DNA from: Mucidula mucida
Lineage: Eukaryota; Basidiomycota; Agaricomycetes; Agaricales; Physalacriaceae
Assembly: GCA_015501055.1 (NCBI GenBank)
Contig: JADNYV010000090.1
Coordinates: 62,001 to 126,000 of the forward strand
Direction: 5' to 3'
Length of the DNA: 64,000 nucleotides
The notes under the pieces were generated by a model. The model ran no database searches. It saw only the letters and a list, made by a program, of their open reading frames with translations, and was not told where the DNA came from. Both the position numbers and the translations under genes were made by a program. Every line of letters starts with the position of its first letter. Position 1 is the stretch's first letter. Shown here piece by piece: positions 1-64,000 of this stretch.

Positions 1-285
1 TGGACAACTTGTGTCGGTAGCACGTCTGTAGAAGAGCGTTGAATGCTCGACTGTACTTTACCAATGTTTATAAAACTGTTAGCGAAGTTTGTTCGGGTGA
101 TATTGGCGAGTGGCCTTCTATCATTGTCGCCTTGTGCTGAAACCTAAGGACAATAAACAAGGGCTCTCGCTCTTCAATGACACTTCAGTCCACAATTTGA
201 AAACCGGCATCGCGCGGCATTGTACAATGGTAAAATAGGAAGACATGCACACGTGATGCGTAACTGCTTTGTTGCTCACCACAAC

Positions 286-1573
286 ATGCCCAAGGCTAAG
301 ACGACCAATGTGGAGTCCCGGACTCGTAGGAATCCTTACAGGACCGCGCGTCCCATTAGAGGGCAGAACACATTGCCCGAAGTTGAGAACCGCAACGCCT
401 TTATGGACACTGTCGCCGTTGGACAAAACAACAAGGGCTTGCCGTCTTTGCCACTGGAACTCCATCTCGAGATCCTGTCCTACCTTTATTGCCAACAGAT
501 CCCCTGCATATCCATTCGGGACAACAGAGCTGCCGAAAGGTTCAAAGTGATCTACGCGTTATTACGCACCTGCAAAGCGCTATATCGCGTGTATAACCCT
601 CAATTTTGGAAGATTGTAGAAGCGCGCGGATGGCGGTGTAACAAAGTCTATCACTGCGACCAAGCTCAGGATCTTTTTGCATATGTTAGGGCTCTCACCG
701 GGCAGGGCCCACATTTCGCAGCACTCGTGCAGTACGTCTATGCTAAAAGGTGATCTACGAACAGAACTAACGAGCCTTTGTTTAGAGTATTCAATGTAGA
801 GCTGATAACGCACTCCTCCAGGACTGTCTATCGAGCACTCGCGCGCTGCCTGCCCCATCTTCCCAACCTTCATACTTTCCAGGTTATGAGCTTCCCGCCA
901 GGAGGTACCGACCAGAAATTGGACATTAGTTGTCTGCAGGATTTTGAAGAAGCGTTCGCTAGGATTGCGCCGCTTTCTGGAGTCCACACTCTGACCTTGC
1001 CGCCAGCGCTCATTGCTCGTCTTGACATGAAACGGATCTTTCCCTCTCTGCACCACATGTGTCTTCATCAACTGGGGATGCCCACCAGGCATAAGATTCC
1101 TCGTGAATTGAAGCTAATCCCTAGAGATCTCGAGGCTTTGACTCTGCCTCGTCACTCTGCCAGGTTTGTGGAATCTGATATTAAGTGTAAGCGACATTTG
1201 GCTTTTTTCGTTCTCAATGACTTACTGAAAAGTTGTAGACGTGGCTGCGCTGTTCCGGGATCTCCGTGTCACGCCTCGACTGTCTTTCGACCGTGATCGT
1301 AAGACCCAGGGCGAATTGAAGAAGGCATTTCAAAGTGTGTTTGACGGGTGGAGGAGGGTGCATACCATCGAAATTGTTAACAACGGTGCGGTGGGGGATT
1401 TGTCTTGTCTCTGGGAGGATGAGAAGTTTATTGAGATGATGACGAAGGGCATACAGCGGAATCTTGCTATGGAGGAAAACAAGGATGTCCGTGCGGGAGG
1501 GATTAAGATTTGGCATTGGGATCAAGCCGAACCGCAGCGAGTTATATCGGTTCGGCGTCGGGAGGATGAATAA
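286..1573 (+). CDS. F-box protein, copy 1 (three exons)
   Basis: Proposed exons are 286-731, 786-1186 and 1239-1573. They join in phase and give 393 residues. Both introns have good ends: GTACGT with a CTAAC branch-like site and TTTAG, then GTAAGC and TTGTAG. Residues about 50-100 hold an F-box-like stretch (LPLELHLEILSYL, then a Cys-Lys-aLy pattern). The rest is leucine-rich and resembles the degenerate LRR half of basidiomycete F-box proteins. F-box proteins usually recruit substrates to SCF ubiquitin ligases; the substrate here is unknown. ATG 286 was chosen because the paralogue at 43.5 kb has an ATG in the same place (HNMP context). Earlier in-frame ATGs are possible. The gene is convergent with the DUF6699-like gene at 2646, and that pairing is repeated at 43.5-46.9 kb. 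Confidence 0.75.
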
Positions 1574-2645
1574 CTGACAATTTTAATGGGTACTCTGTGT
1601 ATTCTATATACCTGATTGTCTCAACGAAGATTTGTTACACACTTGTTGCGTGAGAAAAGCTTCCCTTTACGGGCGACGAGTTATCTTTACGACGCGTCGC
1701 TTCTCTTCTACTTTCCACAATCAACGACGACGACGGTTGTCGCCGTTCCAAGCTACTGCAAGCGCCCGCCCAGTATAGGAGTTTTCGCTGGTCCACTAGG
1801 CGACGATGGCGATGAACACGCGCCTCCCAGTGCCGATAACATGGACATTACGGGATCTTGGACATGGACGAATGCGCCATAGCATGAAGTGCGCCTTCGG
1901 TGCGTCGTCTAGCCTATTCCTTGTTGTGGAGACCGAACAAAGTCGTTTCTGCAGATATTTTCGTATAGCAGTGAGCCGTATGCCACTGGCGTTATCCACC
2001 GCAGCCATTTATAACGCTTGCCAACCATCCACGATGCCAACGTGGGCGCGAAAGAAAGTACCCATATACAGGAAGGCGGTTGACGGATCCCCAGGTCGGA
2101 CGAAATGTTTGTGTGGTTTCCTGCTTCGTGCCCATATTACCGCCTAATCATTCGCCAGCTTTGCAGGATATCTGTCGACTAATCCATAGCCTACAAAATC
2201 AAAGCGGTGCGCCGTTCTCCGTATTTCCCGAGATTATGTATCTGACTGTTTTATGCAGATGTTTTCGCATGGCAAAAATCGGTCGGGATGCAGCGCGCCG
2301 GTTTGGTAGTGGCTTTTACCGATGCCTCTATTCAGCATTCACGAGAGGCCACCTGAAAGTCTTTGGACTACGATCTTGTTTCGCACTGCAAGCCAGCTAT
2401 AGACTGTATGCGATCCACCGTGTCCAATGCTGTATACTGTTCTCCTGGATTCATCGCGCCCCCATTTCGCTAGCGTGCCTGCCATTATGCGCAAGATGGG
2501 AAACTTGAGGTGGCCCGTGGGCGCTCTGCTAGGTTCGTACATGCTGATACATTGTTAAACATCTTTTCTGACATTAGGTCAAGAAATCATTAGGCTTCCT
2601 TCCTCCTTGTTCACGTTTGCACCACTTCCTGTGAGCGCGCAATCG
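1574..2645. other. Convergent intergenic region, old duplicate of 44864-46109
   Basis: I see no convincing gene here. Short open frames exist but have no recognisable content. Patches match the region after F-box copy 2, for example CTTCCCTTTACGGGCG near 1660 against CTTCCTTTACGGGCGG near 44950, and AGGTTCGTACATG near 2530 and 45994. The duplication therefore includes this spacer. Confidence 0.5.
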
Positions 2646-3521
2646 CTATGCCATGACCATAATCCATGTATCGCCGTCGTTGGTTTCCTTCTTCAAGCCC
2701 ATGAACCTGCTTCTTCCTCGCAGGTATACTAGGCGTTTAGCACGGCCTTGCGTCCTTTGCTCCGTGTTGTCAGTTCCCACCCTCAACCTTTTGTTCATTT
2801 CAGAAGCTTCCTCGTCCACCTCCCTCGTTCCCGCTGAGATCATCTCTAGCGGAAAATGCAGACATTCCCAAATCCGGAATATGACATCGCCCACTGTCAC
2901 GTAGCACTGGTCCGCGTCAGGCTGGATTACTACTGCCCACGGGAGTCGATGAATCACCACCGCCAACGATGGCAATGGTGGGCTTGTCGCGAGTTCATAG
3001 AGCGATGACGGCGGCCAAGCTGCTTTGATTATTTCCCACGACTGGGAAAAGTCGACCGAGCGAATGTCGGGAACGCGCTCAAGCAATGGGTGCATGACCG
3101 CCTCCTCTCCACCTTCTATCTGTGATGGAAGGCCACGGTAGAGCCGACGCGCTCGACCATTTGGCATGTTTGGTGTCACCGCCTCAGGTGTTGGACGCGG
3201 AGATGGTAATTGGATGCCTGGCACGAGAGTATCTGTCGCGATGTGCAGCTGCCCTTCGCCCTGTGATGGTGTGGTATTATCTGTGTATGGCATTATCGCG
3301 TCTCCCGCGCCCAGCATTCTGCTTGACAGAGGGTACGACGTTCGCGGCGACGGGGCGTCCATGAACACGCTTTGCGTTTGGGCCTGGATGGCTTCTGGCA
3401 TGCTTGATTCACGCAGCTCGAGTGCCTTCAATTTTAACGCAGTTCTGATTTCGCTAGACCTCAATGCATCAGCCAACCGGGCGATCTTCAGAACGCTCGC
3501 GTCGTGGAAGTAATTCGATGC
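2646..3521 (-). CDS. DUF6699-like protein (main exon)
   Basis: The minus frame is open from 3521 to the stop at 2646, about 291 residues. It has a charged N-terminal stretch (DASVLKIARLADALR), a low-complexity Ser/Pro middle, and a conserved C-terminal block. That block holds HPLLERVPDIRSVDFS, then LPWAVVIQPDADQCYVTVGDVIFRI, and ends in RLVYLRGRSRFMGL. The order resembles the fungal DUF6699 domain, whose function is unknown. No ATG starts this exon. The likely acceptor is the TTTGTAG just before 3521, so a 5' exon lies further upstream and is not resolved. A decayed paralogue is at 46110-46907. Family assignment is from memory of the pattern. Confidence 0.6.
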   Translation of the reverse strand, partial: ASNYFHDASVLKIARLADALRSSEIRTALKLKALELRESSMPEAIQAQTQSVFMDAPSPRTSYPLSSRMLGAGDAIMPYTDNTTPSQGEGQLHIATDTLVPGIQLPSPRPTPEAVTPNMPNGRARRLYRGLPSQIEGGEEAVMHPLLERVPDIRSVDFSQSWEIIKAAWPPSSLYELATSPPLPSLAVVIHRLPWAVVIQPDADQCYVTVGDVIFRIWECLHFPLEMISAGTREVDEEASEMNKRLRVGTDNTEQRTQGRAKRLVYLRGRSRFMGLKKETNDGDTWIMVMA

Positions 3522-4013
3522 CTACAAATGCCTCATTGCAAAAATGCAATACACTCCTTTCTGGGGAATAGCTGATGACTGGAGATTGGTAAGTACATAT
3601 GTACGCCACACTTCTTGGATTAGTTCTCACCTTCGCCTAGATTTCACTCCTTCACTGAGCTTCGTGACAAAGTGAGAGCCGTTGATGATGCACTCTTTCG
3701 TCTGGCGCAGTCTTTTCACTGGCGGCACAATGCTTACAGGGACGAGAATATCGGACACTCACATGAGCCGCTAGATTTCAATATCACTTGCAGCCTCCTC
3801 TGGACTTCCACATCACAGATCTGTCTGACAATGTGGCCATGATCCTCGTCCTATCGCTTACGCATTGCCTAATGTGGACGTGCCACCACCATTGTTCAAT
3901 GTTAAGTCACGTTACATTGGGACGCGTTCCAAAAGAGGTGGCCTGTCGATCACTCTTCACACTCTACCGCCATCTATTGCCACTCGTCTCCTCTTCAATT
4001 CTCAAACTCTATA
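3522..4013. other. Divergent intergenic region, possible unresolved exons
   Basis: This should hold the 5' exon of the minus-strand DUF6699-like gene and the promoter of the MYND gene. A plus-strand stretch (about 3660-3770) is open with a helical, coding-like composition, and a GTAAGT lies at 3589. I could not join these into a frame without a stop, so no gene is called. Confidence 0.35.
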
Positions 4014-5504
4014 ATGTCTGATACATTTCAAGTAAGCACTGCCCATGACTCGCTTGTGAGTTGCGCTAATTACTTGACAGCTTACCGGGTCAATTTCTGT
4101 GAAATTGAATAACCCCAGCCAGGCTGCGCGTTTGCTAGTTAGAGTGTTTATTACACCTAACCACTCCCTCGATGATTTGATGTCAACTTTCCTCGACGTC
4201 CTTTCCGAGCTCACGACCCCGTTCTACGTGACCGACGACTATGACCCACGCCCAGCATTCCTCGCCGCCGCGGTCATGCAGCAATTCTACACCCCCATGT
4301 CACCCCGACCGAGCTACCAGCCACTCCTTATCCAACATATGGATGTAGTCGTCGCCGCTGTTGTTCCCATCATGTTCCACACCCTCGAATTCTCATTCAC
4401 CGATCCGCAACGACAAGGCTACCATCCAGAAGACGTTGTCGTGCTTTCCACCTTGGCCGCATTACTCCAGCACGAGACTGGGATCGCTGAGTTTGCCGAT
4501 ATTGGGCCGGCGATGCTCACGCTCAAAATCAAGACGATCATCTGGATGTGGCTTGAAGTCTCTGGATCTACGGTCGCCAATGTCCTTGACATCGACATGG
4601 TCAAGATCATCCAGGCGTTGACTGACTACGCACCCACGCGAGGCGCATTGGAGGAGGCCGTCGCCTCGATACCTCGTTCTCTCTTTCGTACGGGGTTGAA
4701 TCACCTCAATGCCGCCGTCAGCGAGTTAGAAAACCCAACCTTCACATTCCTCCCCAACAGATTACTCGCCAATATGCGCGGAATCGGGGCAATCTGCATG
4801 GTCCGCCCCAAGCTTCGCAACTACCTCTTCGGACACGGGCTCATCACCGCGCTCTGTTCTCTTCTCGCTTATGCGATTATCGATGAACCGAGCAGGGTTC
4901 CACCGGAGGAGTGGCCAGTCGAGAAGTATGGCGCATACCACTTTGTCCTCGCCATATCTGAGGAACTTCGTCTTCTTTTGAAAGATGAGGTTGACAAGCC
5001 CCATGCGCTGCTCGAAGCGCTTAACGGACGTCTATTCTACAGTATTCGCTGCGCTCTGCACCACTTTGGTCGCTCGCTACTTACTCCGTGTGGCAGGATG
5101 CCGTTTTTACTTGGATACATCTGGCATTGGTCGATGAAGAGCAGACGCGTTGCGCATAAGGTGCTGATGGAGTTGAACGATATGAGGAGTTTCGTTGGAA
5201 GTTGGAATGAACTCCCACAGATGCCATCTGGGAATTTGCTTACTGTGGGGTGGCATGTCTTTGTCACGCATTTCGACCGAAGCGTGCAGGCTTCGCCGGA
5301 GTCGGGGCGGTTGCGCACTATGTGTATGAATCCTACGGTGAGATTCTTTTTCGCGCGCTGACTTTGTGGTTTGTTGATTGCGGTTTACAGTGCTCTTCGG
5401 CTGGGACGAAACGATGCGAGACCTGTAAGATTCTGGTTGTTTGTTCGGAGACGTGTTTCAGAGCGTTGTATGACGCTGGGGAGCATACTTGCCGACGGGT
5501 GTGA
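4014..5504 (+). CDS. MYND-type zinc-finger protein (three exons)
   Basis: Exons 4014-4031, 4081-5337 and 5391-5504 join in phase to give 462 residues. The first exon codes only MSDTFQ; its donor is GTAAGC and the acceptor is TTGACAG. Residues about 7-410 are a helical region typical of the N-terminal part of agaricomycete MYND proteins, with no named domain that I recognise. The C-terminus forms a Cys/His cluster: C-x4-C-x7-C-x2-C-x5-C-x3-C-x8-H-x-C. This fits a slightly irregular MYND finger, a zinc-binding protein-interaction module. The second intron cuts between the first and second cysteine, so the finger exists only in spliced mRNA. The protein ends four residues after the last ligand, TCRRV. 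Confidence 0.75.
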
Positions 5505-5835
5505 TTTTGATTTACAATCGTATATGTCTCTTTTACTATGTATCCCTACTTCTTTCGCTATTCGATCTATGTAGTATGCAGTTCATGTATCCGTGTTCAC
5601 CCCTTTCAATGGAATATAGTCAATGTTTAACCCAGCATAGCAATCCCATTGAACAGGAGGATTTCGCAGTCGCGAAGACAAAGCTGCATTTCAATGTGTA
5701 CATTGCCACTATGTCGAAGCAATGAGATCACTTCGGCGAGCTATATGTGCGTCGACCACCCCTTCTGGTTTGCACAGTGAAAGGCTAGTGCCGCGAACCT
5801 GTAATGACGCACGCCTAATATGGTAACTTGTCGAT
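5505..5835. other. Intergenic spacer
   Basis: Nothing recognisable lies between the MYND gene and the target duplication of the large transposon. Its right part is ordinary flanking DNA into which the transposon inserted. Confidence 0.5.
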
Positions 5836-5841
5836 CAACAA

Positions 5842-5865
5842 TATGGCCGTTATACTGTAACAAAA
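5842..5865 (+). repeat. Left terminal inverted repeat
   Basis: Begins TATGGCCGTTATACTGTAA and pairs with the reverse complement of 22310-22333 over 24 bases, with mismatches at positions 9 and 20. The 6-bp target duplication CAACAA sits immediately to the left (5836-5841). Confidence 0.88.
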
Positions 5866-6054
5866 GATTTGTAGACACACCCCCAGTTTTGTGTAATTTA
5901 GACGCAGCTGCTTGTTGAATGTAGAAATTGACACTGGTTGAATTTACTTCTTCGTGCGTAACTGCAACAGTCACAGGTATGAAATGGGCAACAGCCGCAG
6001 ACACACGTCGCCTACTAAGTCCCAGAATGCACTCAGGTAGAAGTTGCATTATTC

Positions 6055-6215
6055 AAACTGACACAGGTGACCATTCTGTTATGTGTTTTCCACACAGGTG
6101 TCAGTCAATGCACTGAGATGTTTCCACACAGGTACATGTGTTCGACACAAGTGTCAATTCGCTTACATGTTTCGACACAGGTGTCAAGTTGCTTACAGGT
6201 TTTCGACACAGGTAC
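6055..6215 (+). repeat. Left subterminal array of GACACAGGT-type motifs
   Basis: About six spaced copies of a motif near GACACAGGTGTC or CACACAGGTAC occur within 160 bases, often preceded by TTTC. The same motif in reverse complement fills the right subterminal region. Such mirrored arrays are often transposase binding sites in DNA transposons; that role is inferred. Confidence 0.7.
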
Positions 6216-6217
6216 CA

Positions 6218-6560
6218 TTATAACTGTGGCCACGCCACCTCTACAAGCATAGTCAGGTGACCACGGAGGCCTTCTGAGCCTCCTTGACTCCCACAAACAG
6301 CACCAGAACCTGGCCCCAGGGTATAAGAGTACAGAACAAGTTGAATCAGCCCGATCCGCCCGGTAGCACAGGAATGGTACTTCATATACTGTGGCCATGC
6401 CACCTCTACAAGCATAGTCAGGTGACCACGGAGGCCTCCTGAGCCTCCTTGACTCCCACAAACAGCACCAGAACCTGGCCTCAAGGTATAAGAGTACAGA
6501 AGAAGTTGAATCAGCCCAATCCGCACGGTAGCACAGGAATGGTACTTCATATACTGTGGC
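6218..6560 (+). promoter_or_regulatory. Tandem promoter-like cassette before the transposase gene
   Basis: Two direct copies of a unit of about 173 bases (starting near 6226 and 6399), with the start of a third at 6551. Each unit has GGTATAAGAGTACAG, a TATA-like element, and ends close to GGTACTTCATATACTGTGGC. The transposase start codon is about 90 bases further on. One inverted copy of the unit is found at 19383-19510. A promoter role is inferred from position and the TATA-like core. Confidence 0.55.
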
Positions 6561-6646
6561 ATGGCCACATGCCTGCGCACATTGCATGTCTTTCTTCTGG
6601 GATTAACATAAATCATCCATTTCATTCTTCTCCTCTAGCATTACAT

Positions 6647-8335
6647 ATGGAAGCAATTTCAAATAGTGTTAATCACTTGCTCTCTACCATCATGTCCACT
6701 GGAGCGGATGCCCCATCTATTCATGCCTTTCTTATGGAGTGTCATTGCATCTCTACTCGAGCACGCTTCATTATTGACACCATTCCCAATGCTGATCTGG
6801 ATGCTGCTGAACGGGCTGTAACTCAGCTCGACACCATCCGCTACCTCCTATACCAACTGCATGACCAGATCGCAGATGCTGAGCAGCTCTCCCAGTATGT
6901 TGATGAACGTCTTGGTCCTTTAGAGAACTTCCTTTCCAATCCTCCTCCCCATCCCTCTGATTCCGTGCCTCATGTGTATCAGCCAACTAAAGGACGACCA
7001 AAATATGTTCTTGACTTGCAGAGGGCTTTGCTCCTTCATGATTTGGGAGGCTCATGGGAAGATGTAGGGACAGCTATGGGTGTTAGCCGCATGACAATAT
7101 ACCGCCATTTATCGGAAGCTGGGCTCTCCTCCGCGTGCAAGGAATTTACAGTTATTACTGATGCCGATCTCAATGAATATGTGGCACGGTTCTCTCTCAA
7201 CCATCCATTTAGCGGTGCCGAAACCATACAGGGCCTTCTAGAGACAAGTCAGATTCACCTTCCTCAACGCCACATCCAGCTGAGTCTGTGTCGTGTTGAT
7301 GTAATTGGCGTCATGACCCGGTAAGTCAGGAAGGAAGAAATATCTAACATCAATACTGACGGTGTTATCAGTTGGGGCGCACTGATGCGAAGAGCAGTCT
7401 ACAAAGTCCAAGGAGCTAATGCTCTTTGGCACCATGATGGCAATGAGAAGCTGCGCCCTTGGGGATTCTATGTTCATGGCTGTATTGATGGTCATTTGCG
7501 CCTCCTTATATATATGGAGTGCTCCAGTAACAAGCGGGCTCACACTGTGCGTACACTGTTTCTCAGAGCAGTCTCAATCTTTGGATGGCCAAGTCGTGTT
7601 CATGGAGACTACGGAAGTGAGAATAATGGTGTAGAGGAAGAAATGAACGATCACTGGAGTATCACACATCATGCATACATGCGAGGAAAGTATGTATATC
7701 ATTTCGCTTTCTTTAGAATGCTAACAAATTCTTCTAGATCAGTAAATAATGTACACATGGAAAGAACTTGGCGTGACATTCGGAAAGACTGCCTTAAAAT
7801 CTTTTGCCAAATCTTCTTCTACCTCGAACGTGCGGGAGTTCTAGATATGGAGAATCCAATTCATTGTCTCTGTCTCTTCCTCACCTTTCAATCGCGCATT
7901 CAGGCCTCTTTACAGCAAGCCAAAGATGCCTGGAACCCCCACAAGTTCCGCACAGAGCGCAACCGTACACCGGTACTGCTCTACGAGCTAAGTCGGGAAC
8001 AGGCTATTAATCAAGGATACTGGACTGGCAATATGGGTGATCCAATCAAAGTGGTTGAAGGAAACAACTCGTATGGAATTGATCCTAGTGCACCACTTCC
8101 TTCTGCAAACAAGATGAACTCTGCAGATGATCATCCATCTATGCCACCACGGGAAAGCGGCAATAATTGGGATTCAAATTGCCAAAAGGCAGGTGGCATA
8201 CTACTTAACAAGGATGAGGAGCTCGAGTATGGCAGACAGCTTATGCAGGACTATGACTTCAAGCGGGATGATGGGAACTGGGGCATCAAAGTTTACTGTG
8301 AAGCAGTACAAACTATGACTAGTTGTCTAGAGTAG
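6647..8335 (+). CDS. DDE integrase-core transposase with HTH domain
   Basis: Exons 6647-7320, 7372-7689 and 7738-8335 join in phase to 529 residues. Residues about 116-162 form a helix-turn-helix (GRPKYVLDLQRALLLHD, then MGVSRMTIYRHL). The catalytic core follows. Asp247 lies in HHDGNEK, Asp304 in GDYGSEN and Glu339 in MERTWRD, giving D-34-E spacing. That spacing holds only if the 48-base second intron is removed. The intron is a multiple of three and has no stop, but it has GTATGT, a GCTAAC branch site and CTTCTAG. This is the integrase-core family common in agaricomycete genomes. It probably cuts and pastes the element bounded by the 5842/22333 termini. ATG 6647 follows the promoter-like repeats. 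No stops or frameshifts are seen. Confidence 0.85.
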
Positions 8336-8901
8336 GCCTAGCAGTTGCCTTCATGATAATACCACCATGTGGAGTAAGCAAAAACAGAGAAATATACTTG
8401 GTAATCTCTGTCGTGATTTCAAACCACTGACTCGCAGATCCGGTCTCAGGCACCTTGTCGGGATGATATGTCTAACACTCATCAGGATAAGTTGGTAGAA
8501 GTAGCATAGCATAGTACCTTCATGAGTGTGATTCACTGTGATTTGATGCTCAGGTTCTGCATAGATGAAAGCACCAGGCGCTTTGATTCATCTGGGTGCG
8601 GAAACCAGGAGACAATACAATCCCTTGTGGCATTCCATCCTGGACGATTAATGAACCAGTAAGCAATTGTTTGAAGGTGCTCCACATTTGTGGTTGGCTT
8701 TCTGAAGGGATTGTGAACTGGTTCACCTATGAATGTCAAGCTTCTAGAGCTAGAATTTGGTACTGATTGGCTCAAGCAGGCTGTCTTTTTCTTTGGTCGC
8801 GGTCTAGACTTTTCTTCCTTGGCTAGAGAACTTGAACGTCAGGCTAGATGCGCCTCAAAATTATACAGACTGGCCTTTACATCGCTGAGCCTTACTCTGT
8901 G

Positions 8902-9434
8902 TGATATGATTTGCCACATTTTCACATTTTCAATCTTATCATATCTTATTGGGGGGCTTGTCTTATCAACCAACGGACTGTTTCATCATCTGTTTCGTCA
9001 CCAATCATACTCCTTTTCATTACCGAAGCCGTACTCATGTCGGACACACACCCAACACATGGATGACATCATACATGCCAATACCTCATGGACTCCCTAT
9101 TATATACACACCACCAACACTCATAGCATACATGGTTGTTTCAGTATTATTACTTACATGCAGTTACCACTCATATTTAATGGTTTCATGGACTAGTAGC
9201 ATACAACACTGGGTCAAGGACATGGAGCATTCCTAGTGGAAACGCGTATGGACAAGGAGTCCCAAACACAGACTTACTAGTATATAAGCAGTAGCATAGT
9301 TATCATTGTACTTTAGTTCCAATCTCGTTTATACACCTGGCCTAGCCTAGTTCACAAACACAAACACTTTCTTTTCCTATGTCTCTCTGTGGAACTGGTT
9401 CAGTCTTGTGGCTGGCTATAGTCAGTTGCTAACA
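8902..9434 (+). repeat. 5' LTR of Ty3/Gypsy copy 1
   Basis: Starts TGATATGATTTGCC and ends GTTGCTAACA, with TATA-like AGTATATAAGCAG near 9279. After the first 70 bases it is essentially identical to the 5' LTR at 24138 but clearly different from its own 3' LTR. Confidence 0.9.
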
Positions 9435-9679
9435 GAAGATCAGAACTACCCTCAACCACCTACCACACATCCCTGATTGTTGATCAGCACTTTGCCGTTT
9501 GATCATTGCACATTCCCCTATTCCTTTTCCCTATTTACAGATCGACTGAATCCTACTCCCAGCGCACATCCGCATACATGTGTATTGGTCCCAGTAGTGC
9601 CGGCTAACAGTTAGAGATACCTGCCTCGGGTGCTGGAAGTAGCCGCTCTCACGAGAACAAACTTTTGGCAGTTGCAACC

Positions 9680-10411
9680 TCACATCTGACTCCGAAAGGA
9701 TCGATGTTGTTCTCTCCTACATCCAAGGAGATCATGTAGATGCATGGGTCCAGAACTACTTGGACCAGAACTTCGACGAGGAAGAAGAGGAATGGACAGT
9801 CTCTTGGACGGAGTTCAAGGAACATTTGAAGGAGCAATTTGTGGATTCCAACCTCGCGCGAGACGTGCAAGACCAGATCAAGTGGTTGCGCCAGGGGTAA
9901 GACAGAGGTTCTGCTCACTCAGGCAGAATATTTGAAGGATGACGCATTTGTTGTGTGACTTCTTGAGACCAACGTCAACGAGAAGATCATTGATCAGATC
10001 TATGGCAGCCGAGACGGGTTGCCAGAGAAGTAAAAGGATTGGAAGGCACAGATCATTCAGATTGATCAGCTGTGGAGAAGGCGGACGGCGAGCAAGAGGT
10101 CCGGCATGCAGTCCCGGCCCCAAGCTCCGCAGGCGGCTATATCAAGAGCCAATCCTACAAACCCACTTCCGACGCCGATCACACAACGAGATGCCACCGG
10201 CGTTACCTATGGAGGAGCCGGCAGGCCAATGGACATCAACAATGCACGTCAAAGGGGACTTTGCTTCAGCTGTGGCAAACACGGCCATGTCAGCAGGTTC
10301 TGTCCTAAGAAGGGTCGACCCCAGACGATTTGGGGTCTATGGACCGAAATGAACAATGAGGAGAAGAGGAAGTTGGCCGAAGAGTTGGGTTTTGCGAAGC
10401 TCCCGCAGTAG
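9680..10411 (+). pseudogene. gag remnant, copy 1
   Basis: A coding-like frame at about 9680-9900 (SYIQGDHVDAWVQNYLDQNF) stops at 9898-9900. A second frame (10106-10411) carries the zinc knuckle CFSCGKHGHVSRFC (C-x2-C-x4-H-x4-C), typical of Gag nucleocapsid. Compared with the inverted copy at 37 kb, about 550 bases of the 5' gag region are deleted between GGCAGTTGCA and ACCTCACATC near 9675. The same deletion is in copy 2. Confidence 0.8.
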
Positions 10412-10431
10412 ACGCAGTCCTGCCGGAGCAG

Positions 10432-13400
10432 TTGCCGAGGGAAGAATCGTCAGATGCAGAATCTATTTATAGGACTGGTACTAAAACATCTAAAATATCA
10501 TTGACGACTTCACCACCAAAACCTGCAAAAGAAAGATATGAACCAAACACACCTGAGTGGGTTGCACAAAGGCTAGGAGAGGATGAAGTGCCAAGAGCAG
10601 TGGGAATTTTGAGAGCATGGATGCCGGAGCGGAGAGAGAGAGAAGCGACAGAAGAGAAGGTGATGGTGATCAGAGCGTTGACAAAGGAAGCTGCGGTAGA
10701 AGTTGTAACGGAGTTAAAAAAGTCAAGGAAGTACATCCGGGGAACAAAGGGGCAGGACATGAAACTCCGAGTAACCATAGAGAGCGTACACACAGGCTCT
10801 GAATGGGAAACGAGTGCCCTTCTTGACAGTGGAGCAACGGGTTCTTGTGTCAATAAAGAATTCGTCGAGAGGAACGGACTCCCAATCAAGGAGTTACCGG
10901 TCAAGCTCCCTGTCTACAATGCGGATGGAACCCTAAACGAGGGAGGAGCAATCGAAGGTTTTGTGGAGGTCCGGATGAAGATTGGAGATCACGCCGAAAA
11001 GATCGAGTTGGCCGTCACCAATCTTGGCAAAACAAGTATCTTTTTGGGGCTAGATTGGTTACAATATCACAACCCCACGATCAACTGGACGGAATCCACG
11101 TTGACTTTCAATCGATGCCCAGACCGCTGCGGCTATCTACCCGAGTATGACTCACCAGAAGACAAAGGAGAAGATGTAGAAGAGAAGTTGGAAGAGGGAG
11201 AGCGTTTATTCTGGATGGACCAGGACAGTTATTGCAAAAGCGGTGAAAAGCTGAGATTACAACAGCCTTCATCCGCTGCTGCACCTTACATTGAGGAATT
11301 CTCTGATGTATTTAGCAAGGCGGACTTTGATAAGCTACCGGAGCAAAGACCCTGGGATCACGCGATAGAACTCACGCCTGGTTCCAAACCGGTTGACTGC
11401 AAGGTCTATCCCCTTAGTCCATCCGAGCAGAAGGCATTAGACGAGTTCTTGGAGGAAAACATACACACGGGACACATACGGCCATCAATTTCACCCATGG
11501 CGTCACCATTCTTCTTTATCAAGAAGAAGGATGGAAGTCTTCGGCCCGTGCAGGATTATCGGAAATTGAATGACATGACGATCAAAAACCAATATCCCTT
11601 GCCGTTGATCCAAGAACTTATCGACAAGCTGAAGGAAGCAAAGTGTTTCACAAAGATGGATGTCCGATGGGGTTACAATAACATCCGGATCAAAGAAGGT
11701 GATGAGTGGAAAGCAGCGTTTAGAACAAACCAAGGCCTGTTCGAGCCCTCAGTTATGTTCTTTGGACTTACAAACTCGCCGGCGACTTTTCAATCGTTCA
11801 TGAATCACATTCTGAAGGAGTTGATTGACGACAGACATGTTATCGTTTACTTGGATGATATACTTATCTTTACAAACACTCTCGAGGAGCATAGACAGAT
11901 TGTACGAAGGGTATTAGAAATATTGCAAGTAAATAAGTTGTACTTAAAACCCGAGAAATGTAGTTTTGAGGCACATACTGTAGACTACTTAGGAGTTATT
12001 GTTGGAGGAGGAGAAGTGAAGATGGATCCGGCAAAAGTGGCCGTAGTGAAGGAATGGAAGGAGCCGACGAAGAAGAAGGAAGTACAGTCATTCCTGGGCT
12101 TCTGCAACTTCTACCGATGTTTCATCCGGGGATTTGCGGGAGTAGCGAAGCCATTGACATCACTGACTGGGAAGGGCGAGTGGGTTTGGGGCAGGGAGCA
12201 GCACAAGGCGTTTGAGGAGTTAAAATGGAGGATGACGGAAGAACCCGTCCTGATCGTACCACACGACGATGGCAAGTTTCGAGTCAAGGCGGACTCCTCG
12301 AACTATGCAAACGGGGCGGTTCTTTCCCAGTTTGTTAACGGAAAATGGAGACCAGTAGCCTTTCGGTCTTGCGCGCTGAACAAAGTGGAGCGCAATTATG
12401 AGATCTACGACAAAGAGATGATGGCAATTATGGACTCGATTGACGACTGGAGACAATATCTCCTTGGAGCAAAGGAAACGGTGGAGGTATTTACCGATCA
12501 TCAAAACCTTCAGTACTTTCGGAAGCCACAGAAGTTGAATCGGAGGCAGGCGAGATGGGTTACAGAGTTGGCGGAGTATGACATACAGATGATTCACAAG
12601 CCGGGCAAGACTATGAGAAAAGCTGATGCCTTGTCAAGGATGACAGGCCTTGAGAAGGGGGAAAAAGATAACGAAAACGTTGTTTTGCTAAAACCAGAGT
12701 TTTTTATATCACAAATGCAATTTTCTTTACATACAGTAGCTACACCGGAGGACAAATTACTTAACAAAATTAAACAAAGAAAAGGAAACAAGGACAGATA
12801 CATACAAAAAGCATTAGAAAACAAAGAAAAAGGATGGGAAGAGAAGGAAAATGGACTTATTATATGGAAGGATTGTATTTACATACCGAAGGATAAGGAA
12901 TTGCGGGGAAGAGTTATTGGAATGCACCATGATACACAGCTTGCAGGGCATCCGGGACAATACAAGACTCTTGAATTGATCACACACACCTATTGGTGGC
13001 CCGGAATCAGCCGAGACGTCCGTGAATACGTAGAAGGGTGTCAAAAATGCCAGGCCACAAAGTCACATCGCACGAAGCCGGCCGCACCCCTTCACCCTAT
13101 TGATGTGCCAAGCGAGCCATGAGAGGTAGTAGGGACGGACATGATTGGAGAACTGCCAGAATCGGGAGGATACAACGTGATCAGCACGTTCGTGGACCAT
13201 TTCACAAAGTGATTACGCATCATACCGACACACACCACTCTGATGTCAGAAGGCATGGCCCGCGTCTACCGTGATCGCATTTTTCCCATACATGGGATAC
13301 CACGACAGATAATACATGATCGAGGTCCGCAATATCACTCGTGTTTCATGAAGGAGTTGTACCGGCTGTTGGGCATCGAAGGAAATTTTACAACGGCGTA

Positions 13401-14340
13401 CCATCCACAGGCAAACGGGCAAACAGAACGGTTGAACCAAGAGATAGAACATTTCTTACGGTTATTCGTCAATTACCATTAGAACGACTGGCACAAATGG
13501 CTACCCTCTGCCGAATTCGTTTACAATGATTGGGTACACTCGGCAACCAAAGTCACTCCGTTCTTTGCAGACATGGGCAGACACCCCTACAAAGGCATCA
13601 CTCCGAAAACGGCATTGAGAAATGAGACTGTGCAGGAGTTTGCCGACGGCATGAGGAAAACATGGGACAAAGTAGGGTCGGCATTGAAGATGGCAAAGGA
13701 GGACATGAAACAGTTTTATGACAGGAAACGGACAGAGGCAGTAGGGTACAAGGAAGGCGACAAAGTATGGCTGGAAGGGATGAATCTCAGTACGGACCGA
13801 CCAATGAAGAAGCTCGATGACAAACGCTTCGGGCCGTTTAAAGTGATCAAGAAAGTCGGGACGAGTTCTTACAAGCTCCAGATCCCTCACACGTGGAAAA
13901 GCATTCATCCCGTGTTCAATGAGGCCCTGTTGACGCCTTACCATGAGCCGCAATTTCCAACACAACCCCGAGACACGCGTCCACCACCTGTGCTGGAAGG
14001 AGCCGAACCGGAATGGGAGATTGAGAAAGTGGTTAATTCCCAGAAGTACCGCGGGGGTTTTCAATACAAGGTTCACTGGAAGGGTTATGGCACACACAAG
14101 CAGACATGGGAACCGGCATGCAATCTCAAGAATGCCGACAAAGCTATCCGCAATTTTCACCAACAGTACCCGAACAAGCCAAAACCACCTGTGCTTGCTC
14201 GCATTGAAGTCCCCATGTCGCAGTTTCCATCACATTTATTTCGACCCATGCCACCGCCTGACACCGAACCCCTTGATGTCACACTACCCTCTGCGGCCCT
14301 CATGGAGCGACTCTGGCGCAGAATGGAACTTGCGCCTTAA
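10432..14340 (+). pseudogene. pol (protease, RT, RNase H, integrase, chromodomain), copy 1
   Basis: The frame is open at 10432-13122 (896 residues) and then broken. Visible are the protease LLDSGATG (10819), RT YLDD (about 11850), RNase H segments with FTDHQN (12490), and the integrase HHCC finger (about 12920-13055). The integrase core continues in pieces to 13482, and the rest runs 13573-14340. A chromodomain (EWEIEKVVNSQKYRGGF, then YKVHWKGYG) is at about 14010-14150. In-frame stops at 13120-13122, about 13210 and about 13480 all look like C-to-T or G-to-A changes relative to the sister copies. The chromodomain is the chromovirus mark and normally directs integration to particular chromatin. 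Confidence 0.88.
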
Positions 14341-14351
14341 GGAGGGGGTGA
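14337..14351 (+). promoter_or_regulatory. Polypurine tract, copy 1
   Basis: TTAAGGAGGGGGTGA lies directly before the 3' LTR and overlaps the pol stop. This is the usual place for plus-strand DNA priming. The same tract precedes the 3' LTRs of copies 2 and 3. Confidence 0.75.
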
Positions 14352-14879
14352 TGTTATGAATCACCACATTTTCACATTTTCAATCTTATCATATCTTATC
14401 GGGGGGCTTGTCTTATCAACCAACAGACTGTTTCATCATCTGTTTTGTCACCGATCATACTCCTTTTCATTACCAAAGCCATACTCATGTTGGACACACG
14501 CCCAACACATGGATGACATCATACATGCCGATACCTCATGGACTCCCTATTGGATACACACCACCAACATTTGTAGCACACATGGTCGTTTCAGTATTAT
14601 TACTTACATGCAGTTACCACTCGTATTTAATGGTTTCACGGACTAGTAGCATACAACACTGGGTCAAGGGCGTGGAGCATTTCTAGTGGAAACGCGTATG
14701 GACAAGGAGTTCCAAACACAGACTTACTAGTATATAAGCAGTAGTGTAGTATTATTGTACTTTAGTTCCGATCTCGTTTATACACCTGGCCTAGCCTAGT
14801 CTTATGAATGCAAACATTTTCTTCCTTAGTTCTTGCTGTGGTACCTGGTTGAGTCTCGTGGCTTAGTCAGTCGCTAACA
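14352..14879 (+). repeat. 3' LTR of Ty3/Gypsy copy 1
   Basis: Starts TGTTATGAATCACC and ends CAGTCGCTAACA, followed by the target duplication CTGTG. Confidence 0.9.
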
Positions 14880-17800
14880 CTGTGCAGCTGATTCACTTGT
14901 TTTGGACAGAATATGGTTCCAGTACCAATCATCGTTTGTCGAACCGAGATTAGACATATCTATGAAGAGTTACGCTAGGCTGAGCAGCTGAGAATAGAAT
15001 CTTACCGTCAGGACTATCAGTTTCATGAATCTCATAGTAATCCTCATTGATCTGATATGTTGCATGAAAGCGCCAATTGCCATTCCTACGTGGGAATCAA
15101 AAGGATATTACCGTAAACATCTAGTACACGCTTGAAAGGATGTAAAAATTACTTTCAATTCTGACTCTTCTGCTGGTCTTCTACTTTCTGATCCTTGCTG
15201 GGATCCACAGACACATTCTAAGTGAGTAGTAAATCACTATTCATCATTTAAGAGACACAGCATACAAGCCTTACCTTGCTTGAGCGAGCATGACGGCAAA
15301 GAGCATCCTGCTTATCAGCTTCCCGTTCCTCTGGAGTCACATTATTGGCACCCTTATTGTATTGGTGTTGTTGCTAAATTGAGATGCTCAGCTTGACTCA
15401 ATTGAATACAAAAGCACAGACCTTTGTGAAGTTTCTAATCTTGCGAGCCAAGGCCTGACAGACTTGATCAAGCACTCGGAAGCTGCCCTTGTACAGAGTG
15501 TCGCTTATATCCACAGTATCCAGGAAATCCTGCTCGACGTTTGTGAGGAATCCATCTAGTCCAAACTCACCCGCAACTAGAACATTAACATTCATGTGTT
15601 TTGGATCCTTCAAATCACTGAGAATGAATTCAAACTGTTTGACCAGATCTCGAGTAGGCAGGAGCAGATTTCCCTCAAACAGAGGTTGTGCATGGACATA
15701 GAAGTCAGAGCTCCCAGATCCAATCTGATACTATGTGAGCCTACTGAAGACAAAGGATATTGTACATACCTGAAGTCAATGACGATGTGCTGCGAGTATC
15801 AACAGGAACTCTCAACAACCGCCTGCTACCTCCCAAAGAGTACACAGATATCGCGCTCAAAAATAAAGTAGGAGGCCGCAAATACTGTTTGACCTCTTGA
15901 CAGTTTGCGAATGAAGATGATTGGCAGTAGCGAAGTCTGAAAAGGAGGGGGATGGAAGGTCGGCTAGCCAACTAAGAAATTTGTAGATCCGTGAGAGAAG
16001 CGTAACCGCATTGATAAGGCCACCAGGACCAAGAACTACATTAGCTCAAAACAAAGTCTTGTATGTGGGTTCCGTAAACTCTGTACCAGACATATCAGAG
16101 TGAAGATTGAGCTCGTGTAGCGTATCAAAAATTTTGAGAGTTAGGGCAGTTTGGATTTCGTCAAGCAGACAAATAGGTGCAAGTGTCGGAGGAGTACGGT
16201 TGAATACAAGCTCGGCCCACAAGATTAGTTTTGCAGTAATAGATACCACTGGCTGATATGCGGCGTAACTTTGGCCTACCCACTGCGTAAACGTTGAGCG
16301 TAGAAATTCTCTAGAGATCAAGATGAACATACCCAAGGAACCTTCTTGTTCTCTGGCTGACTCATATGGCAAAGGTAATGATCTGCCATTCAATGAAGCT
16401 CCGGCGCACCATAGTAGGTAGGGCCTGTGTGCGTGGTTGATGGTGTATCCAAAGGAGTAGTATGCGACAATGCAGCAGCAGCTGGTGGATGCGTAGAGGA
16501 CTGTCCTGGTTTGTCATTGATTGGTGAAGTATGGTGTTGTATATGATTAGGCAGAGGTGCATCGTCAGGAAGAAACTATAGATAGATGAGTAACGTAGAA
16601 GAGTAGGAGAGAGCAATGTACATCTGCATCAACAAAGCCTGGCAGATCTGTTGCCTCGGTATCAGAGATATGAGAAAAGAGTGGCGGCTGGAACCAACTC
16701 ATCAGTGATGCACATCCAAGAGATAAATGCATTCGTACTGGTGCCTTTTCCTTGCCCTTGCGTGACTTCTTTGAGTGCGAAGCCTCAGTTGCCATGTGAT
16801 TTGTCTAAGATATTGAATTCAAAATCAGCTATTACAGATGAATAGTATGAGGATTGCTAACCAATAACGACTTCCTTTGTTTTGGCTGCTCCTTCCTACG
16901 TGGAGGCTGTTTCTCATCAGCAGTGGAACCATTACTACTACTGCTAGTGCTCTAAAGGTTATCAGTCCTAGATCAGCAAGTAAGCAAGGAAGTTCTCACC
17001 ATTGGTCGAGTCTGTTTACAATATGAAGACCCGCCTGATGCCTTACAATTCCAAGTCGTTTTGGGTGGTGGTGCCTTCAATCTTATAGTTAGCACGAGCT
17101 CTCACTGAAAAAAGAAAACCTACATCGCTATCAGAGGCACCGGATGATAGAGTCTCTGATGCAGAGTCAGATTTGTCATCATTGATGGCTATGTTCAACC
17201 AGTCAATATCTTCTGTGACCTCGTTATAATCCTTACTGACGAATCTGTTGTATGAGAGATTGGGTTCGGCAGGAAGAAGCGCAATGAAGACAATATTGGG
17301 AAAGTTGTGCTGAAGTTCACGGATAGCAGTATTAGGAGTAGCTCTAACACCAAATCAGATAACAAATGAGCCAATAACAAATGAGCATACTTGCCAAACT
17401 CCTCAGCATTCAGGTTTCGACCTTGCTTGTATGACATGGGACATAGAAGACGTGAGATACCTGGCAGTGTTCGGGTTGAACGTTTAACCTTAGCTGATGA
17501 GGATGGGCCCTGTCCGGATGTCTTCGGCACACACATATGTGCTACCTGACAAGCATGGACAGTGAGAACTCGCCAACCTTTATATGCTGAAAGAGGCTTG
17601 GGAGTAAGAGAAGCAAACTTGGCATTGACGGCCTGCGTAACATCGGCAGCAGTGGCATCTTCATCCAATATGACCTTCCAAACATAGCCCTTATTAGCAA
17701 GAGAGCCAAACCTGGGAAGGTATCAACAACGCGTAAAGGCAGTGAAAAGAAATAACACATACTTAGAAGCGCTAGGCTTCTCATACTCGCCCCTAGCAAG

Positions 17801-19382
17801 TTGCTTGGTACCCTTGATTAAAGCCACAGTATATATGTGTGTCGGTCCAGACTTTGGTGTCTCTGCCTTCTTGCCCGGAGGAGCAGCGGAAGTACCGGAC
17901 ATGTTCCGCTTGCGAGACTTGTAGCCTTCTCCACAACTGGTTTTATTAAGGTTAGCAGCTGCTTGATACTGTAATCAACATGATTAGATCCTGTTAGCTA
18001 ATAAGCATAACGACTGACAGTTTGTGCAGGATGGAACCAAGTCTTAGGCATTTGAGCCTTCGACTTGAGCTGCTCCATGAATGAGTTGCCACCTCCCGCT
18101 GCAGCTATCTCCTCCTCCCACTGATGTGCCTGTGCTGTAGCCTTGAAGGGGGCAGGTCCGAAGTCACAATAGTTGGAGAAGCGCAATGAAGATGCAGCAG
18201 ATGGATTGGAAGGAGGAATCGGGCCACCGGATTGTGAGCCGAAAAGAGTATCCAAAGTAGCAGAGCTGGAATCAGGACCGGGTGCAGGTGCAGGTGGAGT
18301 AGGTATTGGATTTGAGGATGTATGTGATGGTCCCTAAGGGTCAGACATGAGAGATCAAGACCAGTAGATAAATGGAAGTCGTACAGAAACATCGGGCATT
18401 TCATCATGAATGCCATAAGCACACCCACAAACACCACAAGGAGTTCCAGGATTCCAGGATGAGCAAGGTATTGATGTATCAGTCCAAAACTGGTGACAAC
18501 CACAAGGGTTATTCCCATGAAAGTTGTGGCATGTGCCACCCCAGAGCCTCACACGAAGGTGAAGGCGATGCGATTAACATAGTTGTCAAAAACCAGAGTT
18601 TGAGACGGCTATGAAGACCCTCTAATTGAGAGGGCTGCAGAGTTGGACGGGTGGGCATCTATTACGAATAAAATCAGTCTTAGACTCCGCTGCATATTTA
18701 CAGAAATACCTACACTGTTGAGCGAACGGTAACATTGTGAATTGAATTATGGTGTTGTGGATGTAAGACAAGCAAGAAATTGGAAAGTCAAAACGTGCAG
18801 AAGCCCATGGCGTGGCGAGGCTGACTGTGTCATGATCTAGGGCGACATAGGCTAGAGGAAAAAGCTGTTTGCGGCTGTGAGTCCTTGGTTGCTAGCGTTG
18901 CATCAGGTACAAGCAGTCCTAATGCTACATTGTCTGGTCCAGACAATGATCTCGTATGGGCGGCACATCAAGAACTTGCAGTAAGGAACTGCACCTCGTC
19001 AAGACAGAACGAGATGGTACTAGGTGCTGGACTGGAGACGTCTAAGGTGCTCCAGAAACTTACTGCTTATCGGAGGTGCTGTGCTGCAGTATACATACTA
19101 CATCCTAGTGTTTATATTAGTATCACAAGGAAAAACAGAGCACTTATGAAGATTCCAGTGCTGTTTCAGGATTGTTAACGTGCTACAATCATGGAAAAGA
19201 ATATATTGTGCATAGGACGCGATGTGGTCAGAAGTAAAGTAGGAACCTTCCTATTTAGGTATAAGCCGGTTACATGGTCCAGCGGAGACGGATACCCATC
19301 ATCACTAATCACTGTGAATGATTGCAGCAAGTAGTATTCTTATAGACACATATTAGTGTAGGTGTTGGTGTAGCAGGCAAAG

Positions 19383-19510
19383 TACCATTCCTGTGCTACT
19401 GTGCGGATTGGGCTGATTCAACTTGTTCTGTACTCTTATACCTTGAGGCCAGGTTCTGGTGCTGTTTCTGGGAGTCAAGGAGGCTCAGAAGTCCTCCGTG
19501 GTCATCAGAC
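19383..19510 (-). promoter_or_regulatory. Inverted copy of the promoter-like cassette
   Basis: Reverse-complement match to one unit of the 6218-6560 cassette, including the TATAAGAG core and GTAGCACAGGAATGGTAC. It points toward the leftward cargo gene beginning near 18735, about 650 bases away. The cassette may drive both that gene and the transposase gene. Confidence 0.55.
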
Positions 19511-19612
19511 TATGCTTGGGAGTACCAAATAGTGCCTCAGACCTAGATCAACACATTTCAGCTCAGATTAAAGAGTTCAGCAAAGTATTCAGTATACAAA
19601 GAGTCCCATACA

Positions 19613-21810
19613 CTATGCTTCTTTATCATTGCTGCTCAGCTCCTTGTCCTCCTTGTCCTCCTTGTCCTCCTCCTTATCCTCCTCCTTCTCCTTCTTCTCC
19701 AGCTGTTCCTCTCCAACAGACACCCTCAAAGCAGCGAACAGAAGAGATAGTCGCTTCTTCTTATTCGGCATCTTGTTCTCCTTGCCTTTCAAAGAAATCG
19801 CCCTGGGCCGCTTGCATACAGACTTGCCATAAATGACAGGTGTGCGCTTTGTGGCAGGCAGGTTCTCCACTCAATATGCTCTCCACACCGCAGCAACAAA
19901 GAGATCAAAGCTGTATGGTCCTAACGTCGTCTTATGCTGAACCTTTAGTATGTCTTCCTCCGGTAACATGTCAAGAAACGACTTGAGTAACATCAGCAGC
20001 ATGTACATATGAGAGACTTGAACTTACCTGGATCGTCACACCCCAAGACGTCGGGATTTTGGCAGTGATGGGAGTATAAACATTGACCTTTTTTGAAGAT
20101 CCCGGTACTCGTGGAATGGCCAGACGATAGATAGGGACTTGCTTTGTCTGTGTACCTGGTTGAATATGAGCAATCTGTACTGGTGGTTCTAACACAGGCT
20201 GATAAAAGGGTGTATCATTGTCATGCTCTGAAACTATGTAAGGAACACTTGAAATATAAGAGAAACTCAACCATACCTTGGATAAGCGAAGCAGTACCGT
20301 TATCGCATAAGGTAGCTTTTGGATTGAGCAGGTTCTGTTCAAGTACACTCAAGAATGTGTCACGTTTGAGACAAACCGTGGCGCGACAATAGATGGGTAT
20401 AGTGCGCAAGAAGCGAATATGAGCATCCTCATTAAAGCAAAAAGCACCATCCTCTAAGACATTGGTAAGTTGCGTAGTCGCCAGCATGTGAAGACGCCCA
20501 AGCTGATACTCCCGATGGGTATAAACGAAGTGATCCCAAAGCTCTGAGTTGGTCGCAATACAGTAAATCGGCATATAGGGATGAATGCGAGCTATCTAGA
20601 GTATGTCGGTCGTTTCTTGAGCGCTGTATCTATTATTAATAGCCTGATTACCTTTGACAGCAACAAAGACTGCTGTCATATCCTTGTTCTCAATAATTGT
20701 TTCCCGCCAGGCTTGTAGCGCGCGCAACATAGCCTCAGGTTCTAGATGCCAGACCGGTCCATGGGATTTTGACCAGATGTAGTTCCAGATCTAATGTAGC
20801 AAGGTCAGCTATAAGAAGGTACATAAATAGTGTGTTAACGTACCACAGAACCAGGCTGTAAATCATCCTGAGTACAGACATGGTGGAGACGCATGACGTG
20901 GAAGGAAATCATGACATTATGGTCAAGTACAATGAGGGTCCAATCCGGACGACGGAAAAAGAGCTGAATGGAAGCCTGCCCAGATGAGCCGGGTGGACCA
21001 TGAAAGAGGTGGTCGGGAATCGTGAAAGTTTTACTCTTTGCGCCGCGGGAGACTGCAGGAACGGAGGTCATCTCATTGAACTCCTTAGTAGGAATCCAAA
21101 GTAAGTGTCCCTTGAGCCCAAAGCAGATGTGAATGAGGAACTACATCGTCTCTTAGAATGCAGCAGATGCAAGAAGTTGAGAACCTTACTGTTGAGACCC
21201 CAAATATAAGTTCTTTCCCACAAGCGACGGGAAAGAGCTGTCCGGTGATTTGCAGTCCATTCAGAATAGCGGCGGCCGACTTGTTCTTGAGATGTGAGTA
21301 CTTGAAATGCAACAGTTAGAAGCAATTTACAGAAAACAAACTTTCTTACCTCATTCAGCAACAACCTAGGTAGTTTATTCAATGGTTCTGAGACTTGTGA
21401 TGACGGCTAATAAGATAGAACATAAGGTGATGTACAGCAAAATGTAGAGAAGGGAGCTCTACCTTTGGGCATCGAGTACAACTTGCAATGGTTGCGCACT
21501 TTGAGGTGGTCCAGGCGGACTTCTTCTTCTTCTGGGTGTTTCGTGGTTTGGCAATCAGAAGAAAGCAAGGGTCCTTCGGGGGTGGACTGTGGATTGTTAC
21601 TAACTGGCGAGCACTAGAAGGGCACACCAGAGTATCCGGAAATACACCAAGACGGCCTGCAGAATGATTTGATATGGATACTACCACACAAAGCGAGTAA
21701 AACTCACCATACTTGGCAGGGTTACTAGCAGGCAGCCCGGGAGATCCCATATCAGAGGCATGTAGCCTCGCTTCCTTCATGAATTTCTTGAGGACCATGA
21801 ATTCGGGCAT
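19613..21810 (-). CDS. Second cargo gene of the transposon, function unknown (at least eight exons)
   Basis: ATG 21810 opens MPEFMVLKKFMKEARLHAS. Exons 21708-21810 and 21463-21656 join in phase. Further phase-compatible GT-AG exons follow, containing PSSQVSEPLNKLPRLLLNE, the block YSHLKNKSAAAILNGLQ, then FLIHICFGLKGHLLWIPTKE. Later exons hold IPDHLFHGPPGSSGQASIQL (about 20990), IYCIATNSELWDHFVYTHRE (about 20560) and IYRLAIPRVPGSS (about 20130). The C-terminus is a Lys/Glu/Asp-rich tail ending ELSSNDKEA at 19613. There is a Cys motif at residues about 85-100 (KCATIASCTRCP). I do not recognise a family. Its promoter would lie in the right subterminal array, which suggests it is element-borne and co-regulated with mobility. 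No disrupting stop was noticed in the exons I followed. Confidence 0.55.
19637..19700. repeat. Simple repeat coding an acidic/basic tail
   Basis: Runs of CCTTGTCCTC and CCTCCTTCTC repeat here. On the minus strand they encode alternating Glu, Asp and Lys at the end of the 19613-21810 gene. It is prone to slippage. Confidence 0.7.
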
Positions 21811-21894
21811 GAGAGACAATGATGGTGGTTGAGATCAACGTTGCGTCACCGCGAACTGATCAGATCACCTGACATGTGCTGGTTGTCTTGAGTT

Positions 21895-22260
21895 CGAACC
21901 TGTGTCGAAACAATACCTGATTCTTACCGGCACTTGGACCTGTGTCAAAGTTGCACCTGCACTCCCGCCTGTGTCAAAATTTCACGTCCTTGAAAATAGG
22001 GTGTGTCTATCTCATTTCAGTCTTAGAGACCTGCGTTCAATTTACTACCTGTGTTCATCCCAAAGTAGTTTGTGTTGCGACCTGTGTCTGTTTATTCATG
22101 CATGTTGAGCCTGTATCTGTTACCCGAATTGACCCAATCAACATGTGTTTTCTCAGACTGAGAATCAGAACGTGTGTGTTCTTGTAGCTAGAATTTTGTA
22201 CCCTTGCGTTTGAGATGCAGATGTGTGTCTGACATGACAAATTGGGGGGGAACATGTGTC
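21895..22260 (-). repeat. Right subterminal array of ACCTGTGTC motifs
   Basis: Multiple spaced copies of CCTGTGTC and diverged versions lie here, in the opposite orientation to those at 6055-6215. The array ends shortly before the right terminal repeat and also covers the presumed promoter of the leftward gene starting at 21810. Confidence 0.7.
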
Positions 22261-22309
22261 AGTCCGCTGATATTTTGCCTGGGTATGTCTATTCTATTGC
22301 TAAAATCAT

Positions 22310-22333
22310 TTTTATTACAGTATACCGGCCATA
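22310..22333 (-). repeat. Right terminal inverted repeat
   Basis: Read on the minus strand it begins TATGGCCGGTATACTGTAA, matching the left end. The duplicate CAACAA follows at 22334-22339. Confidence 0.88.
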
Positions 22334-22396
22334 CAACAATGGCAAAGAACACATTTTGACATATGCGTCCACTGTGATTGGCCTTTGTTGAAAGTG

Positions 22397-22405
22397 TATA
22401 AAGGT
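22397..22405 (+). promoter_or_regulatory. TATA-like box of the FunK1 pseudogene
   Basis: GTGTATAAAGG lies about 165 bases before ATG 22563 and just outside the transposon's right end, a sensible place for a core promoter. Confidence 0.4.
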
Positions 22406-22562
22406 CTGTCTTTAAGGGCTAGTGGTGCCTGTTCTCTCCTTGCTTCCTGCACCCTCCCGCTGACTGAAAATATTGTTCAGCGCATCTTGCCCACTCGACG
22501 ATCCTCCTTCCTGTGATCACAACGCTTCTGGTATTCCACACAGTATTCCCCTTCTACATATT

Positions 22563-24146
22563 ATGAAGTCCGTAAACCAGCAGGTTGGGCCTACAGTAGA
22601 AATCATCCAGTTTAATGAGGCTCCGTATGATTGTGAGTACTATGACAAGCTTATCAGGGAAGACCTTCATAGTAGTCGTGTCATGTTGCATGCCGAGAAG
22701 TTCTTAGAGCTTGTCTGCGACATCACAATGCCCTGCCACCAGAACATGCTCCACCGCATTCTTGACGACCAGATCTTCCGGCGCCTGCTGACCGAGTTAC
22801 TTGCCGAATGTGATGCTGGTTTAGACGAACCGGCGCTTGACGAGAGTATCGCCTCGCTTTATAATAGAGGCCTGGGGCTGCTCAATGTCTTGGATCCTTT
22901 GTCATGCAATGCTTCCGCAGCGACGTTGACATTTTGTGTCGACACTGAGAATGACCTATGTGACACAGAAGCAGAGCTTCCTTCCCACCAATCCCAAGAC
23001 CGGTCCAGCGTCCTTAGGGACGAAGTACTGTTTTCCCCAGCAGCTAGGATAACCGCCCAGGTGCAATGTGGCCGATACACGATAGCAGAGCTCTCCAAAA
23101 CTCTCCTATGTTCCCATGTCATCCTCGCACTATTCAACCATGACAGCTTTCAAATGCACTACTACGATCGCGGTGTCATCACTGTATCCTCAGCTGTTAG
23201 CCTTTCCAGCTGCGAGGGCCAGGAACTCTTCATCCTCATGCTCATGGGTCTTTGTTGTCTCACTTCCAAAGGTCTGGGACAGTGGAATGTTCTGGACGAG
23301 TCACAGAAATTTTACCTGAAATTAAGGGGCAATATCTTGGAGGACTCATCTAAGGAACACCGCAGAATTTTCCATGGCACGACTCTACGCGTCGGCGCCG
23401 AGACATATACCCTCCAGGAAATTCTCTTTTGACAGCCGGAAATCATTGGTTGCGCAACTTGTGTCGTAGCAGCCAAGGATCGTAACGGGAAAGAAGTCGT
23501 CCTAAAGATCAGCTGCCCGGTTGAAGGACAACAGTCGGAAGTGGATCTCATAGAGCAGGCTCGAGCATATGCATCTCACGACGACGGACACAAGTGGGTG
23601 CTCATGCACCTTCCTAGAGTCATGGCGTCTGTCGATATTGCGCCAGATCCCGAATCGGCGCCCACCGTCTTTGCCAATTTTTGAACAACAAGGATACAAA
23701 GTGGGCGGGAAAACGGAAGTTGTCCTACGAGAGCCGTGCTCTTTGCATCATAGTCGTTGAGAAGCTACATACACTCCTTAGCATTGCAAGCCCTTCGACA
23801 CACGCACAGATTTTCTTTGATGTGTTACAAAGTATGTCGGTCTATCACTCTGCTCGTCGTTTACTGATTGGCTTGCCCTCAGCTCACAAGTGGCTCTACG
23901 ATCATTTGCGTATTCTCCACCGCGATATCAGCATAAACAACATCATGTTCCGTGTTAATGAGAATGGTAACTACTTTGGAGTCCTAAATGATTTTGACCG
24001 CACCTCTCTTCGTGCAGACTTAGAGTCACGGAGTCCTATCTCAATGCGACAAAAAGGCATGCCGCCGTTCATGGCCATGGACCTACAAAACCTCTACACT
24101 CAAAATTTTGATGTTAAGCACCTATATCACTACGATCTGTTATGAA
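22563..24146 (+). pseudogene. FunK1-type fungal protein kinase, broken and truncated
   Basis: The frame opens at 22563 (MKSVNQQVGP). An in-frame TGA at 23430-23432 falls in the region that begins the kinase fold (TLQEILF, then QPEIIGCATCV where the family usually has GRGT). A frameshift follows near 23682. Beyond it are the conserved HRD-like LHRDISINNIMF and the DFD of VLNDFDRTS, with an in-phase intron at 23832-23882. The frame ends where a Ty3/Gypsy LTR begins at 24138, before the rest of the C-lobe. FunK1 kinases are expanded in agaricomycetes and are often linked to mating or signalling, but this copy cannot make a full kinase. I did not find the missing 3' part beyond 38759. Confidence 0.8.
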
Positions 24147-24671
24147 TTGCCATATTTTCACATTTTCACATCTTATCATATCTTATCGGGGGCCTTGTCT
24201 TATCAACCAACGGACTGTTTCATCATCTGTTTCGTCACCAATCATACTCCTTTTCATTACCGAAGCCGTACTCATGTCGGACACACACCCAACACATGGA
24301 TGACATCATACATGCCAATACCTCATGGACTCCCTATTATATACACACCACCAACACTCATAGCATACATGGTTGTTTCAGTATTATTACTTACATGCAG
24401 TTACCACTCATATTTAATGGTTTCATGGACTAGTAGCATACAACACTGGGTCAAGGACATGGAGCATTCCTAGTGGAAACGCGTATGGACAAGGAGTCCC
24501 AAACACAGACTTACTAGTATATAAGCAGTAGCATAGTTATCATTGTACTTTAGTTCCAATCTCGTTTATACACCTGGCCTAGCCTAGTTCACAAACACAA
24601 ACACTTTCTTTTCCTATGTCTCTCTGTGGAACTGGTTCAGTCTTGTGGCTGGCTATAGTCAGTTGCTAACA
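24138..24671 (+). repeat. 5' LTR of Ty3/Gypsy copy 2
   Basis: Starts TGTTATGAATTGCC and ends GTTGCTAACA, 534 bases. It matches the 5' LTR of copy 1 almost exactly after its first 70 bases. Confidence 0.88.
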
Positions 24672-24916
24672 GAAGATCAGAACTACCCTCAACCACCTAC
24701 CACACATCCCTGATTGTTGATCAGCACTTTGCCGTTTGATCATTGCACATTCCCCTATTCCTTTTCCCTATTTACAGATCGACTGAATCCTACTCCCAGC
24801 GCACATCCGCATACATGTGTATTGGTCCCAGTAGTGCCGGCTAACAGTTAGAGATACCTGCCTCGGGTGCTGGAAGTAGCCGCTCTCACGAGAACAAACT
24901 TTTGGCAGTTGCAACC

Positions 24917-25648
24917 TCACATCTGACTCCGAAAGGATCGATGTTGTTCTCTCCTACATCCAAGGAGATCATGTAGATGCATGGGTCCAGAACTACTTGG
25001 ACCAGAACTTCGACGAGGAAGAAGAGGAATGGACAGTCTCTTGGACGGAGTTCAAGGAACATTTGAAGGAGCAATTTGTGGATTCCAACCTCGCGCGAGA
25101 CGTGCAAGACCAGATCAAGTGGTTGCGCCAGGGGTAAGACAGAGGTTCTGCTCACTCAGGCAGAATATTTGAAGGATGACGCATTTGTTGTGTGACTTCT
25201 TGAGACCAACGTCAACGAGAAGATCATTGATCAGATCTATGGCAGCCGAGACGGGTTGCCAGAGAAGTAAAAGGATTGGAAGGCACAGATCATTCAGATT
25301 GATCAGCTGTGGAGAAGGCGGACGGCGAGCAAGAGGTCCGGCATGCAGTCCCGGCCCCAAGCTCCGCAGGCGGCTATATCAAGAGCCAATCCTACAAACC
25401 CACTTCCGACGCCGATCACACAACGAGATGCCACCGGCGTTACCTATGGAGGAGCCGGCAGGCCAATGGACATCAACAATGCACGTCAAAGGGGACTTTG
25501 CTTCAGCTGTGGCAAACACGGCCATGTCAGCAGGTTCTGTCCTAAGAAGGGTCGACCCCAGACGATTTGGGGTCTATGGACCGAAATGAACAATGAGGAG
25601 AAGAGGAAGTTGGCCGAAGAGTTGGGTTTTGCGAAGCTCCCGCAGTAG
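24917..25648 (+). pseudogene. gag remnant, copy 2
   Basis: Same broken arrangement as copy 1: the coding-like stretch stops at about 25135, and the CCHC zinc knuckle lies in the 25343-25648 frame. It shares the 5' deletion. Confidence 0.78.
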
Positions 25649-25668
25649 ACGCAGTCCTGCCGGAGCAG

Positions 25669-28600
25669 TTGCCGAGGGAAGAATCGTCAGATGCAGAATC
25701 TATTTATAGGACTGGTACTAAAACATCTAAAATATCATTGACGACTTCACCACCAAAACCTGCAAAAGAAAGATATGAACCAAACACACCTGAGTGGGTT
25801 GCACAAAGGCTAGGAGAGGATGAAGTGCCAAGAGCAGTGGGAATTTTGAGAGCATGGATGCCGGAGCGGAGAGAGAGAGAAGCGACAGAAGAGAAGGTGA
25901 TGGTGATCAGAGCGTTGACAAAGGAAGCTGCGGTAGAAGTTGTAACGGAGTTAAAAAAGTCAAGGAAGTACATCCGGGGAACAAAGGGGCAGGACATGAA
26001 ACTCCGAGTAACCATAGAGAGCGTACACACAGGCTCTGAATGGGAAACGAGTGCCCTTCTTGACAGTGGAGCAACGGGTTCTTGTGTCAATAAAGAATTC
26101 GTCGAGAGGAACGGACTCCCAATCAAGGAGTTACCGGTCAAGCTCCCTGTCTACAATGCGGATGGAACCCTAAACGAGGGAGGAGCAATCGAAGGTTTTG
26201 TGGAGGTCCGGATGAAGATTGGAGATCACGCCGAAAAGATCGAGTTGGCCGTCACCAATCTTGGCAAAACAAGTATCTTTTTGGGGCTAGATTGGTTACA
26301 ATATCACAACCCCACGATCAACTGGACGGAATCCACGTTGACTTTCAATCGATGCCCAGACCGCTGCGGCTATCTACCCGAGTATGACTCACCAGAAGAC
26401 AAAGGAGAAGATGTAGAAGAGAAGTTGGAAGAGGGAGAGCGTTTATTCTGGATGGACCAGGACAGTTATTGCAAAAGCGGTGAAAAGCTGAGATTACAAC
26501 AGCCTTCATCCGCTGCTGCACCTTACATTGAGGAATTCTCTGATGTATTTAGCAAGGCGGACTTTGATAAGCTACCGGAGCAAAGACCCTGGGATCACGC
26601 GATAGAACTCACGCCTGGTTCCAAACCGGTTGACTGCAAGGTCTATCCCCTTAGTCCATCCGAGCAGAAGGCATTAGACGAGTTCTTGGAGGAAAACATA
26701 CACACGGGACACATACGGCCATCAATTTCACCCATGGCGTCACCATTCTTCTTTATCAAGAAGAAGGATGGAAGTCTTCGGCCCGTGCAGGATTATCGGA
26801 AATTGAATGACATGACGATCAAAAACCAATATCCCTTGCCGTTGATCCAAGAACTTATTGACAAGCTGAAGGAAGCAAAGTGTTTCACAAAGATGGATGT
26901 CCGATGGGGTTACAATAACATCCGGATCAAAGAAGGTGATGAGTGGAAAGCAGCGTTTAGAACAAACCAAGGCCTGTTCGAGCCCTCAGTTATGTTCTTT
27001 GGACTTACAAACTCGCCGGCGACTTTTCAATCGTTCATGAATCACATTCTGAAGGAGTTGATTGACGACAGACATGTTATCGTTTACTTGGATGATATAC
27101 TTATCTTTACAAACACTCTCGAGGAGCATAGACAGATTGTACGAAGGGTATTAGAAATATTGCAAGTAAATAAGTTGTACTTAAAACCCGAGAAATGTAG
27201 TTTTGAGGCACATACTGTAGACTACTTAGGAGTTATTGTTGGAGGAGGAGAAGTGAAGATGGATCCGGCAAAAGTGGCCGTAGTGAAGGAATGGAAGGAG
27301 CCGACGAAGAAGAAGGAAGTACAGTCATTCCTGGGCTTCTGCAACTTCTACCGATGTTTCATCCGGGGATTTGCGGGAGTAGCGAAGCCATTGACATCAC
27401 TGACTGGGAAGGGCGAGTGGGTTTGGGGCAGGGAGCAGCACAAGGCGTTTGAGGAGTTAAAATGGAGGATGACGGAAGAACCCGTCCTGATCGTACCACA
27501 CGACGATGGCAAGTTTCGAGTCAGGCGGACTCCTCGAACTATGCAAACGGGGCGGTTCTTTCCCAGTTTGTTAACGGAAAATGGAGACCAGTAGCCTTTC
27601 GGTCTTGCGCGCTGAACAAAGTGGAGCGCAATTATGAGATCTACGACAAAGAGATGATGGCAATTATGGACTCGATTGACGACTGGAGACAATATCTCCT
27701 TGGAGCAAGGAACGGTGGAGGTATTTACCGATCATCAAAACCTTCAGTACTTCGGAAGCCACAGAAGTTGAATCGGAGGCAGGCGAGATGGGTTACAGAG
27801 TTGGCGGAGTATGACATACAGATGATTCACAAGCCGGGCAAGACTATGAGAAAAGCTGATGCCTTGTCAAGGATGACAGGCCTTGAGAAGGGGGAAAAAG
27901 ATAACGAAAACGTTGTTTTGCTAAAACCAGAGTTTTTTATATCACAAATGCAATTTTCTTTACATACAGTAGCTACACCGGAGGACAAATTACTTAACAA
28001 AATTAAACAAAGAAAAGGAAACAAGGACAGATACATACAAAAAGCATTAGAAAACAAAGAAAAAGGATGGGAAGAGAAGGAAAATGGACTTATTATATGG
28101 AAGGATTGTATTTACATACCGAAGGATAAGGAATTGCGGGGAAGAGTTATTGGAATGCACCATGATACACAGCTTGCAGGGCATCCGGGACAATACAAGA
28201 CTCTTGAGTTGATCACACGCACCTATTGGTGGCCAGGAATCAGCCGAGACGTCCGTGAATATGTGGAAGGGTGTCAAAAATGCCAAGTTACAAAGTCACA
28301 TTGCACAAAACCGGCTGCACCCCTACATCCTGTAGATGTACTAAGCGTACCATGGGAGAAAGTTGGGACAGATATGATCGGCAAGTTGCCGGAGTCGGGA
28401 GGATACAATGCGATTAGTGAATAGCCCGGGTCGGCTGACCCGGTCCGGGTTGTGGGTTCGGGTACTCGTGGGTATGGGTGAGGGTGCCGGTCTGTCAGCC
28501 CGCTGTGACCCGCGTGACCCGTGGTCACCCGTGAGTACTATTGCCGAGCTCATCGGCACACTCCGGCAAGTGCTGGATCAAGATCAGATTTGTCTGATTA

Positions 28601-30640
28601 AATGTCTTTCACCTCTTACCACCACAACACGTCACCGTAGATGTGCTTGTTAGCCCCAGAACTTTGTCTGGGGCTTCTTCTCCTACCTGTCTTCGCTTTT
28701 CCAGTGGATTGGCCGTGTCCTGATGCCGCCGCCGCCCTTGGATACGTTCCGGGGCTGTTTTGGTGCTCGTCTTCGCCACGGCACCAATTAGACTCCAACC
28801 TCTCCAGCGTAAGCCCTCGCAATGAGGTTGCTATACTTTTCAATGGCGGGCACATGTGTTTAGCACCAGATTCGCCCAGGAATGACAACCCAACACCATG
28901 ACGACAACACGAGGTGGTTTTGCGGACTGGAATCATCCAATGGTGCGTATTTTCCTTCTACTTTCTTGTGCTTCTAAAATCTAAACAGTTAATACTTGTC
29001 TCTATTTGTCTAATTATCTCCTCGCTCTTTGTCGCGTCTCCGCCACGTCTCCTCGCCCTCCGTTGCGCCTTCTGACAATTGCTACACAAAGGCAACAATC
29101 TGGCTCTGCAAACACGCGCCGCGCCGCCCTTTGTCCTCAAATGTTCGGTGCAACGCGGTCAAGAAGGCACTGCCCGTCGCGACACATTCCACCATCGCTA
29201 ACACATCTCCTTACTTCCCTCTCCACCACCTCCATGTCGCTACCTCTCCTCACTCCCTCACTACCCCCGTCCCAAAGGCATGTACAGCGCATGCAGCCTC
29301 TTGCTATTGCATTAGGCTGCGCGTTTGGCATGAATATTGGACGCATAGGCCGTGGGGGAAGTGTGGGCTGAGGGTCACGTGAATCCGCCCTAACCCGAGG
29401 GTGAGATCAGCGGGTAACCCGTACCCGTGAGGCGGGTGCGGGCCGAACACGGGTAAGGGTGAGGGTCCCAATCGAATTACCCGCGGGACACCCGGGCTAT
29501 TCACTAAATGCAATCAGCACGTTTGTGGACCATTTTACAAAGCGGTTACACATTATACCAACACACACCACCCTGACATCAGAAGGCATGGCTTGTATTT
29601 ACCGCAATTGAATCTTCCCCATACATGGATTGCCGCGACAGATGATACACAATCGAGGTCTGCAATACCACTTGCGTTTCATGAAGGAGTTGTACCGGTT
29701 GCTGGGCATTGAAGGAAATTTCACAACGGTTGAACCAAGAGATAGAACATTTCTTATGGTTATTCGTCAATTACCATCAGAACAACTGGCATGAATGGCT
29801 ACCCTCTGCCGAATTCATTTACAATGATCAGGTACACTCGGCAACCAAAGTCACTTCATTCTTTGCAGACATGGGCAGACATCCCTACAAAGGCACCGCT
29901 CCAAAAACAGCATTGAGAAATGAGACTGCGCAGGAGTTTGCCAATGGCATGAGGAAAACATGGGACAAAGTGGGGTCAGCATTGAAGATGGCAAAAGAGG
30001 ACATGAAACGGTTTTATGACAGGAAGCGGACAGAGGCAGTAGAGTACCAGGAAGGCAACAAAGTATGGCTAGAAGGGACGAATCTCAGCACGGACCAACC
30101 AATGAAGAAGCTCAATGACAAACACTTCGGGCCGTTTAAAGTGATCAAGAAAGTCGGGACGAGTTCTTACAAGCTCCAGATCCCTCACACGTGGAAGAGC
30201 ATCCACCCCGTGTTTAATGAAGCCCTGTTGATGCCTTATTACAAGCCCCAGTTTCCAACACAACCCCGAGACACGCATCCGCCACCGGTGTTGGAAGGTG
30301 CTGAGCCGGAATGGGAGGTTGAGAAAGTGGTTAATTCCCAGAAATACCGCGGGGGTTTTTAATACAAGGTTCACTGGAAGGGTTATGGCACACACAAGCA
30401 GACATGGGAACCAGCATGCAATCTCAAAAATGCCAACGAAGCCATCAGCGATTTCCACCAACAGTACCCGAACAAGCCAAAACCACCTGTGCTTGCTCGC
30501 ATTGAAGTCCCCATGTCGCAATTTCCATCACATTTATTCCGACCCATGCCACCGCCTGATACCGAACCCCTTGATGTCACACTACCCTCTGCGGCCCTCA
30601 TGGAGCGACTCTGGCGCAGAATGGAACTTGCGCCTTAAGG
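25669..30640 (+). pseudogene. pol, copy 2, frameshifted and interrupted by the hAT-like element
   Basis: Protease, RT and RNase H are readable from 25669. Compared with copies 1 and 3, single bases are missing from short runs near 27532, 27705-27714 (two) and 27751, so RNase H is out of frame for a stretch. The integrase is split by the 28415-29506 insertion. After it, a 35-base deletion between AACGG repeats at about 29729 removes the catalytic-Glu segment of the integrase and shifts the frame. A CAA-to-TAA change at about 30360 breaks the chromodomain. The last two lesions are also present in copy 3. Confidence 0.85.
28415..29506 (+). mobile_element. Non-autonomous hAT-like element, copy A (1092 bp)
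   Basis: The termini are inverted repeats TAGTGAATAGCCCGGGT. The flanks are AATGCGAT (28407-28414) and AATGCAAT (29507-29514), an 8-bp duplication with one difference. The interior is GC-rich, contains many ACCCG/CGGGT units near both ends, and has no transposase. An 8-bp duplication and a TAG-type end fit the hAT superfamily; the element would need a transposase from elsewhere. Confidence 0.8.
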
Positions 30641-30649
30641 AGGGGGTGA

Positions 30650-31177
30650 TGTTATGAATCACCACATTTTCACATTTTCAATCTTATCATATCTTATCGG
30701 GGGGCTTGTCTTATCAACCAACGGACTGTTTTATCATCTGTTTTGTCACCGATCATACTCCTTTTCATTACCAAAGCTGTACTCATGTTGGACACACACC
30801 CAACACATGGATGACATCATACATGCCAATACCTCATGGACTCCCTATTGTATACACACCGCCGACACTCGTAGTACACATCGTCGTTTCAGTATTATTA
30901 CTTACATGCAGTTACCACTCGTATTTAATGGTTTCACGGACTAATAGCATACAACACTGGGTCAAGGGCGTGGAGCATCCCTAGTGGAAACACGTATGGA
31001 CAAGGAGTCTCAAACACAGACTTACTAGTATATAAGCAGTAGTGTAGTATCATTGTACTTTAGTTCCAATCTTGTTTATACACCTGGCCTAGCCTAGTCT
31101 TACAAACGTGAACACTTTTTCCTTAATTTCTGGCTGTGGTACCTGGTTGAGTCTCGTAGCTTAGTCAGTCGCTAACA
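30650..31177 (+). repeat. 3' LTR of Ty3/Gypsy copy 2
   Basis: Starts TGTTATGAATCACC and ends GTCGCTAACA, 528 bases. Its first 280 bases (to 30929, ending TTTAAT) reappear in reverse complement at 31178-31457 with about one difference. Confidence 0.85.
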
Positions 31178-31457
31178 ATTAAATACGAGTGGTAACTGCA
31201 TGTAAGTAATAATACTGAAACGACGATGTGTACTACGAGTGTCGGCGGTGTGTATACAATAGGGAGTCCATGAGGTATCGGCATGTATGATGTCATCCAT
31301 GTGTTGGGTGTGTGTCCAACATGAGTACAGCTTTGGTAATGAAAAGGAGTATGATCGGTGACAAAACAGATGATAAAACAGTCCGTTGGTTGATAAGACA
31401 AGCCCCCCGATAAGATATGATAAGATTGAAAATGTGAAAATGTGGTGATTCATAACA
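31178..31457 (-). repeat. Partial 3' LTR of copy 3
   Basis: Covers only the LTR start (minus-strand TGTTATGAATCACC) through TTTAAT. It joins the end of copy 2's LTR at 31177/31178, forming a 248-bp-spaced inverted repeat with 30650-30929. Confidence 0.85.
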
Positions 31458-32600
31458 TCACCCCCTCCTTAAGGCGCAAGTTCCATTCTGCGCCAGAGTC
31501 GCTCCATGAGGGCCGCAGAGGGTAGTGTGACATCAAGGGGTTCGGTATCAGGCGGTGGCATGGGTCGGAATAAATGTGATGGAAATTGCGACATGGGGAC
31601 TTCAATGCGAGCAAGCACAGGTGGTTTTGGCTTGTTCGGGTACTGTTGGTGGAAATCGCTGATGGCTTCGTTGGCATTTTTGAGATTGCATGCTGGTTCC
31701 CATGTCTGCTTGTGTGTGCCATAACCCTTCCAGTGAACCTTGTATTAAAAACCCCCGCGGTATTTCTGGGAATTAACCACTTTCTCAACCTCCCATTCCG
31801 GCTCAGCACCTTCCAACACCGGTGGCGGATGCGTGTCTCGGGGTTGTGTTGGAAACTGGGGCTTGTAATAAGGCATCAACAGGGCTTCATTAAACACGGG
31901 GTGGATGCTCTTCCACGTGTGAGGGATCTGGAGCTTGTAAGAACTCGTCCCGACTTTCTTGATCACTTTAAACGGCCCGAAGTGTTTGTCATTGAGCTTC
32001 TTCATTGGTTGGTCCGTGCTGAGATTCGTCCCTTCTAGCCATACTTTGTTGCCTTCCTGGTACTCTACTGCCTCTGTCCGCTTCCTGTCATAAAACCGTT
32101 TCATGTCCTCTTTTGCCATCTTCAATGCTGACCCCACTTTGTCCCATGTTTTCCTCATGCCATTGGCAAACTCCTGCGCAGTCTCATTTCTCAATGCTGT
32201 TTTTGGAGCGGTGTCTTTGTAGGGATGTCTGCCCATGTCTGCAAAGAATGAAGTGACTTTGGTTGCCGAGTGTACCTGATCATTGTAAATGAATTCGGCA
32301 GAGGGTAGCCATTCATGCCAGTTGTTCTGATGGTAATTGACGAATAACCATAAGAAATGTTCTATCTCTTGGTTCAACCGTTGTGAAATTTCCTTCAATG
32401 CCCAGCAACCGGTACAACTCCTTCATGAAACGCAAGTGGTATTGCAGACCTCGATTGTGTATCATCTGTCGCGGCAATCCATGTATGGGGAAGATTCAAT
32501 TGCGGTAAATACAAGCCATGCCTTCTGATGTCAGGGTGGTGTGTGTTGGTATAATGTGTAACCGCTTTGTAAAATGGTCCACAAACGTGCTGATCGCATT
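31450..32600 (-). pseudogene. Integrase C-terminal part and chromodomain, copy 3
   Basis: Carries the same 35-base deletion near 32390 and the same in-frame TAA in the chromodomain (about 31745) as copy 2. The frame between (31745-32398) is otherwise open and codes the integrase C-terminal domain (KVWLEGTNLS, GPFKVIKKVGTSSYKLQIP). Confidence 0.82.
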
Positions 32601-33692
32601 TAGTGAATAGCCCGGGTGTCCCGCGGGTAATTCGATTGGGACCCTCACCCTTACCCGTGTTCGGCCCGCACCCGCCTCACGGGTACGGGTTACCCGCTGA
32701 TCTCACCCTCGGGTTAGGGCGGATTCACGTGACCCTCAGCCCACACTTCCCCCACGGCCTATGCGTCCAATATTCATGCCAAACGCGCAGCCTAATGCAA
32801 TAGCAAGAGGCTGCATGCGCTGTACATGCCTTTGGGACGGGGGTAGTGAGGGAGTGAGGAGAGGTAGCGACATGGAGGTGGTGGAGAGGGAAGTAAGGAG
32901 ATGTGTTAGCGATGGTGGAATGTGTCGCGACGGGCAGTGCCTTCTTGACCGCGTTGCACCGAACATTTGAGGACAAAGGGCGGCGCGGCGCGTGTTTGCA
33001 GAGCCAGATTGTTGCCTTTGTGTAGCAATTGTCAGAAGGCGCAACGGAGGGCGAGGAGACGTGGCGGAGACGCGACAAAGAGCGAGGAGATAATTAGACA
33101 AATAGAGACAAGTATTAACTGTTTAGATTTTAGAAGCACAAGAAAGTAGAAGGAAAATACGCACCATTGGATGATTCCAGTCCGCAAAACCACCTCGTGT
33201 TGTCGTCGTGGTGTTGGGTTGTCATTCCTGGGCGAATCTGGTGCTAAACACATGTGCCCGCCATTGAAAAGTATAGCAACCTCATTGTGAGGGCTTACGC
33301 TGGAGAGGTTGGAGTCTAATTGGTGCCGTGGCGAAGACGAGCACCAAAACAGCCCCGGAACGTATCCAAGGGCGGCGGCGGCATCAGGACACGGCCAATC
33401 CACTGGAAAAGCGAAGACAGGTAGGAGAAGAAGCCCCAGACAAAGTTCTGGGGCTAACAAGCACATCTACGGTGACGTGTTGTGGTGGTAAGAGGTGAAA
33501 GACATTTAATCAGACAAATCTGATCTTGATCCAGCACTTGCCGGAGCGTGCCGATGAGCTCGGCAATAGTACTCACGGGTGACCACGGGTCACGCGGGTC
33601 ACAGCGGGCTGACAGACCGGCACCCTCACCCGTACGCACGAGTACCCGAACCCACAACCCGGACCGGGTCAGCCGACCCGGGCTATTCACTA
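32601..33692 (-). mobile_element. Non-autonomous hAT-like element, copy B (1092 bp)
   Basis: Mirror of copy A at the same pol site. The 8-bp duplication ATCGCATT is perfect on both sides (32593-32600, 33693-33700), which confirms the boundaries. Sequence differs from copy A at only a few bases, for instance in the Arg-Thr against Gly-Met region near 33640. Confidence 0.85.
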
Positions 33693-36427
33693 ATCGCATT
33701 GTATCCTCCCGACTCCGGCAACTTGCCGATCATATCTGTCTCAACTTTCTCCCATGGCTTGCTTGGCACATCAATAGGGTGAAGGGGTGCGGCCGGCTTC
33801 GTGCGATGTGACTTTGTGGCCTGGCATTTTTGACACCCTTCTACGTATTCACGGACGTCTCGGCTGATTCCGGGCCACCAATAGGTGTGTGTGATCAATT
33901 CGAGAGTCTTGTATTGTCCCGGATGCCCTGCAAGCTGTGTATCATGGTGCATTCCAATAACTCTTCCCCGCAATTCCTTATCCTTCGGTATGTAAATACA
34001 ATCCTTCCATATAATAAGTCCATTTTCCTTCTCTTCCCATCCTTTTTCTTTGTTTTCTAATGCTTTTTGTATGTATCTGTCCTTGTTTCCTTTTCTTTGT
34101 TTAATTTTGTTAAGTAATTTGTCCTCCGGTGTAGCTACTGTATGTAAAGAAAATTGCATTTGTGATATAAAAAACTCTGGTTTTAGCAAAACAACGTTTT
34201 CGTTATCTTTTTCCCCCTTCTCAAGGCCTGTCATCCTTGACAAGGCATCAGCTTTTCTCATAGTCTTGCCCGGCTTGTGAATCATCTGTATGTCATACTC
34301 CGCCAACTCTGTAACCCATCTCGCCTGCCTCCGATTCAACTTCTGTGGCTTCCGAAAGTACTGAAGGTTTTGATAATCGGTAAATACCTCCACCGTTTCC
34401 TTTGCTCCAAGGAGATATTGTCTCCAGTCGTCAATCGAGTCCATAATTGCCATCATCTCTTTGTCGTAGATCTCATAATTGCGCTCCACTTTGTTCAGCG
34501 CGCAAGACCGAAAGGCTACTGGTCTCCATTTTCCGTTAACAAACTGGGAAAGAACCGCCCCGTTTGCATAGTTCGAGGAGTCCGCCTTGACTCGAAACTT
34601 GCCATCGTCGTGTGGTACGATCAGGACGGGTTCTTCCGTCATCCTCCATTTTAACTCCTCAAACGCCTTGTGCTGCTCCCTGCCCCAAACCCACTCGCCC
34701 TTCCCAGTCAGTGATGTCAATGGCTTCGCTACTCCCGCAAATCCCCGGATGAAACATCGGTAGAAGTTGCAGAAGCCCAGGAATGACTGTACTTCCTTCT
34801 TCTTCGTCGGCTCCTTCCATTCCTTCACTACGGCCACTTTTGCCGGATCCATCTTCACTTCTCCTCCTCCAACAATAACTCCTAAGTAGTCTACAGTATG
34901 TGCCTCAAAACTACATTTCTCGGGTTTTAAGTACAACTTATTTACTTGCAATATTTCTAATACCCTTCGTACAATCTGTCTATGCTCCTCGAGAGTGTTT
35001 GTAAAGATAAGTATATCATCCAAGTAAACGATAACATGTCTGTCGTCAATCAACTCCTTCAGAATGTGATTCATGAACGATTGAAAAGTCGCCGGCGAGT
35101 TTGTAAGTCCAAAGAACATAACTGAGGGCTCGAACAGGCCTTGGTTTGTTCTAAACGCTGCTTTCCACTCATCACCTTCTTTGATCCGGATGTTATTGTA
35201 ACCCCATCGGACATCCATCTTTGTGAAACACTTTGCTTCCTTCAGCTTGTCGATAAGTTCTTGGATCAACGGCAAGGGATATTGGTTTTTGATCGTCATG
35301 TCATTCAATTTCCGATAATCCTGCACGGGCCGAAGACTTCCATCCTTCTTCTTGATAAAGAAGAATGGTGACGCCATGGGTGAAATTGATGGCCGTATGT
35401 GTCCCGTGTGTATGTTTTCCTCCAAGAACTCGTCTAATGCCTTCTGCTCGGATGGACTAAGGGGATAGACCTTGCAGTCAACCGGTTTGGAACCAGGCGT
35501 GAGTTCTATCGCGTGATCCCAGGGTCTTCGCTCCGGTAGCTTATCAAAGTCCGCCTTGCTAAATACATCGGAGAATTCCTCAATGTAAGGTGCAGCAGCG
35601 GATGAAGGCTGTTGTAATCTCAGCTTTTCACCGCTTTTGCAATAACTGTCCTGGTCCATCCAGAATAAACGCTCTCCCTCTTCCAACTTCTCTTCTACAT
35701 CTTCTCCTTTGTCTTCTGGTGAGTCATACTCGGGTAGATAGCCGCAGCGGTCTGGGCATCGATTGAAAGTCAACGTGGATTCCGTCCAGTTGATCGTGGG
35801 GTTGTGATATTGTAACCAATCTAGCCCCAAAAAGATACTTGTTTTGCCAAGATTGGTGACGGCCAACTCGATCTTTTCGGCGTGATCTCCAATCTTCATC
35901 CGGACCTCCACAAAACCTTCGATTGCTCCTCCCTCGTTTAGGGTTCCATCCGCATTGTAGACAGGGAGCTTGACCGGTAACTCCTTGATTGGGAGTCCGT
36001 TCCTCTCGACGAATTCTTTATTGACACAAGAACCCGTTGCTCCACTGTCAAGAAGGGCACTCGTTTCCCATTCAGAGCCTGTGTGTACGCTCTCTATGGT
36101 TACTCGGAGTTTCATGTCCTGCCCCTTTGTTCCCCGGATGTACTTCCTTGACTTTTTTAACTCCGTTACAACTTCTACCGCAGCTTCCTTTGTCAACGCT
36201 CTGATCACCATCACCTTCTCTTCTGTCGCTTCTCTCTCTCTCCGCTCCGGCATCCATGCTCTCAAAATTCCCACTGCTCTTGGCACTTCATCCTCTCCTA
36301 GCCTTTGTGCAACCCACTCAGGTGTGTTTGGTTCATATCTTTCTTTTGCAGGTTTTGGTGGTGAAGTCGTCAATGATATTTTAGATGTTTTAGTACCAGT
36401 ACTATAAATAGATTCTGCATCTGACAA
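33693..36427 (-). pseudogene. pol (protease to integrase finger), copy 3
   Basis: About 910 residues are open in one frame, from protease (DSGATG) through RT YLDD, RNase H and the integrase HHCC finger to the hAT-like insertion. None of the four small deletions of copy 2 is present. The element still cannot work, because integrase is interrupted and gag is frameshifted. Confidence 0.85.
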
Positions 36428-37400
36428 TTCTTCCCTGGAACTGCTCCGGCAGGACTGCGTCTACTGCGGGAGCTTCGCAAAACCCAACTCTTCGGCCAAC
36501 TTCCTCTTCTCCTCGTTTCATTTCGGTCCATAGACCCCAATCGTCTGGGGTCGACCCTTCTTAGGACAGAACCTGCTGACATGGCCGTGTTTGCCACAGC
36601 TGAAGCAAAGTCCCTTTGACGTGCATTGTTAATGTCCATGGCCTGCCGGCTCCTCCATAGGTAACGCCGGTGGCATCTTGTTGTGTGATCGGCGTCGGTG
36701 GGTTTGTAGGATTGGCTCTTGATATAGCCGCCTGCGGAGCTTGGGGCCGGGACTGCATGCCGACCTCTTGCTCGCCGTCCGCCTTCTCCACAGCTGATCA
36801 ATCTGAATGATCTGTGCCTTCCAATCCTTTTACTTCTCTGGCAACCCGTCTTGGCTGCCATAGATCTGATCAATGATCTTCTCGTTGACGTTGGTCTCAG
36901 AAGTCGCACGACAAATGTGTCATCCTTTGAATATCCTGCCTGAGTGAGCAGAACCTCGAACTTCTGGAAGAAATCTTGAGCGGTGTCTTGCCCCTGGCGC
37001 AACCGCTCGATCTGGTCTTGCGCGTCTCGCGCGAGGTTGGAATCCACAAATCACTCCTTCAGATCTTCCTTGAACTCCGTCCAAGAGACTGTCCATTCCT
37101 CTTCTTCCTCGTCAAAGTTCTGGTCCAAGTAGTTCTGGACCCATGCATCTATGTGATCTCCTCGGATGTAGGAGAGAACAACATCATCCTTTCGGAGTCA
37201 GATGTGAGGTTGTTCTTCTTGTCACGGATATATGTGAACATCGATCGCCACCAGCTCTTGTACTTGGACTTGTCCCTGTCATAGTCATAAGGCTTGTTGA
37301 CAAGGGATCGGCCTTTGGTTTCGACATCGGCATGATGAGCGGGTGTGTGAGGAGGGTTTCGGGTGCTTCGTTGGACATGATGAATCGGGGTGATAGGATC
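36428..37400 (-). pseudogene. gag, copy 3
   Basis: Keeps a start region (MSNEAPETLLTHPL near 37378) missing in copies 1 and 2, and the readable stretch RDAQDQIERLRQGQDTAQDF (about 37020). Several small indels spoil the frame, and the zinc knuckle near 36600 is out of frame with the start. Confidence 0.7.
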
Positions 37401-37975
37401 GGAGAGTGAAAGGGTGAAAGTGGGGATATGGGAGATGCGGATTTTGATGAAACGGGTGAGGGAATAGAGGTTTGGATGAATAGGGAGGAGTTGCCTAGAT
37501 CTGAAATGGAATCCAGGACTTGGTAGGGTGGGGAATAATGGTGTGTATCGTAAGGTAAGTAAAGTAGGTAGGTATTGTAACTGTCTACGCTATTTTACCG
37601 ACTACTGACTATGTATCTACGGAGCCCAAGAGCTTGTCACAAGTTCGTAATTGCCCAGCCGACGTCCCTCTGGTGTGAGGTAAGCCGAAGTTTTCCTGGG
37701 AACGGGGGTTGACCCGTAAACAGCGCCCACTGAAGTGCAACTGCCAAAAGTTCGTTCTCGTGGAGCGGCTACTTCCAGCACCCGAGGCAGTTATCTCTAA
37801 CTGTTAGCCGGCGCTACTGGGACCAATACACATGTATGCGGACGTGCGCTGGAATTAGGATTCGTCTATCTGTAAACAGGGAAAGGGAATAGGGGAATGT
37901 GCGATGATCAAACAGCGAAGTGCTGATCGACGATCAGGGATGTGTGGTAGGTGGTAGAAAGTAGTTCTGATCTTC

Positions 37976-38504
37976 TGTTAGCGACTGACTAAGCCACAAG
38001 ACTCAACCAGGTACCACAGCAAGAAATTAAGGAAAAAGTGTTCGTGTTCGTAAGACTAGGCTAGGCCAGGTGTATAAACAAGATCGGAACTAAAGTACAA
38101 TGATACTACACTACTGCTTATATACTAGTAAGTCTGTGTTTGAGACTCCTTGTCCATACGCGTTTCCACTAGGGATGCTCCACGCCCTTGACCCAGTGTT
38201 GTATGCTACTAGTCCGTGAAACCATTAAATACGAGTGGTAACTGCATGTAAGTAATAATACTGAAACAACCATGTGTACTACGAGTGTTGGCAGTGTGTA
38301 TACAATAGGGAGTCCATGAGGTATCAGCATGTATGATGTCATCCATGTATTGGACGTATGTCCGACATGAGTACGGCTTTGGTAATGAAAAGGGATATGA
38401 TCGGTGACAAAACAGATGATGAAACGGTCCGTTGGTTGATAAGACAAGGCCCCCGATAAGATATGATAAGATGTGAAAGTGTGAAAATATGGCGATTCAT
38501 AACA
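37976..38504 (-). repeat. 5' LTR of copy 3
   Basis: Complete, 529 bases. The minus strand begins TGTTATGAATCGCC at 38504 and ends GTCGCTAACA at 37976. Confidence 0.85.
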
Positions 38505-38759
38505 TTAATGGTTTCACGGACTAGTAGCATACAACACTGGGTCAAGGATGTGGAGTTAACCCTAGCGGAAACACATATGGACAAGGAGTCCCAAACACAG
38601 ACTTACTAGTATATAAGCAGTAGCGTAGCATCATTGTACTTTAGTTCCGAGCTCGTTTATACACCTGGCCTAGCCTAGTCTTACGAACACGAACACTTTC
38701 TCTTTTAGTTCTTGCTGTGGTACCTGGTTTAGTCTCGTGGCTAAAGTCAGTTGCTAACA
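38505..38759 (+). repeat. Second half of a forward LTR
   Basis: Begins TTAATGGTTTCACGG, exactly where copy 3's 3' LTR stops, and ends GTTGCTAACA. Together with 31178-31457 it would make one LTR, so the sequence between looks inverted or inserted. Confidence 0.8.
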
Positions 38760-39578
38760 ATTGTATTACCTACAAAACCTTTGGTCGAGCCATGCTTGAT
38801 TTCGGCGAGGAGCGTCTGAAGATTAGATATTGCTATGACATACAAGTGCAGTTTGTTTTGGTCCTTATTTACCTGTTGTATGTTCTACTGCTTGACACGC
38901 GCACACGCTGAAATAGTGCTTTTCCAGCCTCTACACTCTCATCAAGTACATAGGGACGAATGATCAGAGCTGTCCGCAACTCAAGTCTCATGTAACAGTG
39001 CTCAATTTCTACAACAGACCTAAACTTGTTTGAAACTCAACAATCGAAATACATCGTTTCCACGCTATGCAGACATGTGTCGAGTATATTCTTGTGTGTC
39101 CCCACAAGGACTCGTGTGTGCTACTTTGCCCACCTTCCTGGTTATGTCGGTCTCCGGTGACGTAATGCCCAAACATCCTTTCCTTTCGCCATCATCAGCT
39201 TTTCCTGTGCTGTTGAAGTGGAAAGCGCGAAGGATCTTCTCCTTGGAACAACAAGTCCAGCATTTTGTTTATCGACCACAGTCCATTACAGGAAACGGCT
39301 CAAATTCGTCTTCAAATCGCATCACCTACGCCGCAAATACATTACTCGTTTTCCGCACCACAATACCTAATTCGGCATCGTAATCCTTTGTTCGCGCGCT
39401 TTCAAGATCAAAATTCTCTTTATTGTATGAACAAGGATCCGCCATCCTTTGTTCTCGTCTCTTGTTCTCACCCTCTTGTTCAAAGCTGTATAAAACGACG
39501 TAACGGTCCTGGAATCAACACGCCCACCTGCTCACACCCATCTCAGCACATTAACCACTGACAACGCCGTACGCCACC
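38760..39578. other. Intergenic region with core promoter of the next gene
   Basis: No kinase sequence that would continue the FunK1 pseudogene is seen. A short frame (about 38762-38911) has no recognisable content. A TATA-like CTGTATAAAACG at about 39486 lies some 90 bases before ATG 39579. Confidence 0.45.
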
Positions 39579-40518
39579 ATGATAGCTAACACAGCGGAAA
39601 ACCGCATCAACCTCGACGATCCCAGGTATCCTCCCGAACTGTACCGCCACGTGCGACACATGATGGACCACCTCGGAACCGACTACCACGAATTGGAGTA
39701 CTCCGACATGTTCCCTGTACCCGTTGGTCTTCATCTGCGAATGTTTGAATTTCACTGATGATCTTTTAGATCTCCCTTTGTCCTACTCTTGGCGAAAATT
39801 CGCCAGTCTATTGTCCCATATGCCCTCCTCCAAATATCGAGACCGCCTTCAAATACCTGCAGAGAAAAATCTACAAGGGTAAACACCGCCTATACCCACC
39901 ACTATATAAGACAGAAGGCGCTTGGATCCAACATCATTGGAGAGTGGTCCATGGGAACGTTGTTGTGCCTCTTCCAGCTCCGAATCGCAAAGTTCGTCAG
40001 GTACATCAGTCTCTCTCCACGAATCGTATAATGCATTGACGTCTATCAAGAGCAGACGCGGCACATCCACGGAACTCCATCGCTGTCCGCTGTACGGTAC
40101 GCCCAGTGCAAAAGCAGGATGCGAACGCTGGACGTTCAAGAGTATCAACAGCTACTCTGACGCTCATTTTCATCCTGTGCACTGCGCGATCGAGACGCGC
40201 TACATGACCGACTGGCCGTGGCAGTACGGAGACCTTCCCTGGATGACTGGCCAGCTTCCACTAGCAGGCGAGAAACTACGGGATTACATATATCGTGTCG
40301 TAGACCCGTTGTGGGCCACCATCTATGCCGATATAGTCCTTGCTGAGCCCAAGGCTCTGAAGAAATTGGTAGAGGAGTGGCGGGAAACAGATCCCGACTT
40401 TGCGCGCTTGTTCGAGGCGCCCTCTGATTCGCCGATGCTCCGAGCTCTATCCAGTCTTTCGTCGCCCGAATCCAGTGTTGTTACTGTAGATTCTCCCGAG
40501 TACATTATTGTTGATTAA
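39579..40518 (+). CDS. Uncharacterised protein (three exons)
   Basis: Exons 39579-39722, 39770-40000 and 40051-40518 join in phase and give about 280 residues. The start context CACCATGA is good. The first donor could be GTTGGT at 39723 or GTACCC at 39717; both keep the frame. Visible features are a middle segment with CPICPPP and the conserved-looking block RLYPPLYKTEGAWIQHHWRV, a C-terminal half rich in Trp and Tyr (TDWPWQYGDLPWMTG), and a Ser-rich end (SLSSPESSVVTVDSPEYIIVD). I do not recognise a domain. The exon-2 frame lacks a Met of its own, so it is easily missed in simple ORF scans. It is convergent with the AGC kinase gene, about 155 bases away. Confidence 0.6.
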
Positions 40519-40673
40519 TCGTCGAATGGTTTGAATGTAATTTTCATTGCCCAAGGAAAACAAGAAATGATAAGCGTAGGATAGCAAGCCAATGCGCGGC
40601 CAGTGGTGATACATAGTAACATACGCGAGTCCAATAAGGCAGAATAACGATAAAGTGCTGAAGCCAGGGCAAG

Positions 40674-42121
40674 CTATACCCACCTCGGATGGTCGGCGAC
40701 AGATTCACCGACATATGGGAAGTTTTCAAAGTGCTTTCCATGTTCGTCGCGTTCAGACGCTCCTCGCCGAAGGGGATCAAACAGATATGCGTCAGCGTCC
40801 GAATGCAACTCAAAGCTATACATCTAGTGAGCTTCCTGCTCAACAGAGAAACACCAGAAGACTCACGCTGTATCGTCGTCGTCGTCTTCCAGTCTCGGTA
40901 TATAAGGCGGCTCTGTCATCCCGTCTTCCACGGCTCTCCAATCAACCCTCTTGAACCACAGGTGCGTGAGAATCTCGGACACCCCATATTCGCCGTTGCC
41001 AAGCCTCCGTTTTGGGTCAATGCACATGAGATTTGTGATGAGGAGCTTGGCTAGGGGAGAGACTACATCAAGGGGCGGCCATTTTATGAATCGGGGCCCC
41101 GCCAGGATGTCGTCGGCGATGGCGTCGAGTCGGGCTTCGGTGTTCGGGAAATGGACGCCTGAGATGTGGTATGGGGTGGTACCGGAGAGGAGTTCGTATA
41201 CGAGGACGCCGAAGGCGTAATAGTCCACGGCGTGGTCATATATCTCTCCCAGAAGGATCTGTCGAGAATGTAATAAGTGCTGGCTGCACACAGTCGTCGG
41301 GAAGCATAACGGACCTCGGGAGCCATGTAGTCAGGCGTGCCGACGAGCGATTCAGAATACGGGCGGGTGCTGGCCAGGCCAAAGTCTGCGAGCTTGATGT
41401 GCCCGTCGCGTCCAATGAGGATGTTTTCCGTTTTCAAGTCGCGATACATGATCTTGCGGCGATGCAAGAAGACGAGACCCATAAGAACCTCGCTTAGGTA
41501 GAATCTCGCTTCGTTTTCTGAGAATCGCTGCGAAGATATCACTACCATAGATTACAAAAAGACGACGAGGAACCTACACCAGCATCTCTCAGGAGCGTGC
41601 AGAGCTCGCCTCCAGGAACATATTCCATCACCATATACAGGTTTACCGAGTCCTGAAAGATCTCCGACAACTCGATAACGAACGGGCGCTCTACATAGTA
41701 GGCCCGAAGCGAAGAGAGAATCGCGGCCTCGTTGTTCGTATGGGTGATTTCATTTTTGTGTATGACGCGACTCTTCGTGATTGTCTTGATAGCGTAGCAG
41801 TTCCCGTCATCCAAACTGCGGACTAGTACATAGACACTGTAAGCACTGGCTCGCAAGAACGCGGCGATGAAACTCACCAAGCTGCACCCGTCCGAAGGCG
41901 CCTGCGCCGATGGTGCTCTTCCACTGGTAGCGCAATAAACGGTTATCCGGGAGCGTTAGCGGTTTGACGGTGGCTGGATTGACTTTCTTCTTCGTGGCAG
42001 GCAACTTTCTGAGGTAGGCGGGGTCGGACGCCAATGATTCCCAAGAAAAAGGGTCAATGGGAGATGGGGTGTCCGCTCCGAGAATATGGTCCAGGTCTAG
42101 AGGAGGAAGCGATAACTTCAT
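40674..42121 (-). CDS. AGC-family protein kinase, PKA catalytic-subunit-like
   Basis: Minus-strand exons 42121-41878, 41822-41580, 41541-41315, 41258-40867 and 40815-40674 sum to 1248 bases (415 residues), and every junction is in phase. Motifs in order are the glycine loop GAGAFGRV, catalytic Lys in YAIK, YRDLKTENIL, DFG, and GTPDYMAPE, then VDYYAFGVLVYELL. The AGC C-terminal extension contains LWFKRVDW, an Asp-rich stretch and HFENFP. Such kinases phosphorylate Ser/Thr in basic contexts, and PKA members respond to cAMP through a regulatory subunit. The N-terminal 65 residues are not conserved in my memory of the family. All catalytic residues are present. PKA-like is preferred over other AGC groups but is not proven. 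Confidence 0.85.
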
Positions 42122-42640
42122 TGTTGTATCTCTGCACTCATTTTTTACCCTTCAGTACCCGTGAATCCGTTTTGGAGACAGTGAAATGGTACTCACAAAG
42201 AGTCTTGAACGGTAGGGGCGGTGCCAAAGCTGAGAGCAATAAATCAATGTCGCTAATGAATTGGTGTGAACAAGGAGGTGAGGATGAACAAAGCCATCGT
42301 TTGGCTCTTTATACTTGTGGACCACAGCGATCGTAGATCACGTGAGAGTGTACTTATTCAGCCTATTGTTATGGCGTCCACACGGAGGCAATAACACTGT
42401 TTTGAAGCGTGATGCGGCCTACGGGATGCGTGCGATGCCCATATTCAGCTCAGAACGCGCACTGCGGTCGTACATCTCAGCAAACATGGGCTTTGTTCCT
42501 TGCAACAGACTCACATTCAGCACTTTGTCGTCCATGTCGCTATCAATCGGTAAACGGTCACACGTCGTTGAAGTGGCACTGGCATAATTTGTGAACAAAC
42601 AACCATCGCAGTACAATGACCATCAATTGAAATAGATATT
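42122..42640. other. Upstream region of the kinase gene
   Basis: No coding signal is clear. It holds the 5' leader of the leftward kinase gene; a GTGAGT donor on the minus strand near 42190 hints at a leader intron. It then abuts the 3' end of the rhodanese-like gene. Confidence 0.4.
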
Positions 42641-43217
42641 TCAGAGCGGGCACGTCAACGAGTTGTCCTTGTATATCTTCAGCCAACCTTTGATTCCGCC
42701 ATCTAAAACTAGCGGTTTGCATTTATCCGCCGGAATACCCTGTTCATTCAACGCGTCCTGGAACCACGACGATGCACGTGCAGCCCTGCTGGTAGCCGAA
42801 CAGCTCTGGCAGTGAAAGACTACCTCCTTGAACTGAGAAAGAATTGGAACAAGGCCGGGGAGTGTCGGGTAGAACGTATGCGCGGGGAGATTGATTGCGC
42901 CTTTGATGAAGCCATCTATTGATGGATCAACGACAATCTACAGAGAGACGGAATTAATTACCTCGAAGTCCGTGCGTCTGAGATCTACAACGAGGATGTC
43001 CTTATCTCCCGCTCCAAGGCGCGTGTGAAGGTCTTCTGGTGAAATACGTCCAGCGGACGAGGTGGCTGTGGGAAAGCCTGCGTGCCAGGGAGCTTCGCTT
43101 GTCATTCTGTTCATGCTGATAAGCAAGGAATTCGCCTAATCGGTCTGACGCTACTCACTTGTGAAGCAGTGTGGTGGCAAAAAACAAGATCTTCTTCACG
43201 TGATTTGATCGCGCCAT
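42641..43217 (-). CDS. Rhodanese-domain protein, Cdc25/arsenate-reductase-like
   Basis: Exon 1 (43217-43159, MARSNHVKKILFF) joins exon 2 (43115-42962) in phase through a normal intron. Exon 2 holds RISPEDLHTRL and ILVVDLRRTDFE, the start of a rhodanese fold. Exon 3 (42937-42641) carries GFIKGAINLPAHTFYPTLP, the active-site loop VVFHCQSCSATSRAAR and a final Gly-Trp segment. Total is 169 residues. The loop is C-x7-R or C-x4-R, unlike the usual Cdc25-like C-x5-R. The gap between exons 2 and 3 is only 24 bases, GT to AG, with an in-frame TAG at its end. It is either an exceptionally short intron or a disabling change. Rhodanese domains transfer sulfur or act as phosphatase or arsenate reductase; the role here is open. 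Confidence 0.65.
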
Positions 43218-43514
43218 CTTCCTTCGCGCCTTGATACTGACCCGGAAGCGAGTACGACAGCTCTGGATGTGCCATCAACGAAGCGCGGAATTTATCTCAT
43301 GAAGACACGTCGTATGTAGGGAGATGAGTGCCTCCTCGTTCTCTCTCAGAAACCGGAGAAGTCAAAGAACTGCACGACCAACCCAGACCGACGAGTTTGA
43401 ACCACCAGCCGCCTTCGCTTGAGGACCACACATATTCGGGTGCGTGGCCACCAACATCTATGGCACTCTCATTCCCTGGTGAATTTTGACGCCAATGGTA
43501 CCGTCTAAGACATC

Positions 43515-44863
43515 ATGGACGGCGGCACACTATCAAAGACAGACCTATCCATCGTTCTTCCTGCCCACAACATGCCCTCGTCTTCTGTCGAAAGGATGCA
43601 ACGGAGAACGTCCTGCGGGAGCGCGCAGTCTAGAGAGCCCGATGATCATAAAGCAGCCGATTCGCTCGTCGACCTAAATAGTAAAGGCTTACCGACTCTC
43701 CCCCTGGAACTGCATCTCGAAATTATGGCTCACCTCGACTGCCAGTCAATTCCGTGGATAAAGCGTGAGGCGAGAGGAGACCGAGATAGGTTTAATGCAA
43801 TACATGCGTTATCCAGCACCTGCAGAACTCTCTATGACATGTATAGCCCTCTTTACTGGAGGAGGGTAGAAGCGCGTGGATGGCGCCGGCCCTGCGAGTA
43901 CAATACGTGGTATACAGCTCAGGATCTGCGTGCGTACTGCAGGGTTCTCACTCAAATGCCGCACTGGGCAGAGCTTGTTCAGTACGTGTATTCTATGCGA
44001 TGAACTCGTTAGAGAGGCTGACTTGTGCATTCAAAAGGGTGTTCAACGCAAAGCTGACACGTTATCGCTCGGAAACTACATATCAAGAGCTCGCACTCTG
44101 TCTTTCATGCCTCCCGAACCTTCATACTTTCCAGATCACGTCGTTTCCCCAGACTTTCTATTCAACCTATGGAGGCGACCACCATCACTTTGATGTCGAA
44201 TGTCTGAGACACTTCAAAAAGGCATTCTCCTCGATAGAACCTCTTGCCAAAGTTCACACTGTGACCTTGATTCCTGCCCTCATTCATTGCATTAAGATGA
44301 AAGTACTCTTTCCATCGCTGCGCCACATGGCTGTCCATGAAACGCGTTCCGATGATCTATATAGGGACCTTCCTTCGTTACATGTCATCCCAGACTACAT
44401 CCATACTCTAACTTTACCATATGGCACTGTCTTGCTTCGGGAATCTAGCATCAATGGTAAGCAGCAATTTGCGCTTCTGGTTTCGGGTGACTCATAGGGA
44501 CGTTGTAGACTTGGCATCGTTGTTCCCACACTTGCGCATTACGCCACATCTGTCGCCCGGTAGCGACAGAATGACAAACAAGCTTATGCACGCCTGGCGC
44601 AGAAGGCATTTTGTAATGTGGAGGAGGGGTGGATACGGGTGCATACGATCCAGATTGAGGACCGCTCGGATATGTCCAGATTTTTTGGACAATGGAAAGG
44701 CGATGAAGTCCTGGATATGGCAAAAAAGACACTGCAGTTGAATCTTGCTCGCGAGGAAAATCAGGATGTCGTTGCGGGAGAGATCAAGATCTGGGAGCCC
44801 GGATGTTATAGTTTGCGCAAGGTTATATTGGTGGAGCGTCCAGTTAAAGAGGACTGTGAATGA
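43515..44863 (+). pseudogene. F-box protein, copy 2, frameshifted in the last exon
   Basis: Same exon plan as copy 1: 43515 (or 43572)-43981, 44038-44456, and a third exon from 44509. The F-box-like region (LPLELHLEIMAHLD) and the middle leucine-rich part are intact. In exon 3 the stretch between CTGTCG (about 44550) and GCATTT is 11 bases longer than in copy 1, which shifts the frame. The frame as read ends at 44741 with a foreign C-terminus. The conserved end (GWIRVHTIQIEDRSD to VKEDCE, stop 44863) lies in another frame. It could be a pseudogene, a gene with a changed tail, or a sequence error. It pairs with the decayed DUF6699-like copy at 46110. Confidence 0.72.
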
Positions 44864-46109
44864 TATATATGCTCTCTGTGCATGTATAACTTAAATAGAG
44901 CAATTGAAAGCAAACTATGAACAGCTTTCTCTTTGCCTCGCGTGAGAAAGGGCTTCCTTTACGGGCGGCAGGGATGCTTTGACTACTTTGCCTCCTACCA
45001 TCGCCAACAATCTTTGCACTCGAAGGCCCAATGCTAATGCCCCTTTGAAGGCCCACTGACGACGATGTCACCTTCCTGGCGCCGCATGTCCCTAAAGGGT
45101 GACCTGTAGATATCGGAAGATTAGTCTACCGTATCCATCCGGTGCGTCTTCTGCACCATTTCTGATGGTATAGACCTCAACTATTTCGGCAGATATATGG
45201 CGACGAGTGATCCATGGGATTTCTCTTTGGGATGAACGGTGCGCCCAGACTTGTGCGTTTTGTAGTCGATTAGAAAAGACGACTGCCAGCCACGCCATAG
45301 GAGATATTCTACATGTTCGGCTGGTCATGCCCTACTGTATGACAGTGCTGATGTATCCCTGCTCCTTGCGTCTCGCCTTCCAGCTTATACTCTTGGGTGA
45401 TTTGGGCGACAAGCACCTCGAGTTTCCCTAAACTCTCCATCGCCGTCTCCAGGAATGGCGCTCTGGCAATATGCAGCGTATGCCGCGCACTTTGAGATTC
45501 TTCGCGTTGGACACGACGGAAATTGATACTGTATTGGGCTTGCGGTCCGCGGTCATTTTTATTGGCCAGTGGATCGTTATGCGCGTCGTGATCGCACTTA
45601 CTATACATTTTCATTTTGTTATGATTATGGGGCTCTCTCGCGTTTGATACGGTGTACCCACCTCTTTCAGTCATCACGCTTTCAATGCTGCATTTCATGA
45701 CTTTCCTCACTACGAACTATAGTATTGCTTTTCTCTCTACCTCGTTTGAAACTTCTTCCATATCCTTTGTGGAATCCATACTGTCGCGCGTTTGGAAGAG
45801 GCTGTTAGTGTTCGGAATTCGTATTGATCTCGTCCTTGCTAGGTTTTGTCGTCGCTGATGCTGTTATTTAGACCTGGCCAACTTCATTGGCCGAAACGTG
45901 TTATCTACTTTCGAGAGCTGACTTCGCCCATGGCCTGGTTAAACTGGGTATCTTGACGTCCTCACGATGTATCCAATGCAAGAGCATATTGTCAGGTTCG
46001 TACATGTTATAATACATATTTTCTCAACCAATTGACCAAATCAGTCAGGCTTCCTCCCCCTGTCCTTCTATCCTGGGGCTTCGAGCGCGCCATTTTCTAT
46101 GCGCTACCA
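44864..46109. other. Convergent intergenic region, duplicate of 1574-2645
   Basis: Contains patches matching the spacer after F-box copy 1 and some added sequence. Short open frames on both strands show no recognisable protein. Confidence 0.45.
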
Positions 46110-46907
46110 CTATTCCATAACTGTCGCCCATGTGTCGCCACCGTGCGCTTTCTTGTTCAAGCCCACGAACCTGGTCCTTCCGCGGAGATATACAAGGCGT
46201 TTAGTATGCCTTGGCTCTTCGTCAGTTCTTGCTCTCCAGCTGCTCCTCATCTCAAAGACGTCTTCCCTCTCCACAGCTTGCCTCGACTGGCTCAGCGTTA
46301 TGCTTCCGTCCAACGGAAAATGCAGGCATTCCCAAATCCGGAATACGACATCCCCCACTGTCACGTAGTATCAGTTCGCGTCAGGCTGGATTACTATTGG
46401 CCACGGAAGTAGATGTATGACTACTGCCATCGATGGCAGGCGCGGGCCTGTAGTGAGTTCGCAGAGCGATGACGGCGGCTAAGCTGCTTTGACTATTTCC
46501 CACGTCTGGGAGAAGTCTACCGAGTTAACGTCGGGAACGCGCTGAGGCAGTGGGTGCATGACTGCCTCCCCTCCCCCTCCTATCTGTGATAGAAGCCCAC
46601 GATGAACTCGTCGCGCTCGACCATTTGGCGCGTTTGGTGTCACCGCCCGTTGCGGTGTTGGTCGAGGAGATGGTAATTGGACGCCTGGCACGAAAGTATC
46701 TGTCGCGATGTGCAGCTGCACTCCGTCATGCGATGGTGTGGTACTGTCTGTTTCCGGCAACGTCGCGTCTCCCTGCGCTACTGCGTCCACCATACCGCAT
46801 GCTAATGGATACGATGTTCGCGACGACGGGGCGTCGAAGAGCGCGCTTCGACTTTCAGCATGGATGGTTTCTGTCATGCGTTTCACAAAGTACTCGCGGA
46901 TGCGCAT
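46110..46907 (-). pseudogene. DUF6699-like protein, copy 2, with two premature stops
   Basis: Aligned with 2646-3521, the reading frame from 46907 runs to a TAG at 46479-46481 where copy 1 has the Trp codon TGG (KAAW). A second stop, TGA near 46371-46373, lies where copy 1 has Gln. The domain resumes as VTVGDVVFRIWECLHF and ends RLVYLRGRTRFVGL. The N-terminal ~30 residues of copy 1 are not matched. A functional protein is very unlikely. Confidence 0.75.
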
Positions 46908-48767
46908 TGTATCACGCCTAACTGCTGTCGTTCGCCCGCTCTCAGTATGTTATGCGCAAGGATGCTCAGAAGCCACACCACTCGATTCAGCGATGTTCGT
47001 TTGCTTGTGGAAGTGATCTGGGACGAAGGGGAGGGAAGATAGGCGGGGAGGGTGGTGGTGTGATGAGAGATTGTGGGGGGAGGGAAGCATGGCAACTGGT
47101 TTGGCACTGCTGGGTTTTGAAGATTTACGGGAGCGAAACATAACCCTAGCGGTCTGGCGCTGGGTTTGGGTCAGCACAGCATGGGTGAGTTGAATTACTT
47201 TCGTTACTCGTATTCCTTATGCTCATATTCTCATTGCCTTATAGGAAAGAGGAAGATAATCACAACGCAACACACGACGACAGCTCATCGTCGTGCGTCT
47301 CTGTACGCGGAGCCGCCGACAAATTATGCATCCCACAAATATGATTGTGGAAACTTCACTGCGAGTTGAGATGGGCGGTCTACACACCAACATTTTCAAC
47401 GATAAGGCGGACAGACGCATCTCTTAGTCGACAATTGCGCAGCACCATACTGCTCTTTGGACTCGGGCCAGTGCGTTGACGATATGTTATCCCCTCGCGA
47501 GACCAGGCGAAGAAATTCCCTTTCCTTCCGAAGATCAAGGAATATCCAGCGCCCCTCACCCCACCGATGGCCGTGACGGCGGTGCACTTTCCCCCTGGAG
47601 CTCGCGCCATACCCCGCCTAGGAGTTCTGATCTATGCGCCCGGTATGTATTCGGCTCAATTCCAACGAGACTACCTACCTTACCGTGTTGGTTCTACTCA
47701 GAGGCTCCATCCAAAATCTGTCGTTGGGGGTGTCACGACGACTTTCCAGCGGCTATATATGCTCGAAATTGACGGCACGTAGGAGCGGACTAGGCTAATG
47801 TTCGTTTTCCCGCATTTATCTGGGGTATTCGCGTCCTTCGGCGCCACCATTATACGCCGACGCTCCCGAGCCCTTAAGTGTCGCCCACACGCCTGCTCTT
47901 CTGCGCTTCAAGATACCCATCGAGCTTATCAATCACTATCGATGCTGTGACGCTGCCAATTCTAGGCATATATAGAGAGTGTATCTTTTGAGCTCGCTTA
48001 TAACTTGGCGGTCTATAGGTATCGTCCGAAACATGCATGAGGGCTAATGCGACGTGCTCGTTACCACCGTTCTCTCTCATATGTTGCATCTGTCTTCTAT
48101 CCGTATGCCTTCCGCGTTATCATGAAAGCATTTTCAACAGGTTAATCACATTCGAATCATTTACGATTGTTGTTTGACCTACATGAAGCGCGTCTCTTCT
48201 ACTCTAGAAACAGGTTATCGTGAAATGTATACCAAGCATAGAGTAGCTTTCGTCGTACGCCGACTTACTTCTTATATACTGTTCTATCTTCAGAATCATA
48301 GCAGCAGTGTGTCCGCATGGAAGGAGGTTTGACGTAGAGATTCGTACCGGTTTTGACGAACATGTTCGACAATCTACGTAATTCATCAGAAACATACGTT
48401 ACTTACAGGCGTATCAGAGCTCAACATCGGTGGCACGCACAACCACAGCTCCGCCTTCGCGTCCGTTGCTGTCTATGTGTCTTCTTAGATGGAGTTGACA
48501 CTCGTCTTTGCATGGAGAAAAGGAATATGGGTATGATATTCGTTCGAGCAAGAGCAAGCGGGGCAAGGGAAGCATGCCAGCTACTTTTGCGCTAGGAATC
48601 TGATTTATCGGGAAGCCTATCCAGGCGAACCTATCATTTCTAATCTTTGGCGGCTCAAGTTTGCGTGGAGGGCGAAATCGGAATGTCGCCGTCCCGGAGA
48701 CATTAATTGGTAGGAATGAGAACATAAGACATGATAGTATTTACATTACAATAGCTGTAGGAGCGCA
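46908..48767. other. Long intergenic region
   Basis: No convincing gene. A plus-strand frame at 47567-47782 (72 codons, FPPGARAIPRLGVLIYAPG) is the least unlikely coding stretch, but there is nothing to identify it. Short AT-rich patches near 48230-48300 are not patterned. The 3' flank of the GH7 gene ends here. Confidence 0.4.
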
Positions 48768-50247
48768 CTACTGGCTGAATGTAGAGTTAAGAGGACCAAA
48801 CCTAATGTTGGAGTATGTGACCTGCGCGTTCGCATTCTGTGACTCGACATCCGTGGGCTTCCCCGAGCTCGTGGAGCATGTTCCACGAGCGATGCCGGGC
48901 TGCGAGGCATCGGCGTCGGTTGGGTAGTTGCTGTCGAGCCAGAGCATGTTAACGGCGTGGTCATCCCACAAACTCAGGACTAGCGCCATGCCGCTTTTCA
49001 AAGCCTGCCCCATCTTCGCCAAACCTCCACGGTCCTCGAACGAGTTGGTGTCGCCGAACAAGGTCTTCTGAGCGTTGCAATAGCTGTCCGTCACCGAATT
49101 GTACGACGTCAACCCAGTGAAAGTGGAGAATGAATTGGGGATGACCTGTCCGTTCTGGACATAGAATCGGCGGATCTCGCTAAGCGCACCATTCGCTGTC
49201 CCGTCGGCGGTAATAAATTGGGTGACGAGCGTGAATTTGGCATTGGTGTTCACAGTCATGCCCGGGCCGTAAAAGTCTTTTACGCCTTGACGGAAGGAAT
49301 TGAAATCGCAGCCATCCTTGTCGCAGATGCCGCCGTAGCGGTTGTCGCCATCACCGCAGTCGTTGCCGGAGCAGCGGGTCTGGCCGGTGGAGGTGCAGAC
49401 GTGGGGGGTGTAGGCAGAGGAGATGGAGTTGGCTTCCCAGAGATCCATCTCATCGCAGCAGGATCCGTACGTGCCTGAACCGGCATTGGTGTCGTTGGGG
49501 GAAGGCTGCCAGCCATCGACGTTCGCCTGTAGCGCATGGGGGTGATCAGAGTCAGCGGGTAGCAAGAAGGCATGTGACGTACCTGGCCGTTGATGAACTT
49601 GATATCATGAGGACACTGCGAGTCACAGTACCCAGTGCCGTAGCGCGCACCAGCCTTGTTTGTCGAGAACTTGGACTTTCCGCCGTCCTGGTCCATGGAG
49701 ACGAAGTAGACAGCGCCGTTCAGCCCACAAGGAAGCTGGGAGACGTCAACGTCGAATGTGAATTCCTGGTTGAGGAGGCTGAACATCTGGTAATTGTCCT
49801 GGTCCTGCATGAGGTACACACGGGAACCGATGTTCTTTTGTTGGGACTGGGTCACGAATTTGAGTGTGAGAGCGTTGCCGCTGGCTGTGATACCATAAGT
49901 GCCGGCGTAGTCTGCACCGTCGAGGGCGCAATTCGCGGCACAGGTGGTGTCGTCGGGGCAGAGGGTGGCATCCCAGGTGTTTCCGGTGTAGCAGTTGTTC
50001 GAGCCGGATGTGCTGTGAAGCCAGCGCCAGTTAGCGTCTAAGACTACGGCGCGTTGCTAGACGAAGAGAGATAAGTATTGTGAGAGGCGAAAGGGAGACG
50101 AGTACTGACCTGGGTTGTACAGCTTCCTCCAGCAGAGCATTGTTGAACCGTCAGAGATGGGTGAGTCTCCGCGGTGAGAGTGCCGATCTGCTGGCCCAAG
50201 GCGACAGCGACGAAGGCGAAACAGACAAGAGCGACCTTGTTGAACAT
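48768..50247 (-). CDS. GH7 cellobiohydrolase (cellulase), catalytic domain only
   Basis: Exons 50247-50110, 50056-49583 and 49526-48768 join in phase to 456 residues. The N-terminus [18 protein letters not shown] is a secretion signal, followed by [14 protein letters not shown], the normal GH7 start. The catalytic motif is [10 protein letters not shown], with nucleophile and acid/base glutamates in E-x-D-x-x-E. Conserved Cys-rich loops ([35 protein letters not shown]) and the tail [20 protein letters not shown] are present. The protein ends at FSQ, with no linker or CBM1. The enzyme releases cellobiose from cellulose chain ends outside the cell. It is the intact member of a tandem pair. Confidence 0.93.
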
Positions 50248-52307
50248 GACGGGAAGGCGGGTTGTCGATGCCTTTCCACATCTGATCCACGAAGTTTAAG
50301 TACTGGTCCTTCGGATAATATCTGGAACTCGAGGAGGACGCTTTGCTGAAGCTAGGTGGAGGGGAGCAGATCTGGGCAGTAAAAGTTTGGAACGACCGAG
50401 GAGCATCCGGAAAGAAATCCCGTTATTGAGCCGCAGATCTTGGCTCTCATACCTACACGTCTCTCTCCCATGTGGGTGCTAATCTGGATTGAATCGCGTC
50501 AAAGTGCTGGAGGCGAGAAGCAAAGCCTAGAAAAGGAAAACACGGGGTCGTGGCACGCGCGCGTCATATCACCCCGGTCCCTTGTGCCTCGTTTCAACAA
50601 TCGGGTCTTTTCTGGTTTCCACCTCTCGCTCTGCAGCACTCCCCTAGCTGCCATCTTTCAACTTCGTGGCTCTTTCCGTGCCTCGCGTAGTTTGACCTGC
50701 GAGGTGTCATTCCAGCCTTTCCAACTCACACTGTCTCTTACAGGCGCCTCTCTCGTCTAAAGCTTCCTTCTCGGTGAAATTATGAACAGTTCCTGTCGAA
50801 CATTCCCAAAATACACTATTCATACCCATCTACCAACCTCGTGATACTCTTACGGAGGCCTGCATCCTTTTGTAACCCCCTCAGCTGCTTCGATGAGGTC
50901 AATGCCTTGTTCTTCAAATGGGTCGGTATTGCAAGCGGCCCGTTGCAAGGGCAGCGTTAGCTTGAAATCATCTGAATCGATTCTTTCTTTTCCATACCCG
51001 TTTACCGCCAAGAGAACTTGAACCGAGTAGTCTCTTCTACGGGTCATTCTCATCCGTTATGGCGAGTCAGCCCCAGTATCGCTAAATGCGCGCCTATTTT
51101 GACGTTTTTAGTTCAGGCAACGATGGAGCCGTAAGTGCTTCTGGTACATGACCCGCCTATTACGAGTTGTTCAGCTTAGAATAGAATGACTCGAAGTGGT
51201 AGACAGAGTCTTTCATGCGCGTATAGATGTTTAGTCGTGGTTGCGAATCTCGAAATATGCGCGCTAAATTGACGGAAGGAATGATTCATCTGTGCTACCT
51301 TTGTGTCCAATGAAAGGTGCAAGTGACTGCGAAATGCTTTATTAAGACTACCCATAGACTCTGTATCTAACGTTACACCCGTATCTATTGGTTAGACTAA
51401 TGTCCATGCAACGGAGGAACTTGGGCAAAGTCGGTCACGATCTTCGCAAGCAATTCAAAGAACTGGATAGCAAAGAAGGGTAGGTAACTCCGAGCAATCA
51501 TGTAGAAGGTTACTGGATAACTTTAGAGTTGTCGCCAACTTTAGATGCGTGTAATTTATAGAGACAGAATCACGCGACTGTCGGTCTCGATGATCGCCAG
51601 CTGAAGACACACTGATGTGAGAAACTATCACTATCTATGTCCGAAGAGTCCCGAAAAACAAATCACTGCTTGTCGTCTTATTCACAAGACGAGAGTTATC
51701 CAGATAATCCACCACCTCCATGGCCACCGCGACAACGAAATGTGCTCAGACCCTCAAACAAGGAGCGACGTGGAACCCCGAAATGCCCTTCACACGACGG
51801 TCTTCGTTCATTGCCTTCGAGAGATTGACGGCCAGAAGGTGCCAGTCGTCCTGGCCTCGAGTATGAATTCGTGCAAACTTGAATAGCTGGCCCCAGCGTG
51901 CTCTGCTAGGGAGTATATGTGATGATATCGCGTTTACTTTTGTATCTACGACGTCGGACTAGCGGGCATCTCCTTAGTACCAAGATGTAGGCGGTAGCAT
52001 CTTCTGGCACAGCGCAGTTACTCATAGTTGAACCGGGCCGTAGAATACAGGTACACGCAAAAATAGCTGCCATCCTGACTTCCGCCTGTATATATAATCG
52101 ATCTCTTTCCAGAGGCAGCAGTACTCATCTCCGCCACATAAGCACCGATTACTCTGCGTAGATAGAAGAACATTTATTCGTATTCCGTGGCCGGGACTCA
52201 AGATGGGGAAAGCAAAAGGTCGCCGTACCGGTCATATAAATTTGTGGATGGAGCGATAAACGAGAACATGACACGTAGCCTGTACATTAGAATAGCCGCA
52301 GGAACGC
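50248..52307. other. Promoter region of the GH7 gene and spacer of the tandem pair
   Basis: The first 500 bases resemble the region upstream of the second GH7 copy. For example AACACGGGGTCGTG lies 290-310 bases before each start (near 50539 and 54080). The duplicated unit therefore included its promoter. The rest (50800-52300) has no gene I can support. Confidence 0.5.
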
Positions 52308-53771
52308 ACTAATGGCCGAATGTCGAGTTAAGAGGACCAAACCTAATGTTGGAATATGTGACCTGCGCGTTCGCGTTCTGTGACTCGACATCTGTGGGCT
52401 TCCCCGAGCTCGTAGATCATGTTCCACGAGCGATACCGGGTTGAGAAGCATCAGCGTCGGTGGGGTAGTTACTGTCGAGCCACAGCATGTTGACGGCGTG
52501 GTCGTCCCATAGACTCAAGACCAAGGCCATTCCGTTCTGGAGCGCTTGGCCCATCTTGTTAAGGCCGCCGCGCTGCTCGAACGAGTTGGTATCGCCAAAC
52601 AAGCTTTTCTGCGCATTGCAGTAGCTGTCCGTCACCGAGTTGTACGACGTCAACCCGGTGAAAGTGGAGAATGAATTGGGGATGACCTTTCCGTTCTGGA
52701 CGTAGAAGCGGCGGATCTCGCTGAGCGCTCCGTTGGCAGACCCGTCAGCGGTGATGAACTGGGTGACGAGCGTGAACTTGGAGTTGGTGTTACAGTCATG
52801 CCTGGGCCATAAAAGTCTTTTACGCCTTGGCGGAAGGAATTGAAATCGCAGCCATCCTTGTCGCAGATACCACCGTAGCGGTTGTCGCCGTCACCGCAGT
52901 CGTAGCCGGAGCAGCGGGTCTGGCCGGTGGAGGTGCAGACGTGGGGGGTGTAAGCGGAGGAGATAGAGTTGGCTTCCCAGATATCCATCTCGTCGCAGCA
53001 GGATCCGTACGTGCCTGAGCCGGCATTGGTGTCGTTGGGTGACGCGGACCAGCCTCGACATTGGCCTACAGTACACGTTTCGTAAAAATATCTGTAACAA
53101 TCGAAAATGCTAGTTACCTGACCGTTAATGAACTTAATATCATGAGGGCACTGAGAGTCACAGTAGCCCGTTCCATAGCGTGCACCGGCCTTGTTCGTCG
53201 AGTACTTCGACTTGCCGCCATCTTTGTCCATGGAGACAAAGTAGACAGCGCCGTTAAGACCACAAGGAAGCTGCGAAACGTCCACGTCGAAGGTGAACTC
53301 CTGATTCTTCAGGCTGAACATCTGGTAATTGTCCTGGTCCTGCATCAGGTACACGCGAGAACCGATGTTTTTCTGCTGAGACGTGGTAACAAATTTGAGA
53401 GTGAGAGCGTTGCCGCTGGTCGTGATACCATAAGTGCCGGCGTAGTCTGCGCCGTCAAGAGCGCAATTCGCAGCGCAAGCGGTGTTGTTCGGGCAGGTCG
53501 AAGAGTTCACGTATTTCCCGTGTAGCAATTGGTATAGTTGTTAGTGAAGCCAGCGCCAGTTGGAGTCAAGCACAACCGAACGTGACTGTAATCCCGTTAG
53601 ACAAACCAAGGAAAGTCGGATATGAACGCCCACCTGGGTTGTGCAGCTCCCTCCGGCAGAGCATTGTTGAACTGTCAACGATGGATGGGTTTCCGCGGTG
53701 TAATTTCCGATTTGCTGGCCGAGGGCGGCAGCAGCAAGGGTACAACAGACGAGGGCGATCGCGTTGAACAT
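52308..53771 (-). pseudogene. GH7 cellobiohydrolase, second copy, decayed
   Basis: Same exon plan as the intact copy (53771-53634, then from 53585, then from about 53070). Signal peptide ([18 protein letters not shown]) and [10 protein letters not shown] remain. Lesions read against the intact copy are: stop TAA at 53541-53543; single-base losses near 53508 (Trp codon), 53053 (start of exon 3) and 52790; and Cys-to-stop TGA at 52417-52419. The last block before the end ([11 protein letters not shown]) is still recognisable. Five independent lesions make a pseudogene much more likely than sequence error, although the single-base losses alone could be errors. Confidence 0.85.
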
Positions 53772-55159
53772 GAGGAGAGAGGCGATTGTCGATGGATGTC
53801 ACCAGAAGCCATGAAGTCTCAAGTAGTAAATGTTCGCGGAGAATATTTGGAGCACATCCAGAATGCTCGCACCTTTGAGACGCAGAGCGGTGGCTTGAAA
53901 CGTTCGTTAGCGCGAAACATTTCAATGGCAACCGAGGACAATCCGGTCTGTAATTCCGTTGTTGAACCGCCATGTATTATCCCCAGTCAGAGATATACAC
54001 TTCCAACGCTTCCTTTTGTTCGGGTTTGTTGAGTCGCGTTCGACTAGTGAAGGTAAGAAGTCAGGACCAGAATAGGAACAACACGGGGTCGTGTCCGTTA
54101 TGATCAGTCCCTGGTGCCTGATTCAGAACGACTCGTCTCCTCCTCCCTCCACTGTATCCTACCGTCGACACTCTGTTCCAAGATACGTGTGCGAAAGGAT
54201 GAACCTGCTCAAATTGCACATTGTCAATCGTCCTGCTCTCGCATCGTTCCCGCTTTCAAAAGCCCGACTTTCTCCGGTCTGGATCCTGCTCATCACTTCG
54301 ATGTCTTCAATTACAGTTTAGCGCCCCATATATCACTTGCTTCTCGGCATAATTTCTACCTGCGCGTTCCAATGGCATGGTCCCCGAGATACATTTGCAG
54401 GGCCTCTCATGACTTTGTGCAGGGGATTTCGCGCTACTATGACCCCGTCACCTGCTAGGGCAACGATAACTTCTGATGACTTTCAATTGGTACGGTTAGA
54501 TTTCGTAGCAAGCTCTTTGATCTTGTTGTTCAATTGAAAGATGAACCCGAGCGTTTTGTATGGTTCATATCGTCGCTGCCAACGACTCATCTAAGTTGAT
54601 AACGGCGTTTTGAAGCGCGGATTTTCTGTTTCGAGACGATCCCTTCTATACTACAAACACAAATATATTACCTATCACGCAGTCATAAATCAGGTCTTTT
54701 CTCGCATCTCTAGAGTACTTCAGACAACGAGCCCAACTTCAAACACAGACGCCGGTGTATACGTCGTCGAGCCTGATACATTGGTCTAGAAGCAGAGTGG
54801 CCACTTAAGTCATTGTGGTACGCAGGCATCAAAAGAATTCCTCACGTTCTTATCCGCAAATATGATCTCCGTGTTTACTGGCTCTGCCGAGGGCCTCGTC
54901 GGCTGTTTTGGCAAATCCGACATCGAGATTGGCTCGGTGTTGAATTTCTGACGCAGGTGCTCCCTACTGTTCACTACGAAGATGACTGTGAGCGAGTAGA
55001 CATAGCGTACACCATTTACTCATACAGTTTGCTAGGAGACTGTTGAAGTAGACTGAAATTTCCTGAGTTATATTAGTCATCACCAAGAAACATGAACGCA
55101 CGCTTATTTAACGAGAAGTATACGGCGATGTAGATGAACTTGTCAGGCCAGATGGTGAA
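53772..55159. other. Upstream region of the GH7 pseudogene and spacer
   Basis: The part next to the gene matches the intact copy's promoter in patches. Beyond about 54400 nothing recognisable is seen. Confidence 0.4.
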
Positions 55160-55600
55160 CTAATTGAATTTCAGAACGCGAAGAAAAAGTTTGGAAAATC
55201 TTACAGTTATGAAGCACGCCACAGCGCAAACACTAACCCAAAGGTCAGTGCGAAGCGCCCTGCACCCAGTAGTTATATTTGGGTTACGCACGTTGTTAGT
55301 AGGCCTAGTGAAGGCTGCATGTAAATAAGGACAGCTAGGGCGTAAATGCACGTACAGGTGTTGATAGCATATACAATCAGATAGTTGATGACATTCTTCG
55401 TGCTAGGAGAAGGACAGAGAAAGCTCAGCAGAAGGTAGGTCGTGAAGCGTTTGGGTACGCACGAAGCGAACGATGTCCTGCTTTTGTACAGGACAGTGCA
55501 CAACGTGGATGCAATTGCGATATCCGCCAACACCTCACCACCGAACGAGATGTAGAGTGTAGCCTACGGCTTTGTTAGAAAAGGCGAAAGCAAATCAGGT
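55160..55600 (-). CDS. Possible fragment of a DUF6534-like membrane protein gene
   Basis: Minus-strand exons can be joined: VLADIAIASTLCTVLYKSRTSF, then STKNVINYLIVYAINTC, then LLTT and an extension with LWVSVCAVACFIT. Donors GTGCGT, GTACGT and GTGCGT and the matching AG sites keep the frame. The order (DIAIA-LC--L--SRT--, INYLIVYAINT-LLT) resembles the hydrophobic core of DUF6534, a family of multi-span membrane proteins expanded in agaricomycetes. The 5' half (towards 56290) is not clearly coding, so this may be a remnant. Confidence 0.4.
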
Positions 55601-56199
55601 TCGTACTGACAGAGTTCTGGTCCACTTTTGAAAAGTCGAGATCCGTCGAGGTCAGCGACTGAATCGCGAATGCTGGCGGGGATGAGAACACGAGCCTGAG
55701 AGGTTACTATGGAATCCCACCAAAGCCGCACGCTAATGGTTCATGATTGAGAGCCGAGTAGGGCACCCGCAAAAGCAAAAAACGTACAGAAGGATATGAG
55801 AGATAGTACGATCTGTTCGTGACGTTGAGCATCCCCGACCTTCATCAACGTTGCAGAAAAACTTACAATCGTTGAACAGACCATGACGGCGAGAGTCTTG
55901 CCGCGTGTTATCACTGTCGGTGATTATTCATACGAGTTCCAGCTCAGAGCCTTCGAACATACAGAGCGTCCATATACGCTTCACGAATACTCTACAGCAA
56001 TATGAGAAGAGACATCCGGAGGCCGGCCACTTAAAGACGTACAGTTGAATCAGAATTTCGCTAATGTTCTGTGGTCGTCATACATCTAAATTCTATAACT
56101 CGAACAGAGATTGATAGCTTACCGAGACGAAGACTTGTGCCACGAAGCTCCTGCCCGTAATTAAGTACTCGTGGCTTACTACAAGAACGTGATATTTAC

Positions 56200-56537
56200 G
56201 TACCATGTAGGTCGAAGAAGTTCGATAGGATTGAAGTAATTGGTTACCATGTAAAAATAGCAGCCATGGGTTATCAGCGTGTGGCGTTAGCGAGGTGACT
56301 CGGTAGCGTCACACGAGAGCTTGTCGAACTGAGAGACCGTGTAGAATAATCCTCGATTCGAGTACTAGAGAACTAGGACAATTGTAGCGGCTTTATATAT
56401 AAGTAGAGAGTCCGAGTCGGGTGCGACTCGGACGACGAAAGGATTAAAATGATATACGGGCGTACGGTAAGTAAGAGAGAGAGAGAAAACAATATAGACG
56501 CCGGCGGTGACCAGATTATGTCACTATTCGCTACACA
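56200..56537 (-). repeat. 3' LTR of the second-family element (outer end unclear)
   Basis: On the minus strand a purine-rich GGAGGGCG is followed by TGTGTAGCGAATAGTGAC, the likely LTR start. A TATA-like ACTTATATATAAAGCC lies at about 56391-56406 on that strand. The outer boundary is approximate. Confidence 0.55.
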
Positions 56538-56566
56538 CGCCCTCCGGGACTTCGATCCGAAGTTCC

Positions 56567-59533
56567 TTACTCACGTCCCACCATCTCCTCGTTGTAGTTT
56601 TCCAACTTGTCCTCGTCGTCTCCATCTCCATCCATCTCTGCATCCTCGGTGACTTGCGGAAGAGGAACGAACGCAGGGGCAGCAGGGTCCAGACCACCCT
56701 GAAGAGTAATCGTGCCGACGACAGGGACCGCGGGACCGGTAGTGCTGCCCGATCCGGAGGCAGACGCGACTTGGTTGGAATTGGATATAGTCGCGTCCTT
56801 GGTACGGGGTGCCGTGATGGTGTTGGATGGCTGGATGCACGACTCGGGGAATGGGAGACGACTGCGCTGGTGGATCCTTGGAACGCGCCCTCCGTTCATG
56901 CGGCTAGCCAATTGCGCGTCGTCGATTTCCTGCTTCCTTTCCTTCTGCAACTTCCTTCCCATCGAAATCCTCATCTTAAACTTCTGCTCCCTTTCCTCCT
57001 TTTCCAACAACAACTGCGTCACCATCTTCCTCAAGCGCTCCAACTCCTCCTGGTCAACGCGAGCCTGGGTTACTTTGGCGGGTAGTGGTGGAAGAAGGTC
57101 GTCGATGGTGACAGGACCGTTGTTGGGGACAATGACGGTTCCGTCGCGTTTAATGGTGGAGAGTTGTTTGAGGATGGTGGGGTCGTCGTTATACTGGACG
57201 CGGAAGAAGCGACTGCCGTGAGGACGAGCATACGTGGCCGGCCAGCTACCTCCTCTAGCCACGTCGCGGGCAATGACTTCTTCGTCGGCGATACCCTGGA
57301 GCTGGGCGCGGACCCAGTATTCATACACGCCCGAGTTGCCATGTACCAAGAGTCCATGAGGACCAAGGCACATAATATGGGCGTGTCCGTTGTATCTGGC
57401 ATCGACTGGGGCCATGTTGCGACGAGTGTAGGTGGTGTGGTGACGAGGTTTGGGTGGTAGAGAGGCGATGTGGATAGAGAGGTCGTCGAGTAGATCGGTG
57501 ATGAAGGCGGGGATGGATTGTTTGACTGATAGAGGTGCTGTGCTCTGGGATTTCGACTTCCCAGAACCACGACCTTTATAGCACCGGGATGAATGGTGAG
57601 CGGGCGGACATCTTCCGCATTTCCGTGGTGTGCTAACCGTCTCCATAGCTTGCAGGTCTACTTGTAAATCGCCTGTGTCAATACTATTGATCTTGTTTTT
57701 CAAATCCTTTGCGTGTTTAACTCCTTGGACTTCAAGATAATCCTGAAATGCGACGAATTTCTCGACGTCTCGGTAGGGAAGCCAGGTACGATCGCCTGCA
57801 GCCCATTCGACTTCAAATTTCGCACTCGTTCCTCGTCCACGATGATCCAGTATACTTTTCACTTGCCATTCGGGTTCTTTTTCTGTTGAGAACCCAAGCT
57901 GATCGTGTTTTCGTCCAGGGAACAACCTGTCATCATTTGGAACATGAACTCGAAGCCTCGACGCGTGGAAAACAGGATGAATTCCTCGTCGCTTCAAATC
58001 AGGCGGAAGCTCGACCCGGTAAGAGTTATTTCCAAAGTCTTCGAGAATTTCATATGGACCAATGTATTTAGGTATCAGCTTGCGAGCGAGTCCCTTCGGA
58101 AACTTGATGTTCTCCGCGGATAGGTAGACTAGGTCACTTTTTTCAAACGGAGCGGGGCGCCGTCTACGATTAGCGTCGCGAATTTGCTTCACGCGGGCAG
58201 CAAGGATCGCGTCATGCGCCTCGATAATTGCAGACTTGACTTGCAGAGCAAACTTTGTGACACCGGGGTATTTAGAATCTGTCGGTGAGTTCCAAATCAT
58301 ACTTCGAGGCATACGACCTGTATTGATGAAGAACGGCGCGTAGCCCGTGCTATCAGAACGAGCGGTATTGATTGCAAATTCAATACTCGGTAACTTCTGT
58401 ACCCAATCTTTCTGGTCGGGCGAAATACAGTTTCGTATCATCTGCGTGACTGTTCGGTTCGCTCGTTCAGTCGATCCATCAGTTTGGGGATGGTAAGCAC
58501 TTGACATCTTGAGATTGACGCCGAGGAGCTTATGGAGATGTTTCCAGAAGTTACTGGTGAACAAGACATCACGATCGGACACGATGTGGCGCGGTAAGCC
58601 GTGGTGTTTGTATATCTCCGCAAATATCAACTCAGCAATCTGGGCAGCTGTATAGTCCGTTCGACTAGGTATCAAGTGCACCATTCCAGACATCAAATCA
58701 ATGACAACCGTGAGCGAATTGAAAATGCCATCTCGGTTCTTGGACTCAGGCAGCGGACCGACAAAGTCAATGCCAATTGACTCCCATGGATACGAGGGTA
58801 CTTCAAGCGAGTTGAGTAGCCCGTACGGTCGCTGATTGTTAGGCTTACTCCGTTTACAGGTAGCGCAACTATCACAGAACGCGTGTACATCATGATTTAC
58901 GGTTTTCCACCATACATGATTACGCAGGTACGCGGTAGTTTTACTCGGTCCTAGATGAGCTAACAATGAGTGCGCTTCAGAGATGATAATCTCGCGTAGA
59001 TTACGCCCATCGATGACGACTTTCTCAGGAATGCAAAGGAGATCTCGGCCTTGCTCCTGCAGATAGAGGAGTCCATCTCGAACAAGAAAGTTCTTAAACT
59101 CCTTTGGACTCAAAATGATTTTGCTGAGCAAGGTATCTTTCGAATAGTTCAATTTCATGATCTCTAACAGATCTATTCCTAGGAGTTTCTCGTTCACAAT
59201 GCCAACAAGTGAACTCTTCGGCGCAGATTCTGTTTCGACTGGACGTGCTTCCGGATTAGGCAAGTCTTTTTCCGGATTAGGAAGTGGCGAGTCGGTAAGT
59301 GAATTGTGTACACTCCCGCCCTCCATTCGTTCCTCTGGCGCTTTAGGGCCTTTGAGAACGAATTTCCCAACCATTCGCTTGGCAAACGCCTCAGACTCGG
59401 TCAGCGGTTTCGGCGCGCGAGCCGTCTTCGCGGACGGTTCCCACTGTGCCTTCGCACCGGTTTTGCTGCGTGTGGCCATTGCGTTGGCTTCAACGCCCAC
59501 GTAAACTGGCATAGTGATGGCTAACGACGCCAT
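56567..59533 (-). CDS. Integrase and chromodomain polyprotein part, with long C-terminal extension
   Basis: The first ATG of this frame is at 59533 (MASLAITMPVYVG), although the frame is open further upstream. The integrase finger (H-x-H, C-x2-C; FCDSCATCKRSK) is followed by the catalytic core. Its acids are in GIDFVGPLP, SDRDVLFTS and TDGSTERANR (D, D, E). The C-terminal domain has YIGPYEILEDFGNNSYRVELP, and a chromodomain (EPEWQVKSILDHRGRG, then WLPYRDVEKF) lies near residues 555-605. About 385 residues follow. They include a short Cys/His stretch (RKCGRCPPAHHSSRC), a coiled coil (about 57000-57060, EELERLRKMVTQLLLEKEER) and an acidic end. No internal stop is seen. Confidence 0.88.
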   Translation of the reverse strand: MASLAITMPVYVGVEANAMATRSKTGAKAQWEPSAKTARAPKPLTESEAFAKRMVGKFVLKGPKAPEERMEGGSVHNSLTDSPLPNPEKDLPNPEARPVETESAPKSSLVGIVNEKLLGIDLLEIMKLNYSKDTLLSKIILSPKEFKNFLVRDGLLYLQEQGRDLLCIPEKVVIDGRNLREIIISEAHSLLAHLGPSKTTAYLRNHVWWKTVNHDVHAFCDSCATCKRSKPNNQRPYGLLNSLEVPSYPWESIGIDFVGPLPESKNRDGIFNSLTVVIDLMSGMVHLIPSRTDYTAAQIAELIFAEIYKHHGLPRHIVSDRDVLFTSNFWKHLHKLLGVNLKMSSAYHPQTDGSTERANRTVTQMIRNCISPDQKDWVQKLPSIEFAINTARSDSTGYAPFFINTGRMPRSMIWNSPTDSKYPGVTKFALQVKSAIIEAHDAILAARVKQIRDANRRRRPAPFEKSDLVYLSAENIKFPKGLARKLIPKYIGPYEILEDFGNNSYRVELPPDLKRRGIHPVFHASRLRVHVPNDDRLFPGRKHDQLGFSTEKEPEWQVKSILDHRGRGTSAKFEVEWAAGDRTWLPYRDVEKFVAFQDYLEVQGVKHAKDLKNKINSIDTGDLQVDLQAMETVSTPRKCGRCPPAHHSSRCYKGRGSGKSKSQSTAPLSVKQSIPAFITDLLDDLSIHIASLPPKPRHHTTYTRRNMAPVDARYNGHAHIMCLGPHGLLVHGNSGVYEYWVRAQLQGIADEEVIARDVARGGSWPATYARPHGSRFFRVQYNDDPTILKQLSTIKRDGTVIVPNNGPVTIDDLLPPLPAKVTQARVDQEELERLRKMVTQLLLEKEEREQKFKMRISMGRKLQKERKQEIDDAQLASRMNGGRVPRIHQRSRLPFPESCIQPSNTITAPRTKDATISNSNQVASASGSGSTTGPAVPVVGTITLQGGLDPAAPAFVPLPQVTEDAEMDGDGDDEDKLENYNEEMVGRE

Positions 59534-62500
59534 ATCAGACACAGGATGGTCCTCGTCGTGACGTGCATACTCTGATGGTGCGCGTTCCGTCCCGGTGCGT
59601 CGTTCGAGTATATCCGCGACAGGGCATCACTCAAGACGTTTTCAGCACCGGGAACGTAGACGACCTCGAAGTCAAAGTCGGACAAGGACTCCATCCAACG
59701 GGCCTGGCGTCCCGACAGGTTCTTCTGCTTTAGAAGGTGAATTAACGATTTATGATCTGTATACCACTTAAAGTGACAACCTTGCAGGACATCGCGATAC
59801 CGCTTCATGGTTTCAACACCAGCGAACATTTCCAGCTCGTGAACCGGATAGTTCTGCTGGGCCGGATTCAACTTGGCAGAATAGAATGCGGCGATCGCGG
59901 CGGTCTTCCAGTCATCGCCTTGGCTAACGACGCCTGAAATTCCAGTGCTGCATGCGTCGGTTACGATGTTGATTGTCGCCTCATCGGGACCATAACGTAG
60001 AGGTTTACGATGGTGATTACGGTAAGCCTCAACGTACTCTTTAACTTCAAGAAATGCGCGCTGATGAGTCTCGTTCCAGCGGAACGGAACCTCCTTCGAC
60101 GTGAGACTATGCAGGACTCCCATCGGAATACGGACATTCGCAACATTATCAGCAAGGTACCCGACTGCACCAAGGAAACCCTGTAAGAGTTCCTTACTTG
60201 TCGGAACCTTCCAAGTCTTGACACTATCCACTTTAGCTGGATCCATTCGGATCCCCGCACCATCAATGATATGGCCAAGAATGTGAAGTTCTTTGGGCAT
60301 TATCTGACATTTCTTCTTACTGAGGTAAAATTTCTCCCGATGCAGTATGTCAAACACAATCTTACAATGTTTGATGTGATCTTCCAGAGTATCGGAGTAT
60401 ACCACGATATCATCAAGGTACACGTCGACGAACACGCCGAGATATGGCGAGAACGTGTGGTTCATCAATGCCTGACATGTCGCCGGACCATTGGTATCAC
60501 CTTGGACCAGTACCAGGCTCTCAATCACGCCGTCGGGTGTGGTGATCCCGTTACGATGTACGTGAGCATCAATGGTGCGCATCTGCTCATAACCACTCTG
60601 TAGGTCGAACATCGAGACGTACTTGTGGCCGGCAACGCGCCAGAGCATCGTCGGGATTGCAGGTAAGGGTGCAGACATCTTTACAGTATTTGCATTCCGC
60701 TCACGAAAGTCCACAACGCAGCGCAGTTCTGGTTGATCTTTCGGCCGATGCGGCTTGTAGATACAGAGCATGGGAACCGTGTTACGTGCGGTAGACACGC
60801 GCCACCGTCCCGTGGCAATATAATCATTCTTCTTCTGAATCCATTGTGCTTTCAAGGCTTCAGGACACCGCGACGGTCGCCAAGAGTAGACCTTGTTCTC
60901 GTCTATGAGAGGAACCTCATGGTTGATAGCTCGGAGCGGCGGTAATAGTGTCTTCGCCGCGTCGACAAACAGCGGGTCAGCATACTCCAGAAGATGCTGT
61001 CGGACATCCTCCAGCCGTTCTTCGCTAAGTTCCGCTATCCGAGCATCAATCTGGCTCACATTAACACCTTCTATAGGCACGGAGACTTCACTCCCAATGT
61101 TCAGGTGATACTCATTGACTCCAAACGACACCTTGTGCTGAAACAGGAAAGGTGTTCCCAGAATCAAGTCATAATTCGCCAGGTTAATTATATCAAAGTA
61201 ACGTTGTTCCCGAATACCCTGATATTCGAACAGTGCTCTCGTGCCATGATTAATCTTCGAGCGTGATCCCTGTACCGCCAGATGTAATGCGAGTGGTTTC
61301 TCCAGTTGTATCTTCTTAACACAAAGCTGATCTGCCAATGTAGTGGACATAAAGTCACCAAGCGAACCAGAGTCCACCAAGGCACGAGCAGTATGCCCTC
61401 CAATCTGGACTGCAATAACGAGTGGGCGGGGCACCAAACGTTTAAAGTCACGTGCGGATCCTGCATTCCTCTCGATTGCGCCGACATACAGATGATCGAC
61501 AGGGTCATCCTCAGTCTCGAAGTAGAAGTCAGGATCGGACCAGAATTCGGCGCGACTACAATGAGTACGCAGCTTCTCGATCTGTCGCATCCACCAGTTC
61601 CCGAGCGATAGGCGAGAGTTCAAGATCTCCGTCCAATTAATATAGAACGTCATCTGGAGCCTAGTGTCCGTGATGCTGAACACAGTTCCTTCAACGTCAC
61701 AGAACTCTACGTCGAAGCGTGAACGCGAATGAACCCATTGGTTCAGGAACTCACGGACCAGGCCAAGAAGAACATCTCCACCCGCTTTGGGGAACATCGT
61801 GTATGGCAACGGAAGCGACTGCTGATTAGCCATGCGGAACCGGTACATCCAGTACCACACGGACAACTCCTGACCTTTCAGAGCATCAACAGGGATCTTG
61901 ACACCCGCGGAAGTACCATCAGGTAGGTCTTCATCATGATAGCTGTCAACCAGCACATATTCATTACTTGATATGTTGTATAGGCTGAAACGAGAGTCAT
62001 CGTCTGGCGTATCTGGATCGCCGGGATAAGGTCCGCCTCGCTCCAAATCTTCAAGGTGAAAATCACTCAGAAGTGGCCCAATCCACCGGTGAGTCCATTT
62101 TTCAATGTCCTCCTCAGTAAACATATTGAAGAAAGGCTCAGACTCCCAGTAGTCACGTATAACGGGTCGTTCCGTCAGCTGGGGAAGCAGTTGAGGTTCA
62201 AATGCCTTTGGTAAGTCATCTAGATCATTAATCAACATATGATTAAGTTGAATCTGTGTCTGATCTTCCACAGACGATGCTTCGCGATTGAGACGTTCAG
62301 TCTCTGTCACGTCAAACCGAATACTCGCGGCACGGAGGCCAGGAGGCGCTGTGCGACTTCCAGAGGCGGAGTTCCGAGTTGGACAGTTCCTTGAGACGTG
62401 TCCAGTCTCATGGCACTCAAAACACCTTCCTTCTGCAATGTGCTCATCACGCTCCTTCTGCGAGAGACGGTTTGGCTGGGCAGAATTGCCACCTTTCTTC

Positions 62501-64000
62501 CCTTTGTAAGGGTTGTTCTTCGGTGGAGCCGGCTTCGACCAACGACGTGTCGAGTTCACGGGACGTTTTCCCCATCGTTCCAGGCCCTCATCAGTAGAAG
62601 TCTGACGCGCCGGCTTTGGAGAATAGTCACGTTTGGGCCGCGGGATCTGGTTATACTTGTTATTCTCACTTTGGAAGTTGGTACGTCGTTGATTTCCACG
62701 TTGTTGGTGATTATAATTCCGACGACTTGTAGCTTCGTTCGAGCTCAGAACTTGTTCAACTGTTTCCGCCATGTCTAGGATTTGGTCCCAGGTACATGTC
62801 TCCGCGTGGTATCCACGAAGCTTTAACTCATTCTGGATTGAAATGCGCAGACCCTTGAACAGTTTCAGGACACGCGCACGATCCGATTCATCACTCAGAA
62901 TGTGATACAGATCATCAAGCTCATACGCGTAATCACGAACGGTTCGACTACCTTGGCGGCAGGTATCAACTTGATCCCGTAGATCCGTGAGGAAATCCTT
63001 CGGGAAGCAATAGTTAAACATCTCGTTGAAGAAGTACGTGAGTTTCCATTGCCAGTAGTCTCGATGAACCATCTTATCATAGAACCGTCTCGCTTTGCCT
63101 TCGAGGAAACGAGAGACGTTGAACACGTCGCGACTCGATTTGTCATTTAACATCTCAAGGTAAACATCACATTCAGAAATGAACCGACTAACGAGATGTA
63201 CATCAGGTGTTCCGTCATACGACTTTGGCTCAATAGGTTTCGCGCGACTAAAGCGATAATTGCCACGGCCACGACCATTGCCAGACTCATCCGAGTCAGA
63301 GCTCGACTCCGAGCCGTCAGAGGATTCGGTTGATGACTCTGAGCTGCTCGAGTCCGAACTATCACTTGGATTATTGGATGGCTGTGCCTTCCGCGACGAC
63401 CGCTTCTTCTTGGCTGCCTGCTTCTTCTTGGATGCCTGCTTCTTGGCGGGCGACTTCTTCCTGGATGTGTGTCTCTTAGGAAGCGTTGATCCACCTTTCC
63501 AGTTGGCGGCACCACGAAGAGCCTGAGCTAAGAAGCTGTTCGTCGGAACCTGGGTACTTGGAACGTTCTGAACGAATCCTCCAGCTGTCGATTGAACAGC
63601 TGGCTGATTACCGTTGATTATGGTGCGTGTTCGCGCCATATTGCTGTTGATTAGGTTCTGAATCACCGGTTGGACTGATGCAGACATGCGACTGCTGTTA
63701 CGTGACCTCTCGCTGGGTGCTGGAGCTGTAGATTCACGTTCAGGGTGTTTCTTAGCCTTCTGAGAAGCTTCCATACTATTATTGTTGTCTACAACTTCTT
63801 CAATGGTAACAGTTCGCTTCAGACCCGGCTTTGGATTGGTGGGTGCCGGTGCGGAATTCTTGTTTGCATTCTCAGGACGTCTCGGACCCGGCTTTGGCAA
63901 GTTGACAGGTTCTGATTCAGAACTCGAGCTGTCATCGATGTCATCTTCGTCCGTTACTTCCTCAATAGTAACCGGACGTCTTGCACTTGGCTTTGGCTTC
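59521..64000 (-). CDS. Gag, protease, reverse transcriptase and RNase H, partial at 5' end
   Basis: The frame is open from the window edge (about 63999) to the stop at 59521, nearly 1500 residues, so the true start is outside. The N-terminus repeats a TVTIEEV-like motif and is rich in Lys and Ser. Gag core residues are near 62800-63200, and the zinc knuckle CFECHETGHVSRNC is at about 62400-62440. Protease ALVDSGSLGDF is near 61380, RT YLDDIVVY near 60415, and RNase H TDACSTG and TDHKSL near 59950 and 59750. It overlaps the integrase frame by a few bases in the -1 frame, and that frame stays open well upstream of the overlap. Expression may use -1 frameshifting, or one base may be missing near 59600. 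Confidence 0.88.
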   Translation of the reverse strand, partial: KPKPSARRPVTIEEVTDEDDIDDSSSSESEPVNLPKPGPRRPENANKNSAPAPTNPKPGLKRTVTIEEVVDNNNSMEASQKAKKHPERESTAPAPSERSRNSSRMSASVQPVIQNLINSNMARTRTIINGNQPAVQSTAGGFVQNVPSTQVPTNSFLAQALRGAANWKGGSTLPKRHTSRKKSPAKKQASKKKQAAKKKRSSRKAQPSNNPSDSSDSSSSESSTESSDGSESSSDSDESGNGRGRGNYRFSRAKPIEPKSYDGTPDVHLVSRFISECDVYLEMLNDKSSRDVFNVSRFLEGKARRFYDKMVHRDYWQWKLTYFFNEMFNYCFPKDFLTDLRDQVDTCRQGSRTVRDYAYELDDLYHILSDESDRARVLKLFKGLRISIQNELKLRGYHAETCTWDQILDMAETVEQVLSSNEATSRRNYNHQQRGNQRRTNFQSENNKYNQIPRPKRDYSPKPARQTSTDEGLERWGKRPVNSTRRWSKPAPPKNNPYKGKKGGNSAQPNRLSQKERDEHIAEGRCFECHETGHVSRNCPTRNSASGSRTAPPGLRAASIRFDVTETERLNREASSVEDQTQIQLNHMLINDLDDLPKAFEPQLLPQLTERPVIRDYWESEPFFNMFTEEDIEKWTHRWIGPLLSDFHLEDLERGGPYPGDPDTPDDDSRFSLYNISSNEYVLVDSYHDEDLPDGTSAGVKIPVDALKGQELSVWYWMYRFRMANQQSLPLPYTMFPKAGGDVLLGLVREFLNQWVHSRSRFDVEFCDVEGTVFSITDTRLQMTFYINWTEILNSRLSLGNWWMRQIEKLRTHCSRAEFWSDPDFYFETEDDPVDHLYVGAIERNAGSARDFKRLVPRPLVIAVQIGGHTARALVDSGSLGDFMSTTLADQLCVKKIQLEKPLALHLAVQGSRSKINHGTRALFEYQGIREQRYFDIINLANYDLILGTPFLFQHKVSFGVNEYHLNIGSEVSVPIEGVNVSQIDARIAELSEERLEDVRQHLLEYADPLFVDAAKTLLPPLRAINHEVPLIDENKVYSWRPSRCPEALKAQWIQKKNDYIATGRWRVSTARNTVPMLCIYKPHRPKDQPELRCVVDFRERNANTVKMSAPLPAIPTMLWRVAGHKYVSMFDLQSGYEQMRTIDAHVHRNGITTPDGVIESLVLVQGDTNGPATCQALMNHTFSPYLGVFVDVYLDDIVVYSDTLEDHIKHCKIVFDILHREKFYLSKKKCQIMPKELHILGHIIDGAGIRMDPAKVDSVKTWKVPTSKELLQGFLGAVGYLADNVANVRIPMGVLHSLTSKEVPFRWNETHQRAFLEVKEYVEAYRNHHRKPLRYGPDEATINIVTDACSTGISGVVSQGDDWKTAAIAAFYSAKLNPAQQNYPVHELEMFAGVETMKRYRDVLQGCHFKWYTDHKSLIHLLKQKNLSGRQARWMESLSDFDFEVVYVPGAENVLSDALSRIYSNDAPGRNAHHQSMHVTTRTILCLIWRR

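Follow-up and report, generated by a model that had tools for sequence, protein, structure and literature searches.

An IS3EU-like DNA transposon of Mucidula mucida and a cargo gene it has in common with a second element

The window analyzed here is a stretch of 64,000 nucleotides from Mucidula mucida (Agaricales, Physalacriaceae), C938:62001-126000, and the genome searched was that of the same fungus (59.9 Mb, 1,047 contigs, referred to by C numbers). It contains a DNA transposon with a spliced transposase gene, two cargo genes in the opposite direction, and a retrotransposon nested inside it. The features are as follows, in window coordinates except for the last.

5836-5841, no strand: left copy of the target-site duplication, CAACAA, present once at two uninterrupted paralogous sites
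5842-5865, plus strand: left terminal inverted repeat, starting TATGGCC; the C1026 and C939 copies end likewise
5842-6241, plus strand: left subterminal array of 10 inward ACACAGGT-like motifs
6223-6552, plus strand: 165-bp unit in two tandem copies, upstream of the transposase gene
6647-7320, 7372-7689, and 7738-8335, plus strand: exons of the transposase gene (529 aa), with the Pfam rva_4 (PF24764) integrase core; supported by the fold of a 52%-identical relative
8902-14879, plus strand: nested chromodomain Gypsy LTR retrotransposon, foreign to the DNA transposon, recognized by its LTRs, domains, and duplication
15158-18399, minus strand: gene B, CPB85DRAFT_1438068 (P0006, 761 aa), without a known domain; searches gave no relative
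19613-21810, minus strand: gene C, CPB85DRAFT_1438069 (P0001), the outer cargo gene, of an unnamed family, with an in-frame stop at 20598
21934-22333, minus strand: right subterminal array of 8 inward ACACAGGT-like motifs
22310-22333, minus strand: right terminal inverted repeat, finishing GGCCATA; same end in the C1026 copy
22334-22339, no strand: right copy of the target-site duplication, CAACAA
C460:61655-73087: second IS3EU-like element, 11.4 kb, with TA..TA ends and the duplication CAACTC

The segment from 5842 to 22333 is a single unit, as two related sites in the same genome lack the element and a deletion derivative on C1026 has the same ends. The terminal inverted repeats are 24 bp long with two mismatches (92% complementary), and they are bordered by a perfect CAACAA duplication; both had been claimed in the preliminary description and were found again. 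A search of the genome with the joined flanks gave 12 matches, including uninterrupted relatives of the target. Two of these, C998:10643-10900 (98% identity) and C474:22074-22331 (97% identity), each align over 258 of 301 bases and have the sequence CGATCAACAATGGCAAAG, in which CAACAA stands once and the element is absent. At a third uninterrupted site, on C188 (84%), the second base of the duplication differs. Inverted ends with 6-bp repeats numbered 131 pairs across the window, a count that was not used as an estimate of chance; inverted Gypsy copies and palindromic 6-mers fill the pairs listed.

Motif arrays lie just inside both ends. Allowing one mismatch, the left 400 bp has 10 inward-facing copies of ACACAGGT where 0.8 is expected, and the right 400 bp has 8 where 0.7 is expected; the maximum was 5 on either side in 1,000 first-order resamplings. 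Outward-facing motifs number 1 and 0 in the same stretches. This excess, together with the near absence of outward motifs, indicates that the mirrored arrays noticed at first inspection are real. The 165-bp unit upstream of the transposase gene also has an inverted copy of 139 bp at 19380-19518.

The size initially given for the element, 16.5 kb, needs correction, since that description omits the Gypsy element nested within it. This retrotransposon is 5,978 bp long and is flanked by the duplication CTGTG (8897-8901 and 14880-14884), with long terminal repeats that start at 8902 and 14352 and are 89.8% alike. It has protease, reverse transcriptase, RNase H, integrase zinc-binding, and chromo domains, and it begins or ends about 0.3 kb past gene B as annotated. 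Subtracting it leaves 10,509 bp for the DNA transposon.

The transposase was rederived as a spliced 529-residue protein, with splice sites that we picked from GT-AG pairs. Its frame is open, and when the query was aligned with 10 of the 71 relatives found (11 proteins in all), the proposed catalytic acids D247, D304, and E339 showed no variation. Those 71 matches, at E <= 1e-10, come from many agaricomycetes and are labeled simply as integrase or hypothetical protein, which bears out the earlier remark that such rve-type enzymes are widespread as unplaced open reading frames. Relatives in Mycena, Marasmius, Coprinopsis, and other genera are about 42 to 53% identical over more than 90% of the query; no Hymenopellis transposase is among the 71. 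The rva_4 proteins of agaricomycetes are thus kin of this enzyme, and the matches are protein records without genomic context. The window element gives such orphan integrase-like reading frames a setting in which the ends are exact, arrays are present, and the target duplication is proven. For a further rva_4 enzyme in this genome, on C804, no credible ends were found in the stretch fetched.

The element has few copies in the genome, on C938, C1026, and C939, and we saw no sign there of recent movement. The exact end sequence occurs at five places, all within these three contigs. The second copy, at C1026:114934, is a non-autonomous 1.9-kb deletion derivative with the same ends and a perfect CATTTG duplication, in which position 7516 is joined to 21943 and about 50 to 70 bp are doubled near the right end. 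The C939 copy has its left flank in common with C938 (98.8% over 482 bp) and is therefore an allele or part of a duplicated region. Another Gypsy insertion cuts it at position 7722, and a 132-bp transposase fragment on C796 has the same Gypsy junction. With up to three mismatches, the ends gave 36 matches (5 of them exact) versus 30 for the reversed pattern, and because the latter matches about as often, we take the near-matches as background. Around exact and near matches, 20 loci were scanned for TA..TA pairs with a 6-bp duplication, and none appeared except at two C141 loci, where the pair (438 to 440 bp) is unrelated and lies away from the matched motif.

The window element is very probably a 10.5-kb cut-and-paste transposon of the IS3EU superfamily with a Gypsy element nested inside. 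Starships are defined by a tyrosine-recombinase captain gene, and we rejected membership in that group since the recombinase found here is a DDE enzyme. Kyakuja-Dileera-Zisupton (KDZ) elements have duplications of 7 bp (Kyakuja) or 8 bp (Dileera) according to excerpts of PMC12730594, and were set aside because the duplication here is 6 bp. In the parts of Kojima 2023 (PMC10045372) drawn on here, complete IS3EU families always have TA..TA termini and usually a 6-bp duplication, and IS3EU/GingerRoot elements in general have an integrase-group DDE enzyme. The assignment rests on the same three features: termini of the form TATGG..CCATA in the window and C1026 copies and TATGG..CCCTA in the C460 element; 6-bp duplications (CAACAA, CATTTG, and CAACTC); and an integrase-type DDE core in the transposase. 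The preliminary reading of an IS3EU-like element with exact ends is in agreement with this. The Mucidula element is large, intron-bearing, and equipped with accessory genes, which may set it apart from IS3EU/GingerRoot elements in general.

Gene B has no recognizable relatives in the searches made. Its protein matched only itself when the best 7,996 word-sharing candidates were scored; the genome held no other locus (8 matches, all in C938); and nothing significant was found in Pfam, NCBIfam, or PDB sequences. An OGFOD2-like match for one exon (E 0.017) was absent with the full protein and was dismissed.

Gene C is likewise without a significant match in Pfam, NCBIfam, or PDB sequences. A DUF6831 match (E 0.071) fell below the family cut-off, and TRPV3 rows in the PDB sequence search with the cargo proteins (best E 0.055) were taken as chance. 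AlphaFold prediction from four sequences gave no confident fold (pLDDT 30). Among 5,556 candidates, the protein search gave 5 matches: gene C itself, three Hymenopellis radicata records, and one metagenome protein. Two contigs, of 12,478 and 192,360 bases, carry the H. radicata relatives; two of the three records share the 12,478-base contig, and one of those two covers 6% of the query.

Both cargo genes of the preliminary description are present, and that description left unmentioned the in-frame stop at 20598 in the outer one, where the H. radicata relatives read through and the public gene model treats the stop-bearing stretch as an intron. Two more stops in the alignment with H. radicata fall where it enters an intron of the model. 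The 79 residue differences in this comparison, part of which stem from the alignment crossing introns, include 33 that fit C-to-T or G-to-A change in M. mucida, 8 that fit the reverse change, and 38 that fit neither or both.

When the genome was searched with P0003, a gene C protein of H. radicata, 8 matches appeared, six of them in the window element. Of the other two, one was on C460 (35%) and one at C1026:105027, where the alignment is confined to a part specific to P0003. A search in the other direction, with the gene C of C460, matched C460 five times, the window twice, and nothing else. Each of the two gene C loci found in this genome sits within a TA..TA element that has a 6-bp duplication.

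The C460 element was delimited in 18.5 kb of fetched sequence, where scanning for inverted TA..TA ends bordered by a 6-bp duplication turned up one strong and one weak pair. Its ends agree over 25 bp with two mismatches. Its cargo comprises an alpha-kinase gene and gene C, both opposite in direction to the transposase, and gene C lies between the other two. The alpha-kinase scores 32.4 bits against a cut-off of 21.3, with one stop within the translated stretch; its C-terminal exon alone scores 19.9 bits. In the C460 transposase, the second catalytic Asp is replaced by Asn, and profile comparison with the window transposase gave a probability of 96.7% (E 4e-10) at about 27% identity over 165 columns. 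The two elements have no significant similarity in nucleotide comparison. In translated comparison, gene C aligns along its length; gene B has no counterpart in the C460 element by either comparison. The expectation of conserved cargo is accordingly supported in this genome for gene C and finds no support for gene B.

Of the matches to the C460 transposase, we read those on C430 and C327 and left out C312, C185, C342, C61, and C561. The C430 copy has the same terminal base in a different flank and has lost gene C through an internal deletion. Five loci in the genome score above the alpha-kinase cut-off, and two of these, C460 and C327, were read with wide flanks; both are within 7 kb of a C460-type transposase. 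No such transposase was near the other three among 11 matches. For C327, which has alpha-kinase and transposase, no credible ends were found in the stretch fetched. As a side observation made post hoc, CAACAA, CATTTG, CAACTC, and the 6 bp beside the C430 end all start with CA in one orientation, four sites being too few for a claim of target preference.

Fungal IS3EU elements with extra genes have been reported (Kojima 2025, PMC12730594), so the notion of a lineage undescribed in fungi is not supported. As characterized in excerpts of that paper, the TET+ IS3EU elements of rusts have 6-bp duplications, TAYGG..CCRTA ends, and terminal repeats above 30 bp, and their TET/JBP gene is flanked by the transposase on one side and, on the other, by an alpha-kinase gene that runs the opposite way. 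The window element and its C1026 copy fit these ends with TATGG..CCATA, whereas C460 fits on one side only, its right end CCCTA deviating from CCRTA. Likeness extends to the 6-bp duplications, the DDE transposase, and the extra genes opposite to it; the C460 element also has an oppositely directed alpha-kinase, with gene C in the place held in rusts by TET/JBP. In contrast to the rust elements so described, the Mucidula elements have gene C and no recognized TET/JBP, their repeats are shorter (24 bp in the window, about 25 bp in C460), and in the window element gene B lies between the transposase and gene C. Domain searches recognized no alpha-kinase in the window element, and gene B has no domain assignment. 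The host differs as well. The same excerpts name Pucciniales and Tuber indicum as hosts of TET+ IS3EU and give TET+ lineages for Agaricomycotina that exclude IS3EU; for agaricomycetes, IS3EU is counted in Ganoderma and Phlebopus in PMC8955403 and PMC12411881. In open-access literature on IS3EU, Agaricomycetes, and M. mucida we met no report of this element: the class is known, and neither the family with its cargo nor the occurrence of gene C in two lineages was met there.

We infer that such elements carry gene C in these fungi as a standing accessory, with a role perhaps in countering silencing or in DNA binding. A fuller version, which we put forward tentatively, is that it encodes a dedicated accessory protein of a new family or fold, kept across anciently separated IS3EU lineages, in one of them at the place of the TET demethylase of the rust relatives, and needed for escape from silencing or for assembly of the transposition complex. 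Alternatively, genes B and C could be host or foreign genes caught by chance and without meaning for the transposon. The isolation of gene B, the in-frame stop in gene C, and the loss of gene C from both the C430 copy and the C1026 derivative would all fit such an accident. We nevertheless consider it rather unlikely, as gene C occurs in two elements whose transposases and DNA are so far apart, is opposite to the transposase in both, and has all its loci found in the genome inside elements of this kind.

It is also conceivable, if improbable, that gene C encodes a highly diverged TET/JBP dioxygenase, for example of Kojima's PE type, which would make these ordinary TET+ IS3EU elements. Its position in C460 is that of TET/JBP in the published elements, and PE-type enzymes are described in excerpts of PMC12730594 as barely recognizable by sequence. 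Against this, the four gene C proteins gave no Tet_JBP match, although PE-type enzymes may escape such models, and the genome gave none either, but nor did the positive control. By eye, no HxD or HxE is kept in the four aligned members, one of which is the C460 copy and one a fragment. Least probable, in our judgment, is that the segment consists of several nested transposons, with gene B or C in an element of its own. One nested element, the Gypsy, is established, and gene B is missing from C460; yet none of the 25 longest inverted repeats (of 56) frames gene B or C by eye, and gene C in C460 again lies within that element's own ends. Should the standing accessory role of gene C prove right, one gene position in fungal IS3EU elements would be filled in at least two ways, by TET/JBP or by gene C, and the role of the cargo would become testable by comparison. 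The cargo family, now named, can be traced, and gene C as common cargo is a point worth following.

In the mechanism that we envisage, the transposase, a DDE enzyme of integrase fold directed by helix-turn-helix domains at its N terminus, would bind the subterminal ACACAGGT arrays, which are likely its binding sites. It would then cut at the TATGG..CCATA ends, and joining of these ends to target strands 6 bp apart, followed by repair, would leave the 6-bp duplication.

The window copy itself is old and decaying. Its CpG observed/expected ratio is 0.58 in the transposase gene, 0.54 in gene B, and 0.64 in gene C; the flanks have 1.05 and 0.85, the Gypsy element 0.77, and the C460 element 0.81. 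This CpG decay is consistent with methylation and silencing, and hints at a silencing pressure that the cargo might oppose. Between C938 and C939 over 5360-7722 there are 47 differences, 40 of them transitions and 25 affecting CpG.

The target of the window element, an IS3EU-like DNA transposon, is itself repeated, as seen when the flanks (5691-5841 and 22340-22489) were matched against the genome. Uninterrupted relatives of the site were present on contigs C998 and C474 at 97-98%, and there were four additional flank matches at 83-84%, including C188, which was the one inspected.

Repeats and open stretches also accompany the genes of the element:

6223-6552: 165-bp unit, twice in tandem, before the transposase
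8717-8900, + strand: open frame, coding-like by eye, between the transposase stop and the nested Gypsy retrotransposon
18385-18530, - strand: open Cys- and His-rich stretch directly upstream of the annotated gene B start
19380-19518: inverted 139-bp copy of the 165-bp unit, close to the gene C 3' end

The open frame that follows the transposase may be a lost exon or may have arisen by chance. The Cys/His-rich stretch suggests an N-terminal metal-binding domain of gene B that has been lost or misannotated.

Three further sets of loci lie in the same genome (G000):

C327:55236-59608 (L075): alpha-kinase and decayed transposase, in opposite directions
C804:42494-43077 (L058): rva_4 transposase of a further lineage, 30-36% identical
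C141 (L050 1815-2252; L051 1814-2253): 438-440 bp pair with perfect 20-bp inverted ends (TACATCATAACGG), flanked by TATATA repeats

The C327 transposase is 42% identical to that of the second IS3EU-like element, on C460; gene C was not detected at this locus, and no recognisable element ends were seen within the 10 kb fetched. Likewise, ends were not found within the stretch fetched around the C804 transposase. The C141 pair, seen twice, may represent a different family of short, non-autonomous transposon.

Further copies of the nested Gypsy family, some of them inverted, lie at window positions 24136-38759 and match the Gypsy sequences of C1026 and C939, contigs with other copies of the DNA transposon, mostly at 86-94%.
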